Part shown: positions 1 through 64,000 of the stretch, in pieces
How the letters are laid out: each line of letters starts with the position of its first letter
Position numbering within the stretch: the first letter of the stretch is position 1
From: Pomphorhynchus laevis
Lineage: Eukaryota; Acanthocephala; Palaeacanthocephala; Echinorhynchida; Pomphorhynchidae
Length of the DNA stretch: 64,000 nucleotides
NCBI GenBank assembly: GCA_012934845.2
Contig: WNNJ02001520.1
Coordinates: 1-64,000 of the forward strand
Direction: 5' to 3'
Notes under the pieces: generated by a model
What the model was told of the DNA's origin: nothing
The model's input: only the letters and a program-made list of their open reading frames with translations
Database searches by the model: none
Translations under genes and position numbers: made by a program

Positions 1-74
1 GTTTAACACTTTCATTGAAAATATTTGGTGAGTCTTCGAATGACCCCAGAGCGCGGTTCAACCACAATTTACAA

Positions 75-263
<189 letters not shown>

Positions 264-720
264 ACGTCGACAAAGAGGTAAAATGTATTTTTACCCTTTT
301 CACCGATTACAATGTCAATGAACTTTAACTATGTACCGTATTGTTGACTTTAATCAAATCAATTTATTTTAAGATTATAATGAAGAGACAAAGTTGCATA
401 TTTGGTGGATAAGTAAATAGTATTCGCATACTCTAATTTCACCGTAACGCAACTAAATTACTGAAACAAAAGCTAATAGATAATATTTAAACCAGATTAC
501 TGAAACTAAAGCTAATAGATAATATTTATTTATTTTCATTGCAGTATGGCATTTGCATAATCACTACTTCAAACGGGAATATCATCTCTTGATAAAATAC
601 GATCGCTACTACTAGCGCTTTTGATCAAATGCGAGAACATATTTGGAATACCCTGCATCCAATAGGCTCTTCAACATTATTTGATACAATAGTGTTGTTG
701 TACAGTGCGTTTCACTAATA

Positions 721-2022
721 ATGCTTTCGAGATATTACGACGGTTTCATTAACTTTATTGATCATCCGGATGGTGTATTTTACCAAGGAGAAACTGTCAA
801 AATCGTGGCTCAGTTATCCACTAATTCATTATTCAATGTTAAATATGTGCATGTATATATAGTATGCCGTCTTTCTTATAAATTCAAGATAGTAAAAAGA
901 ATTCTAGCGGGCAACATAGTTCCAGTAGGCTACTTGATATATAACAAAAATAGCTGGACTATACCGGAATCCTGCTCGACAAAATATTCAACTAATGAGT
1001 GGGTATTAGCTAAAGGATCTGATGGAGTCATATTTCAATTACCATATGAACAGAAGATACCTAGCAATATACCGTCCACAATTTCGGAAGGACTTTTGCG
1101 CATCAGTTACAGTGTAAAAGTTTTAATACAGTCGTCACGAGGGCCACTGAAATTTTCGCGAGATTTTCGAATATACCGATTAGTGTCACCTTCATTACTT
1201 TTGCAACAACAACAGATGATTTCAGAGAGTAAAACAATTAGAAAAAGTAGATCATCAACAAGAAAAAACGTCACTAAAAAAACAACACGAGCATTAAAAA
1301 CAATTAAAAGTTGCGGTAGATCAAAAGGAAGAAAAGAAAGCAGTCAGCAATCGCTAATTAACACTTTCAACATAGATAATAACAGTGAAGACGTTGAATC
1401 CGTAAACATCAACGGCGATGAACACCCTTTACCAACAGAGAAACAAGCGTTCACTGATCTAACAACTTTATATTCTTGTGTGACCACTGATGTTGACAAT
1501 ATAACCTGGAGTCAACCTGTAAAATGCAGAATGTCTAAAAAAGTTTGTGTCCGTTTACAGTCACTCACATACGTGTGTCAATTGTACGACATTATTTATT
1601 TTGCAATTACTTCAGTAAATCCTTTAAACAAATTAATCTATTCAATAAAGATCAATCTAGTCCGCGAACATATTGTAAACAAAGTGAAATGCAAAAAATC
1701 TCTCGACAGAATTAGATTCAGAAATATAGCTCTAAACGACTCTCAGATATGCAGTTTCAAAAAACCAATCAATATCAGCAGTCCAACAACGAGCCAGACA
1801 AGTGCATACAAAAAGCAGCTGAATGTTGAGGTACGATATTGGATTGAAATGAAAGTCAGGCTGTCTAAGCTAAGAAGAACTGTACACGGTAAAATTGAGC
1901 TGTTCGTATGTAATCACAAGATTTTCAGCGATTCGAAACAGTTTCATGAAGAAACACAACAACAAGATCCCCAATCGCACATACATGAGCAGCAACATCG
2001 GCAAGAATACGAGGAAATATAG
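721..2022 (+). CDS. arrestin-fold (ARRDC-like) protein, intronless
   Basis: This is a 433-residue uninterrupted frame, far longer than any other in the window. Residues about 8-155 resemble an arrestin N domain: an early FYQGETV segment (arrestins typically have a PGE/GE turn followed by V), then alternating hydrophobic strands and a basic FSRDFRIYR end. Residues about 165-225 are a Lys/Arg/Ser/Gln-rich linker. Residues about 245-390 look like an arrestin C domain (strands around KVCVRLQSLTYVC and VRYWIEMKV). The C-terminus is Gln/His/Glu-rich. Alpha-arrestins are cytosolic or endosomal adaptors for ubiquitin ligases. I see no clear PPxY motif here, so that role is not shown. The ATG at 721 is the first in frame. 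It lies outside and upstream of the semaphorin gene, on the opposite strand. A retrocopy of a spliced gene is possible given the lack of introns. The family call rests on fold-pattern similarity only. Confidence 0.7.
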   Translation: MLSRYYDGFINFIDHPDGVFYQGETVKIVAQLSTNSLFNVKYVHVYIVCRLSYKFKIVKRILAGNIVPVGYLIYNKNSWTIPESCSTKYSTNEWVLAKGSDGVIFQLPYEQKIPSNIPSTISEGLLRISYSVKVLIQSSRGPLKFSRDFRIYRLVSPSLLLQQQQMISESKTIRKSRSSTRKNVTKKTTRALKTIKSCGRSKGRKESSQQSLINTFNIDNNSEDVESVNINGDEHPLPTEKQAFTDLTTLYSCVTTDVDNITWSQPVKCRMSKKVCVRLQSLTYVCQLYDIIYFAITSVNPLNKLIYSIKINLVREHIVNKVKCKKSLDRIRFRNIALNDSQICSFKKPINISSPTTSQTSAYKKQLNVEVRYWIEMKVRLSKLRRTVHGKIELFVCNHKIFSDSKQFHEETQQQDPQSHIHEQQHRQEYEEI

Positions 2023-2479
2023 AAGAACGACAATGATGAAGAAGGAAAATATCAAATTATATAGGTTGGTATCATCAAATCATGCCTATCTGCTTCTTCA
2101 TCAGAGTATTTTAATGACTCAAAGTACTTTAAATAATAAAGTGCGACAATGCATACAACCAACATGCTACAATTGATACTAATTGTGAACAGTGAGCAAT
2201 TATTAATATTCGTTTCTCGTTTTAAAATTGTATGTTGTAATATGTTTTGCAATAAGGTATATTAATGTCAACAAGATATTAATATATTAATGTCAATATT
2301 GTGTCAATATTAGTGAAATAGTTTAATATTTTCAAATTTAATTTTTGTTTAAAAATTATATCTTAGTAATTTTTATATTTATATGCTTTAACCTATAATG
2401 AAATAATTCAAAATCGAATACTTCAAGGTCTTACTTAAAAACGAACTTCCATACATATTTTACAACAATCTACTCATTT

Positions 2480-3285
2480 TTCATTTTGGTGTTTTCAAAT
2501 TTTCATTTATTGAATAGCATTATTTCATTTTTTCGAAATGCAACTACATCGTTTATCGACAAGTCAATGCTCATTTGTATATGTCATTTGTGTATGTTCA
2601 TATCTAGTGTATATCTAGATATGAACATTAAATTAACATCAATTAAAACTACTATTAATTTATATCGTAAAGATGACATTTAAATTTACAGGAAACATAT
2701 TTTTGCATGAGCATTCATGCATACCATATAATATAAAATATAATACATTAAATAATGAAATTTTAAGAATAGCAACAATATGTAATGATATTGGCTGTCT
2801 TCGAAATCATTTAAATAATTTAATAGATACATATTTTAAACTGGGTTACTATAAAAATACCACCAATCAGAAAATAGTAAAATATATAAATCAACATAAT
2901 AATATAAAGAATAAATTTAAACTCTTAAGTGGCAAATTTTTATGGATGGATAATAATATACTTTGTATTAGAATAAGATACCATAAAATCAAATTTTATC
3001 AGAGGAAATACGTCATTAACGCGTATTTGGCCCCGCTGTTGTGTCGGGTCGAAGAATTATGGTCCGAAACCTGATAGCATAGCAGTTCCTCCTGTTGACC
3101 TCTAATTCTTATTCTGATACAACGTCTGTTATTTATTAGTCAATTCATAAAAATGACTTTTTAAATTTCAATTTTAAATTTTAACTTAATATAAATCATA
3201 TAAAATCTTGTATAATTTTAAATTAGCATTATTATGTTTTAATTTTATAATTATATTAAATAAGAAGACTCAGTTACCTGATATG
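2480..3285 (+). mobile_element. 3' portion of Naiad-like PLE
   Basis: The conceptual peptide contains NIKLTSIKTTINLYRKDDI and the following thumb-like region, matching the C-terminal RT part of the element at 5.9-9.0 kb. It continues into the conserved non-coding tail (AGAGGAAATACG, then GTCTGTTATTTATTAGTC, then an AT-rich stretch ending GACTCAGTTA). The 5' part is missing, and a frame break at about 2,670 separates the two reading frames. Confidence 0.75.
3001..3103 (+). ncRNA. permuted hammerhead-like motif in PLE tail (decayed)
   Basis: The order is 5' stem II strand (3029-3034), 5' stem IV (from 3035), cleavage strand GGGTC (3046-3050) with stem I strand after it, GAAACC (3066-3071), 3' stem IV (CATAGCAG 3078-3085), then TTCCTC-CTGTTGA. 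Stem III is ACC/GGT. Stem II and stem I each carry mismatches and one core base differs from CTGATGA, so this copy is probably inactive. The outer pair AGAGG/CCTCT (3001-3005 with 3099-3103) and a hairpin with a compensatory change (ATACG/CGTAT) are present. Confidence 0.6.
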
Positions 3286-3289
3286 ATTA

Positions 3290-3850
3290 TATGGATACAT
3301 AAGACATGTATGCATTCCATATCTTTCACATATTTAGATCCCCGTTGCCTCAATGTATAACTCAGCGAGTACTGGTGCAAGAGGATTACTACCCATCGGC
3401 AAATGGTCTACCTTCTCTCACATTGTATTTTCAAACATAAAATTAATGTTTGCAGTTTTTAGTTTTAGCAAATTTCACAATCCTCAACAGTTAAATTTTT
3501 TCCAAGCTCATTATAAATAAGTAACTCAATGCTAACATAATATCCCCTACCGATGGAACATTTGTAGAACATTTTGTAATTTTATAACTACATTAAATAC
3601 GTAGACTCAGTTAGCTGATTTAATTTGTAAAAATAGGTAATGATATAGCATTCATCGATATCACTATCTTATCAGAAATGCCAAAATTCCATAACAGTCT
3701 TGCAGACTGCATCAATCCTTCACAAAAGAATATTTTCCATAAGTGCGTTAGCAATGTACTGCGTATTTGGATAATTTTCTGAAGATGCTAACAGAAGTAG
3801 TTAGCAAAACATCAATAATAATTTTGTCTTTCCTTTGATCCAGCTCCAAT
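3290..3850 (-). pseudogene. PLE reverse-transcriptase remnant
   Basis: Reverse translation around 3,350-3,421 gives LPMGSNPLAPVLAELYIEA, the (M)G-x-LAP-x-LA region of PLE-type reverse transcriptases. Stops and frameshifts surround it. The TTTGATCCAGCTCC segment at 3,835-3,850 recurs near 13,710 and 13,810, so the same element family is involved there. The 3,290 boundary is the end of the previous PLE tail; the other boundary is not defined. Confidence 0.55.
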
Positions 3851-5110
3851 AATTATTTATTAATATTGGATTAGTATCAACTATTTAAAAAAGTACTACT
3901 TACTTTTCATTGATTTGTCGGACATAATGTACAGGCTATGTATTTTTGGCGGTAGTATATACATAAAGAAGGCTTGGAATATTCATTTTATTGTAGATTG
4001 GAAAATTATCATTTTTATGAGCTGAAGCCTTTCCGTTTGTTCTCACTTTTCTCAAAAGTCAAAGAAACTTACTCTTTCAGTTATTTAATAAAGGAAATGA
4101 TATGATACAATTTGTAAGCGCATTATAAGTAGCGGATATCCTGCTTAGGCTTTTAAAAAATTATATTGAATGGAAGCAACGGGAGGACTAAACTAGAAGC
4201 TTTTCAACTTTAGATATATGTATTTATATAATATATTGATGCTTGATAGAATGGTAAAATAATGAAACATCAAATGTCACAGAAATATTAATAAAAAACG
4301 TATTTGTCTATAACACAAAAATACTAAAAATAAAAATACATTTAAACGCGGAGATTACAACGAGTATTGTATCGTTTAAAAAAAGCAGTTAGAAGACTGC
4401 AGATAGATATACATAGATTAACATGGGCAGTGATTATCAAAAAGGATTAAATAACATTAAGTTAGGAAAGGATCGACTCCGGCGCCATTATAGAATAAAC
4501 TTTAAATATGTTAATCATAACATAGGCGTCAATAAGAGTAAAATCACTTCTATAGAAAATAACATTTTAGAACGAAAAATACAAGCATTTTAATGCATAT
4601 AAATAAATAAAAATACATTCATTGCAAAAACAAAACTGATATTGATTTAATAACAAATGTTTCAGAATAGAATTTTCCCCTTCGATTTACTTTATTGCTT
4701 CTTAAATAAATTTTATTTTAGTTACGCTTATTCTTTAAATAATAATTATTTTGTAAATCATTCATTATTATTTGATTATTGAAAAAGTCCATGCCCTGAT
4801 GATGATATCAGTCAGCTGCTAAAAATGCTCTACTTATTTTTATTATTAAGATTAATTATTTCACTTTCTTTTGTTCAATCAATATCAACATATGTATTAA
4901 TCGTTATTAGAAATAATAGTTATAATTTAAATAATTATGGTCATTCGTATTTGTTTAATTTGGGTTTTTAAGTATGAGTCATGAATGGCTTAATGCTCAA
5001 TAAAACATTTAACAGGTATTTTATTTGAGTGTTCAATAATAAAGAAGCATCGCGGTAATCAACATACAAAATGGCCGTAATTGTTTAATTATAATCTTAC
5101 CATTTATATC
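3850..5110. other. AT-rich intergenic DNA, no gene seen
   Basis: No long frame, exon with good splice sites or structured repeat was recognised. A segment at 4,798-4,835 (CTGATGATGATATCAGTCAG) resembles transposon-derived sequence but could not be assigned. Confidence 0.4.
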
Positions 5111-5114
5111 TTAT

Positions 5115-5480
5115 GAATCAAAATCGGCTAACGGAGTCTACGTATTTTATACTATATATAAATTAAAAATAAGGATATATAATTATAGATAATAAATTTT
5201 ATATACGATTTTTTACAATTAATATTTATAAAACAATAAAATTTATTATTAAAATTTAAAATGAAAAAAAAAATTTATGAATTGACTAATAAATAACAGA
5301 TTATGTATCAAAATAAGGATTATATGTAATCAGGAGGAACTGTTATGTAATCAAGTTTCTTCACCCTATTCTTCGACCCAAATAGCAGATGGGTCAAATA
5401 CGTGCTAATAGCCTATTTCTTCTTATAAAATTTGATTATTTAATGTACCTTATATTAATCCAAATCATATCGTTCATTAT
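5115..5480 (-). mobile_element. solo tail of Naiad-like PLE
   Basis: Starts with the conserved terminus (GCTAACGGAGTCTACGTATTT on the plus strand) and runs through the AT-rich spacer and the structured block. A decayed copy of the permuted hammerhead block lies at 5322-5435. No coding part is attached. Confidence 0.65.
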
Positions 5481-6145
5481 CCATAAAAAATTTCGCTCAA
5501 TAGTTTAAATAAATTTTTAAAAATATTTTGTTGCTCTTTCTATAGTCAAATTATAAGAAATAAATTGCATTAAACTTTCTTGAAAATTAGCAGAAAAATA
5601 GTCGTATCAATAATACATAGTTTCAGTATTTCGGACATTGGTTATATTACTGGAGAAACAAAGTCCACATGTCGATATTAACTTGTAAGCAGAACAGATC
5701 AGATAAAGTGGTCGTATTCCGAAAATTCAATTATACAAATAGAAATTAAATTTCTCTATAAAATAGATTAAAAGAAAAATAAGCAAAAAATAAAGTTACG
5801 CCGATTGACTAGATGTGCATTTTTGCTAAAAACATAAAGAGATGCAATGTACACAATGGAATTATAAAGTAAGCCAGCAAATTAACATGAAAAAAATGTA
5901 ACAAAATTAACTGTAAAGCGTTATTAGGATCAATTCAAATCAGCTAACTGAGTCTACGTATTTAATATAATTATAAAATAAACAAAACATAATAATGCTA
6001 AATCAAAATTTAATAATTAAATAATAAAATTAATAATTGTTTTAAGATTCTTTATAATTTAAATCAAGTTAAAAAATGAAATTTAAAATAAAAGTCATTT
6101 TTATAAATTGAATAATAAATAACACGTTGTATCAGAATAAGAATT

Positions 6146-6248
6146 AAAGGTCATTAGGAGGAACTGCTATGCTATCAGGTTTCGGACCCTAACTCCTCTA
6201 CCCAACATAGCAGCGGGGCCAAATACATGCTAATGATGTATTTCCTCT
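6146..6248 (-). ncRNA. permuted hammerhead-like motif in PLE tail
   Basis: On the minus strand: GGCCCC, GCTGCTATG, GGGTA then GAGGA, GGGTCC, GAAACC, CATAGCAG, TCCTC, CTAATGA. Stem IV (GCTGCTATG/CATAGCAG..), stem I (GAGGA/TCCTC) and stem III (GGT/ACC) pair; stem II has one mismatch. The core strand has CTAATGA instead of CTGATGA, so catalysis is doubtful. This copy is the one physically attached to RT coding sequence. Confidence 0.65.
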
Positions 6249-6514
6249 GATAAAACTATCTAGTATCTCATTCTAATACAGTATATTATTTATTATCCAT
6301 CCATAAAAATTTGCCACTTAAGAGTTTAAATTTATTCTTTATATTATTGTGTTGATTTATATATTTTACTATTTTCTGCTTGATGTTATTTTTATAGTAA
6401 CCTAGTTTAAAATATGTATCTATTAAATTATTTAAATGATTTTGAAGAAAGCCAATATCATTACATATTGTTGCAATTCTTAAAATTTCATTATTTAATG
6501 TATTATATTTTATA

Positions 6515-6968
6515 TTATATGGTATGCATGAATGCTAATGCAAATATGTTTCTTGTAAATTTAAGTATGTCATCTTTACGATATAAATTAATAGTAGTTT
6601 TAGTTAATGTTAATTTAATGTTCATATCTAGATATACACCTTCTTTATCATTAATATTGGTTTTGTTAAGAATAAGGCTTTCTGGATAAATGTGCTCACT
6701 AATTGAATAAAAATTATTAGAATTAAATACACATATATCATCAATGTATCGAAACATATTTCATATATTTGTATTGTTTAGATTTAGTTTTTACACAGTT
6801 ATGAACAAATTCATATTCTATAAAGCTTAAAAACAAGTCAGCTATAATTGGGCTACTATTACCACCCATTGGAACACCTTTTACTTGTCTAAATATAGAT
6901 GTCCCTACTTTTAAATAATTTTGATTTATCAAAATATTTAAGGATTCTATTAATTCAATTTTATCCAT
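6515..6968 (-). pseudogene. PLE reverse transcriptase, palm (frameshifted)
   Basis: Two overlapping frames. 6968-6741 carries KGVPMGGNSSPIIADLFLSF (motif B). 6757-6515 carries MFRYIDDICVFN (YIDD, the catalytic motif C) and DMNIKLTLTKTTINLYRK. A frameshift between them near 6,750 breaks the gene. The YIDD Asp pair is intact. Confidence 0.8.
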
Positions 6969-7119
6969 ATATTTATATTTATTTGATGGTTTAATTTTTG
7001 CTAGATAGGCGTTATAATTATTATAACATATATATGTATATCTTTTTCCGAATATAAGATTAATTAATTTTACTAACGCTTCTTTTATATCTACTAAATC
7101 TAGATTAGTATAAAACGTA

Positions 7120-7677
7120 CTAAAATCGTGTATTTATATTTTGAAAATTTATTCTTTTTGTCTGTTCTAAAAATTCTTTTGTAGAATTAATACTGAAATA
7201 GTGTTTTATACCAGTATTAATTTCGATTACCTTGCAATATTTTTTAAAGTGTGCTTTAATTACTTTAAGTATTTGATTCATATAGACAGAAAGTGGTTTT
7301 AATGTACATTTAAACGCACTATATATGAACCTTGGTTTTATTGGATTTTTATGTAATTTTGGATTCCAATATAATATAGGTATAGTTTTATTATCTGATT
7401 CAACCTTTATACCCTTTTTATCCATTATAGAACAGTGACTTGTAATAATTGTTTCTAAACTCAACTCACTACGTTCATATGTTGGATTTACAGTTAAGTC
7501 ATTAGAATTAACCTCTTTCACTAGTATATCATAATAAAGCTTTTTGCATATGAAGACAAAGTTATTACTAGCTTTGTCAATAGCTGTTATTATATAGTTA
7601 TTCTTTAATTTAGTAAGTTCTTTATACATATCTTTATTAATTTTATCTTTCCTTTTATAATTGTTTGTTATTTTCAT
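7120..7677 (-). CDS. PLE reverse transcriptase, fingers (fragment)
   Basis: Contains IITAIDKASNNFVFICKK, corresponding to the DKG-x-x-VV motif of PLE RTs, and YWNPKLHKNPIKPRFIYSAF, corresponding to the PK-x-HK-x-P-x-RP motif. The frame ends just before motif A (FYTNLDL, read in another frame at about 7,115-7,090), so a frameshift lies near 7,120. Confidence 0.8.
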   Translation of the reverse strand: MKITNNYKRKDKINKDMYKELTKLKNNYIITAIDKASNNFVFICKKLYYDILVKEVNSNDLTVNPTYERSELSLETIITSHCSIMDKKGIKVESDNKTIPILYWNPKLHKNPIKPRFIYSAFKCTLKPLSVYMNQILKVIKAHFKKYCKVIEINTGIKHYFSINSTKEFLEQTKRINFQNINTRF

Positions 7678-7823
7678 TTTATTTTTAATTTTATCAAATA
7701 TATAATCTTTCCAAATTTTTATCTTAGATATATTCGAGCTTTCACTATTAATCAGCTTACTAAAGTAATCATTTAAGTTATTATATAACGAATTGTAAAT
7801 TTTATTTTTGTCATTGTTATTAT

Positions 7824-8384
7824 TTAATCTATATACCCTTTTGATAGCAGATTTCTTAATTCACAATTTTCAATTAATTCTAGATTATGGGTACATATAT
7901 GTTCATTTATTTTATCAAAACTAAGACTTTTACAATCGCATTCTGTTTCCATTATGTTTCTAATATTATCGTTACATATTGATTTTAATTCTTTATTATA
8001 ATTACAAATTTTTCGTCCTAATGGTGGTAGGAGTTTATACCTTATTTTAGGAATATATTTACTTAAATCTGACCCTATTATTTCTTTACTTTTAGAATTA
8101 TTTAAAAGTACGGCTATATTTATGTTATCTATACATTTATTAATGAAGTTTATGGTTAATGTATATTTTCTATTGTTATTATTAACATTTATTGTACGAT
8201 TATAGTATTTTGTATTACAATAACTGTCTATTATACAACTTAGCCTATCATAGTCGTTAATTAATTTTTGATTTATTGAACATATGATATCTTTAGAAAA
8301 ACTTCTTATATTTACATAAAGATCTTTTAGCTTATTATCACTTAAAAGTTGTTTTAATATTTCTAATTGTTCATTTATATACAT
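7824..8384 (-). CDS. PLE N-terminal RT extension (fragment)
   Basis: A 186-residue frame with the patterns LLPPLGRKICNYNKEL and CDCKSLSFDKINEHICTHNL followed by LRNLLSKG. These match the conserved region just upstream of the RT in PLE-type proteins (C-x-C, then H, then LR-x-LL-x-KG). It is broken from the RT frame downstream (7677-7120) by stops. Confidence 0.75.
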   Translation of the reverse strand: MYINEQLEILKQLLSDNKLKDLYVNIRSFSKDIICSINQKLINDYDRLSCIIDSYCNTKYYNRTINVNNNNRKYTLTINFINKCIDNINIAVLLNNSKSKEIIGSDLSKYIPKIRYKLLPPLGRKICNYNKELKSICNDNIRNIMETECDCKSLSFDKINEHICTHNLELIENCELRNLLSKGYID

Positions 8385-8555
8385 ATCTTTTTTAATATTT
8401 TTAACTCTATTTTTCTTATTCCTTTTATCACCATGACTTCTTGGTTTGCGTTTAACCGGATTATTATAATATAGTAGTATATTATAATACTACTATATTA
8501 TAATATAGTAGTATTATACTACTTTTGCCAATTCCTTGTACCACGTAATTCAATC

Positions 8556-9011
8556 CTAATGGGTACATGGAATTAAGCGTTTTAATCCAAAAATCTTCTT
8601 TTCTAATAGTTTTTGATTTAATATTGATATGTTTTCTTCGATAATATGTTCTAAAATAAATAATTTACAGTTTTTAATATCATGTCCTATTAATCTCATA
8701 TGTTTATGAAATATAGTTTGACTATTATGCTGTATATTATATATGTGTTGCCTAAACCTAGTTTTTAACATTTGATATGTTTTTCCTATATATTGCAATC
8801 CACATGTACATTGTATAAGATACACTACACCTGCGGTATTGCAGTTACAATTATTATTAATATTTAATGAAAAACATTTGTTTGTCGTATTATTTACAAT
8901 ACAATTATTATTTATAACATCACAAACTATAAAAAATTTTCTGTTACATTTAAAAGATCTAAAATTGAAATCATTAGTACTTACGTATTTTTCCAATATT
9001 GTTGAGTACAT
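8556..9011 (-). CDS. GIY-YIG endonuclease domain of PLE (fragment)
   Basis: A 151-residue frame. Residues about 58-75 read GVVYLIQCTCGLQYIGKT, the GIY-YIG signature, followed by Arg and His (TRFRQH) at the expected spacing of the catalytic module. A Cys cluster precedes it (CNCN), as is usual for PLE nucleases. The nuclease nicks target DNA for target-primed reverse transcription. It lies upstream of the RT in the same orientation. The upstream start is unclear because the ORF may originally have been one long polyprotein. Confidence 0.85.
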   Translation of the reverse strand: MYSTILEKYVSTNDFNFRSFKCNRKFFIVCDVINNNCIVNNTTNKCFSLNINNNCNCNTAGVVYLIQCTCGLQYIGKTYQMLKTRFRQHIYNIQHNSQTIFHKHMRLIGHDIKNCKLFILEHIIEENISILNQKLLEKKIFGLKRLIPCTH

Positions 9012-9059
9012 GTAACTTTTAAGTCATAATTTTTAGCGTTGCTTTTTCGGTGTCGCCAC

Positions 9060-9240
9060 CTAGTTTAGTTGACTCAGACTAAACTTACAACGGGCCATCC
9101 AGCAGCATCTGACAGGGGGCTGCCCTGCTTAAGGCGGTTGCAGGCTGGAACAAGATCTATAAAGATCTACCACCTTCACTCCACGCGCTACACGACCTAG
9201 CTATTGATCATTGCTTAATCTCTTAAGCGTGATCACGTGA
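9060..9240. other. GC-richer block next to PLE 5' side
   Basis: A local rise in G+C (GGGGGCTGCCCTGC, GGCGGTTGCAGGCTGG) just upstream of the GIY-YIG frame. It could be the promoter or 5' leader of the PLE. No ribozyme core or gene was recognised. Confidence 0.35.
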
Positions 9241-9574
9241 AGCAGTTTACATTTTAAAATGTAAACACCTTGGAATGAAAACTTCTCCCTTTTTTGAGAA
9301 TTAATAATTCATGCTTGTTTGAAAATAAGAAAAAATAATAATAAAGTCGTAACCAATAATACATAGTTTCAGTTACATTTTATTTTATACTTTATTAAGA
9401 AACCAACAAAACATAAATTAAACAAAACTAGAAAATACATTACAATTCCAAAATATTTGGTATTAATCGCATTTATTATAAGCTTTATACTCAAGTATAA
9501 AACTGCATATTATTTTTTGCTCTCAAATATTATTAATTTTTGCTTAAATCACTAAATACTCTTGTCATAGAAAT

Positions 9575-9785
9575 CAATTTAGCTGAGTTTACGTTTTTAA
9601 TATAATTATAAAATAAATAAAAATAAACAAATAAAAATAATGTTAAATCAATAAATCAAATTTGTAATTATTAGTTTATAAATAATTATACATAATTGTT
9701 ATAAGATTTGTTATAACTTATATTAAATTAAAATAAATAATTGAAATTTAAAATAAAATTCAATATTTATGAATTGACTAACATC
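9575..9785 (-). mobile_element. truncated Naiad-like PLE tail
   Basis: Plus-strand TTTAGCTGAGTTTACGTTTTT followed by the same AT-rich spacer (ATTGAAATTTAAAATAAAAT) and TATGAATTGACTAA, then it stops before the structured block. Confidence 0.6.
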
Positions 9786-10371
9786 TGCTGTCATTTAAAT
9801 CATTAGTTAAACATATCAACAAAGAATTGAATGACAATCAAAACTATAACATAATTCCCACTATTATACTGTCTTGATTTTGAATTATTGAGTGCTTGTC
9901 TCTGATAATAAGAGAACACTTATAACTGTCTATCGTATCTATTCACGGTAGTTTATAAAAATAATTATGCTAATTTATTAATTAAGATAATGTTTAACTT
10001 AGTTTAATTTCTGAATTAGGATAATTTAGAAATTAGTAAATTATAAATTAGATAATTTATAAATTTTTTCATAGTAATTTATATTTATAAAACAACGAAT
10101 TTATCGTATGTTTGAGTTAATAAAAATTTGACACAAATCAAAACTTTAAAATAATAACAATTGTCAATTTTTATTAAAATTACAAATTATATTAATACTG
10201 TACAATCAGGCTGTGAATTATGTAAACGAACAATGAAAATCAATAGTAAAAACGAGAAGTATCATTTAATTCAAATTAATAATATAAAGTTAATAAAGCT
10301 GAAGGTCATTCGTGTGATTAGATATAGCAGATGACTTTTTGGAGAATAAACGATGGATAAATTTCGCTGAT

Positions 10372-10413
10372 TTAGTATGCATTCTTCATGCTGCCTTTAA
10401 CACATTTTCTTCC
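10372..10413 (-). CDS. semaphorin last coding exon (probable)
   Basis: gttttcag|GGAAGA, then GRKCVKGSMKNAY and TAA at 10,374-10,372. A basic C-terminal tail is common in secreted semaphorins. It rests on splice signal and phase only. Confidence 0.5.
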   Translation of the reverse strand, partial: GRKCVKGSMKNAY

Positions 10414-13400
10414 CTGAAAACAATAAAAAAACTAAGTAAATAGTCAATATTAAATAAAATTGACAAAAACAGTTTACTGCAATAAAAAACCAAATACTGT
10501 TTGCTGTAAAGTCAAAAATTTTAATTAAATAACTAAATCGAGATACTTATAATCAAGAAAGTTTTAAACTTTCTTGATTATAACTACAAATAATTAAAAA
10601 AGGTTTCGGCTAAAACGTCAATAAATCTGTATTGCTAATTGTTGAGTCAATTTGATTACTTTTAAATTTATATATAAATATATAAATATAAATATATAAA
10701 AATATATATGGCAACATATACAATTATGAAACTGAAGCTTATTAGCTCCCGGAGCACAGTTTAACACAATCTGATTTTTGATTATATATATAATATCAAA
10801 AATTAGATTGTGTTAAACTGTGCTCCGGGAGCTAATAAGCTTCAGTTTCATAATTGTATATGTTGCCATATATATGTATATATATAATTTTATATCTGAC
10901 TGTATTAAGTCAGATATAAAATTATAATATCTGACTGTATATTAAGTCAGATACTTAATATCTGACTGTATTAAGTCAGATATTAAGTTTGAGTTTGAAC
11001 TTTGAGTTCAAACTTAAAGTTCAAACTCTGAGTTTGAACTTTCTTGGCTGTTAAATTTACTACTTACAATTTGACAAAGAAAGTATCGAAACGTTAATTT
11101 GATTTTTTATCTGCCCTAAGCTTGTTTTCTTTGAACAAAAACAGTATATATAGTCCGTTTGAAATAATTTGCAGGAGAGCATCTCGGACAAGGCAGTTTC
11201 TGGAGATCACGATGGAAGGTTTCATATGCTGTGTGAAATCTGATAATCCTAGATTCGTAACCTAGCAGTTAAGAGCTCAAGCAAGTACGGAGATTGACAG
11301 CTCGAATCTCAGGCTGTCAAAATTTGACTACCAACTCTTCTCCTTCTCAAAATTTGACTACCAACTCTTCTCCTTTTCAAAATTTAACTTAAAATTTTGA
11401 GTCAAATTTTGAAAAGGAGAAGAGTTGGTAATTAGCCTTCTGATGAGCCCGGGCTAGCTACCAATATGTGGCAGAAAACGGGCGAATCTAAAACGGCTGG
11501 GACAATGGTGCCGTTAGTAGTTATGGTGTATGGAATTGGAAGTCATTAAGAAAATGTTTTGTAGCTGGTTTTCATTGCGAAAGTCAGCTAGCAACAATTC
11601 AATAGATATATAAGCATCCATCACGGTATTACCTGTCTCGATTTCAATCAATCTTTATGATCTCATACTAAAACTATATATACCTAATTACTTGTGGTAA
11701 AAACTATTATTTAATAAGTTAATCGGAAAATATAAGCTGAAAAGTGAAAGCTATATATATTATTTAAAACGATTTATATAATAATTCCCTGCTAAAATAA
11801 CCTTTACTAAATAAACCAGATTTATATTTAACTTTAAATTATTTTATATTATAAAATAATTTAAAGATTAATTTTTTTTATATTATATTATAAAACATGT
11901 GTATTTTGGATTAAAAAACAAAGTCTTCTTATGAGAATTGTGATGTGCTGCTAATTTCCGATACATTTCAAAAATTCGAAATATTATTAAGATGAAACAC
12001 GATACAAAACAAAACATCGTCATGAATAAAAACTTAATCATGAACAAATTGTACGTTTTGTTTCTAATGTTGCTAGCGAAATATAAAAATAAATTAGTGT
12101 TTATTGATCCTGATCCAATATTCCGAATTTAATAAAGACCACCATAAGTTATTTTTAGTATTAAATTTAATTCAATCTAAAAACACAAATCCAGTTTAAT
12201 TATTTTATTATAAGTTCAATCTAAATATTTTCCAATCAATTGATGTCATATGAACAGTACCTGTATCAAGAGCTGTGTCCATTCTTGATAAGCCTGTTGG
12301 TAGCTATCTAGTTCACGACACCATTGTTTGTACATTTCAATATAATGTTTATCAGTAATGCAGCCATTGCGATCGGATATTCTTGTAGCTAAAAGCAAAA
12401 TTACTACAAAGTTACAGCTTAATTTTCAATGATAATAAATTCATGGTTATCTCCTTATTCTCCTTTAAAGCCATGTTAGTTACAACAACAGGAAATTATG
12501 TAGACCAGCAATTCCCAATCAGAGTATATATGTAATTCAAGAAGAGTGCACGAGTCAGCACATGGCGAAACTTGTGCTATTTATGGAAACTACGACGAAG
12601 TTTAAAAAAGAACATGCGTTTTGAATATTATTAGAGTTTATCTACAAGTCTTCGGAGGTCCATTGCCGATAAGATGAATTTCAACAACTGACTCTAAGTG
12701 AAGAACAATATCGCGCAAAGTTATCAACAATATAGAATAAATAATTTATAAATTAATGTATTTTAATAATATTGTCGTTAGGTGACCGTCTATATATCTC
12801 CATCTACATTCAGCAGTGATGATAAGTATAACCAACTGATCAATCGTAATAACAATGGAACGGCAGTAATTCTGGTTGCCCGTGTCAACTACATTTGGTG
12901 TTTAAGACAATGAAATATGAGAAACCCGCTAAATATATTAAACTTGAATTGATTCTTTCGCAAATAAAGTGTATGGAGATTACGCACGGAAAAGTGTAAC
13001 TTGACAGAAATGGATTGTGTGTCAGGTATGTAACTTGCAGCAATGCAGCATCATGTGTATTGTGATAACAATGTGGTTAGGTGATCGTCTATCGGATCCA
13101 TCTCTATCTAGTAGTGATAATAGTTACTTCTTCCTAGTGAGTCGTAAAATGACCAAACGGCAAGCATTGGGATTACTCGTTCATAATGGATTTAGCATCT
13201 ACCACAATGAAATTTAAAGTATTCATTAAAATTATTTGACTTTGATTGATACACATATTAAATATTAAACAAATTCTAATAACATTATCCTTATCTCCCA
13301 AAGATAATTTATTAGAAAGGTAAATCAGTATTAGTTTATACTGCTTTATTAGGTAAATCAGTAATTTGGTATACCAAAGAAAGATAAAACAGTATTAGTT

Positions 13401-16400
13401 TATATAACATGCTCCATTGTATAGAAGGATCTTTTGAATTTGATTCACTTAAAAAATATTAGTCATTAATATTACTTCCGCAGACTATAAAATCATCATC
13501 TACATAACGGAACCAATCAACTACAAAAGAGAAATCCTTCACACATGTTATTTTCTAAATACATCAAATATATCTCTGCTAATATTTGTGCACTTGGATT
13601 ACTAATGGCTAGTCCATTAATCTGGCTTCACATATCAGATGCAAATGAAAAGTTTAATCTTTTCTTAATAGTTGATACTGATCCATTATTGATAAATAAT
13701 TATTGAAGCTGGATCAAAGGAAGGACGAAATAATAATTGTAATCATTGTAATTTTCTGGAAATGCTAACAGTACTTAGCGAAATATCAAAAATAATTTCG
13801 TCCTTCCTTTAATCCAGCTCTAATAATTATTTAGTTTAATCTTCGTTACATCATATTAACAAATTAGTTCAATCTTCTTTATCAAGAGTTTAATCTACAT
13901 GACTGTTAGTAACGAAAATATTATTAGTGATATCAATAGTAGCTAACAATAGAATATATGTAAATAAAGAGTTAGCATCTGCAGTGAAAATTTTAATGTG
14001 TTTAAAATGTCTATTTTTAATTAAGTTAGAGAAGTGAGGGCCATATTTAGTACCAATAATGCGATTCATAATTTTGATAATTTCATTAACTCTAATCATA
14101 GAGCAAAAAAAGAGGATCGAAACTGCAACGACGGTTATTTTGATATCAAAAAAATTATTAAATAATGACTCAGTTGTTGCTAAATCAGATAAAGGTAGTA
14201 AATTAGTTGTAATGGACAATGATGAGTATATATCATTGGGTAAAGACTTTCCACTATATTAAATAGTGTAAAATTTATAAAACTGATTAAGGATCCTACT
14301 ATTAATCGTCAAAATTAGGTTAATAAATTTCTCAATACATTATGATCTGACAAAAAATAAAGGATAATTATAAAATGACATACATTGCAAAGAATAAAAA
14401 GGCCCGGTTTCTTATATTTATTACCTAAAATTCATAAATATACTCACTGAGCACGTTCTATTGTTGCATCATACTCTACGTTTTTAATTACAATTTCACA
14501 ATTTCGTTTATTTAATATTATTTTTCTACTAATTTTCATCTATCCTTTAAAATTCTTGTATTTGCTTCATTTTCTTTGTTTTTGTTATGCATTACTAATA
14601 TATTGGAATTTTCCTTAATAATGATATTTTTGTTATATTTTTAATTTGTTTTTTTTATCTATATTCCTTGTTACAAATTCTGAGTATTTTGTATAAATGA
14701 CAAAATTGATGTTTTTGTCTTTAAAATAAACTGTTTATAATTTTCCTTAAGATGATAGCAGAAACTATTGTCATCTATATAAAAGATTTTAAGTAAAAAA
14801 CATTAGAGTAAGCTATCATATAGTAGATGGATCAGCCTGAAGATCTATCTACTGCCTGCGAACTGGCTTCCTCTAAAGTCAGCAATCAGGAGAACATGAT
14901 ACTGTAAAGTAATAACGGCATTTGGAATGTCGATATAAACGTTCGTTTCTTCTTGATTTGATGAATACCCGTAATAAAGTAAGCTATCATTTAGTAGATG
15001 GATCAGCCTGAAGATCTATCTACTGCCTGCGAACTGGCTTCCTCTAAAGTCAGCAATCAGGAGAACATGATACTGTAAAGTAATAAAACGGCATTTGGAA
15101 TGTCGATATAAACGTTCGTTTCTTCTTGATTTGATGAATACCCGTAATAAAGTAAGCTATCATTTAGTAGATGGATCAGCCTGAAGATCTATCTACTGCC
15201 TGCGAACTGGCTTCCTCTAAAGTCAGCAATCAGGAGAACATGATACTGTAAAGTAATAAACGGCATTTGGAATGTCGATATAAACGTTCGTTTCTTCTTG
15301 ATTTGATGAATACCCGTAATAAAGTAAGCTATCATATAGTAGATGGATCAGCCTGAAGATCTATCTACTGCCTGGCTTCCTCTAAAGTCAGCAATCAGGA
15401 GAACATGATACTGTAAAGATATAAAACGGCATTTGGAATGTCGATATAAACGTTCGTTTCTTCTTAATTTGATGAATACCCGTAATTGATTTGTACTTTT
15501 TCTGTAATATCGGAATAAATATAAATTATAAAATATAAATCATTAGCCCTTTGTTCGTTTTAAGCATTATAGAATCAATCACAAATGTTTATCAAATGTC
15601 TTTATTTTTGTGGTTGTATGTTTCACTTTTAACGCGATTAAGCCTCACACTTAAAGATTTATATCAATCGCTTTCAGCTAGAACATTTCATGAGCTGCAG
15701 TTGAACATTTGCTAACATTTTCAAATTTGCTGATCTGTAAAATTCTTACCTAACGAAATGTTACTATTCGAGACTGCATATCGCTTAACGATCTCATCGT
15801 GTATATGACAGGTGTATACGCCATCAATAATACTAGAAACTGCAGGATTGTTCACAGGAATTATTAAATCTTAATTAGAAATAGACCTTTAAATTAGCGT
15901 TTTTAAAAGACATTTAATATAGCAGCAAATAATTTAATATATTTAATAAAAAATTAAATCGACAGGTTGTTATGCCAGTGTATATAATTAGATATGTGTT
16001 TACCTAGAGGAAGTAATAAATTGATAAATTGCTTTTTTATTTCTTTAAAATCTACGTTTCTATCTTATTTTCTCTGTAACGTTGTCAGCTTCAGTTGATT
16101 TTATGCATCTGCGTGTAGGTTATTAAGAAACTAACTTAGGGAACACCCAGTCCGTCCTATTTATTGCACTTTGCGTTCTTTATATTCTCCTAAATAAATA
16201 TCTTTTGTTGTACAATTGCTATTCCCGTTGATATGTATTGTAATCGCGTTTTGGTACTCTTTTGTAACTTTCGGTTGTTCGTAAACACTTGCAAGCTTTG
16301 CATCTGGGAAGTTTACATTTTATACACTTATTTATTTCTTATTGATTGAATTTATTATTTTAGATCGTACAAGATACGGTCGTATTGCATTGCTCGACCT

Positions 16401-19400
16401 GAAATATACATATAGATCTTTTCTTCAATAGAGAATTTTAGGCATATGTTTAGTCCAATGTGGCATGTTATTACCATATAACTTCCATTGCTTAATTTAG
16501 TTTTTGCTGATAACCCGGTAGATCGTGGTGACTTCCTAAAATTGCTAATCTGAGTGCATATCATACGATCTTTTCAACTTTACTAAAGATCATTAATTTT
16601 ATTAGATCATTTTCAAAACTGTACATTCAACTGCAGATAAGTCGAATGCGAAGGGACTCGTTGAATATTACAACACGTTTTATGTGTTGTAATATATTCC
16701 ATGCATATATTACTATATTGTATTTGATTTCTTGTGTTGGCTAGTAAATAAACTTTTATCTTGATAAGAGACTATTATGCCGAGGAAATTTACAGTGTTG
16801 CCATAGTCATCTGTAAATGTAAATTTTAATGAGCCAAATAAATTTAGGTCTTTAAGTAGTTGCTTAAGAAAATTTTCTTCGTGTTCTTAGATTATGATTA
16901 TATCATCTAGATGTCTTGTCTACATTTTTGACTGTAACATTTTTGATGCTAATAATGTTATCTCATAGTCATCCATATAGATATTTGCAGACGTAGGTGC
17001 GAATAGTGTTCCCATCCTTGTGACCTCATTCTGGCTAAGTCATTTTATATGAATACATTGTTCTCTAGTATAAGCGAGGATGATTCTGATAAATTATATT
17101 TTCTCGTCTTTTCAATCAAATTTCCAAAGAAATTGTTCTACAGCAGATATACTAACTGTATGTGCGATGTTGGTATAAAGAGATGTGACGTCTACCTTTG
17201 TCCGTAATGCCCACGGATATTAATAGAAATTTTTAATGATAAATATTCTATATATATCATAAATCTAATTCAAATTGGAGCTAGATAGTAATATTTAAAT
17301 TCATTTGGTGTTAATAAATTGGCAGGTAATGTTGAACTAATCATGTTCCTCATAATGTTTCATCGATAATAATTTCTTGTAATTGGTTGGCAGTTTCATC
17401 ATGGTAAAGTTTGAAATCCAAAAACAGGAAGACACGTTAAAAAATGAGATGCACTAAATTTACAAAGACTACATAACACAAAAGCTACGACATAGGATGC
17501 GCCAATCAACAAATCTGCACAACAAAGTTGGAATAATTTGCAGCTCAGGTGATTTAAAATGTATATGTTCTATTGTCAGCGATAATAATTTTTAATAATA
17601 AACAGTTAAAACTATTCAATATAGGATTTTACTACTATTGCCTAATAGACAAGAAATAAAATATAATAAAAAATCACCCGCATATGTGTGCAAATTAAAT
17701 CAAATCAAAACATGATCAAAAATTTACACAAATAGTGATTTAAATTTTTTATAGAAACTTACAAGCGTGTATTTGATTTATTGTCTGAGACCGTCTATCG
17801 TTTTCATTACATTTATCGCCTTTATTTACTTGGCTGAAAAATAAAATATGGTAAAAGATTTATATGGTAAAAGCTTTATCAAATAGTTAATTATAAATAA
17901 CACAATAGCATACCAAAAGCAATTTTGCAAGTTATGGCTTATCACACCTTATTAAATAGTCGATAATTTAGATATTCAATATTCAATATTAAATAGTCGA
18001 TAATAAAATCAAGCAGAAAATAGTAAAATATATAAATCAACACAATAATATAAAGAATAAATTTAAACTCTTAAGTGGCAAATTTTATGGATGGATAATA
18101 AATAATATACTTTGTATTAGAATAAGATACTAGATAGTTTTATCAGAGGAAATACATCATTAGCATGTATTTGGCCCCGCTGCTATGTTGAGTCGAGGAA
18201 CAGGGGCCGAAACCTGATAACATAGCAGCTCCTCATGATGACCTCTCATCCTTATTCTGATACAACGTCTGTTATTTTTAGTCAATTCATAACAATTGAC
18301 TTTGATTTTAAATTTCAATTTTTTATTTTAACTTGATATAAATTATAAAAAAAAACAATATTTGTTTTATTATTTAATTATTTTTGATTTAGCATTATTA
18401 TGTTTTGTTTATTTTATAATTATATTAAATACGTAGATTCAGTTAGCTGATTTGATTTATACTAACGAGTAAGTTATATCTTAGTAAAATCTGAAAGGCA
18501 AATTCAAAGAAGATAATATAGGCTCTGATGTAATTTATAATATAAATGTGATAAGTCCAGAACCGTAAATGTGAAATTTATAAATCTGTCGTGGAAATAC
18601 AAAAAACGAACCTTTTTGGCGATTTGATAGAGGAACAGTAGCCACGTCGCCTTATTGCTTGATGTTTACTAGAATGACTTTCTTTACTTGTTACCCATTG
18701 GCAAAATGGATCTGATTCGCAGGTCAGACAAGTCATGTATATTTCGCAGTTAGAAATTGATAATTGAAATATAGTGTTTACTCCACCGACGTACAGAAAA
18801 GACTCCTGTTTTGTTTGAGGATCATAGAAATAAAAGCAGTTATAATATTGACTTGAACAAATAATATTTTATGCAATTTGTGTTGCAAAAATTGGTGAAG
18901 CACGTAAAGTGCTTATGTCAAATTATGGTAATAACTAAGATCAGCTTCAAAAATTGAATGGCATATAATGCTTTCAATAAAAGAAAACAAATAACGAGGG
19001 AACTTAGACTTTTAATAAATAAAAATCTTTAATGAAAGTCCCTGAAAGTGCTCTATTCAAACCTGAATAGAAGTCCCTGAAAGTGTTCTATTGAAAGTGT
19101 TCTACGAACGAAATTACTCCTTTTCAAAAATGTTTATATATTAGAATCTTCACAAATATAATTTCAAATCGGTTAAAATGAAATTCATATCTTTGAGATA
19201 AGTGATATCAGAGAGGTTAAGCCCGGATTGCGGAATAAAAAGTATATGCTTACTTTAATATGTATTTTCTATTATAGTTTCTATTTAGATATTGATATTT
19301 TATGAAACATATATTGATACATTTCATCTTTATTAGTTAGCCTGAAAGTGTTCTATTGAAAGTGTTCTACGAACGAAATTACTCCTTTTCAAAAATGTTT

Positions 19401-22400
19401 ATATATTAGAATCTTCACAAATATAATTTCAAATCGGTTAAAATGAAATTCATATCTTTGAGATAAGTGATATCAGAGAGGTTAAGCCCGGATTGCGGAA
19501 TAAAAAGTATATGCTTACTTTAATATGTATTTTCTATTATAGTTTCTATTTAGATATTGATATTTTATGAAACATATATTGATACATTTCATCTTTATTA
19601 GTTAGGATTAAGATAATGTGACGTTTATAAAAAATGATTTACAAGAACAAAGAATCATTTAAGTTTACCAGAGTTCTGATACTAAAAACTTTCTATAATT
19701 TAGATTCTTTAAAACACAGATTTTTATTAACAGATTAATAGAGATTCTGTATTTTTGGTTTTCCTACTTCTCTACATTTTTTATTTTTAGTTATAGATTG
19801 TCCTGATGAGGGTCACAAAGAATAAATTTACAATCCCTGCTTATTGTGTGGTCAAATTAATAAGATAATATACCCCAATTAATATTCAAAATAATAAGAT
19901 AATATAGCAGTACAATTAATATTACCATTTCGATAAACCAATTATCAATTTTGCTCTCAAAGTCAGTTAATAATTTTATAATAAACTAAATATAGGTTCT
20001 ATGATTTTAATGTAGAAAAGTTAACAGCTTTTGATTTTATAATATTTCTTCTTTCGAGTATTTATTAGATGTTGTATTAAATAGTGAACATTTTTAAAAT
20101 ACTAATTTCTTACTAGATTATCCTCTGTGTCCAAAGAAACATTGCACGCTAACTTATTTTTCTAGTCATGAGAATTTTTCATTATATTGGCCTTAATTGT
20201 TATTGCTAATGGTTTTACAATATACGACACTTAAACCTGATTCCAACCCACAATTAAATTATCAACAGTTGCATTTTATATTTAAAATATTTAACTAATT
20301 CTTAATTAAATCTAAATTTCAATATTTTTGAATATTTGTTCGAAAAATCGATTGAAACTGTAGTCAGGAGCCAAAACAGGCTACGATTGATTTTAAATCC
20401 ATGTGTGCTGCTAAATAACTGGACTTCGATCATCAGCTCCATCAGTCTAATGTATCACTCCGAGACGATCCTAACCACCCAGCAGTCATCGTCAGTCGGA
20501 TAAAGTGGTTAGGGTACGTTTCGACTGCTTTTGTGATAACTATAAAGACACCAGCAATTCCTCACGATGCTATACGAAGCTCAGGTGCAGAAGCGTTTTT
20601 ACTGGCTTGTTGCGTGTGTGGACCTTCTAGTTATTCTTTATATAAGGCACAAATGCGTATCCGTTGATTACGAGGACACTGAATTTCTCACAGGATTCCT
20701 GAAGGAATGCGTCATTTATAAATTGTTATTGCGAAAAATCGCTTGAAACTGTGGTCCAGGAGCCAAAGCTGGCTACGATTGATTTTTAATCCAATTTGCT
20801 GCTAAATAACTGGACTTCGATCATCAGCTCCATCAGTCTAATGTATCACTCCGAGACGATCCTAACCAACCAGCAGTCATCGTCAGTCGGATGAAGTGGT
20901 TAGGGTACGTTTCGACTGCTTTTGTGATAACTATAAAGACACCAGCAATTCTTCACGATGCTATACGAAGCTCAGGTGCAGAAGCGTTTTTACTGGCTTG
21001 TTGCGTGTGTGGACCTTCTAGTTATTCTTTATATAAGGCACAAATGCGTATCCGTTGATTACGAGGACACTGAATTTCTCACAGGATTCCTGAAGGAATG
21101 CGTCATTTTATAAATTGTTATTGCGAAAAATCGCTTGAAACTGTGGTCCAGGAGCCAAAGCTGGCTACGATTGATTTTTAATCCATATTTGCTGCTAAAT
21201 AACTGGACTTCGATGATCATAACTAATGCGTCATAGTTTCGTATGTGGTCAGGAGAAGATCGATTGAAATCGGGATAATTTGCTGGTAAATATCCTTCTG
21301 ATGGATATATATAGTTTCTTATTTATCGATTCGATCCTTTAATGAATGCTTATTTATCTATTGAATTTACTAGGTCACACAAGATGACTTTCGCATCGAA
21401 AACCAGCTACAGAATCCTTCCTTCATGATATCCAATTCCATACACCATGACTACAAACGGCATGACTGTCACATTCGTTTTCATTTCGCCCGCCTTTTGT
21501 CACATATTAGTAGCCCCGCGTTCGTCAGAATGCTGACTACAAACTCTTTACCTTTGGAAATTTGATCCATCCAGGATTCGACCTGTCGCTCTTCGTACTT
21601 GGCTTGCGCTCTTGACTGCTAGGCTACGAATCCAGAATTATCAGATTTCACACAGTATATGAAACCTTCCATCATGATCTCCAGAAACTGCATTGTCCGA
21701 GATGCTCTCTGGCATGCTTATCATAGATTGTTTCGTATGGGATCCCTAGGATCGATTGAAATTGGGACTGGTGATTCTTTGATGGTAGCTTATTTATCTA
21801 TTGAACAGTTGCTAGGTCACACAACGTGACTTTGGCATAAAAACCAGATCATTTCTTCATTAGGAAGGGTGTGTGGAATTGGATATCAAGAAGGAAGGAT
21901 TCTGTATATATATGTATAAAAGTGATGCTTTTGTTAAGTTTTGAATTGTAAGGTATTGTAGCATTGTTTAACTGACGAAGACAGAAAAAGTTGAAACGTT
22001 TTAAAAATAGTGCTCAGTTGTTTGGATTTTGTCTTTTTGGTGATTTTTGAGAACATTGATTTTATATATAAGTATCGCTCTATGGCAGATCCCATCGAAA
22101 ACCGATCAAGCTTTCCTCCTATATATACTTTAATGAAGTGTAGAAAACAGGCAATGACACTTATAATTTATTTAAACGTTTCGTGTTTTATAGGGACTTC
22201 GTCAGTATATTGTAAGTACTTAATGATCAAGAATATTTAAGCTAGTAATGTATATTGTAAGTAGTTACTGATCAAGAATATTTAAGAAATATATAGCTAT
22301 TGATCAAGATATCGTTTAGTTTCCGTGATTTATTTCGAATAAATAAAGAAAAATTGAATTGCGTAAATGTCTTTTCAAATTCATGTAAATATAGCGTTTC

Positions 22401-25400
22401 GCTTCAGGTGATTACTCACTGCAGTTTCAATTCGCATGATATGTCTGTATTTGACACAGAAGAATTTTATATCCGAAATTTCACTTTAAAATATTTATGG
22501 TAGATGATACTCATGGTTTAAATTTATACTATATAGATCTGTCTTTAATGACCTTTCCAGAAGCTTTCAAGTTTTTTCGCTTCCTCTCATTTTATACGCT
22601 TTCCAATTTTACAACATATAATTTGTGTCGGGTTATCAACGATATGTCGACGTGCACCATCCCTTTTTATATTTCGTTTTACATCACTGGGTATGTTAGT
22701 TGCTCTTTTGCGATAGGATCTTCCTGTCTCACCTACTTATTGTCTTTGCAATCTTCACATGTTATTACATATATTGCATTAGTAGTCTACAATTGAATTT
22801 TCTTCTTATATAATACTTGGCTCCTGTTGCAGTATCGTCTAAAGCTTTAGAGCTTATCATATCTTCACAACACTTACAACGCTTATCTACTCATTTTGAT
22901 GACGAGATTGAATCTTGCAACGATGAAATGTATAAGCATGATATGGATGAAAATGAGATCAAAGAGATATATATTCTATTTAAAATAGTACAAACTCAGA
23001 ATATATTTACATTAAATGGCAAATTTTGGAAACAGGCGGATGGAATAGCCATGAGTACATCCGTTGCACCACATTTTGCCAACATTTTTTTGGTAGATTT
23101 GGAAACTTGTATTATATATGGAAGTAAGTTGAAACTGTTTTGAAAGGGTCGCTTCATTGATGACATCCTAATAATATGAACACACTGTCAAACATAACTA
23201 CAGCATTTTATATCTTATCTCAATTCAACTGGAAATATAACATTTATTCAGGGGAGGATATAAACATATAGTTTGCATTTCTTAACGTATGTTTATCCCG
23301 AATTAAAAATAGCTGGTAAGGCCAAATATATAGAAAGCCTGGACAAGTCGCAAATCATGTATATAAAAAAAGTGCACAAAGCCCCTTATTACGGTGTATC
23401 TTTCAAGATATTCCGTAATATCCTCGTCACTTAAGAAATATCCGTATGTAATAATATCACAAAGAAAGAACAACAATCAGCACAATGCGTAGATAAACAA
23501 TGTAAGTGTTTGAAGATATAATAGGTTCTAAAACTTTAGACAATATCGCAAAAGGAGACATATTATACAAGAGAACATTCAATGAAGACTAATAATGCAA
23601 TATATGTTATGACATGTGAAGATTGTAAAAAGCAATACGTAGGTGCGACAAGAAGACCATATCAAAAAATCAGCTAAAAACAAACGCAGTAATGTAAAAT
23701 TAAACAAAGGGATGGATTGTGCAAGTAAAAATATGGTTGATAATCCAATATATAAACTTGAAGAACTTTTGGATAGATCAATTAATGATTGATCTATATA
23801 GTATACATTTAAACCATATAAACCATGGTTATATATAATACGTAAAATTATGTGATCAACCGAAAAATATTTTTTTCGGTTAATCACATTATATATAATT
23901 GCCCACATTGTAGTAAAAAACAAAATAGCTTATTTGTATGATTAAATTCCAGCAGTATTAAATCAAGTTTATAAGCTTACATAACAGATTAATAATCTGT
24001 GTGTTAATAATAATCTTTCTGTATATTAATTAACAAAGTAATACAGAATATTAATCTGTACAGATTACTAATCTTTCTGTATATTACTTTTATTAACATA
24101 AATGTAATAGACAGAAATGTATATCTACACCACTGGAGTAGTCAGCCGAGTGAATATTACGTTGAATCGTGATACAGCCGTCCTGAGTACTAATCTGATC
24201 AGCACCAGTGTACCAAGTAAGCAGATAATAAGGGTCGAAACGTGAAATGTAGGTCTGGGTCAGCAGCTGATGAGACCCACCCAGACTGATTAGTAGCGTC
24301 CTGCTGTATCAAGAATAGGAACAATACCTGTGAGGATAATGTTATGCCACAATCAGAAGAATAACATATTATACTTGAAAAGTTAAAAATGTTTTTGGGT
24401 TTTTTAAATAAATTTAAATGCAGATCAATTTCACTTATTAAATCAGGATTAAACTTTAAATCATGAATTATTGCGTTTTATTACTTGCAAGTGGCGAGTT
24501 TTGGAAATTAATTTTTCACTGTTAATTCGGAGAATGATATATTCTCCGAATTAATTCATGATTTAAAGTTTAATCCTGATTTAATAAGTGAATTTGATCT
24601 GCATTTAAATTTATTTAAAAAACCCAAAAACATTTTTAATTTTTCAAGTATAATATGTTATTCTTCTGATTGTGGCACAATATTATCCTCACAGGTATTG
24701 TTCCTATACTTGATACAGCAGGTCGCTACTAATCAGCCCGTGTTGGTCTAATCAGCTGTTGACCCGGACATAGATTTCACGTTTCGACCCTTAAATGCCG
24801 CAATAACTTGTTGTGCTTTATTCAATTCGTTCCCTTTTTATTTTTCAATAATCGTACTTTTATCTAATCGTATATTTTCTTTGTTTCTTATGTTTTTATT
24901 GTTTAATATTCTGAAGCTTTTGTTTGATGAGTACATTTTGTATATTTTTAAACTAAAATTGTATGACTTAAATTTTATATTTACAATTGCATAACTTAAA
25001 TTTTATATTTACAATTTTACGAAACTAACAAAATATTGTGATAATTTCTCAATTTCGTTCATTTCGTTCAACTGCAACATTTACTCGCAAGTATATATCA
25101 AATAAAATATTCAAAAAAATTGCAAAATCTGATTGGTACAATGTTTTGAAAGCATGTAACAAAGATACTCTCTAAGGGAAACAAGATTAAATATCCTTAA
25201 AACGTATTTAGTTGTCGGCATTATGTACGACTGACTATTTTATTCATGTATACATTATTCGCATATGTGTAAACAAAATTAACTATGGCTTTGGCGAAAT
25301 TTACCACACTGTACACTTAATGAGATTTGACTATATAGTAAAGGTCGAGAAGATATTTTTATATAAGTGTACCTTAAACTATCTCTATAATAACGAATAA

Positions 25401-28400
25401 TAATTACAAATTAAATTTTAATAAAATTAAATTAAATTTCCTTTTTGATCATTAAATTAATGATCAAAAAGGAAGAAGTTTTTAAAATATTTTAGAGAAA
25501 TTTAAATAATAATAAATAGTAATTGACATTATTATTCGTTAATAAATATTAATAAATATTACTAATTATTATTAATATATTAATAATTTATTAATAACTA
25601 TTTTTAATAATAATTAAATAGTTGATTAAAAAACTGATAAAAATAAAAAGACATGTTACCGTTACTGTTACTAAACACGCTATACACTGAATTGCGAAAG
25701 GGTTTCTCATCGGAGTCCAAACGCTAAGTACTTGATATTCATCATGATTTGAAGGCTGAAATAATTTATATAGAAGTCCTTGATCTAAATTAAAATACAA
25801 ATTAATTAAACTAAATTTATTATAAGTTTGATCTACCTGTAGCTAGATAAATAAGAGGCAAATCGTCAATAACACTTTTGTCGTTGATGTTTCTCATTGA
25901 TTTTACAAAAATGGCAGTGCTGACTAAAGCGTTGAGTTTAAATATGATAGAGGACTTTTCCTTTACATTCAGAATTTCAGGTCTAACATATTTTGAAGAA
26001 AGAGCACTTTGCTTAAGCGCTTCGGCATCACTTTCTGATAGATGAATAGGTTGATGATAGTCTTTACTAGAGCACTATAAATAAAACAAAAAATTAGCAT
26101 TATGATTAATTATTGTTTTTCTACAAAACGTTTTCGAAATTCGCGAAATTTCATTAAGGTTTTTTAATAAGTAAATTATGCAGGCTTTGGACTGTTATAC
26201 TTATAATTTAAAATTTATAATAAGGCTAAGAAAACAGTTTCGGCTAGATCTCAGGATAGAGATCAAGTTGCAATGTATTTGTTATCATCGTACATAAGCA
26301 AAAATTACATCGCATTCACATTATCGAGAGTTAATAAGTACTATTTTAAGCATATTTTCAAGATCTTGTTGCTATTTATAAATCTATATCCACAATAAAT
26401 GGATGCAAAAGCAAATGAAAAAATTTCCCAGAAAAATCTTTTTGATCGATTTGTTTGCAGAAATAAATCAAAACTAAAAACACAAATATATAATAGAAAA
26501 CAAAAGTGAACGGTTTAAACGAAAACAAAACTAGGCAGTTAAACTGGTGAAACATTTAAATTAAAGAGAATAAAATCATTGATTTAACAGCAGCAGTTAC
26601 AAGTGATCTGATTTATAATGTTCCTAATAAGCGAATTTCAAATTTTGATTTTTCAACCAGTATTCTTTCCTGGGTCAAACGATTATTAATCAATAATAAA
26701 ATTGTAGAATTTTTAAGGTTCCAATGTGATAAAAAGCTTAATATAAAGTATTAAATACCTGCATTGTTGATGACAGTGCTACTGTGGTAAAAAAAACAAA
26801 ATTTTATTTTAATTTAAACAATGAAATAAAAATTTTATTTTAATTCCACAGTTATGTTTAGGTATTTTTAATTAAACTAAAATTTTATTTTTTAATTTCA
26901 CGTGACGAATTATTCTAAAAGAAATAACAAATGTAGCAAAATACCATAACTTATTTTGTTATTTAATTCATTCTTTAAACAAAGCAATTCAAAAATGGCA
27001 ATTAATTCACCTTTTTATCTGGGTGTAAAGTTTCTCGGATTGCATCTAAGGTGTACGAACAAATAACGCTGATCGTTTCTACTCCACTAAAAACAAAAGA
27101 TTTAATTGAATTGCAAAGTTAGATTATGCACTTACAACTTAACACTGAATATAGCATCAAAACGATCAGGATTGATTTGTAAGACGGAATCTAAATAACG
27201 TTATGTTCCAACAAAAAATCACGATACGTACACAAATAATTGAACACTCTAACGTTATTGAAACTTTACTGTAATGGGAAAATTTGAAATAAATATCTTC
27301 ATTTTTACTTCATTTAAGCGTCTATAGGCAAATATTGACTAATAAATTATCGTTAAATAATTAAATATTTTGATTTAGCGACATAAAATGCTTTTTAATC
27401 AAGGTCAGATGGCAAACGCCCAGACGGCAAACGCCCAGACGTTGGAACCCTCGTAGCTTGGAAAAGAGGGTTGTATCTAGCATGGGATTTTACGTGCCCA
27501 ATCACTTATGCGCAAAGTATCGAACACTTGCCGTTATATGGGGCTGGATTGATCGCAAAGGATGACGAAACCCGTAAATATAGAAAATACGTCGATTAAG
27601 ACCTTCGCCAACATCCGTTCACCCCAATAGCAATAGAGATTTTAGGGGCCGTGGATCCTGATTCTCTTGATTTTCTGCGAGAACTCGAGAGCCGTCTTGC
27701 GAGGGTTTCCGGTTATGCACGTGCACTGTCTTTCTTGATGCAGATGATAAGCGCCGCGATTCAGCGAGGCAACGCTGCTTGCATAAGAGAGTGCATGGGA
27801 GATCCCGGCTTATAAGCATTAGGCAATTACGACTCGTCTTAAATGTGCTTGCTTGAAATAGAGAGCTTAATTTCACTCCAATTGTCTTGTCTAGCTCAAG
27901 TGGCATCAGTCAAGTTGTAAACAAATGTATTCAGATTTTCGAGCATTAACTAATTTTTAAAGCGATTAAACACCAATTCTCTACAAGATAAAAAAAATAC
28001 ACCAAACTTTGCTCTCTCTATTCAATAGCGTTGTTTGTCCACATGTATTAGCTTTTAGCCTTCAGCCTAAACTCGTTTTTCAGACGGGTGGCAATAATAT
28101 ATATTTGAACGTATTCTTACATTAAATTAGCAAACATTTACCGTAGAGCGTTTAACGCATTTACCGACACCGCTAAATTAAATATTTTCATTATAGTAAC
28201 AAAGATTTTTTTATAAAATTATAATTAATGTAATAATATTTTTATAAAAATTAAATTTACTAAATTAGATAACTAATTACAATAGTACTAATTTGAGAAG
28301 TACTATTGTAATTCAATTATAATTTTTGAAAAATAAATCTTTACAAATAATATTTTTGATAATATTATTATATTTAATAATTCCGAGGCGAGTTTATTAA

Positions 28401-31400
28401 GGCACTTACCTTTGTAGCTATGGATAAATATTAAAAAGCACATTAAAAATATATACAAACAAGAGCAAAGTGAACATAAAATTTCAAAAGACCGCAGTTA
28501 ATAGACAATTGTAGTTTTTCTTTTGTCATCATCAAATATTTTAGCATAACTATTAAAATACCGAATTTGAGGCGCAGATTATAAAACATTAAAGTGAACG
28601 AGTCGTATGTTCACAAAGTCTCAATTTTTGCCAATGACCACAACTTAAGGATCACACAGTTGAAAATATGGTAAGTCGCTTCGCGTCCCTACAGACAGAA
28701 CCTACACATACATAGACAATCTCTCTCATGAAATAGAATAGACACAGCACACATAGCTGATTATGATATCCATGACTTGAAGCTCTTCAAATAAAAGGAC
28801 GTTTGGACGCTCTCGGGCATTGACAAACAACTTGGGTCATCACTGGTATAAGCAAAAACTCTTGGGTTCATACGTTATTTCTTTCTCAAGAAATTAGACT
28901 AAATATATCGGTAAATCCAGAACTTCATGGATTTGAAAATATAAAGGAGGCATTCGTGATATGAAAGTCACTACTGAAGATGAGCATTTAGTTGAAATCC
29001 CAAAGATTCTCTAAACGAAGCGCCAACACATTCGATCGAAAAATTCTCTGAACATTCTACGAAGAACCCTTATTGATGTATACATTTTATACTTCCCATT
29101 TGTACATTTAATTTCAGGATTCACATATTCGCCTTTATTATCACACTGAGTATATAATAGTCAACTCAAGAACGTTGTACAACGGATATCGATTCAGTCG
29201 GTTCAGTCCGTAATCATAAGGGTGATTATAGCATTTAGTGTATGATGAACAATCAGTACACCATGGTCTGCGTTTCACACACTTAATAGCTTTACAAATT
29301 GCATTTAAGTCATTACATAGACAGAAATGCATTAAATTGTCAAGTTAATTGTTATTAAAGGTTGTCAGTTGTATTTATGCAAATCAGAGTTGTCTGTCGA
29401 AATACGTATTTTCCAATATAAATGATTCAAAATACTTGTGAGCAGAGAGCAACACGCGTCAATTGTAGTCGTTTCTATTGTCGTCAATTGTAGCAGTTCG
29501 TATTTATTTTATCTCAAAATTTGTTTTATAGTATTCTTTAAAAACAATTTCTACCATTGAACCATTATTTAGTAATTAAACTATTTTATTTTAATAGATG
29601 TTAGTAGTTTTTAATTATTTTTTATTATTATTAATATAATTATTATAGACAAGGATTTAAGATATTATAAAAAGCGCTAATTAAGAGCAGATTTGTCTAA
29701 TGTTGAATGAATCACATGAGCAAACTGAGTCTACGTGTTTTATGTTATAAATTAAAAAATAATACGAAATAAAAATTTAAATAGTTAATAATTAAATAGT
29801 TATCAAATATTATAAATAATAAATAATTTTCATATAAGATTTTATATAATTTATAAACTTAAAATTTGAAATTGAAATTAAAAAAAAATCAATTTTTATG
29901 AAATGACTAATAAATAAGACACGAAGTATTCGAATAAGGATAAGATGTCATTAGGTGGAACTGCTATGTTATCGGGTTATAATCCATATTTCTCGATCCA
30001 ACATAGCAGCGGAGCCGAATTCCATGCTAATGACGTATTTTCTCTTATGAAATTTGATTATCAAGTATCTTATTATAATACAAACTATATTATTTATTAT
30101 CCATTCATAAACATTTTCCGCTTAACAGTTTAAATTTATTTTTAATATTTATATTGTGTTGATTTTATATATTTAGATTTACCCAAAGTCAAAATGTATG
30201 TAAATATTGGTAAATCTGCTACTTCACAGGATTTCTTAATAAGCTCTGAACTAAAACGTACAAATAAACTATGTCTCAATAATGACATTGAACAATGTTT
30301 TAAATCTAGTTGCAAATGTAGCAAAGAAATATCGAATGCAAATGCATATGCTGCCAAATACACGCTAATGACACGTATTTCCTATGATGAATCGAATCAG
30401 CTAACTGAGTTTACGTATTTAATATAATAATTAAAATAATTTACTTTTTTTTAAACCAATATTAATACAATTAAAAATTACAATCATAAAGTTACCCGCA
30501 AATGGGCCCTAATATAAACATTAAATTTAAGACTTCATTAAAATCTCAGCTATCCGTAGCGGATCCACGACTAATTTTCTCCGAATGGATTTGCTGTCCG
30601 TGCTCGAACCGGTGAAATGCAGAGCGGGGGCTGCGAAGACACATAGAAGTTGATCGCGCAAGGGAGAAACTTATCCTTCGTCGGATAAGTGCGATACACG
30701 TCGCATAGTCTATTTCGCGCTTATTGGCCAACATCCTGGCTAATGCCTTTTAATTATTATAATAATTAAAATAATAACAATAATAATGCTAAATCAAAAT
30801 TTAATAATTAAATAATAAATAATTATAAATAATTAATAATGATTATATAAGATTTGATATAATTTATATAAAGTTAAAATTTAAAACTGAAATTAAAAAT
30901 AAAAGACGATGTATCAGAATAAGGATAAGAGGTCATCAGGAAGAACTACGATTTATGTGCTAACAGAACTACCAATTAATACATGGTATAAGTAAATTTG
31001 TTTATAAGAAAATACACAAGTACCTTGTATGCCAAGTATGATAAAACTTAAAGCATAATGACAATATATCATATAACCTTAGATAAGGACATACTCAGTT
31101 TTACGAGAAAATGCAGAAATAAGATTGAATACACGGTTAAACTGTCACATTATGTAACAATAATTGTGAAATATTAAGCAATTGTCAAGCATGTAAGGCC
31201 CCAATCAGACAAGTGTCTATTAAGGTACGATGCGGTTGGATTAAGGCATTACGTTTTAATTACCTTTAGGACTCTATAATGGTCCAAAAACAGAAATAAT
31301 ATAGTAAAACACGAGAGATAAATGTATTGAACATCAGAGAATATCTAGCAAGCAAATATGATAGTCGAAGATGATATGAAAATTTTCAATTTAATTTTAT

Positions 31401-34400
31401 CGATTGACCAGTATATGTTAGCTGCAGGGTTGTAAAAATGAGTGTTATAGTTCATACAAAGTTCATATATTTTTATATGAATATAGAAAGTTCATCTATT
31501 AAACAAGATTACTTCAATACAATAATGAATCCTCATAGAACAATTTTACTTAGATACAATAATAAATCCTAATATATTGAAGCTCAATGCTTTAATACTA
31601 AAAAAGTAAAGCTCTATGCTTTAATCCTAATAAATTGAAGAATGTCATTGACAATTACAATCCCTGTGTATATTACGAACGATTATTATCGACACAGCAT
31701 CCAGTATTTTCCAATGTTTATTAGACCATTAATTGACGGATCAGACAATATTTCTGGGTGACATCGCATTTCTCATTGATAATCTCATCGACAATTATGG
31801 AAAATAAAATGAAATATAAAGGCGACCTCTTACAACTAGGGGTCCTATTATAATATATGATAATTGTGCATTATTTGCAGATGCAACGCAGTTCATTGGG
31901 TATGTTATAGCAACAATGCCTAATACATTTAAGGAAAAACCAACTAATCATGAACTTGCTTTCACGTGCTTACACGATTAAACTGAACTATTGTTTGATT
32001 TATTGTGCGCTCAAATAAAGTTTCATCTGACTAAACAGAAAAAAAACAGAATATATAAATACTAGTATTTAATACTTGCAGAATATATTTTGCAAGTATT
32101 ATTTTGTTGTCAAAATAGTGTTATTTAGATTACCCGTCCCTTACCAAGATGATTAAACGATAATGAATCGCTGATGTTGTTGTATCCGCAATATAACCTA
32201 GCTTTTTTAAAAGTAGTCCACTCGTTGATCATTGTAGCATTACCGCCAACATCTCTCTAAACATCTTCATATATTTACATTTGTATGTAACAGCTTAAAA
32301 ACATAAGTTTGTTTTATAACAGCTTAAATTAAATTTCGTAAGTTAATATAAAATGTGAATTATACCAAATTAAAATCTACTTTTGGTTTGATGATCGATT
32401 TTTATTAAAACAAGCACATTATATTTTAAGCAAAACGCATATATGTATTAGTGCTATATAAAACGATGAAGCAAGAAGTAATGAAAAAAGAACAGGTGGT
32501 TCGGTATTTAAACAAATTCAGATCGTCATAAAGCAGGCAATTAGTTCAATTACATAAGTATGAGTGCATCAAAACACAAAATAATCGTAAACACAAGATT
32601 TAGTTTTTATTTTAAAAAATTCAACACTTGTTTTAACAATCAATGGTTAGTTAGATTAAAAAAGAATAAAGTCCAAAATGCATGTAAAAATTAAACAAAT
32701 ATTATGCAACTTATTAGATTATAAATTTATATCAAATCAAAAACTGCTTTATCAATTGATCAGAAAATATGACGTTTCCCTGACATTGGAAATAACAACA
32801 AAATTAAATTCAAAGTTCTTTATTTTTTAATAAATAATAATGCGAAATATATTATGAAATAAAATAATTGAAAGTTTCGAATGAAAAAACTTAAAACTGT
32901 TGATTGTACCTTGCAAACTTGCATAACAATAGGGATGTTCATGTCTACAATAAGACTCGACGTAGTCATAAGTCTTTCATTGGCAAAAAATAATATCGCA
33001 TCACCAATATCGAAAGAATCAACAAATACAGGTGCTATATAAACAAAATTTAATCAATTTAAATTGAACAAAATGAACATAATGAATGATGGATATTAAC
33101 CAAAATTAATATTGAACAAAAAATATTGAACATAATGAAAAACTGAACAGATGAGCTATACAATGAAAGTAATTATGTGTAAATAAAAACTTCACAAAAA
33201 TGTCGTTAATTCATTAATCTTTAAATACTGTAATTCGAATAAATTAGCTTTTCTGAAATGACTGTAATTCATAAAAAAATCAATTTAAAAAACATTGTAT
33301 TGACGTTAACCTAAATGTTACATATTAGTCTGAGTGCTGAATCGCATGGACAAAGCACGCACAAAACTACTCTAGATGTTTCAATCAACAATAAAGAAAC
33401 AGTTCATTATTGATTAGAAAGCTTGTGCTTTTTCCAATGTAAAGTAGATAATTTTAAGGCATCGTCAAGTAAGATGAGTCTAGAACATTTCACAAAATCG
33501 AAGTATCCATGGCATCTTCTATAAGTGATTTAGCGACTTCAACTGCTCTTTCGTAAAGTAAGTGAAGCGACTGTATCCAAACTCATCGTAAACTAAAGAA
33601 TTTTAAATCTTTATTTAAGACTGACAATAGCTATGCCGTCAAGAAAACTCATTCGTGTCAATTGTGCTCAATATCTTATTTTAAAAATCATTACACAAAG
33701 TTCATGTCATAAAAAGTTTATTAACCAAAGTTATTGTTGTAAGTAAGACATTAGTCGCTAAGTTGACACTTTTATTTTGCGCATCAGCTCATTATTTGCA
33801 ATGACGGATGTATGTAATGAATGGGTAATTGTGTTTGCTAAGCTAATCCGTCTATCACTAAATATTCGGTTGCTACAATCACTAGTGAATAGAATCCAAA
33901 AATACTAGATCGTATCCGACACACCATACTATACTATATTCTTAACTCTGATCGACTGTTTTGCTTTGGCCTTCAGACGTGCATATCGAAATAAAGTTGA
34001 ACTTGTCTATTCGTATTCTAGCTGATCGATAATCGATCGAAAATATATCTAGCATCAATTATAGGTCTCTAGCATATAAACTGAACAGAACAACACCATC
34101 TACGAAAAAACGTGTTTAATCATGTGCACTATGAAAGTATATGAGACAATGAAAATGTTTAAAAAAGTCCTACGCTACTAAAAATCGATTAAACTTGTTT
34201 TTTTAGAAAAATATTATTCATACTTAGATTATGATAGAAAGTACCAGATACATGAAGGTAGTATAGTGCATAAAATGTTTTAAGTACACTACACTATGAG
34301 TACTTTTTAAGTACTTAAAGTACTGTTTTTAAGTACCTTTTATGTACTTAAAGTACAGTTTAAGTACTTTTTAAATACCAACAAAGTACATTTTAAGTAC

Positions 34401-37400
34401 AATCATTGACTAACAAAGCACTTTAAAGATTTTTCTATAGACACATTGTCGATCAGCACTTGTTTAATGTCGTTATACTCTCCTTCTGACTCAATACCCG
34501 CTCACTTGCTCAAAAATATCTGCTCATCTATCTCACATTTCCTAGCCTCATTGTTCAACTTGTCTATTAGCAGCCGCACATTTTTTCCAACTGGATGCAC
34601 CATTGTTCGCCATCTCCTAGAAACGCAATATCTCGGCCTCTCACTACCATCTTCGTACCGTCCTATTTAACTTATCCCAACCCTCTCGAAACTCCTTGAG
34701 CGTCTCGTTCTCAAGCAAATTAATACATATCTGTTTTCCTCTAACTTGCTTCTTCCCTTCCAAGCCGCTTTTCGCTCTAATAACTCTACTGAAATTGCCT
34801 GTCTTAAAGTTTATAACAACTTACTCATCTCGCGTGATCAAAAATTATTTAGTGTCATAGTTTCTTTTGATCTATCGTCTGCTTTTGACATCGTCAATCA
34901 CTAGATGCTTCTCCATCGCCTTCGTCATGATTATGGCTCCTCTTTACCCACTGTATCATGGTTTTCTTCATATCTATCAAACCGTACATTTCGTGTCTAT
35001 TCTAACTCTTCTCTCTCCCATCCTTCGTTCATCGCGTCCGGTGTTCCACAAGGCTCAGTATTAGACCTTATGCTTTTCTCTCTTCTTCTCAGTGATGTCT
35101 TCTATTTCTCATACATTTAATTTTCGTGTTATGCAATATGCTGATGACATTCTAATCTATGATCATGCACCTGCTTATCGTATTCATGATCTTAGTGTTT
35201 CTGTTTCCAACTGTCTTGTTTCAATTTTCAATCATCTTTTTCCTCTTCGTCTTACTCTGAAACCTAATAAATCAAAAATAATGTGGATCCTTCTTCGACG
35301 TTTCGGCTTAGAACCTCCTTCCGTATCATTAAATTCTACAATTCTTTCTATCGTTGATAATCTCGTTTTCCTAGGCTTCCATTTCGACAACCGACTTTCA
35401 CTTAAACCTTTCGTTAGAGATAAAGTATGATCATCTACATTGATTGTCCGCAACCTCTGTCTAATTCGTAGATTGATCGATTTCTCCTCTTGTATTACTC
35501 TCATATCATCTCTCCTTTTCTTAAGGAGCGAAGAGAGAAGTCTATTTTTCAACTTACCAAGATCCACTCTTCTTCAACCACAACGCATCGTCAACGCATT
35601 CTCTTCCGATTTCGTTGTTTTGATCATACATCCCACAATCTCGCTGATCACGATTTGCCTAACATTTATTGTCGTGTTCAAATTCATCTTCTTCTCATTT
35701 CTTTCCGCCTTGTAACTTTTAATACCCATTCATTTCTCAACCTTCCTTTTCTCGACAATTCTCATCATGTTTACTATTCCTTGCATTCCAGCAATTCCCT
35801 TCTTTTAAATGTCCCAGACTACTCTACCTCTTTTAGCTTCCACTACTTCCTTGTGGCTGTTCCTCTCTCGTGGAATCATATGCCCATTTATATAAACCAA
35901 ACAATCCCACTGCCTTAAAATACTCCCTACCTGTAAAAGTGGAACTAAAACGTTCAACTTTTACAAAAGTTCCGAATGTTCACGACATTAACTAATAACT
36001 TACAACTAATATGGTGTCATTAAGAATGAACGGTCATTCGTCCATTCTTTATTTGATATTTAATTTTACCTTCTTACTTAAATACCAAAATGAGCATTTG
36101 AATTAATTTTTATGTAAACAATAAGTTATTTTCTTTCTATTTAGTTTCTACCATAAAACATGAAGATCATGTTGTCTGTAATCAACCAAAAATCAAATAA
36201 AGTTATACAGCAGTTATCTTGACTTGTTTTTAAGGTAATGTTTTAAGAAGGGTTGTTTCTGTGGACCGTCAGTCCCTTAAATTATAAAATACGAATTCGA
36301 TAAAATTCCGAATTTGAAGCTACTTTCCAATATATCATTATCTGACTTTGTGTAAACATGCAGTTTAAGCTGTTGGATAATCTACTGATTATTGTTAACA
36401 CAATGATCAAACAAAGCTAGGATGATAACCACAGCTATTGAACAACAAAGTAACAAAATTTAAATATTTGATAAATTTTCTTTATAAAATTAATTGCCTG
36501 CAAAGAAACAGCACTTACAAAATAACCAATTCGTTTGAAATTTTGGAGTGGCCATAAAGTATGAACGCTCTGAGTCAATAGAGGAGCGATGCACAGTCGA
36601 TTCAGTATTGGCTGCATCGATAACACTCCCCACATATAACATCGGTAGATTATCAGGATTATGCTCCTCTGAAATAAAAATAGATACATAGAGCACAAGT
36701 AAATGACTTATAAATATATATTATGTAAAAAATAGACGGTGTTCACAAATAATAAAATAAGCTCTTCATTCAAAGCGCAAAACGTATGATTAGAATTCCG
36801 TATTCAGGCATATAAATAATTAAATCGCAGAATGTGATTAGATAAAATAAATGTGATTAAATAAATGTGATTAAAATAAAATAAATGTGATTATATATAA
36901 TTTAATCGCAGAATGTGTTGCCATTGTAGATGGCAACATCTACAACTATATATTGGATGCAGATTGATATTAGTTTAAAGAAATATTACTGCTTAAAAAA
37001 TTGTCTTTGTGATAATATAATACTTACAATTGAAAAAGGCTTCGGCCGAAAACGTAAAATAATTTTTTATAATAATATTCCTGGTATTTCTTCAAACTTA
37101 TATATAAGAATATTGTGTCATTGTTATCGACAGAAACGACTGTTGCTTATAATATTGACTATGTGATGGAACTGTTAATTTACTCAGCAGATTAAACTAG
37201 CATTATGCGTAAAAACGACTAATTTACTAATTATATAATATAAATTTGAATAAAATAATTAAAATATTAATAGTTTAATGTATATTAATTAAAATAATAT
37301 AGTAATAGAATCCGACGACTGATAATTCAACAGTTCTTCGTGATGTCCATTAATCTTCGAAAAAATCTTAGATTATAATTTATAATTGTAAATTATAAAA

Positions 37401-40400
37401 ACTATTAAGATATTTGCATTTTTAAATTTATAGTACAAAATACGTAGATTCAGTTAACTGATCTGATTCTTTTGTATCTCGAATTGTTGATGTTCAATTT
37501 CATAGGAATAATGATCGAGGCTCATTATTTAAATTGCAACATTAAATTCCATATTTTCATTACTTTTTCCACTTCATTTAAAGAATAAATAGTTAATTGC
37601 TCTCAATATTTAGTTATAAAGTAGATACAAATTTAATAACTCTGTATAGAGTTATATAGTGTTTTGTATTTGAATAAGATACACTAACTTATGAAATTTC
37701 ATCAGAGGAAATACGTCATTAGCATGCATTTGTCCCGCTGCTCTTTTGAGTCGAGGAATAATGTTTGAAATCTGATAGAATAGCAGTTTCTCTTGATGAC
37801 CTACAATCCTTATTCATATACATTCTGTTATTTATTAGTCAATTCATAAAAATTGACTTTTATTTTAAATTTCAATTTTTTAGTTTAACTTGACATAAAT
37901 ATAAATTGTATAAAATCCTTTATAATTATTTATTTATCTTTAATTTTTGATTATATATTGAAAAATACATAGAATCAGTTATCTAATTTGATTTACAAGT
38001 ATTTTTGTTTATAACTCTGGATTTAAGGGCAATGCTCTTTTCGAATCAATGATATTGCCATTTCAGCCGAAGTTGAAAAAACTGTACTCTGTTTCGTTGG
38101 AAATATGCTCTAATACAATCTATTAATACTGGACATTATTTCGCTGTTATTTTAATTCGCTAATTAAATATATTAAATATATTAATTTGTTACTAGCTTA
38201 TTATTATATAATCAATAAAAGACAATATCTGTTTAAAAATCTTGCTTAAAAATATCTGCTCCTCTATCTTACCCTTCCTAACCACATTGTTCAACTCGTC
38301 CATCCGTAGCCGTACATTTCCTTCCATCTGGAAATGCGCCACTGTTCGTCCTCTCATCAAAAAGCAATCTCTCGACTCCTCACTACTATCTTCGTACCGT
38401 CCAATCTCACTTCTCCCAACCTTCTCTAAAATCCTTGAGCGTCTCGTTCTCAAGCAAGTTAATACATATCTCTTTTCCTCTAACTTGTTTCCTCCTTCCA
38501 AGCCGCTTTTCGCTCTAATCACTCTACTGAAATTGCCTGTCTTAAAGTTTATAACGACTTACTCATATCGCGCGATCATAAATTATGTAGTGTCATAGTT
38601 TCTCTTGATCTATCGTCTGCTTTTGACATCGTCGATCACTCGATTCTTCTACATCGCCTTCGTCATGATTATGGCTTCTCTTTACCCACTGTATCATGGT
38701 TTTCTTCATATCTATCAAACCGTACATTTCGCGTATATTCTAACTCTTCTCTCTCCCATCCTTCGTCTATTCCGTCCGGTGTTCCACAAGGCTCCGTATT
38801 AGGCCCTATGCTTTTCTCTCTTCTTCTCGGTGACTTGTCTTCGATTTCTCATAAATTTAACTTCCATGTTATGCAATATGCTGATGACATTCTCATCTAC
38901 GCTCACGCACCTGCTTATCGTATTCATGATCTTGATGTTTCTGTTTCTAGCTGTCTTGTCTCAATTTCCAATAATCTTTCTTCCCTTCGCCTTTCTCTGA
39001 ATCCTGATAAATCTAAAATTATGTGGATCCTACCTCGAAGCTTCGGCGTAGAACCTCCTTCCGTATCACTAAATTCTACAATTCTTCCTATCGTTGATAA
39101 TCTTGTTTTCCTAGGCTTTCATTTCGACAACCGACTTTCACTTAAACCTTTCGTTAGTGATAAAGTACGCTCATCTATCTTGATACTCCGCAATCTCCGT
39201 CAAGTTCGTAGATTGATCGATTTCTTTTCTTGTATGACTCTCATATCTTCTCTTCTTTTCTGAAGACTTGATTACTGTCTTAGTCTATTTTCCAAATCAC
39301 CTAAATCCACTCTTCTTCCTTTACAACGCATCATCAACGCTGCCGTCCGAGTTCTCCTTCGTCTTCGTCGTTTTGATCACACATCCCACTATCTTGTTTC
39401 TCTTAATTGGCCTACCATTTATTGTCGTGTTCAAATTCGTCTTCTTATCATTGCTTTGCGCCTTATAACTTCTCATACCCCTTCATTTCTCAACGTTTCT
39501 TTTCCTGACAATTCTCGTACTGTGTATTGTGCTCTGCGTTCCCGTAATTCCCTTCTTTTACATGTCCCAAACTACTCTACCTCTTTTGGCTTCCGCTCCT
39601 TCGTTGTGGCTGCTTCTCTCTTGTGGAATCAACTGCCTATTCATATCCGCCAATCAACATCTATGCCGTGCTTCAAACGCCAAATCCAATTCCATTTCAA
39701 CAATTAACTAATTATCTGTGACTTTTGATGTTCTTTTTTTGTTTGTTTGTGGTCATGTAAGCGTGCATTTTGCACGCATCTGCCACGTTAAATAAATTAT
39801 TGCATTATTTATTATTTATTTAAAAATTCAAAATATGAAATAAATATAAAGGATTTCTTAAGAAACAAGAACTCAAGAAAAATGTTAAAAATACTATTTT
39901 GCTGCCAGGAAATATAGCAAAATAGACAATATTGTAAAAAAATTAATAGATGCATATTTGAAACAAGGTTACTATAAAAATAAAATTAAACAGAAAATAG
40001 TTAAATATATAAATCAATACAATATTATTAAAAATAAATTTAAACTCTTAAGGGACAAATGTTTATGGATTGATAGTAAATAATACATAATATAATAGAA
40101 TAAGATATTACACAATAAGATAATCATTTAACATAATAAATACATCATTAGCATGAATTCGCACTCGCTGCTATGCTTGATTGAGGAACATGTGCAGAAA
40201 CTTGTTACCATATCAGTTTTACTTGATGTTCATTAATCTTCATTCTATTGCATGTTATATTATTCATTAATCGATTCGTAAAAATTCTCAATTATAAAAA
40301 TCTTAACCTAAAAATACCCAAATTTTTAAAAAAATTATAAGATAATGATGTTTTCATTTTTTATTTGTATAAATACAAAACACGTAGATTTAGTTAAGTG

Positions 40401-43400
40401 ATCTGATTTAAAAAATGTTTTCCTATTTGAAGATTTTATTTTCGTTTAGTTGACCATATTTTCTATTTTTTTCTTAAATCTACTACCTTCTATATTTAAG
40501 ATTCTCAAACAGATCACAATACGCTCTAAGTATATTGATAGCATGTATGTCATCAACACCCCACGGATGAAAACTAGAATTGAAGATGAAATAATGGAAA
40601 ATGTATTAAATTGACTATTAAGTTTAATGTATACACATTACTGCTTGCATTTTCATTACATTCCTCATGGATTAATACTCGTATTAAAGACGAAATAATG
40701 AGAAATGTATTAAGTTGATTCGGAAGCTTAACATGTACAAATTATCGCTTGTATTTTCATACATTTCCTCATGGATTATTACTTTAGTATTAAAGACCAA
40801 ATAATGGAAGCGTGTTCAATCAATTTGTAAGCTTAATATATACACAATTATATAAACATATTATTGTTAAATATAGCATCGCCGATCTAAGAATAAATGC
40901 ACTTACCAACTACTGAATGGACAAAGCGACCACTAAATCTATGAAATAGTGAAATTTTATTTTTAATATTCTATAATATTGGAAAAATACTTAAATTGTC
41001 GACATTAACATCTACCCTATAATATTGCACTGATATTGTTTAATGTGTATATTACTGAATTATTTCGTTTATTAATTGATGAAATACAACAACCTTTGAA
41101 AATTGCCGATATTTATCGTTAAAATAGTATTTTTACAAAATATTTGTAAGTAACACCTAATCGTTTTGGTAAAAATAGCTTTAATTTATATGGGAAAATG
41201 ATTGTAGTGCATAACGCGATTAAAAAAATGCTTAAACAATTTTACCGATCTAAGAAACCAGTACATAATTTTTCAAAATAATTTGAAAACAATTATATAT
41301 AGTTAGATTATAAAAAAGTAAAGGCAAGCATAAAAATCATAATACTAACCTGACCAAACTGCGACACTTTGATATTTAGGATTTGGGGAGCAATATCCCT
41401 TTTGAAAGGATGGACTGGCAACATACTTTAAATCTCGCTGTTAAAAGAAACCGTTAAATTAGCAGAAAATACTATAATTCACCAGAATACGTTTATTCGA
41501 TAGACGGTAGGCTTGAATGCATTAGTACCACAAACAAGCAAAGTATCGTTCATCACTGGAATTAGAAGCCGGACATGATTGGAACAATCCGAAGGCTGAA
41601 AATTGGTGAAAATTAAGAATCACATCTGTTTTACTTACATGAATAATTGTTTAAGGGCAACAAAACATACATTTATATTATACAAAACGAAGGTAAATTT
41701 TGAACTTTTAAGATATTTGGCTTGAAAATATATTCAAAATAAAATTAATTTATTCATCAAATTTAATGATTGCCAATTTATTGATGGCACATCGCATTTC
41801 TTAAATTTAAAGTGATTACTTCTGTTTGTTGAGTTTATACAATAATTTCTGATGTTACTTTTAGTTCAATGATCAATTATTTAAATTAAGCAATAATTTA
41901 AATCACATGTATCATGTGTATTTGTCAAATATTTATGCCGTTCCTGATAAATACGATATGATGGTAATAAGAAATCCATTTTATTTTATAAGTTTTATTT
42001 TATAAAAATCCAATAAATATTCACAATTTAAAGAATAATTACAAATTGATTAACGTGTTTATTAATTTTAATAAAATTAATAAATCAATTCAGCTAACTA
42101 AGTCTACATATTTTATACTATTTATAAATTAAAAATAATGATAAAAAATAAAATAATAAAAAATAAATAATAAAATAATAAATAATTATATGTAATTTAA
42201 TAATTTTATATAAGATTTTATATAATTTGCATTTATAATTGATATTTGTATTTATTAATTGACTAATAAATAACAGACGATGCATAAGAATAAGGATTAG
42301 AGGTCATCAAGTGGAACTGCTATGTCATCGGTTTTCGGCCCATATTCATCGACCCAACATAGCAGCTGAGTCAAATAATGCTAATAGCGTATTTTCTTTG
42401 ATGAAATTTAATTATCTGGTGTATTTTACTCTAATACAAAGTGTTCTATTTATTATCTATCAACGTTTTTGATTAAGAGTTAAAGATTTCAAGTTTTTCA
42501 TAAAATTTTAATTAATTTTGTTAATTCTATTAGATTTTTACTAATGTCTTAAAGGTTGTTTTTAAAACGAGTCATCGGAGATTTATTTGATAAGTATTAG
42601 TTATGATTAACGTTATTGTCCTGGCACTTTTATTTAAGGAAACATCATTTGTTGCATACATTGTTCTAATTTTAGAAGATTAGCGATTTTTTAAAAACAT
42701 TCAAACCAATCAGAGAAGCATAACTGATTTTAATATTTTCGGAATTATCCTCTCCCCGCTATTACCTGTTAAGAGGTAATATTACTTAACTTATTACTTT
42801 TTAGGTTTTTAAAATACTAAGTTAAAAACTTAACAAGTAATATATGCGATATTCTACCAATCCGATAATTATTTCAAAAGTAACCCTTCAAAATAAGTAT
42901 CGACACCTGTTCGTAAATAAACGTTCGTATTCAAGCGTAGACAATTTCGATTATCCTTTAATTGAGAATTACGTTAGAATTGACTCAAAACATAAGCATT
43001 AGTCTGTATTTTGAACTCATGAAAACTAACTAGTTAGAAATCAACCACTAATTAGAAATCAACCACGATTCATTACTAACACACACGAATAGCAGTATAT
43101 CAGAAAAATCAAAAGCAGCCAGGTAACAGACCATCTGTGGCAATATGAACGACGACAATGCAACGAAGCTCAATAAAAAATCCAGAGCAGATATATAAGA
43201 ACTGATATTTAATTGCCAAATGCTAATATCATCAGCTTAAGAATGTTAATGATCTTTTAGTCAAGCTCACTTTTAATTTTTATTTGACGAAATTTACAAA
43301 AAAAACTAAATTATCTAATTGTCTCTCATCGCTTATAAAAAATGTATTCAGAAAATGACATATATAGTATAAAAATAGCAAAATCACGTATAAAAACTTT

Positions 43401-46400
43401 CCAATTTCGGGCACATACCGTTCGTCCTTTGAATTTTAGGCATTCAGTTCGTCGAAGCAGAGTGGGTCTAATACTGGGCTTTATGTGTTTCTAAAACAAT
43501 GTGAATTTGGTTGAATAATTAAACCTGATAAAAATTCAGAGCTACAATTTTATAGCTTTATATTCAACATGTAACTAAACGACCAAAATCGGTCCTTTGT
43601 AAAGACGAATAGATTACAAGTTTAGCTGTTGCAATTATAACTTTTTAGTAAAAAAACAATTAGTTATTCATGCAGGTTTAGCTGTTCCAATTATAAAAAT
43701 GTGACAAATTTAAATTATTTTATTTTTAAAATTGAAAAATATAAATTAAATCTATTAATTTGTTAATTTTGCAATAAAATTTAATTTTAATTCCGCTGCG
43801 ACACTTATCATGTGTACTGGATAAGTTAGTTCAATTGAAGACTGATCAATATCGTATAAATTAATATCCATATATTATATTTCTTGCCGAATCACAATTA
43901 ACAGCGTAATAGAATTCGTGTATATATAAAAATACGGATGGTTTATTTAATCGTCTTATACACATTCGACGAAATTAAATGCGATAATTATATATCCATG
44001 ACCAAATTTCGGAACGTGATAACCTTTCAAAAACCGAATTTGGATGATAAGCAATAAAATAAAACAAATTAAAACACATCAGAATGACGTTTTTCTATTT
44101 AAAAAGTAAATAAATCAAACACACTAAATTGAATAAATTCTTATATTTACAGATATTTATTTGAAAGTTTACATACAAAACTGTTTTGGCGGTTCTCAAT
44201 CAGGGTTTACATTCCCAGAGAATGGATAAAATCTCTATGGATGAAACAATCAAACCGATAATTTTAAAGCTTCATAAAAACTGTAAAATAGTCCAATGAA
44301 ATAGATTTCAATTTTAAGTTTCACTAATCAGCCAAAGATTAACTCAGACAATTTATGCTAATGATAGCAGTTGGCTATCAAAAATTCGATATTTAAATAA
44401 AATAATTCTTTAAACTTCATTTTCTTCTCTAATAAATAATACTAACGCTTAAGTTGATATTTTAAAATAGGTGCAACTATGAATCGAAATATAATGAACA
44501 ATTTATGGAACTCACATTCCATAAATAATCATTAAAAAATGATTATTTATGAAAATGGTAAAAAAATAATCATTTAAGCTCCTCTTATGTAAGGCATTGA
44601 CAACAAATTAATGATCGTAGTGATCAACAAGTGCTTAATTAAAGAAGATGGTTAATTCCATCGTTAGAAAGCGCACAATGTTTTCATACTTATAAACTTC
44701 TGAAAAGCGCATAAGTATGCAAAACTGAAAACATTGTTATTTATTTATGAGAACACAATTTATTTATAAGTATTTAGAATAAATGGGCATGCGTATCGAC
44801 TTTTGAATATTGCGAGAATAATTCGGTTCTATTTCCTGGTTTAATGAAGATATATAGAATGCTGCATGATGTTTATGCATCCTTGTGGGGGAAACAGCGA
44901 TAACTATGACTCAATATATATTGAGTTATTAATTGTGTAATTTGGTATATAAGCCAAATATAAACCAGCATTTCGGCGACAAGGAATCAGCAGAAGCAGT
45001 AAAAGAACCGAAACACGAAATGTAGGCGTGGGCTCACTGCTGATGAGGTCCACCCACGCTGATTGTAGTGTACAGTGATGCTGATAGGATTCAAACAACC
45101 ACACGAGGATAATATCAAACCGACCAGTTAAGAATAATGGCTCGTGTATGCGATATTCACAATAGTAAAAAGACAGCTTACGGTTTACTGTACAGTGAAC
45201 ATTTCGTATAAGAACAGAATAAAAAATCGGTGTGTGGTGGATTCGAATTGCGAATATTAGTTACCGCCCACACCAAATATAGAACACATTAATTGTGTAA
45301 TTTGGTATATAAGCCAAATATAAACCAGCATTTCGGCGACAAGGAATCAGCAGAAGCAGTAAAAGGACCGAAACACGAAATGTAGGCGTGGGCTCACTGC
45401 TGATGAGGTCCACCCACGCTGATTGTAGTGTACAGTGATGCTGATAGGATTCAAACAACCACACGAGGATAATATCAAACCGACCAGTTAAGAATAATGG
45501 CTCGTGTATGCAATATTCACAATAGTAAAAAGACAGCTTACGGTTTACTGTCCAGTGAAAATTTCGTATGAGAACGGAATAAAAAAATCGGTGTGTGGTG
45601 GATTCGAATTGCGAATATTAGTTACCGCCCACACCAAATATAGAACACATTAATTGTGTAATTTGGTATATAAGCCAAATATAAACCAGCATTTCGGCGA
45701 CAAGGAATCAGCAGAAGCAGTTAAAGGACCGAAACACGAAATGTAGGCGTGGGCTCACTGCTGATGAGGTTTACCCACGCTGATTGTAGTGTGCAGTGAT
45801 GCTGATAGGATTCAAACAACCACACGAGGATAATATCAAACCGATCAGTTAAGAATAATGGATCGTGTATGCGATATTCACAATAGTAAAAAGACAGCTT
45901 ACGGTTTACTGTACAGTGAACATTTCGTATAAGAACAGAATAAAAAATCGGTGTGTGGTGGATTCGAATTGCGAATATTAGTTACCGCCCACACCAAATA
46001 TAGAACACATTAATTGTGTAATTTGGTATATAAACCAAATATAAACCAGCATTTCGGCGACAAGGAATCAGCAGAAGCAGTTAAAGGACCGAAACACGAA
46101 ATGTAGGCGTGGGCTCACTGCTGATGAGGTCCACCCACGCTGATTGTAGTGTACAGTGATGCTGATAGGATTCAAACAACCACACGAGGATAATATCAAA
46201 CCGACCAGTTAAGAATAATGGATCGTGTATGCAATATTCACAATATTGAGTTATGATAACTCATAACTATATATATATATCAATGCAACATTAGTCGACT
46301 AGTCGATCCAAGCTACGCTGATAACTTTAACACTCAATGGAGAAAATGAAAATGTCAAAATGATTGCAGTTGTACTATGGTGAGGCTTTTAGTCGGTACA

Positions 46401-49400
46401 CGCGACTACAACGCGCGTACCGGTATCATGGACGAACGTTACTACAACGAGGCAATTACAACTAAAATAAACACGATTCAACAACTCCATGTCAACATAT
46501 CCCCGATTGAAAATATATAATATCATCTATACACTGTTGTATCCAAGGGTGCATTGTCAGTTGTAGAAGATAGAATACGACCATAATCCGCACAATTCGG
46601 AACAATTTACATGATATTTAAAGTTTACAAGATTCAACGTCCTCACGTTGTAGACCAATTATTAGCTAAAGACGGACACAAATCGAGCATTTGTCCCGTT
46701 ATATACACAAGCTTCTAAAATCACTTTTACGAGATATCGTTACTTATATTGAAAACAGTATAAAGCTAGTTTATCGCATAGAAACAGAAGGTCAAAGTTG
46801 GCCACGGGAAGGTATCCTTGGCGCGGCTGATGTGCAAAGTCTATATACAAACATTCCTAAGGAGGAACCTCTATCTGCTATTAAACACACATTAGAAAAA
46901 ACAACATAAATAAATTAAAACGATCATTTATTGTTGACTCAGAAAGGATGATATTAAATAATAATATGTTGAAATTTAACAGTGAGTGGTATTAGCGTAC
47001 CTACGGTACGGCATTGGGTACCCTATGGCGCCTGTTCATGCAAATATTTACATGAACGCTCTCGAATCAGTGTGGATTGCTAAGACATCGATAAAATCAA
47101 TATGCTCTGTGAGATATATTGATGATATATTTTTTCTATGGCCCGGAAATATAAAGTCTACTATCTTTTCAGGAACTAATAAACAAAGATGGACCAATTT
47201 AATTGACATTTGACGTAGGTGACAGTGCAAATTTTATTGACCTTACGATCTTTATCCAAAACATGCTTATGGAATTTAAACATCGATAATTTGAACTAAG
47301 AATGCTTATGGAATTTGGACTGCCCAACTTATGCCTACACTGGTGGGTCCAAAGACGAGATTTGACTTATCGCAACTAAAGTCGTAGTAACGTCATAACA
47401 TTGTATTTTGCAGCTAGATTCTTCCAGAATTTTCTTATAAATATTCACATATGTACAATGTATTTTTGTTGTAGTGTGTTTATGATAAAGGACAGTAGTT
47501 TGAAACATGTAAAAATAAAAAGTGCAGATTATTCCTGTTTTCAATTATTATTGCGATATATATAACGAATCTCAAAATACAGATACGAGAAGGCAGTTCT
47601 CAAAATGCTAAATGTAATATGTACACTATGCATTAGCAAATCTTATATATAAGATATGCTATACAGTGTATTCGTTATAGACTATTTATATACACTACAA
47701 TCACACCTGCCCTGGGACACCCAATGGTGTACTCATAAATAAATCACTATGTTTTCCTCGTGAGGAGGCATAAACAGCAGGCAGCATTCTATATATCCTC
47801 ATCAGACCAAGAAATATAACTAAATTATTCTCGCAATGTTCAAAGTCGCTACGTATGCCCAGTCATCATATGTATGACGACAAACTTCAACAACGGTAGA
47901 CGCATTTTGCTCTTACGAAGCTCATCAGTACGGTGACTTTAATAATCATCCATAGGCACCTTAACACACGCTTAAACAGTGTTTAATCTGTGTGTCCATA
48001 TGCACTGATTAAACAGTGCATATATATTCTCCTTTTCCATAGCAAGAGCAGCGACCATTGAATTATATTAAAACAAGATAAATATCGAAGACTTTTTAAA
48101 AATAAAAACAGTAACGATGTACACGAAAACACCACCCACCTGAGAATGCCGGTCGCTAATGTCAAGAAGTGAAAGTCGAAATATTAAATCCCTGAAAAAT
48201 AAAAAACAATTTTATTGGTATTTAGAAAATAACGGCGATATAAAATTACCTTCCCCCTACAAATAAATATTTATCAGTTACCAACAATTTCTGGAAATCA
48301 CCATGCTCGTACTCTAACTTAGAGTAATCTAAACTAGTAAATACTTTACTAACAAAAACCTCATATATGAAAACATTTAGAAAGATATTTATTAAAGATA
48401 GGTTAAGATGCTACATAAAAACTGGAAATTTTTGATTACACTGCACGTTGTTTTAATTATATCTATAAGTCAAGAGCAGTACGCTACATTTCAGAATTGG
48501 TGGACCTCATCAGCTAATGATCCAATACTTTCGTTTCACGTTTCAATATTTTAATGTTGGCTGACGATCATTCGACTAGCTTGATTTATTAACAATTAGA
48601 TTAAATGAAAGACTTTCGTATTATATTTTGCAAATTTAATTGAAATCATTTATAGTTTGAAATTAAATCAGTGATTTCAAAAATTTCAATTATAACAATG
48701 ATTAACTTATATTAATTTAAGTTAATTTTAAATTAACTTAAAATTAAAAAGTAAACTGTAGATGAATAGTTTGATAATAATTAATTTCAAACACAGGTAA
48801 GTGTTTAATTTGAAGATAGAACCTTCTCTTACAAACGCTGATTTAATTTAAAATCATAAATAATTTTAATTAATTTAGCAAAATATATAATAAAAGAATG
48901 TAGCATTTCTTATAATATATAATATTATAATAATATAAAAAAATATTAATAAATAATATCGTATAATAAATACTATATAATATCATTTCTTATATAAGAA
49001 TAAATAAGAAATGTATATTTAATATATATTAAATGCGTATAATCAGTTAGCCGGTTTGACTCATTCAATCTAATTGTCATTAAATCAGACGAGCCGAGTA
49101 ATCGTCAGTCAACATTTAAGACGCGAAACGTGAAACACTAGTATCGAATTAGTAGCTGATAAGCTTTATCAATACTGAAATGTGGCGTACTGCTATTGGC
49201 TAATAGATATGGCAGTGTCATCAAATAATTCAGCACCAAACAATTCAGGAATAAATCAGAAATAATAATTGATCCTCAAACTATACATATATATTAGGTT
49301 CAATAAAAACCCAGGTTTTACGTGCTATGGTTGAGATAAGCATCATTAAAAATTCTTTCGTGTATCAAGGCAAACTTCTCACTGTATGGTTTAACCATCA

Positions 49401-52400
49401 TTTGTATAAGACGACATCTCGTACTTTAACTGCTATAATTTAAGCTAAGCATTCTCAACCAAGCATTAAATATAGCAAGGAAATAGAGCTGCTGCTAATA
49501 AGGTTGACGACCATGCCTCAACAGATTTACACATAAACTAAATAACCTTTAAAAGCACTTGCATAAAGCAGCAATTTCCAATTGTGTTTCAGAGAGTACA
49601 TGAAACTGTAAACTTGTCGATTTCAAAAATGCTCAATCACTTGGAAGCCAAAATTTTTATGTTAAGATCGATAGCGAAAGAATAAATTTTGGTAAACTTT
49701 CAGATATAAGCAAAATCCACGACGAGTCATTAAAAATGTTGTTAAGATAGTAAATTTGATTACATATGTTTTGTATTATATGTAAAGTAGCACAAAAAGA
49801 AATTACTCTAGTGTGTGTATCTTTCATTATCAATTCAAAGTAAAAGAATATGTGCATTCGGGTATTTTCATTTTTACGAGAGCACTTGTGATAATAAACA
49901 ATACGCGATATCGTTTATTGTTCACAAATAATAAGATAAATGTTACGATGCTCATATATATTCGATTATAAATTTTGGTAAAAATATAAACTGGAAGTTG
50001 AAAGAAGAATAGTTAAATATTTACGTTTCGGCTTGTCCCTTCTTCTCGAACAAATTCAACAAAAACTTCCAAGTTTCCGCATATATATGACGCATTCCTT
50101 CAGGAATCCTGTGAGATTCAGTATCCTCGTAATCAACGGATACGCATTTGTGCTTTATATAAAGAATAACTAGAAAGACCACACACGCAACAAGCCAGTA
50201 AAAACGCTTCTGCACCTGAGCTTCGTATAGCATCGTGAGGAATTGCTGGTGTCTTTATAGTTATCACAAAAGCAGTCGAAACGTACCCTAACCACTTCAT
50301 CCGACTGACGATGACTGCTGGGTGGTTAGGATCGTCTCGGAGTGATACATTAGACTGATGGAGCTGATGATCGAAGTCCAGTTATTTAGCAGCAAATTTG
50401 GATTAAAAATCAATCGTAGCCAGCTTTGGCTCCTGGACCACAGTTTCAAGCGATTTTTCGCAATAACAATTTATAAAATGACGCATTCCTTCAGGAATCC
50501 TGTGAGAAATTCAGTGTCCTCGTAATCAACGGATACGCATTTGTGCCTTATATAAAGAATAACTAGAAGGTCCACACACGCAACAAGCCAGTAAAAACGC
50601 TTCTGCACCTGAGTTTCGTATAGCATCGTGAGGAATTGCTGGTGTCTTTATAGTTATCACAAAAGCAGTCGAAACGTACCCTAACCACTTCATCCGACTG
50701 ACGATGACTGCTGGGTGGTTAGGATCGTCTCGGAGTGATACATTAGACTGATGGAGCTGATGATCGAAGTCTAGTTATTTAGCAGCAAATTTGGATTAAA
50801 AATCAATCGTAGCCAGCTTTGGCTCCTGGACCACAGTTTCAAGCGATTTTTCGCATATATATATATATATATAAGTAAGTGTTCGAATCGAGCATATTCT
50901 TCAGTCTGCAAACTCTCGTCACTCCTAGACGGTCATGTGATAGCCGGCAGCCATCGTCAGTAAGATGAATTATCACACGCCGTTTCGGCTGCCTCTGTGA
51001 CATTGTGAAAATGCATTTCCGACATCTAGCTTAAATTGTTGGTGGCGTTAGCTCTTAAATCCAACAATTTGCAATGCGGACCATCATAAACAACCAGAGG
51101 ATCAAACTTTCGGATGCTTGACTGTAAGAAACCGAGATTGAGTGGATCAATTCTTTCTATATAATCATAAGAGTTTCGTTTGAATCGGTATTGCTCGAGA
51201 GTGATGAGAGTTTGCAGACTGAAGAATATGCTCGATTCGAACACTTACTTAAATATACGGAAAGAATTGCTATTCGCAATCTCGAGCAATACCGATTCAA
51301 ACGAAACTCTTATGATTATATAGAAAGAATTGATCCACTCAATCTCGGTTTCTTACAGTCAAGCATCCGAAAGTTTGATCCTCTGGTTGTTTATGATAGT
51401 CTGCATTGCAAATTGTTGGATTTAAGAGCTAACGCCACCAACAATTTAAGCTAGATGTCGGAAATGCATTTTCACAATGTCACAGAGGCAGCCGAAACGG
51501 CGTGTGATAGTTCATCTTACTGACGATGGCTGCCGGCTATCACATGACCGTCTAGGAGTGACGAGAGTTTGCAGACTGAAGAATATGCTCGATTCGAACA
51601 CTTACTTAAATATACGGAAAGAATTGCTATTCGCAATCTCGAGCAATACCGATTCAAACGAAACTCTTATGATTATATAGAAAGAATTGATCCACTCAAT
51701 CTCGGTTTCTTACAGTCAAGCATCCGAAAGTTTGATCCTCTGGTTGTTTATGATGGTCTGCATTGCAAATTGTTGGATTTAAGAGCTAACGCCACCAACA
51801 ATTTAAGCTGGATGTCGGAAATGCATTTTCACAATGTCACAGAGGCAGCCGAAACGGCGTGTGATAGTTCATCTTACTGACGATGGCTGCCGGCTTTCAC
51901 ATGACCGTCTAGGAGTGACGAGAGTTTGCAGACTGAAGAATATGCTCGATTCGAACACTTACTTAAATATACGGAAAGAATTGCTATTCGCAATCTCGAG
52001 CAATACCGATTCAAACGAAACTCTTATGATTATATATATAATGCGGAGGGAAATCAATAGTAAGGCACAATGTGATCAGAGACATTTTCGCCAAATTAAC
52101 TTCAGAGGTGTGTTCATCAACTACAACTGAGCCACTGCTTTCTCCCGTTGATCCAACTATTCAATTCGATTCTTCTTCCACTACACTAGATCGCAATGCA
52201 CGTCTTGACGTCTTGTGTTCGGGGTTGTTTGGCGTCCCGTCTGAGCGGTCCTACCTGGACATTTCTGTATTCAATACACATGCTCGTTCCTATGCCACAA
52301 TGACTCCACGATCAGCGTTCAGTTATAACGAGAATCGAAAAAAGGCTAAGTACTCCGAACGGATATCCAAGATCGAAAGAGCAGCTTTTATACCAGTTAT

Positions 52401-55400
52401 TTTGTCAATACAAGGTGGATTAGGGGATGAGGCAGAACAGTTGGTAAAACGCTTAGCAAAAGACGTAGCGGTGAGAAGAGAGTGCCGTTACAGTGACGTG
52501 ATTAGCCGATTCAGACGTTCCATTGGAATAGCTCTCGTGCGGGCTAGCTCATGGTGTCTCAGATAAATTTTTTTCATTGTTACTTTTTTTTCATTGTCAG
52601 TTTATATATATATATAACCGGAATATTCATGATTGATCGTTATCTCTTCAATCATAGAAAGTATTTTTGTTGGGACCAAATAAGAAATCTGCTACCATTT
52701 GTCCTTACCATAATCGTTTTTGCTACTTTGCGATGGATATCCGATACATGTTGGCTAATTATTACATAATATTTAGTGTCGTCTACTCCTCCGTGTTCAT
52801 CATAACATTATTAACAAATGTGTATGAGTTAGATGGTATATTTTGTTTAGAGGTTTGCAACACAGTCTTTTTGCATGCTGATTTGATATCTGCTTTGTGA
52901 TTATTGAGTATCCGGCTGATTGTTGGCTTAGTTTCACCAAGTACATGGCAATGATCACAGTGACCCATATATATGACGTTTGTTGTGGCACTAATGTTAT
53001 ATCCACTAACTTTGTACATAAGGAATGTAGCTGCACTGCAGAAACCACCATTTTAAATTGTATATGTACAGTTATTACATGTAGACCTATTGAGTCTTTT
53101 ACACATTCCGTCGACTTTATCTAGGGTGTTGTTCTCATCTGTCATTTTTGAGCATATCACATATTTCTTAATTTTAATGTTAGAATTATCGTAGATCCTC
53201 GATTTGGTATCATTGAACTTGAACTATCCGCACACATCTTTGTATGATTTTTGAATGTCTAAATAAAGATTTCGTATACTATTATGATATAACAAACTAC
53301 AAGATTTTGATATTTCTTCAGCCGGTTTGCTAGTTAACCACTGACTTTTCGGCTTAGACCGTAATTTGGCAAATTGTTTATATATCCATACTGGATGATA
53401 TCTACTGATTATTAATAATGTTTGAATCCTCTTTATTTCATTTTTGAAGACACAATGAGTGCTGTAAATTCTACGAATTCTAAGGCTTTCATTAAATATA
53501 AAAGCACGTTTTACAGCACTGATCTGTGGACTTCTGCAGTGCATATATCGCCATCGAGCTTTGCTTCCTAACCAGCGTTGTCTGCCATGAATTTGTCTTA
53601 TCACTAAAATAGATCTTTGTATCCAGAAATTCAGCTTTGTCTCCAAATTGAAATATGAAATCTAATAGACCCCATCTATTGAGATTTTCAAGAAATGTTT
53701 TAAGTTTATAAGATCCATGTGTTCAAACAGAAAGGAAACCATCTATATAACATCTTTATATATTTCCTCATTGGCCAGTTTCATATTATCATAGTGTGGT
53801 TCTTTCAATTCTATCAGCATCACTGTACACTACAATATGCGTCGGTGAACCTCATCAGTAGTGATCCCACGTCTACATTTAGTGTTTGGGTCCTGTTACT
53901 GCTTCTGCTGAACTCCTTGTCGCCGAAATGCTGGTTTATATTTGGCTTATATACCAAATTACACAATTTATGTGTTCTATATATTTGGTGTGGGCGGTAA
54001 CTATTATTCGCAATTCGAATCCACCACTATTGTATTAATAGTTGAAATTTTGATGAATTCATTCTGCACTTTGCTTTAACCCTAAATAGGGTTCCTGTAA
54101 CCCTATTACAATCAGAAATATATATTATATATTATATATAACAATTAGAAACAATTACGGTTCAACAATTTTTATAAGCTAAGAAAGATATTTATATATT
54201 ATGAATATAAATATAGGAAAAATTTAAATAAAAAAATTATATTACCAAGCACAAACAAAAATGTCTTGCTTAAAGATATGCTTACAAGCAGAATACTGAG
54301 TGTGCGCATAGGAAATAGCGACAGGTATTGAAGAAATAACAATATTGACGGAGAGACTCGTAACCACCGCTGTACAGTACGATAATAGCTGTACAAACAG
54401 AATCTGCATTGTTTAAATAGTAACTGATAAGACGATCATCCAAACAATCATCTGTTTACTGAAACATGACAAATACACTATAAAGCAAATGTGATGTTTA
54501 AAATGCATTTTATACAAAAACAAATATTGGTATGCCTTGATCATCAGCATTTGAACATCTATTTTTTATCCAAGTAATATCAGTAAAACAAATATTGCGA
54601 AAAGATTTTTTTGTATGGAACTCGCATATTTATTTTATTTTTTAATGTAACTATTATTTTTACAAAAAATATACACAAATATGGGTTCTCGCAAATGGGC
54701 CCATGAATGTTTCAGTCATCAATTCAGTCACGTTCCATTTCCGAGTAAACGCTATTATCGTCAGACACCATCTTGTTTTTCGAAGACCTGGGACTCCTCA
54801 TGCATGCTGATGCAGCACGTGCTATGGCAAAGCCAATTCGCCTCTTCAAATGGCTGAGATTGTCTGAATAAGACTGACGATTATGCTGAGCCTGTTTGAC
54901 CGCGACAAGCCGGAGGAGTTGCATGGCCGCTTTGCCGGTTTTTTTCACATATTTATTATTAATAATAAAGATTTTCTTAATAATTCATATTTATTCAACT
55001 ACTGAGAGTATATTGTTATATATTGAGCAATGCTACTCAATATAGTGAGCTCAATATTGACAAATTGTTCAATTTATTGATCTATTCTATATATTTAAAT
55101 ATTTCATAGTGTAATTGAATAATTTATGGGTATATTGAATAATTCGCTATGCGTACGGAAGTGTGTATAGATAGACACAGTAGCGTAAGCCGAAACAGAT
55201 TTGTTACTTGCAGTATTACGGGCTCTGAGCTTTGCAATAAGTGTCGTTGGATGACCGTCTATATATCTCCATCTACATTCAGCAGTGATGATAAGTATAA
55301 CCAACTGATCAATCGTAATAACAATGGAACGGCAGTAATTCTGGTTGCCCGTGTCAACTACATTTGGTGTTTAAGACAATGAAATATGAGAAACCCGCTA

Positions 55401-58400
55401 AATATATTAAACTTGAATTGATTCTTTCGCAAATAAAGTGTATGGAGATTACGCACGGAAAAGTGTAACTTGACAGAAATGAATTGTGTGTCAGGTATGT
55501 AACTTGCAGCAATGCAGCATCATGTGTATTGTGATAACAATGTGGTTAGGTGATCGTCTATCGGATCCATCTCTATCTAGTAGTGATAATAGTTACTTAT
55601 TCCTAGTGAGTCGTAAAATGACCAAACGGCAAGCATTGGGATTACTCGTTCATACTGGATTTGGCATCTACCATAATATAATTTCCGTGGCTGTGTTTCA
55701 ATAAATTGATATAATCCAAAAATTCGGATGCTACTTTATTTTTAAATCAAATATATAGTTCAAATGTGCAACGTTATACGTGAAAAATAAAAACTTTTGA
55801 AATTTTCATTAGATTTTTAAATTAAAACTTGATTAATTTGTAAGATACATAGTGCTGCATGTTTTATTTGTAATATTGAACAACTATTCGGTTGTTTCAT
55901 TTTTAAATTGTTGGGTACTTTATTGCTAAAGCGTTTGTCATAAGAAACGATAATTTAAATGTAGGATTTATAATAATTTTATTAATTAATGCTAATATAT
56001 TCACAAAGCGTAACCTCTGGTTGATGAAATAGCCTTGATCGAATGAGATGTCACACGAATCACTATGAAATTACTTTTCCATCATTGTTATTTAATTATT
56101 GAGTCATAAATATAAGAACGATCATTACCCATTGTGTGATGATATTCGAAAATGAAGTATATACTCATTATGCACTCTCTATTGTCCTTGTACTGAAATT
56201 TTTATCGTAAAATGATAATCCTGACCATACCTATGGATGCATACATTATCATGATACACTGGTAATTACAACATGTATAATCTAATAATGTTCATGTATT
56301 TAGAGATCATAAAGAGGAGAAATTCTATTACCGCGTTGGGTATGAACATTAGCTGTTTAGTCATACGTATTATGCTGCCGTTTAAAATAATATTGGTCTG
56401 CGTAACAGTAATAACATAAAATATGTATTACTATGACAATAATTACTAAATTAGAAATATATACATGCTGATCTGTATTTAAATTTTTAATTTCCAGGAA
56501 CTATCAGGTATAGAATTAAACGACAACAAAAATTATTTTGATATTTCACTAGTAACTACTAGTATCTTCAGATACTAGTAATTACTAGCGAAACTAGCTA
56601 AAGTAGTTACTACTTTCGTTACTTCAGATGCTAGTAGTTACTTTAGATGTTAGTAGACGTAGTCGTAGTTACTTCAGATGTTAGCAGATGTTAGTATATT
56701 AGCTTCAGATGCTAGTAGTTACCTCAGATGCCAGATGCTAGTAGTTGACCAGCGAAAGTAGTTACTAGCGAAACTAGCGAACCTGAACTTATTAGCTTTC
56801 TGAAGATGCTAGTAGTTAATAGCGAAATATTAAAATAATTTTTGTTGTCGTTTAACTATATCTGATAGTTTCTGGAAATTAAAAAATTTAATTACTAAAT
56901 TAATATGACATATACAATTGTAATTATATATTTTATAAAAATGGAATTTAATATATAATTATAAGGGGTGATTACATAACGTCCTCCTCTCAATAAATAA
57001 GCATAAACAAAAACAACGGACATGGATAAAATTAAAAAAAAACAAGCAAATACGCAAAATTATACATATTTATGAACGGTTTAGATTTAATTTGACACGT
57101 AAATGAAAAGCAAGTTTATTAAATTATAAGAGTAAATATGATCGCATTTAAACTAAATTTCTACTAGTTTAATTTGAACCCTCACTCCTTAAAATACGAG
57201 CTTTCATTGCAGAATTTATCCAGGACTTTAAGTAGTTTATTTATTAAATGTAGTATAACAATAAACAACTAAAACAGTTTTTAAAAGCTTTTAATTGTGA
57301 ACGTAATTAATAAACATGTCGTTTACACTGCTTTTGAACATGATCATGATATTCTAATTTAAATATGACAAACTCAAATAATTAGATAATTTACATGATT
57401 TTATTAAGATTATTATAATTAATGATCATATCATGGAGTAATTTATGTGAATGCTGACTTTAATTCGCAACCATTTATAAGGAGTACCTGTTCAACTTGA
57501 GTTAATGCACGTTATAAAGAAGGTAAGTTCGTATATATCAATGGCGCAACTAGGCCATTTATGAATTGGTATTTTTGATCTTTGGTCAATGAATGCTACA
57601 AACAATTTAATTTACATTTCAACTTAGATCAATGAATGTTATAAAAAAGGCAGGTTCACATGCACTACTGGTATAGCTAGACCATTTGTGATTGGTATTT
57701 TTCGACAAAACATTGCTGGAATAAAGACAAAGGATTTTAGCTCTTTTCGTTATACATACTGAGAAAGAAAGAGCTAAAAGATTTTTTAGCTTGTTTCGTT
57801 ATATATACTGAATAAAGTCATAACGAGAAATGTAATTAGATTTGTTGAGAATCTGGCAGCACTCACCGCTTATTCAATTTGCTAACAGTGTCACCCACTA
57901 TAATCTAAATAAAACACATTTATCTCAATTAGAAACACTGTAAGCACAACATATACTTAAATGGAGCAAAACCAATTATATTTACCAGTCGATTATTAAT
58001 TAACAAAAGCGTTTGTTATATATAGCGAATTACAGATTGTTCAAAATAAGCATCCTTCATGTGTTCATTAGCATTATAATTTAAAAAAATAAAACCAGAG
58101 CGAGTGCAATTTATTCGAAAATACTTTCAATTTATTTTAAAATTTAACAGTGATCGTTAATTTTTATTTGTAACATTCTTGTTTATTCAGATTTTAAAGA
58201 AAAAATTACCACTAATGAGAAATGAAACGGAAAGACCATTCTATAGCGGAACAGATTTATGTAGAACTAACAGCTTTAACTAATTTTTAAAATAAGGAAT
58301 ATGAAATGAAAATCAGAATATGATGACTGTAGCACAATATAATTGCTGACTTATACACATTTCACTAGAGCTCATTTCATTTTCATAGGTAACAATAAAT

Positions 58401-61400
58401 TTGATAAATTTAATAATAAATTTGATCAAATGTGGATTGCGCAGTAGATATATCAATAAAATAGGTTATACGTTAAAGTGCGAAAACATAGATTATAGGT
58501 CGCGCGCGGCGCATGCGTTGATTGAACGCCAGTGACATTTGCAAAATACTACATACTACGTAGTCTACAATTTCAAGTATATAGTAATATAGCACGATTT
58601 ATCGTTTTATTAACATGTTGCGCTTCACTATTTATTCAAGAGCTAACTAAATGGTCAATAATGAGAGCGAATGGTACGCATAATGATTCATGCGTGAGCG
58701 ATTTAAAGATCAGATTTACTCATTAATGTTTGCGCTATCTTCGGCTTCATTTTAAAGCCTCAATCCGAATCACAGAAAAATGAGTACAAAGTATTTTTTA
58801 ATAAAACATATATCGCAATACATCGTAAATATTAGAAACAACTTTTTTTATATAATAGAAACACATATTTAAGTAAAATACATTGCTGTATCAAGTTGAA
58901 ACTTAATTTTTCTCTAAGTAGTAATGTTTTAAAAATGCCATAATCAGGGTTTTTATCTGAAATGAAAAATCAGCTAACTTTATCTACGTATTTAATTATA
59001 AAATAATGAATAAATAAATAAAAATAATAACGTTAAATCAATAAATCAAAATTTTATAATAAAATATTAAATATTAAATTATTTTATATTATATTTTATA
59101 ACTTATACCAAGTTAAAATAAAAAATCGAAATTTAAAATAAAAGTCAATATTTATGAATTACATTGTATCAGAATTCTAATTTTTCTTCTAATTTATTAA
59201 TTTTCCAAATGCTAATTTCCTCCAAATTTCAAATTTTCTTTCAGATAAAAGACCTCCTTTTAAAAAATATGTAAGTAATTATATATAATTTCTACTGATA
59301 AACAAAACAAAAATTAAATTAATAAAAGCTTATGATTTAATTATAAGAAATCAAAGAGAGTATATTCGTTAGCATTATTAAGGAGTTGCGGACATTATTT
59401 TTGACCATATGATTTTGACGTAACAAACAAAAAATCGATACTTTACTATATGACAGTTAATAAAGATAATCGCTAAAGTTAAAATTTAATTCGTTAAGTC
59501 ATTGCTGATATTAGAGATAAAATAAGATATTATTATTAAATGTTATCAAGTGTCTCAACTAATGTCGGCAGTTTTAATTAAAAACATATGCAAGCGACAA
59601 GCTTATATATGTTATCTGCATGTTATCTATAGTATATTCTAATATCTTCTAATATCAGTAAATATTTTTAATTTTATCATTTTTAATCTAGAACATATTT
59701 CCATCTTACCTGATAACAATAAGATAATTTTAATATGTTTAATTTTAATAGATACAATATTGCTAAAATTAATAGTTAAATTTATTATAATTAATTGACT
59801 ATGGACTATTTTAGTAAATATTCCTAATGCTTAACTACTTATTCAATAAGTGTAAACCTAATTACAATACTTCCGATAACCTTTCAGTTATAATTATCTT
59901 CTTTATCATTACAGAATATATGAAATCAAAGAATATTTAATTTCTAGAGTCAACATCTCAGCTCTCTGTAATATATGGAGCAAAAAAATCGAATTCAGTT
60001 AATTTTCTAATAGTAATTAAAATTGAGTTTAATCTTAAAAATCACTATTTCTTTTAAAAATATTATCGTAATATCAAAACGAATGTAAAATATACAGAAA
60101 CAAATAACACAAAATCAAATATATAATTTCTTAACGAAAAATGTGTAAAAAGGTTTCCCATAATTATTCAATTAAAATCCTTATGCTAATAATTAATCAG
60201 TAATCTAATTATTGATTGAATGATAAATGACTACATCAGTAGCTATTAAAATATCTGTCACAAACACTATTTTGAAAATGGTAAGATTTAAACAAAAAAA
60301 AACTATTTTGTTTCGCTTAAATCGAATAAGATAGTGTTTTGTCGATACATTAAAGATGTACAAACTGACAAAGAAATGCAATGCAAATAGCAGTTAATAT
60401 TAAAGAATATAAAACTAAAGCGCATTAGTAAAACACAAATGATATAAAAGTTCACTTGGAAATATTAAAAATAAAGCCGTAGTATTATTCTTCTTAGTGG
60501 CAAAGTTGCTCCTGTTTACTGATTTCAGTATAAAAAACAGGTATATCGAAATATTTGGCTATCTGACGTACCTTAAACAAAATTGTAAAAACATACGTTA
60601 TCAAAATAAACTAAGTGATAAATAATTTTAAAATATTTTCGATTGAAAACCAATGTTGAAATGTCAACTAAATATATAATTAAATTTGAACTTTATTTAT
60701 GCAAACCAATTTTATGTCATTAAAATAATATGTCAACTAAGAATCAAATCAAATCAGCCAACTGAGTCTATGTATTTAATATAATTATAAAATAAACAAA
60801 ACATAATAATGCTAAATCAAAATTTAATAATTAAATATCTAATATTTAAATGGTAAAAAAATAATCGTTTTAAGATTTTTTATTAAAAAATTGGAATTTA
60901 AAATAAAAAGTTAATCTTTATAAATTGACTAAGAAATAACAGACGTTGTATTAGGAGGAACTGCTATGCTATCAGGTTTCGTCCCCTGTAATGGTTTTAA
61001 ATAATCACTATAATAATGGTTTTAATTAACCATTATTTTTTAATAATGGTTATTAAAAAACCATTATTAGAATAAAAACAACTTTGATCAGTCAAGAAAT
61101 AATCAAAGTAATGGATTTTAGAAATATTGATCGATATCATATAATGCTTGAGACAAATATATTACGATCCCATTGGTATTCTTTAAAATTCATTTATCCA
61201 TTAATGTATTTGTTCATTTTTATTAACTATTTATTAATTTTGTTATTTAAAATTGATAATAATAAATATTTATCATGAAAAATAAAAAACATTATTGAAT
61301 TTGTTTATAAATAAATTCAATAATTCTAAATTTAAAAACTTAATTAATAATTAGCAATTCAATAATTAATTAACAAATAATTACATATTAAAATATTAAT

Positions 61401-62545
61401 TTATATTTAAATATTAGTATGTTGCAAACTTTCGCAACACATAATTCATAAGCAGGGGATCCACTTAAAGGATTATCAAACGACAACTGGGATAAGTGTT
61501 AAAAATGAAACGAGATAAATTTCAAAAGATGAAAAAAGATGAAAGACTCAGTGAAATTCATTTTGTGAATTTCAAAAAAATGTAAACGTTCCATATCGCA
61601 TTACTGATATTACAGAAAGATATTGAATGTGAATATGAATCATTCGTTGAACAAATTCAGAGTAATATGGAATATTCTAGGAAAGCATTAAGGAATCAAC
61701 AGACTATCAGATGAACGCTAGTGTCTTCGAATAGCAAATTAAGCTAACCATGTGGGGACAAAAGATGGAAATTTTGCGATAAAATGAATACACCAAAACA
61801 ATCACAAGTTATCAATATCACTAAATTTAAGATCAACGGACAATTCAATTGTAAAAGTAAAAGATTCATAAGCATAAACCGGCATAAGGATTTGATTACT
61901 GATTGACTGTGATAGTTTTCAATACCCATGTATGTCAATAGGCTTAGTAATATTTTTCTAATGTACTGCCGTATTACTTTTATGCTCGCATGTAGACTTG
62001 AAAGTCGTCTTGTAACAATCACCCTTGTGATGAACCCCTCAAAATTGTTGAGGAGGATTCTTAAACACTAAAATATATATTGCTAAGGCAGACGAACGCT
62101 TAAAATCGAGAGTTGACAGTATTACATTTATCTTCTTTTATCTTGATATACTGAAAATACGTATTTTTAACTTAAATATACAAACGGGTCCATATGGTAC
62201 ATCGGTTGACTTTGTAATTTCGACAGTATATATTATCTAGCTGGTGTCAATAAAAATTATTTAAATTATATATGTAAATATGTATATGAATGAGGTATGT
62301 TGTTAAATTTGTTAGAAAAGGCGACATTCAACCGCATAATATAAGCACTTATAAATAAGAATGATAATAAGAAAACTTACAACACATATTCCGTAATGCG
62401 CATGAGCAACTGTAATATAGATTGTATAGGCAGTAAGCAGACGCAACTCATTGACATTTGAAATATTTGTAAAACAGGAAATTGATAGAGAGATCAAATA
62501 AGGAATGAGACTCAAATTAAATGGTTTGCATTTTGTTTTAGACAT
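10372..62545 (-). CDS. secreted semaphorin, 17 exons
   Basis: Exons in transcript order: 62545-62381, 57904-57867, 48191-48140, 43490-43419, 41595-41491, 41437-41350, 36668-36519, 33034-32910, 32256-32145, 27190-27136, 27086-27011, 26074-25837, 25784-25660, 18805-18612, 17833-17763, 12388-12261, 10413-10372. Each junction has AG/GT and compatible phase; lengths sum to 1,836 nt (612 codons with stop). The product starts with a signal peptide, then a sema domain (TECLKFKGRT, DCSNHVRLLIPV, LVCGTNAFKP, NEWTTFKKARLYC, DQGLLYKLF, FLYVGGVNTIF) and a PSI module (CLTCESDPFCQW). No transmembrane segment follows, so I infer a secreted guidance ligand acting through plexins. Introns range from 49 bp to about 9.7 kb. 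The sema and PSI exons are secure. Exons 1, 2 and the last three are less certain. Confidence 0.87.
10700..10877. repeat. near-perfect 80-bp-arm palindrome
   Basis: CAACATATACAATTATGAAA... on the left is matched on the right by ...TTTCATAATTGTATATGTTG. The spacer is only about 10 bp of TA. Arms also contain CTCCCGGAGCACAG and its complement. A transcript would form one long hairpin. Confidence 0.92.
10878..11045. repeat. cluster of short palindromes
   Basis: Tandem TATCTGACTGTATTAAGTCAGATA units followed by GAGTTTGAACTTTGAGTTCAAAC type units. Each unit is itself an inverted repeat. No gene. Confidence 0.75.
11165..11640 (+). mobile_element. tRNA-headed SINE-like repeat, copy 1
   Basis: Contains a tRNA-like region (CGTAACCTAGCAGTTAAGAG as A-box-like, AGCTCGAATCTCAGG as B-box-like) after a conserved leader, and a 3' body with CTGATGAGCCCG and CGGGCGAA. 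It is the same family as 21,240-21,730 (minus). Confidence 0.55.
12261..12388 (-). CDS. semaphorin exon 16 (probable)
   Basis: cttttag|CTACAA ... ATACAG|gtactg. Encodes 42 residues rich in aromatic and polar residues (YKQWCRELDSYQQAYQEW), probably helical. It fits the gene by phase and order; no family assigned. Confidence 0.62.
12770..13215 (+). repeat. segmental copy with two paralogous exon-like units (copy 1)
   Basis: Nearly identical to 55,240-55,680. It holds two diverged versions of one unit: W-x-TVYISPSTFSSDD and the related WLGDRLSDPSLSSSDNSY, each around GTCTAT and a run of Ser codons. Stops in between show decay. Unknown product; could be a host exon pair captured by a repeat, or a transposon fragment. 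Confidence 0.6.
13400..13900 (-). pseudogene. PLE reverse-transcriptase remnant
   Basis: GLAISNPSAQILAEIYLMYL (motif B region) then, after a frameshift, RYVDDDFIVCGS (YVDD). Typical of PLE RTs; inactive. Confidence 0.7.
14060..14500 (+). pseudogene. PLE reverse-transcriptase remnant
   Basis: KSDKGSKLVVMDNDEYI (DKG-x-x-VVMD-x-x-DY) and, downstream with frameshifts, FLYLLPKIHKYTH. These are the two first conserved RT motifs of PLEs. It faces the 13.4-13.9 kb remnant, so two insertions or an inversion are implied. Confidence 0.7.
14807..15486. repeat. 172-bp tandem repeat, about 4 copies
   Basis: Units begin AGTAAGCTATCAT at about 14,807, 14,979, 15,151 and 15,323. Copies are almost identical; the last lacks GCGAACT. 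Each has a GTAGAT...ATCTAC hairpin and a CCTGAAGATC segment. No open frame. Recent amplification. Confidence 0.93.
15490..16260. other. AT-rich intron DNA, nothing recognised
   Basis: No frame, exon signal or repeat family recognised. Confidence 0.4.
16260..17250 (-). pseudogene. PLE remnant (RT palm to linker)
   Basis: Minus strand: MGTLFAPTSANIYMDDYE (motif B region) near 17,010, RHLDDIIII (YLDD-like) near 16,910, a thumb-like stretch, and a Cys-rich CKLPRCKACKCL near 16,290, the linker that precedes a C-terminal GIY-YIG. Stops throughout. Confidence 0.7.
17763..17833 (-). CDS. semaphorin exon 15 (probable)
   Basis: ttttcag|CCAAGT ... ACGCTT|gtaagt. Encodes a polar segment around KGDKCNENDRRS. 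Phases match exons 14 and 16. No domain recognised. Confidence 0.65.
18005..18465 (+). mobile_element. Naiad-like PLE tail
   Basis: Begins in the last codons of the RT region (AAAATAGTAAAATATATAAA, as at 2,870) and runs through the structured block to the terminus ACGTAGATTCAGTTAGCTGA. Confidence 0.8.
18145..18246 (+). ncRNA. permuted hammerhead-like motif in PLE tail (best-paired copy)
   Basis: Stem II GGCCCC (18173-18178)/GGGGCC (18203-18208) is perfect. Stem IV GCTGCTATGTT (18179-18189)/AACATAGCAGC (18219-18229) is perfect. Stem I GAGGA (18195-18199)/TCCTC (18230-18234). GAAACC is at 18209-18214 and GTC at 18192-18194. The CTGATGA strand reads ATGATGA (18235-18241), so the first core base is lost. 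Outer stem AGAGG/CCTCT closes the block. Confidence 0.68.
18612..18805 (-). CDS. semaphorin exon 14 (sema end and PSI)
   Basis: aaaacag|GAGTCT ... AAAAAG|gttcgt. FLYVGGVNTIFQLSISNC closes the propeller. CLTCESDPFCQW is the PSI core (C-x-x-C-x-x-x-DP-x-C-x-W). Confidence 0.95.
19076..19605. repeat. 265-bp perfect tandem duplication
   Basis: CCTGAAAGTGTTCTATTG starts at 19,076 and again at 19,341; the two units look identical over their whole length, including GAGAGGTTAAGCCCGGATTG. Very recent. No gene seen inside. Confidence 0.95.
20459..20528 (-). ncRNA. permuted hammerhead ribozyme candidate, family A copy 1
   Basis: Read on the minus strand: GCAGTC-GAAACG, CCTAACCAC, TCCGA-CTGACGA-T-GACTGC, GTGGTTAGG, CGTC-TCGGA. 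Stems: II 6 bp, III ACG/CGT, I 5 bp, IV 9 bp. Same pairing as the 50.3 kb copies. It is in sense orientation within the intron between semaphorin exons 13 and 14. Confidence 0.75.
20850..20919 (-). ncRNA. permuted hammerhead ribozyme candidate, family A copy 2
   Basis: As copy 1, with one substitution in the 3' strand of stem IV that removes its last base pair. All core bases (CTGACGA, GAAAC, GTC) are intact. Confidence 0.75.
21240..21730 (-). mobile_element. tRNA-headed SINE-like repeat, copy 2
   Basis: Minus strand: leader AGATCATGATGGAAGG, A-box-like TAGCCTAGCAGTCAAGAG, B-box-like CAGGTCGAATCCTGG about 30 bp later, then a body with CTGACGAACGCGGGG and GGCGGGCGAAATG. Better preserved tRNA head than the 11.2 kb copy. 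A partial third copy of the 3' end is at 21,740-21,910 in the opposite orientation. Confidence 0.62.
21972..21998 (+). ncRNA. canonical-order hammerhead half (PLE type)
   Basis: CTGACGA-A-GAC-loop-GTT-GAAACG: the core strands flank a short stem II in the normal order, as in PLE-borne hammerheads. A convincing stem III return strand and cleavage strand were not found nearby, so it is a relic at best. Confidence 0.4.
22500..22790 (-). pseudogene. PLE C-terminal GIY-YIG remnant
   Basis: Minus strand gives NAIYVITCEDCK, then VGETGRSYRKRATN after a stop, then DNPTQIIC. This is a GIY-YIG nuclease end of a canonical PLE, interrupted. Confidence 0.65.
22817..23800 (+). pseudogene. canonical PLE remnant (RT then GIY-YIG)
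   Basis: 22817-23143 encodes NGKFWKQADGIAMSTSVAPH followed by FANIFLVDLE (RT motif B). After a stop, GRFIDDILII (motif C). Further on, NAIYVMTCEDCKKQYVGATRRPY is GIY-YIG (23,595-23,665). The nuclease is C-terminal here, so this is a different PLE clade from the one at 5.9-9.0 kb. Confidence 0.78.
23815..23905. repeat. palindrome
   Basis: ATATAATACGTAAAATTATGTGATCAACCG... and its complement ...CGGTTAATCACATTATATATAAT flank an A/T-rich centre. Likely foldback DNA; no gene. Confidence 0.6.
24232..24306 (+). ncRNA. permuted hammerhead ribozyme candidate, family C
   Basis: Stem II 3' strand GGGTC (24232-24236), GAA, stem III ACG (24240-24242), 11-nt spacer, stem IV TCTGGGT (24254-24260), stem I CAGCAG (24261-24266), CTGATGA (24267-24273), stem II GACCC (24274-24278), stem IV ACCCAGA (24279-24285), 11-nt spacer, stem III CGT (24297-24299), cleavage C 24300, stem I CTGCTG (24301-24306). 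All 21 pairs are Watson-Crick and all core bases match the hammerhead consensus. Stem IV abuts stems I and II with no linker. Confidence 0.82.
24716..24790 (-). ncRNA. decayed family C copy (right arm)
   Basis: Same layout on the minus strand, but the core reads CTGATTA, the cleavage triplet region is CGACC, and stem IV no longer pairs. Confidence 0.6.
25660..25784 (-). CDS. semaphorin exon 13
   Basis: aatttag|ATCAAG ... TAACG|gtaaca. DQGLLYKLF then NPFAIQC. An alternative donor after ATTCA (25,688) would break the phase with exon 14, so the longer form is preferred. Confidence 0.88.
25837..26074 (-). CDS. semaphorin exon 12
   Basis: ttatag|TGCTCT ... CTACAG|gtagat. Covers the late sema blades and ends in LPLIYLAT, completed as ATDQG across the next junction (the LYLGTD-x-G motif). 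Confidence 0.93.
27011..27086 (-). CDS. semaphorin exon 11
   Basis: tttttag|TGGAGT ... AAAAAG|gtgaat. VETISVICSYTLDAI corresponds to G-x-SAVC-x-Y-x-x-x-x-I. The intron before it is 49 bp. Confidence 0.92.
27136..27190 (-). CDS. semaphorin exon 10 (55 nt)
   Basis: atttag|ATTCCG ... AAGTT|gtaagt. Encodes SVLQINPDRFDAIFSVK, fitting the Y-x-x-F strand before GVSAVC. Confidence 0.88.
27405..27820 (+). pseudogene. transposon C-terminal nuclease-like domain, copy 1
   Basis: Frame with WKRGLYLAWDFTCPITYA, FTPIAIEILGAV, LDFLRELESRLA and ISAAIQRGNAACI, one in-frame stop (TAA after KYVD). This is the widespread transposon C-terminal domain ending in IQRGNA-x-C; the WD-x-TCP core suggests a PD-(D/E)XK-like fold. 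The local G+C is clearly higher than the surroundings. The minus-strand frame here is a shadow. Confidence 0.65.
28000..29140. other. intron DNA, no gene seen
   Basis: AT-rich, with small inverted repeats around 28,270-28,320. An 8-nt exon-like CTACAAAG between AG and GT at about 28,415-28,422 does not fit the gene phase. Confidence 0.35.
29141..29332 (-). CDS. small Cys-rich ORF, function unknown
   Basis: A 63-residue frame with seven Cys (CNDLNAICKAIKCVKR, WCTDCSSYTKCY) and an AATAAA signal just downstream on the minus strand. It lies inside the intron between semaphorin exons 9 and 10, same strand. No family recognised; may be a chance frame. Confidence 0.25.
   Translation of the reverse strand: MHFCLCNDLNAICKAIKCVKRRPWCTDCSSYTKCYNHPYDYGLNRLNRYPLYNVLELTIIYSV
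29705..30140 (-). mobile_element. Naiad-like PLE tail
   Basis: Conserved terminus GCAAACTGAGTCTACGTGTTT on the plus strand, AT-rich spacer, and structured block (29,944-30,055) in which stem IV (GCTGCTATGTT/AACATAGCAG) is intact but the core strands are mutated. Confidence 0.7.
30395..30960 (-). mobile_element. Naiad-like PLE tail split by insertion
   Basis: Terminus ATCAGCTAACTGAGTTTACG at 30,397 then a break; the tail resumes at about 30,770 (AATAATGCTAAATCAAAATT) and ends inside the structured block (GGTCATCAGGAAGAACTA). The interruption holds the nuclease-like fragment at 30,546-30,734. Confidence 0.65.
30546..30734 (-). pseudogene. transposon C-terminal nuclease-like domain, copy 2 (fragment)
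   Basis: Encodes YATCIALIRRRISFSLARST then CLRSPRS. Same Y-x-x-x-x-x-x-x-RR-I-x-FALARA-x-x-x-CLR end as the copies at 52.5 and 54.8 kb. Confidence 0.6.
31000..32140. other. intron DNA, nothing recognised
   Basis: AT-rich sequence without exon-like segments, long frames or recognised repeats. Confidence 0.35.
32145..32256 (-). CDS. semaphorin exon 9
   Basis: gtttag|AGAGAT ... ATCTTG|gtaagg. RDVGG and NEWTTFKKARLYC are near-diagnostic for semaphorins (D-x-GG...W-TTF-KARL-C). Confidence 0.97.
32910..33034 (-). CDS. semaphorin exon 8
   Basis: atatag|CACCTG ... TGCAAG|gtacaa. FVDSFDIGDAILFFANE matches FV-x-S-x-x-I-x-D-x-x-YFFFRE, and it ends in VCK as in the R-x-A-x-VCK motif. Confidence 0.93.
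33040..34280. other. intron DNA, nothing recognised
   Basis: No supported feature between semaphorin exon 8 and the LINE, apart from scattered AT-rich simple sequence. Confidence 0.35.
34285..34410. repeat. AAGTACTT-type simple repeat
   Basis: Imperfect tandem and inverted AAGTACTT/TTTAAGTAC units, at the 5' edge of the first LINE copy. Confidence 0.8.
34440..35930 (+). mobile_element. CR1/L2-type LINE, 5'-truncated, copy 1
   Basis: RT motifs read in shifting frames: SFDLSSAFDIVNH (A), SGVPQGSVL (B), MQYADDILIY (C, near 35,130). The C-terminal part has the SRNSLLL...LWN-x-(L/M)PI end typical of CR1/L2/Jockey-like LINEs. Several frameshifts and stops. The copy at 38.2 kb is closely related. 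Confidence 0.82.
36519..36668 (-). CDS. semaphorin exon 7
   Basis: atttcag|AGGAGC ... TATTTT|gtaagt. LPMLYVGSVIDAA and the R...R...W pattern correspond to the LY-x-GTV-x-D...LRT segment of sema domains. Confidence 0.9.
37030..37055 (+). ncRNA. decayed canonical PLE hammerhead half
   Basis: TTGAAAA-A-GGC-TTCG-GCC-GAAAACGT: stem II with UUCG loop and the GAAA strand, as in PLE hammerheads, but the CTGANGA strand is mutated and an A is inserted. A still weaker relative is at 10,598-10,622. Confidence 0.4.
37680..38010 (+). mobile_element. Naiad-like PLE tail
   Basis: AGAGGAAATACGTCATTAGC to ACATAGAATCAGTTATCTGA. Structured block 37,704-37,804 is decayed (stem II lost), although the I strand TTTCTC and TTGATGA remain. 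Confidence 0.7.
38220..39830 (+). mobile_element. CR1/L2-type LINE, 5'-truncated, copy 2
   Basis: Better preserved than copy 1: 38242-38598 (fingers), 38808-39263 (MQYADDILIY, then LSLNPDKSKIMWIL), 39456-39707 (SRNSLLLHVPNYSTSFGFR, LLWNQLPIHIRQS). The 3' end is a short AT-repeat tail (TTATTGCATTATTTATTATT), as expected for this LINE group. Stop and frameshift mutations remain. Confidence 0.85.
39935..40410 (+). mobile_element. Naiad-like PLE tail, diverged
   Basis: Starts in the end of the RT region (GCATATTTGAAACAAGGTTA) and ends ACGTAGATTTAGTTAAGTGA. In the block at about 40,130-40,235, GCAC (before the stem IV strand) faces GTGC before an A and GAAAC. Stem II has thus changed on both sides relative to GGCCCC/GGGGCC. 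Confidence 0.65.
41350..41437 (-). CDS. semaphorin exon 6
   Basis: tttaacag|CGAGAT ... GGTCAG|gttagt. KGYCSPNPKYQSVAVW matches G-x-x-CP-x-DP-x-x-x-S-x-AV. The preceding intron is only 53 bp. Confidence 0.9.
41491..41595 (-). CDS. semaphorin exon 5
   Basis: ttttcag|CCTTCG ... ATAAAC|gtattc. DCSNHVRLLIPV and LVCGTNAFKP are the hallmark C-x-NY-x-R-x-L and CGTNAF-x-P motifs of the sema domain. Confidence 0.95.
42090..42480 (-). mobile_element. Naiad-like PLE tail
   Basis: Plus-strand TCAGCTAACTAAGTCTACAT, spacer, then block 42,297-42,400 with GGGTCGATGAATATGGGCCG and TTGATGACCT on the minus strand. Partly decayed. Confidence 0.7.
42500..44900. other. intron DNA around semaphorin exon 4
   Basis: Apart from the exon at 43,419-43,490 I see only AT-rich sequence and a short foldback at 44,520-44,560. 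Confidence 0.35.
43419..43490 (-). CDS. semaphorin exon 4
   Basis: ttttag|AAACAC ... CGAACG|gtatgt. Encodes RPTLLRRTECLKFKGRT; C-x-x-KGK/R is a conserved sema motif directly before the DC-N segment of the next exon. Confidence 0.85.
45005..45078 (+). ncRNA. permuted hammerhead candidate, family D unit 1
   Basis: Stem II GAACC (45005-45009)/GGTCC (45047-45051), one mismatch; GAA 45010-45012; stem III ACAC (45013-45016)/GTGT (45068-45071); stem IV CGTGGG (45027-45032)/CCCACG (45053-45058); stem I TCACTG (45034-45039)/CAGTGA (45073-45078); core CTGATGA 45040-45046; cleavage base A 45072. Confidence 0.78.
45365..45438 (+). ncRNA. permuted hammerhead candidate, family D unit 2
   Basis: Same positions shifted by 360. 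Stem II is now perfect (GGACC/GGTCC). All stems and core bases intact; cleavage base A. Confidence 0.82.
45726..45799 (+). ncRNA. family D unit 3, predicted inactive
   Basis: Stem II GGACC/GGTTT is kept by G-U pairs, but the cleavage base is G instead of H, which blocks hammerhead cleavage. Confidence 0.75.
46086..46159 (+). ncRNA. permuted hammerhead candidate, family D unit 4
   Basis: Identical to unit 2 in every stem and core position. Confidence 0.82.
46691..47300 (+). pseudogene. PLE reverse-transcriptase remnant
   Basis: ADVQSLYTNIPKEE (motif A), GYPMAPVHANIYMNALE (motif B) and RYIDDIFFLWPG (motif C). Frames 46691-46909 and 46986-47213 are separated by stops. Typical canonical PLE RT. 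Confidence 0.85.
48140..48191 (-). CDS. semaphorin exon 3
   Basis: tttttcag|GGATTT ... CTCAG|gtgggt. Encodes DLIFRLSLLDISDRHSQ, the N-x-I-x-x-LSL-x-D blade 1 pattern of sema domains. Confidence 0.8.
48474..48550 (-). ncRNA. family E permuted hammerhead relic, copy 1
   Basis: Minus strand: GAAACG, ATTGG, CATTAG-CTGATGA-GGTCC, CCAAT, CGTA-CTGCTC. Stems III and IV pair; stems I and II do not. Confidence 0.5.
49120..49195 (+). ncRNA. family E permuted hammerhead relic, copy 2
   Basis: GAAACG (49125-49130), AGTATCGA, TAGTAG (49150-49155)-CTGATAA, TCAATACT, CGTA (49186-49189)-CTGCTA (49190-49195). Stem I is complete with one G-U, stem III complete, stem IV 7 of 8; stem II and core position 8 are decayed. 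Confidence 0.55.
50021..50233 (-). CDS. type II membrane-protein-like N-terminus inside family A
   Basis: 70 residues: short cytosolic start (MLYEAQVQKR), one hydrophobic segment (FYWLVACVVFLVILYI), then a lumenal-type stretch ending KKGQAET. It begins about 40 bp from the ribozyme motif, on the opposite strand. Other family A units have a frameshift after the membrane segment. No family recognised; resembles the anchor of type II Golgi enzymes only in layout. Confidence 0.35.
   Translation of the reverse strand: MLYEAQVQKRFYWLVACVVFLVILYIKHKCVSVDYEDTESHRIPEGMRHIYAETWKFLLNLFEKKGQAET
50272..50341 (+). ncRNA. permuted hammerhead ribozyme candidate, family A copy 3
   Basis: Stem II GCAGTC (50272-50277)/GACTGC (50313-50318); GAA 50278-50280; stem III ACG (50281-50283)/CGT (50333-50335); stem IV CCTAACCAC (50287-50295)/GTGGTTAGG (50322-50330); stem I TCCGA (50300-50304)/TCGGA (50337-50341); core CTGACGA 50305-50311 with one extra T; cleavage base C 50336. 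Confidence 0.78.
50665..50734 (+). ncRNA. permuted hammerhead ribozyme candidate, family A copy 4
   Basis: Same as copy 3, shifted by 393. All stems and core bases intact. Confidence 0.78.
50923..50993 (-). ncRNA. permuted hammerhead ribozyme candidate, family B copy 1
   Basis: Reverse-oriented unit; same pairing as the copy at 51,487 with stem IV complete. It is in sense orientation within the intron between semaphorin exons 2 and 3. Confidence 0.75.
51191..51454 (+). CDS. ORF of satellite family B, unknown
   Basis: 87 residues, charged and aromatic (YARFEHLLKYTERIAIRN, KRNSYDYIERIDPLNLGF). It is repeated in the next unit (51569-51880) with a few substitutions and reads on through the ribozyme there. 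Conservation between units may only reflect their recent copying. No family recognised. Confidence 0.3.
   Translation: MLESDESLQTEEYARFEHLLKYTERIAIRNLEQYRFKRNSYDYIERIDPLNLGFLQSSIRKFDPLVVYDSLHCKLLDLRANATNNLS
51487..51557 (+). ncRNA. permuted hammerhead ribozyme candidate, family B copy 2
   Basis: Stem II GGCAGCC (51487-51493)/GGCTGCC (51528-51534); GAA 51494-51496; stem III ACGG (51497-51500)/CCGT (51548-51551); stem IV TGTGATAG (51503-51510)/CTATCACA (51537-51544); stem I TCTTA (51515-51519)/TAGGA (51553-51557), one G-U; core CTGACGA 51520-51526 plus T; cleavage base C 51552. Confidence 0.78.
51844..51914 (+). ncRNA. permuted hammerhead ribozyme candidate, family B copy 3
   Basis: Shifted by 357. 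One mismatch in stem IV (CTTTCACA); other stems and core intact. Confidence 0.72.
52072..52566 (+). CDS. transposon C-terminal nuclease-like domain, copy 3
   Basis: 164 residues: ARLDVLCSGLFGVPSERSYL, DISVFNTHARSYA, AFIPVILSIQGGLGDEAEQL, YSDVISRFRRSIGIALVRAS, ending CLR. This is the transposon C-terminal domain with (A)R-x-D...FWG...D(V/I)-x-VFN-x-HA and F-x-P-x-x-(F/L)S-x-x-GG-x-G; the two Asp are candidate metal ligands of a restriction-like fold. It directly follows satellite B. Longest intact copy of this domain here. Confidence 0.65.
   Translation: MIRDIFAKLTSEVCSSTTTEPLLSPVDPTIQFDSSSTTLDRNARLDVLCSGLFGVPSERSYLDISVFNTHARSYATMTPRSAFSYNENRKKAKYSERISKIERAAFIPVILSIQGGLGDEAEQLVKRLAKDVAVRRECRYSDVISRFRRSIGIALVRASSWCLR
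52783..53710 (-). pseudogene. canonical PLE remnant (thumb and GIY-YIG)
   Basis: 53646-53224 has FNESLRIRRIYSTHCVFKNE (EALRIRRIC region) and the following thumb; 53019-52783 has NVIYMGHCDHCHV then LGETKPTISRILNNHKADIK, a GIY-YIG nuclease with C-terminal placement. Confidence 0.78.
53810..54010 (-). repeat. decayed satellite D unit
   Basis: Reverse-complement relative of the 360-bp unit. The ribozyme block (53,820-53,894) has CAAACAC for GAAACAC and a weakened stem IV, so it is dead. Confidence 0.75.
54724..54948 (-). pseudogene. transposon C-terminal nuclease-like domain, copy 4 (fragment)
   Basis: YSDNLSHLKRRIGFAIARAA then CMRSPRSSKN. Same terminal motif as copies 2 and 3; GC-rich compared with its flanks. 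Confidence 0.6.
55145..55690 (+). repeat. segmental copy with two paralogous exon-like units (copy 2)
   Basis: Longer than the 12.8 kb copy at its 5' side. Frame 55149-55382 has FVTCSITGSELCNKCRWMTV and YISPSTFSSDDKYNQLINRN. Frame 55486-55704 has the related WLGDRLSDPSLSSSDNSY. The 5' part also has GAAACA and TGTC flanking TTACTTGC/GCAATAA, a possible dead permuted hammerhead. Confidence 0.6.
55760..56470. other. intron DNA, nothing recognised
   Basis: AT-rich, no supported feature. Confidence 0.35.
56480..56890. mobile_element. foldback/MITE-like element
   Basis: About 60-bp terminal inverted repeats (AATTTCCAGGAACTATCAGG and its near-complement CTGATAGTTTCTGGAAATT) around an internal array of GATGCTAGTAGTTACTTCA-like units. 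No ORF. Confidence 0.72.
57867..57904 (-). CDS. semaphorin exon 2 (38 nt)
   Basis: ttatttag|ATTATA ... AAGCG|gtgagt. Encodes IIVGDTVSKLNK, phase 0 in and two bases out, exactly what exon 3 needs. IIVG fits the L-x-VG strand at the start of sema domains. Confidence 0.55.
58499..58522. promoter_or_regulatory. isolated CpG-rich spot
   Basis: GTCGCGCGCGGCGCATGCGT in an otherwise AT-rich region, followed on the plus strand by a short frame with a hydrophobic start. Could mark a transcription start; nothing else supports it. Confidence 0.25.
58965..59165 (-). mobile_element. truncated Naiad-like PLE tail
   Basis: Plus-strand TCAGCTAACTTTATCTACGT, AT-rich spacer, ending TATGAATTACATTGTATCAG before the structured block. 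Confidence 0.6.
59300..60740. other. intron DNA, nothing recognised
   Basis: AT-rich sequence without frames, exons or repeat families that I can support. Confidence 0.35.
60748..60990 (-). mobile_element. truncated Naiad-like PLE tail
   Basis: Plus-strand TCAGCCAACTGAGTCTATGT to GGAGGAACTGCTATGCTATC and AGGTTTCG. Only the 3' half of the ribozyme block is left; a GGTTTTAATAATCAC-type palindrome (61,000-61,070) follows. Confidence 0.65.
62381..62545 (-). CDS. semaphorin exon 1 (signal peptide)
   Basis: ATG at 62,545; the first ~25 residues have a basic start and hydrophobic core (PFNLSLIPYLISLSISCF). It ends in phase 0 at GTGTT|gtaagt. It is joined to the gene by phase and position only. An upstream GTG in frame is not the likely start. 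Confidence 0.55.
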
Positions 62546-62599
62546 TTGAGCCACAATTAAACGACACTAAATAAAACTATGTTTGAAAATAGATAGAAT

Positions 62600-64000
62600 T
62601 TAAATAGTTTATAATAAAACGATATGATTAAAAATTCACCTGATTCGAAAGCAAATGTAATTGCCTCGAATACAACAAGAAAAATAAATTATTCCTAATT
62701 CATTTTCAAACTACAGAAAAACTTAGCTAATTGCCGATACATATGCAAAAGTACAGATGCAGTTAAATCTGCATAGCTTATTATTATATTTGGACAGTTA
62801 GAAGTTAAGATCGTGGGAAATATGTTTCAAGCTAAATAGTTCCTTGCAGTCATTGATTTTAAAATGTACAAATGTCATATAATATATAAGATAAATTTAG
62901 GATATATAAAAATATTCGTTGTAATTGCGAAAATACTGTTACTGTCGTTTGATCATAAAGTGATATGGACTCTGATCATCAAATTGATATCTTAATCGTC
63001 AAGAATACTAACGATACGAAAGTGTGTATTATTACGTAATGACGAGTCTACATTATATTTACATACATAGAATATAGCAAAGAAGCTGATTGCCAAACCA
63101 TATCTAGAGTAATACGAATCTGGTTTGATTAGTGATATTAATCTTATTTGGAAAATAAATATTGTTTATTAGATCATATTTATGTAATAATGAAATCATT
63201 ATTAAAAATTTTATTATTTATAAAATAAAATCATTTTTTAAATAAGGTAATAATTATTGTTTAGTTAATCTTGTTCATTTAATTGATTATTCTTGTTCAT
63301 TTAATTGATTCTAATCAATCTTTTTTAGAGAATAAAAAACATCAAAATGCGTTTTTATCTTTCTAAGAAAAATAACGCGTTTTGCAATATTTCAGTAGAT
63401 GATGACTTCATCTTCAGGTATAAAGATTACTCGTTTAAAATACATTCTATTTATCAATCGTTAAAATAAATCTAGAAATTCTTTCACAAAATTTTCAATA
63501 AAAAATTATAATATTTATGCTTGTCATATATACATTTGCATTTATTGTTTCCGAAAAACATTCAAAATATTTGCATTTCAATTGGATGTAAAGTTTATAA
63601 ATATTTTATAATGAACTGATTCGTTGAATTTACAATTCAATAATTGATTTCATTACAATGATGAATGAAATCAAAATCAGCACGATGTTACATTAAAAAT
63701 TCCTGTGTCTTCGATTTATATTCAATTTTCTCTATAACTATATTTAATTTAAAGTATAATATAAAATTGATTTACTAAAAATAACATTTTTACATGAACG
63801 AAGTAAAAAAGTTTTTATTACAAAAACGTTCGTTATATTTCGATAGCTCATAACCTGCTATCATCTTTATAAAATTACAAATGTTTTTAAAAAATAATAG
63901 CAACGAGTTTATCATTTAAACATAAAAGCAGAAATACTTGCAAAAATTTGACATAAAAACATAAGAAACCAAAAATATAATCAAATAGAAAACAAAATTA
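62600..64000. other. upstream flank of semaphorin exon 1, nothing recognised
   Basis: AT-rich. The gene promoter should lie here or an untranslated first exon further upstream; no distinctive element was seen. Confidence 0.3.

Follow-up and report, generated by a model that had tools for sequence, protein, structure and literature searches.

Ten copies of a hammerhead motif, belonging to four families (A-D), have been found in a 64-kb window of the genome of the acanthocephalan Pomphorhynchus laevis, the window being the whole stretch of DNA analyzed, and in all of them the blocks are ordered GAAA, CUGANGA and cleavage strand (G-C-S). These motifs most probably represent type-GCS hammerhead ribozymes, one per retrozyme-like unit of approximately 360-400 nt, with a pseudoknotted, self-cutting fold (probability about 0.85). 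The order was regarded as unprecedented in the preliminary description, which is incorrect, as it was named type GCS by Eckert et al. (2023, PMC10085705) on the basis of one tested bacterial sequence. This single candidate, GCS-1 from Caballeronia peredens, cleaves slowly in vitro (kobs 0.014 per min) and shows no covariation, and its relevance was called 'unclear'. As far as the literature consulted shows, the new element is a GCS set that is abundant, covaries and carries stem IV as a nested clamp, located in retrozyme-like repeats of P. laevis.

Block Order and Core Structure

The window was scanned for any of the six block orders, with at least 4 bp in stem II, 3 bp in stem III and 4 bp in stem I. 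All 13 matches were G-C-S and lay at 10 places, three matches being alternative registers of the same places, and none of the other five orders was found in the window. In 200 dinucleotide shuffles, five G-C-S matches were obtained in all (0.025 per shuffled window). With stems I, II and III adding up to at least 14 bp, the window gave 10 matches, all G-C-S, and the 200 shuffles gave seven, all in other orders and none in G-C-S. The same scanner recovers canonical orders at known canonical hammerheads. A separate match at 56762, not among these 10 places, was dropped, as it sits in a local simple repeat. No hammerhead family was reported by Rfam for the window, where no match reached the gathering score. 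To our knowledge, Rfam covariance models hold no pseudoknots.

The core strands had previously been assigned to defined positions in the window, and this observation was confirmed by a direct check and by the six-order scan. The copies in the window are as follows, with the strands of stems I-IV labeled 3' or 5':

24232-24306, plus strand: family C core, outside a tandem array; II3' 24232-24236, GAAA 24237-24240, III3' 24240-24242, IV5' 24253-24259, I3' 24261-24266, CTGATGA 24267-24273, II5' 24274-24278, IV3' 24280-24286, III5' 24297-24299, I5' 24301-24306; predicted cleavage after C24300
45365-45438, plus strand: family D core in a 360-nt array (44928-46245); II3' 45365-45369, GAAA 45370-45373, III3' 45373-45376, IV5' 45386-45392, I3' 45394-45399, CTGATGA 45400-45406, II5' 45407-45411, IV3' 45413-45419, III5' 45428-45431, I5' 45433-45438; predicted cleavage after A45432
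46086-46159, plus strand: family D core, identical to the 45365-45438 copy
45005-45078, plus strand: impaired family D core, one stem II mismatch
45726-45799, plus strand: impaired family D core, stem II G-T wobbles (GGTTT) and G instead of A at the H position
50271-50341, plus strand: family A core in a 393-nt array (50087-50855); II3' 50272-50277, GAAA 50278-50281, III3' 50281-50283, IV5' 50287-50295, I3' 50300-50304, CTGACGA 50305-50311, extra T 50312, II5' 50313-50318, IV3' 50322-50330, III5' 50333-50335, I5' 50337-50341; predicted cleavage after C50336
50664-50734, plus strand: family A core, second unit
20459-20529, minus strand: family A core in a minus-strand array (20341-21219)
20850-20920, minus strand: family A core in the same minus-strand array, one change in IV3'
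51487-51557, plus strand: family B core in a 357-nt array (51199-52036); II3' 51487-51493, GAAA 51494-51497, III3' 51497-51500, IV5' 51503-51510, I3' 51515-51519, CTGACGA 51520-51526, extra T 51527, II5' 51528-51534, IV3' 51537-51544, III5' 51548-51551, I5' 51553-51557; predicted cleavage after C51552
51844-51914, plus strand: family B core, next unit, one change in IV3'
50923-50993, minus strand: family B core, head-to-head inverted copy, one change in IV5'
24716-24790, minus strand: decayed family C core, head-to-head partner of 24232-24306
48474-48549, minus strand: decayed family E core
53819-53893, minus strand: decayed family D core
near 49120, plus strand: decayed copy of the C, D or E group

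An arrestin-like protein is also encoded in the window.

In these motifs, CUGANGA, GAAA and NUH are joined by stems I, II and III. The earlier claim that every core base matches the hammerhead fails for A and B, which carry one extra nucleotide after CUGACGA, a T placed before stem II. The linear order is G, C, S as in type GCS, and in the proposed structures stems I, II and III cross one another, giving at least two pseudoknots. A fourth stem (IV) is nested with stem III, and its loop is the CUGANGA block. In the families read, all blocks and stem IV span 71-88 nt, with linkers between stems III and IV of 2-3 nt in A/B and 9-10 nt in C/D/E.

Covariation of the Stems

Covariation was assessed on 61 distinct C/D/E and 58 distinct A/B sequences, picked by sequence anchors with helices not required; they are a diverse selection made by hand from the listed places plus their neighbors, not a random sample, and family F (see below) was left out. 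In C/D/E, 88.8% of pair cells are standard (77.4% when shuffled) and 196 cells are changed on both sides (75.9 when shuffled), and sliding the partner by 1-3 columns lowers pairing to 27-41%. The corresponding values in A/B are 93.7% (87.5%) and 66 cells (19.2), with pairing of 28-45% after sliding; in both sets the copies are related, so the both-side changes trace to a few family-level events. Both-side changes are seen for stems I, II and IV of each superfamily and additionally for stem III of C/D/E. After removal of 8 off-pattern A/B matches and 12 duplicates, and with 62 C/D/E rows, the pairs with at least nine rows changed on both sides are II2, II3, III3, IV3, IV5, IV6, I2, I4 and I5 in C/D/E, and II2, seven IV pairs and I2 in A/B.

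Other measures did not exceed shuffles: in the 58 A/B rows, the 7 pairs that show at least one both-side change (405 of 500 shuffles as high) and the 20 further pair types (479 of 500), and in the 61 C/D/E rows, the number of pair types (172 of 500). Because several core bases, as well as pairs II1 and III1-III3 of A/B, are fixed by the anchors, the invariance of these positions proves nothing. For stem III, the covariation support comes from III3 in C/D/E, whereas III4 in A/B, which is paired in 28 of 58 rows, and family F give weaker hints. Together, stems I, II and III covary as in a hammerhead, and the matched base changes across families suggest that nature really uses the G-C-S order. 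The proposal of a pseudoknotted hammerhead with its blocks in anti-cyclic order is thus supported by the 61 and 58 sequences and by family F.

The motif could in principle be a random sequence that was amplified as a satellite, and copies inside each superfamily are indeed related. The shuffle and sliding controls argue against this, as does the finding that pairing is kept in lineages A, B, C, D, D2 and E while their sequences diverge, which makes chance combined with common descent barely credible.

Repeat Units and Relationships between Families

One motif is present per repeat unit in families A-D, the units being approximately 360-400 nt long (357, 393, 399, 360 and 370 nt). A coding role was checked for a single unit from each of A, B, C, D and D2, and none of these units has a frame open all round. 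Core identity is 67% between A and B and 73% between C and D, and the rest of the unit shows 51-52% identity in both comparisons (z 1.7 and 2.8 against shuffles); across families, the core is preserved and the remainder much less so. Core comparisons of A/B with C/D gave z above 2 in one of four cases, A-C only (3.6). The statement that the families share no obvious overall sequence was therefore too strong. The motif is indeed present in A-D, but the cores of A and B are kin, as are those of C and D, and these represent two superfamilies rather than four independent families.

Like retrozymes, the repeats are arranged in tandem, are non-coding, have a unit length within 150-450 bp and include a hammerhead. 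They carry the G-C-S order instead of a canonical type-I hammerhead and are therefore filed as retrozyme-like only. Unit circles did not fold consistently into rods (circular MFE z -0.4 to -3.2).

Genome-Wide Abundance and Genomic Context

In the whole genome, 5,227 exact-pattern matches were obtained, not all with intact stems: 1812 for C/D/E, 2132 for A/B and 1283 for family F. The reversed patterns gave 0 matches each. Family F was found outside the search patterns, on reading a Penelope locus; its stems III (ACGAC/GTCGT) and I (TTCTA/TAGAA) are seen in one of the three copies read, the other two having mismatches in I or III. Its copies are mostly spaced by about 380 nt, some by 351.

Many motif copies are damaged, and broken stems are seen in several window copies and in many copies of one A array (L141/L142). 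This would fit once-active ribozymes that are now mostly decayed satellite DNA with no present role. Such a loss of function is nevertheless quite unlikely, given that many copies are identical and fully paired (all of the best 40 B matches scored are 100% identical over 101 bases) and that Penelope reverse transcriptase frames of 800-950 aa are open in the same genome.

The G-C-S families coexist in this acanthocephalan genome with canonical type-I hammerheads, which lie in tandem units of approximately 295 nt. A candidate minimal hammerhead of canonical order was observed between tandem Penelope frames (L147), for which Rfam gave no report at E<=1. Family F copies lie 3' of the frame at a second Penelope locus (L148/L208). 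A sister Penelope frame occurs on two contigs, one with A-type copies (L209) and the other with an F copy (L210). These two loci and two contigs did not link the ribozyme units directly to any particular Penelope element. The minimal hammerheads of Penelope-like elements, which have the canonical order and are not known to have a stem IV, share a similar genomic neighborhood with the present motif. Neighbors lie on diverging strands in 11 of 11 cases for C/D/E, 2 of 2 for A/B, 4 of 5 for type I, 6 of 7 for Penelope reverse transcriptase and 3 of 6 for family F, the last weakening an opposite-strand signature.

When other collections were searched, the C/D/E pattern turned up at 6 loci in viral contigs and 12 in prokaryote genomes, none of them with stems. 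The A/B pattern gave 59 loci in viral contigs, some of them canonical phage-like hammerheads; the sole viral G-C-S match (L166) re-uses blocks of a canonical GSC hammerhead and was rejected. Relatives of C/D/E were thus found in neither the viral contigs nor the prokaryote genomes, and relatives of A/B were not found in the viral contigs.

Folding and Proposed Mechanism

When the cores of A-D and D2 are folded by free energy, the nested III-IV hairpin is recovered. In A and B, nested folding prefers to lengthen stem IV with CATC/GATG, in competition with stems I and II; a similar extension is seen in D and D2. The hairpin could thus be the kept part of a non-catalytic structured element resembling a hammerhead, for example a binding hairpin for reverse transcriptase. 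This is very unlikely, as such an element would not predict that all three catalytic blocks are present, nor that stems I and II covary with strands lying beyond the hairpin.

In the favored cis fold, the nested III-IV hairpin would form first, after which its loop would pair leftward with the GAAA strand as stem II and rightward with the cleavage strand as stem I. Stem IV would close off the CUGANGA block where stems I and II have their outer ends, thereby holding the two stems together as the contact between loops I and II does in ordinary hammerheads. We infer that the G-C-S motif then cuts itself after the H of the NUH triplet (C24300, A45432, C50336 and C51552). Multimeric array transcripts would be cut to unit length, and the unit-length RNA may circularize and be copied back into DNA by reverse transcriptases of the Penelope type.

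Alternatively, the ribozyme could assemble as a swapped dimer or within an array, with two strands (GAAA and cleavage) coming from the III-IV hairpin of one unit and the third from the CUGANGA loop of a second unit. Many small hammerheads linked to Penelope act as dimers. A precedent is also offered by the amphibian retrozyme, whose hammerhead is reported to act as a dimer. In addition, many units are in tandem, and the short III-IV linkers of A and B would require a sharp bend in cis and make a straight III-IV helix likely. The dimer is considered unlikely overall, as the blocks and stem IV fit within the short span given above, the longer linkers of C/D/E would easily let stem IV fold back and the C copy at 24232 lies outside a tandem array. 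Cis folding is therefore favored over the swapped dimer.

Comparison with Known Hammerheads

The motif resembles GCS-1 in its 5'-3' G-C-S order, three stems and topology with at least two pseudoknots. GCS-1 is, by its description, a lone bacterial sequence, whereas the present motif has thousands of copies in an animal, falls into two superfamilies and shows covariation and a nested stem IV; GCS-1 cleaves in vitro, whereas cleavage here is predicted from sequence. Type-SGC hammerheads, from metatranscriptome contigs with hairpin ribozymes and further searches, and type-CSG hammerheads, known from two sequences, are also non-circular permutations, in which an extra helix appears to bring stems I and II together (PMC10085705), but their block orders are different. 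Animal non-LTR retrozymes are tandem repeats of 150-450 bp with low GC and many copies (Cervera and de la Pena 2020, PMC7229834); they likewise consist of tandem hammerhead units, but their hammerhead is canonical type-I rather than G-C-S.

Significance

GCS is the sixth and last possible hammerhead block order, and one of the six was left without covariation support by Eckert et al. (2023, PMC10085705). It is likely that GCS is a real and abundant natural class, with thousands of copies in one animal genome, two superfamilies and a stem IV clamp replacing the loop contact. These families would fill the covariation gap for GCS, would demonstrate that nature leaves the order of hammerhead strands free and would add a pseudoknotted two-superfamily set for structural work. 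They would also suggest that animal retrozymes use non-canonical hammerheads, which nested covariance models may miss.

Permuted hammerhead motifs in the window

The window has a GC content of 29.4% over its 64 kb and carries four kinds of repeats of ~360-400 nt (families A to D), each with a compact motif of 71-75 nt. A scan that permitted the hammerhead blocks in any of their six arrangements returned 13 matches at 10 places, every one of them in the order GAAA block (G), CTGANGA block (C) and cleavage strand (S), or GCS. This order had been claimed in the preliminary description and is found at all 10 places; the coordinates and strands given there, including the predicted cleavage sites C24300 (family C) and C50336 (family A), are correct as well. 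At least 14 bp in stems I, II and III together are present in 10 matches of the real window, all GCS. In 200 dinucleotide-shuffled windows, the GCS order gave 5 matches in total, none of which reached 14 bp, and the other orders gave 7 matches that did. The same scanner reports canonical hammerheads, for example in viral contigs, in canonical order; the GCS order is therefore not an artefact of the scan.

The window also holds a 173-nt repeat with strong hairpins, in four copies at 14807-15486, without a hammerhead match or an Rfam match at gathering score, and a perfect 265-bp tandem duplication at 19076-19605.

The blocks are named S, C and G in PMC10085705, where SGC and CSG ribozymes have been demonstrated. 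For GCS, the accessible text of that paper describes one sequence, from Caballeronia peredens, with partial cleavage (kobs 0.014 per min), no covariation and unclear significance. No second report of a type-GCS hammerhead appeared in the literature searched; bioRxiv preprints and most subscription papers fall outside this scope, and later reports may exist. Two other related papers from 2023 on do no more than cite PMC10085705, as far as their accessible passages show. Searches of the same literature, mostly without subscription papers and bioRxiv, returned nothing for a permuted hammerhead or for ribozymes in Acanthocephala.

Covariation of the stems

Rows for covariation were picked from the window, from loci found in searches and from regions chosen by eye for diversity. 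Sequence anchors alone were used and helices were not required, because demanding stem II, as a first extraction had done, would have made the test circular. In superfamily C/D/E (61 distinct rows), standard pairs make up 88.8% of 1217 pair cells versus 77.4% after shuffling (0/500 as high), and both sides are changed in 196 cells versus 75.9. In superfamily A/B (58 distinct rows), the values are 93.7% of 1158 cells versus 87.5% (0/500 as high) and 66 cells versus 19.2. Sliding one side by 1-3 columns gives 27-41% standard pairs in C/D/E and 28-45% in A/B. These figures agree with a separate hand-registered count of 1102/1240 cells (62 rows) and 1186/1276 cells (58 rows), with 0/1000 shuffles as high.

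In consensus lines, both-side changes lie mainly between families: C and D differ in II2, II3, III3, IV5, IV6, I2, I4 and I5 (numbered pairs within stems), E differs from both in IV3 and IV5, and A and B differ in II2, I2 and seven of the eight pairs of stem IV. Other measures are less favourable: a count of pairs that change on both sides at least once exceeds shuffles in C/D/E (3/500 as high) and not in A/B (58 rows), and pair types show no excess over shuffles in either. Stem III of A/B is set by the anchors except for III4, which pairs in 28 of the 58 rows (C-G, G-C, T-A and wobbles) and is T-T in another 28. Both-side changes are thereby seen in stems I to IV of C/D/E and in I, II and IV of A/B.

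A further family, F, was encountered in reading a Penelope locus (L148/L208) and then locus L210, and no ribozyme pattern was used. By eye it is akin to B, and both sides of pairs in stems I, II and III are changed relative to B. The L210 copy has ACGAC/GTCGT in stem III, TTCTA/TAGAA in stem I and GGCAACC/GTGTTGCC in stem II, paired with one bulged T. The two copies in L208 carry mismatches in stem I or III. Judged by eye among F-pattern matches, the chief genomic form has a longer stem III (ACGACCA/TGGTCGT). Stem IV of F is weak.

Fold and geometry

Stem IV nests with stem III, and the two make a single hairpin with an internal loop. The loop is 2-3 nt in A/B and 9-10 nt per side in C/D/E, where GAAATGTAG and TGATTAGTAG-like strands are kept, the GAAATGTAG strand being part of the C/D/E search pattern itself. 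The CUGANGA block forms the hairpin loop, with two arms that pair outward: one reaches to the 5' side and makes stem II, the other reaches to the 3' side and makes stem I. Nested free-energy folds give stems III and IV for A-D and D2, not for E. Excluding loop and pseudoknot penalties, the four-helix stacking sum is -40 to -44 kcal/mol (A-D, D2) and -26.8 kcal/mol (E), and the best nested folds reach -20 to -27.

By geometric estimate, stem II, the core and stem III would be ~31-39 A long. Stem IV with its linkers could span more, so it may lie alongside the II/III stack. The same question is posed for type SGC by Eckert et al., in the accessible part of PMC10085705.

In A (50271-50341) and B (51487-51557), CATC before the CUGANGA block can pair with GATG at the end of the block. 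Stems I and II would face competition from this pairing, which makes it a possible off-state. In sequence, family F has CATT/GATG-like letters.

That the window motif is a real structured RNA is strongly supported by the sequence evidence. In the respects that sequences can address, it matches the definition of a type-GCS hammerhead, and it is a candidate ribozyme, in cis or as a dimer.

Distribution in the genome

The genome searched (G000) comprises 249.4 Mb in 3242 contigs. Patterns for C/D/E, A/B and F gave 971+841, 1200+932 and 595+688 matches, not all with intact stems, and none when read backwards. The first 17 bases of the C core, with at most 2 mismatches, gave 2304+2074 matches versus 8+10.

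Canonical type-I hammerheads (RF00163) have at least 65 matches in this genome, at least 62 of them above the cut-off, mostly in ~295-nt tandem units. Such units are seen in C219, C1798, C2913 and other contigs and in loci L009 and L010, in a genome shared with the GCS arrays. Locus L210 holds a further repeat, whose two copies from ~640 and ~980 lie ~350 nt apart and carry a type-I-like motif (stem II GGCTT/AAGCC, core altered to CTGATTA); L040 has a similar motif with CTGATGA.

Neighbouring elements and possible spread

No frame is open all round in one unit from each of five families. Open frames at 6741-9023 (minus strand) resemble those of a Penelope-type element in which GIY-YIG lies upstream of the reverse transcriptase; the four frames had no match in Pfam. 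Pomphorhynchus laevis supplies the best named relative of one reverse transcriptase frame of the window, with 70% over half the query length, and for a host-like arrestin frame the protein search returned only itself. The window probably comes from this species or one close to it. Inverted similar sequence (GGGCATGCGTATCGACTTTGAA-like) at 44786 and ~47860 flanks, by eye, the D array and a reverse transcriptase remnant at 46.4-47.2 kb. At L147:2100-2200, a minimal hammerhead-like motif in canonical order (CTGAAGA...GCCCGAAAG), seen by eye and not reported by Rfam, sits between two tandem Penelope frames with a spacing of 2793 bp.

Among places entered from searches, opposite-strand neighbours within 3.5 kb are divergent (left minus, right plus) in 11/11 cases for C/D/E, 2/2 for A/B, 4/5 for type I and 6/7 for Penelope reverse transcriptases. 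Head-to-head insertion is no rule for all families, because F diverges in 3/6 only. The divergence of C/D/E would fit priming at both target ends. Animal retrozymes, as described in the accessible parts of PMC7229834 and PMC11167929, are a model for the spread of such units. Open Penelope frames of 800-950 aa are present in G000, and by analogy the ribozyme units may possibly have spread through Penelope enzymes.
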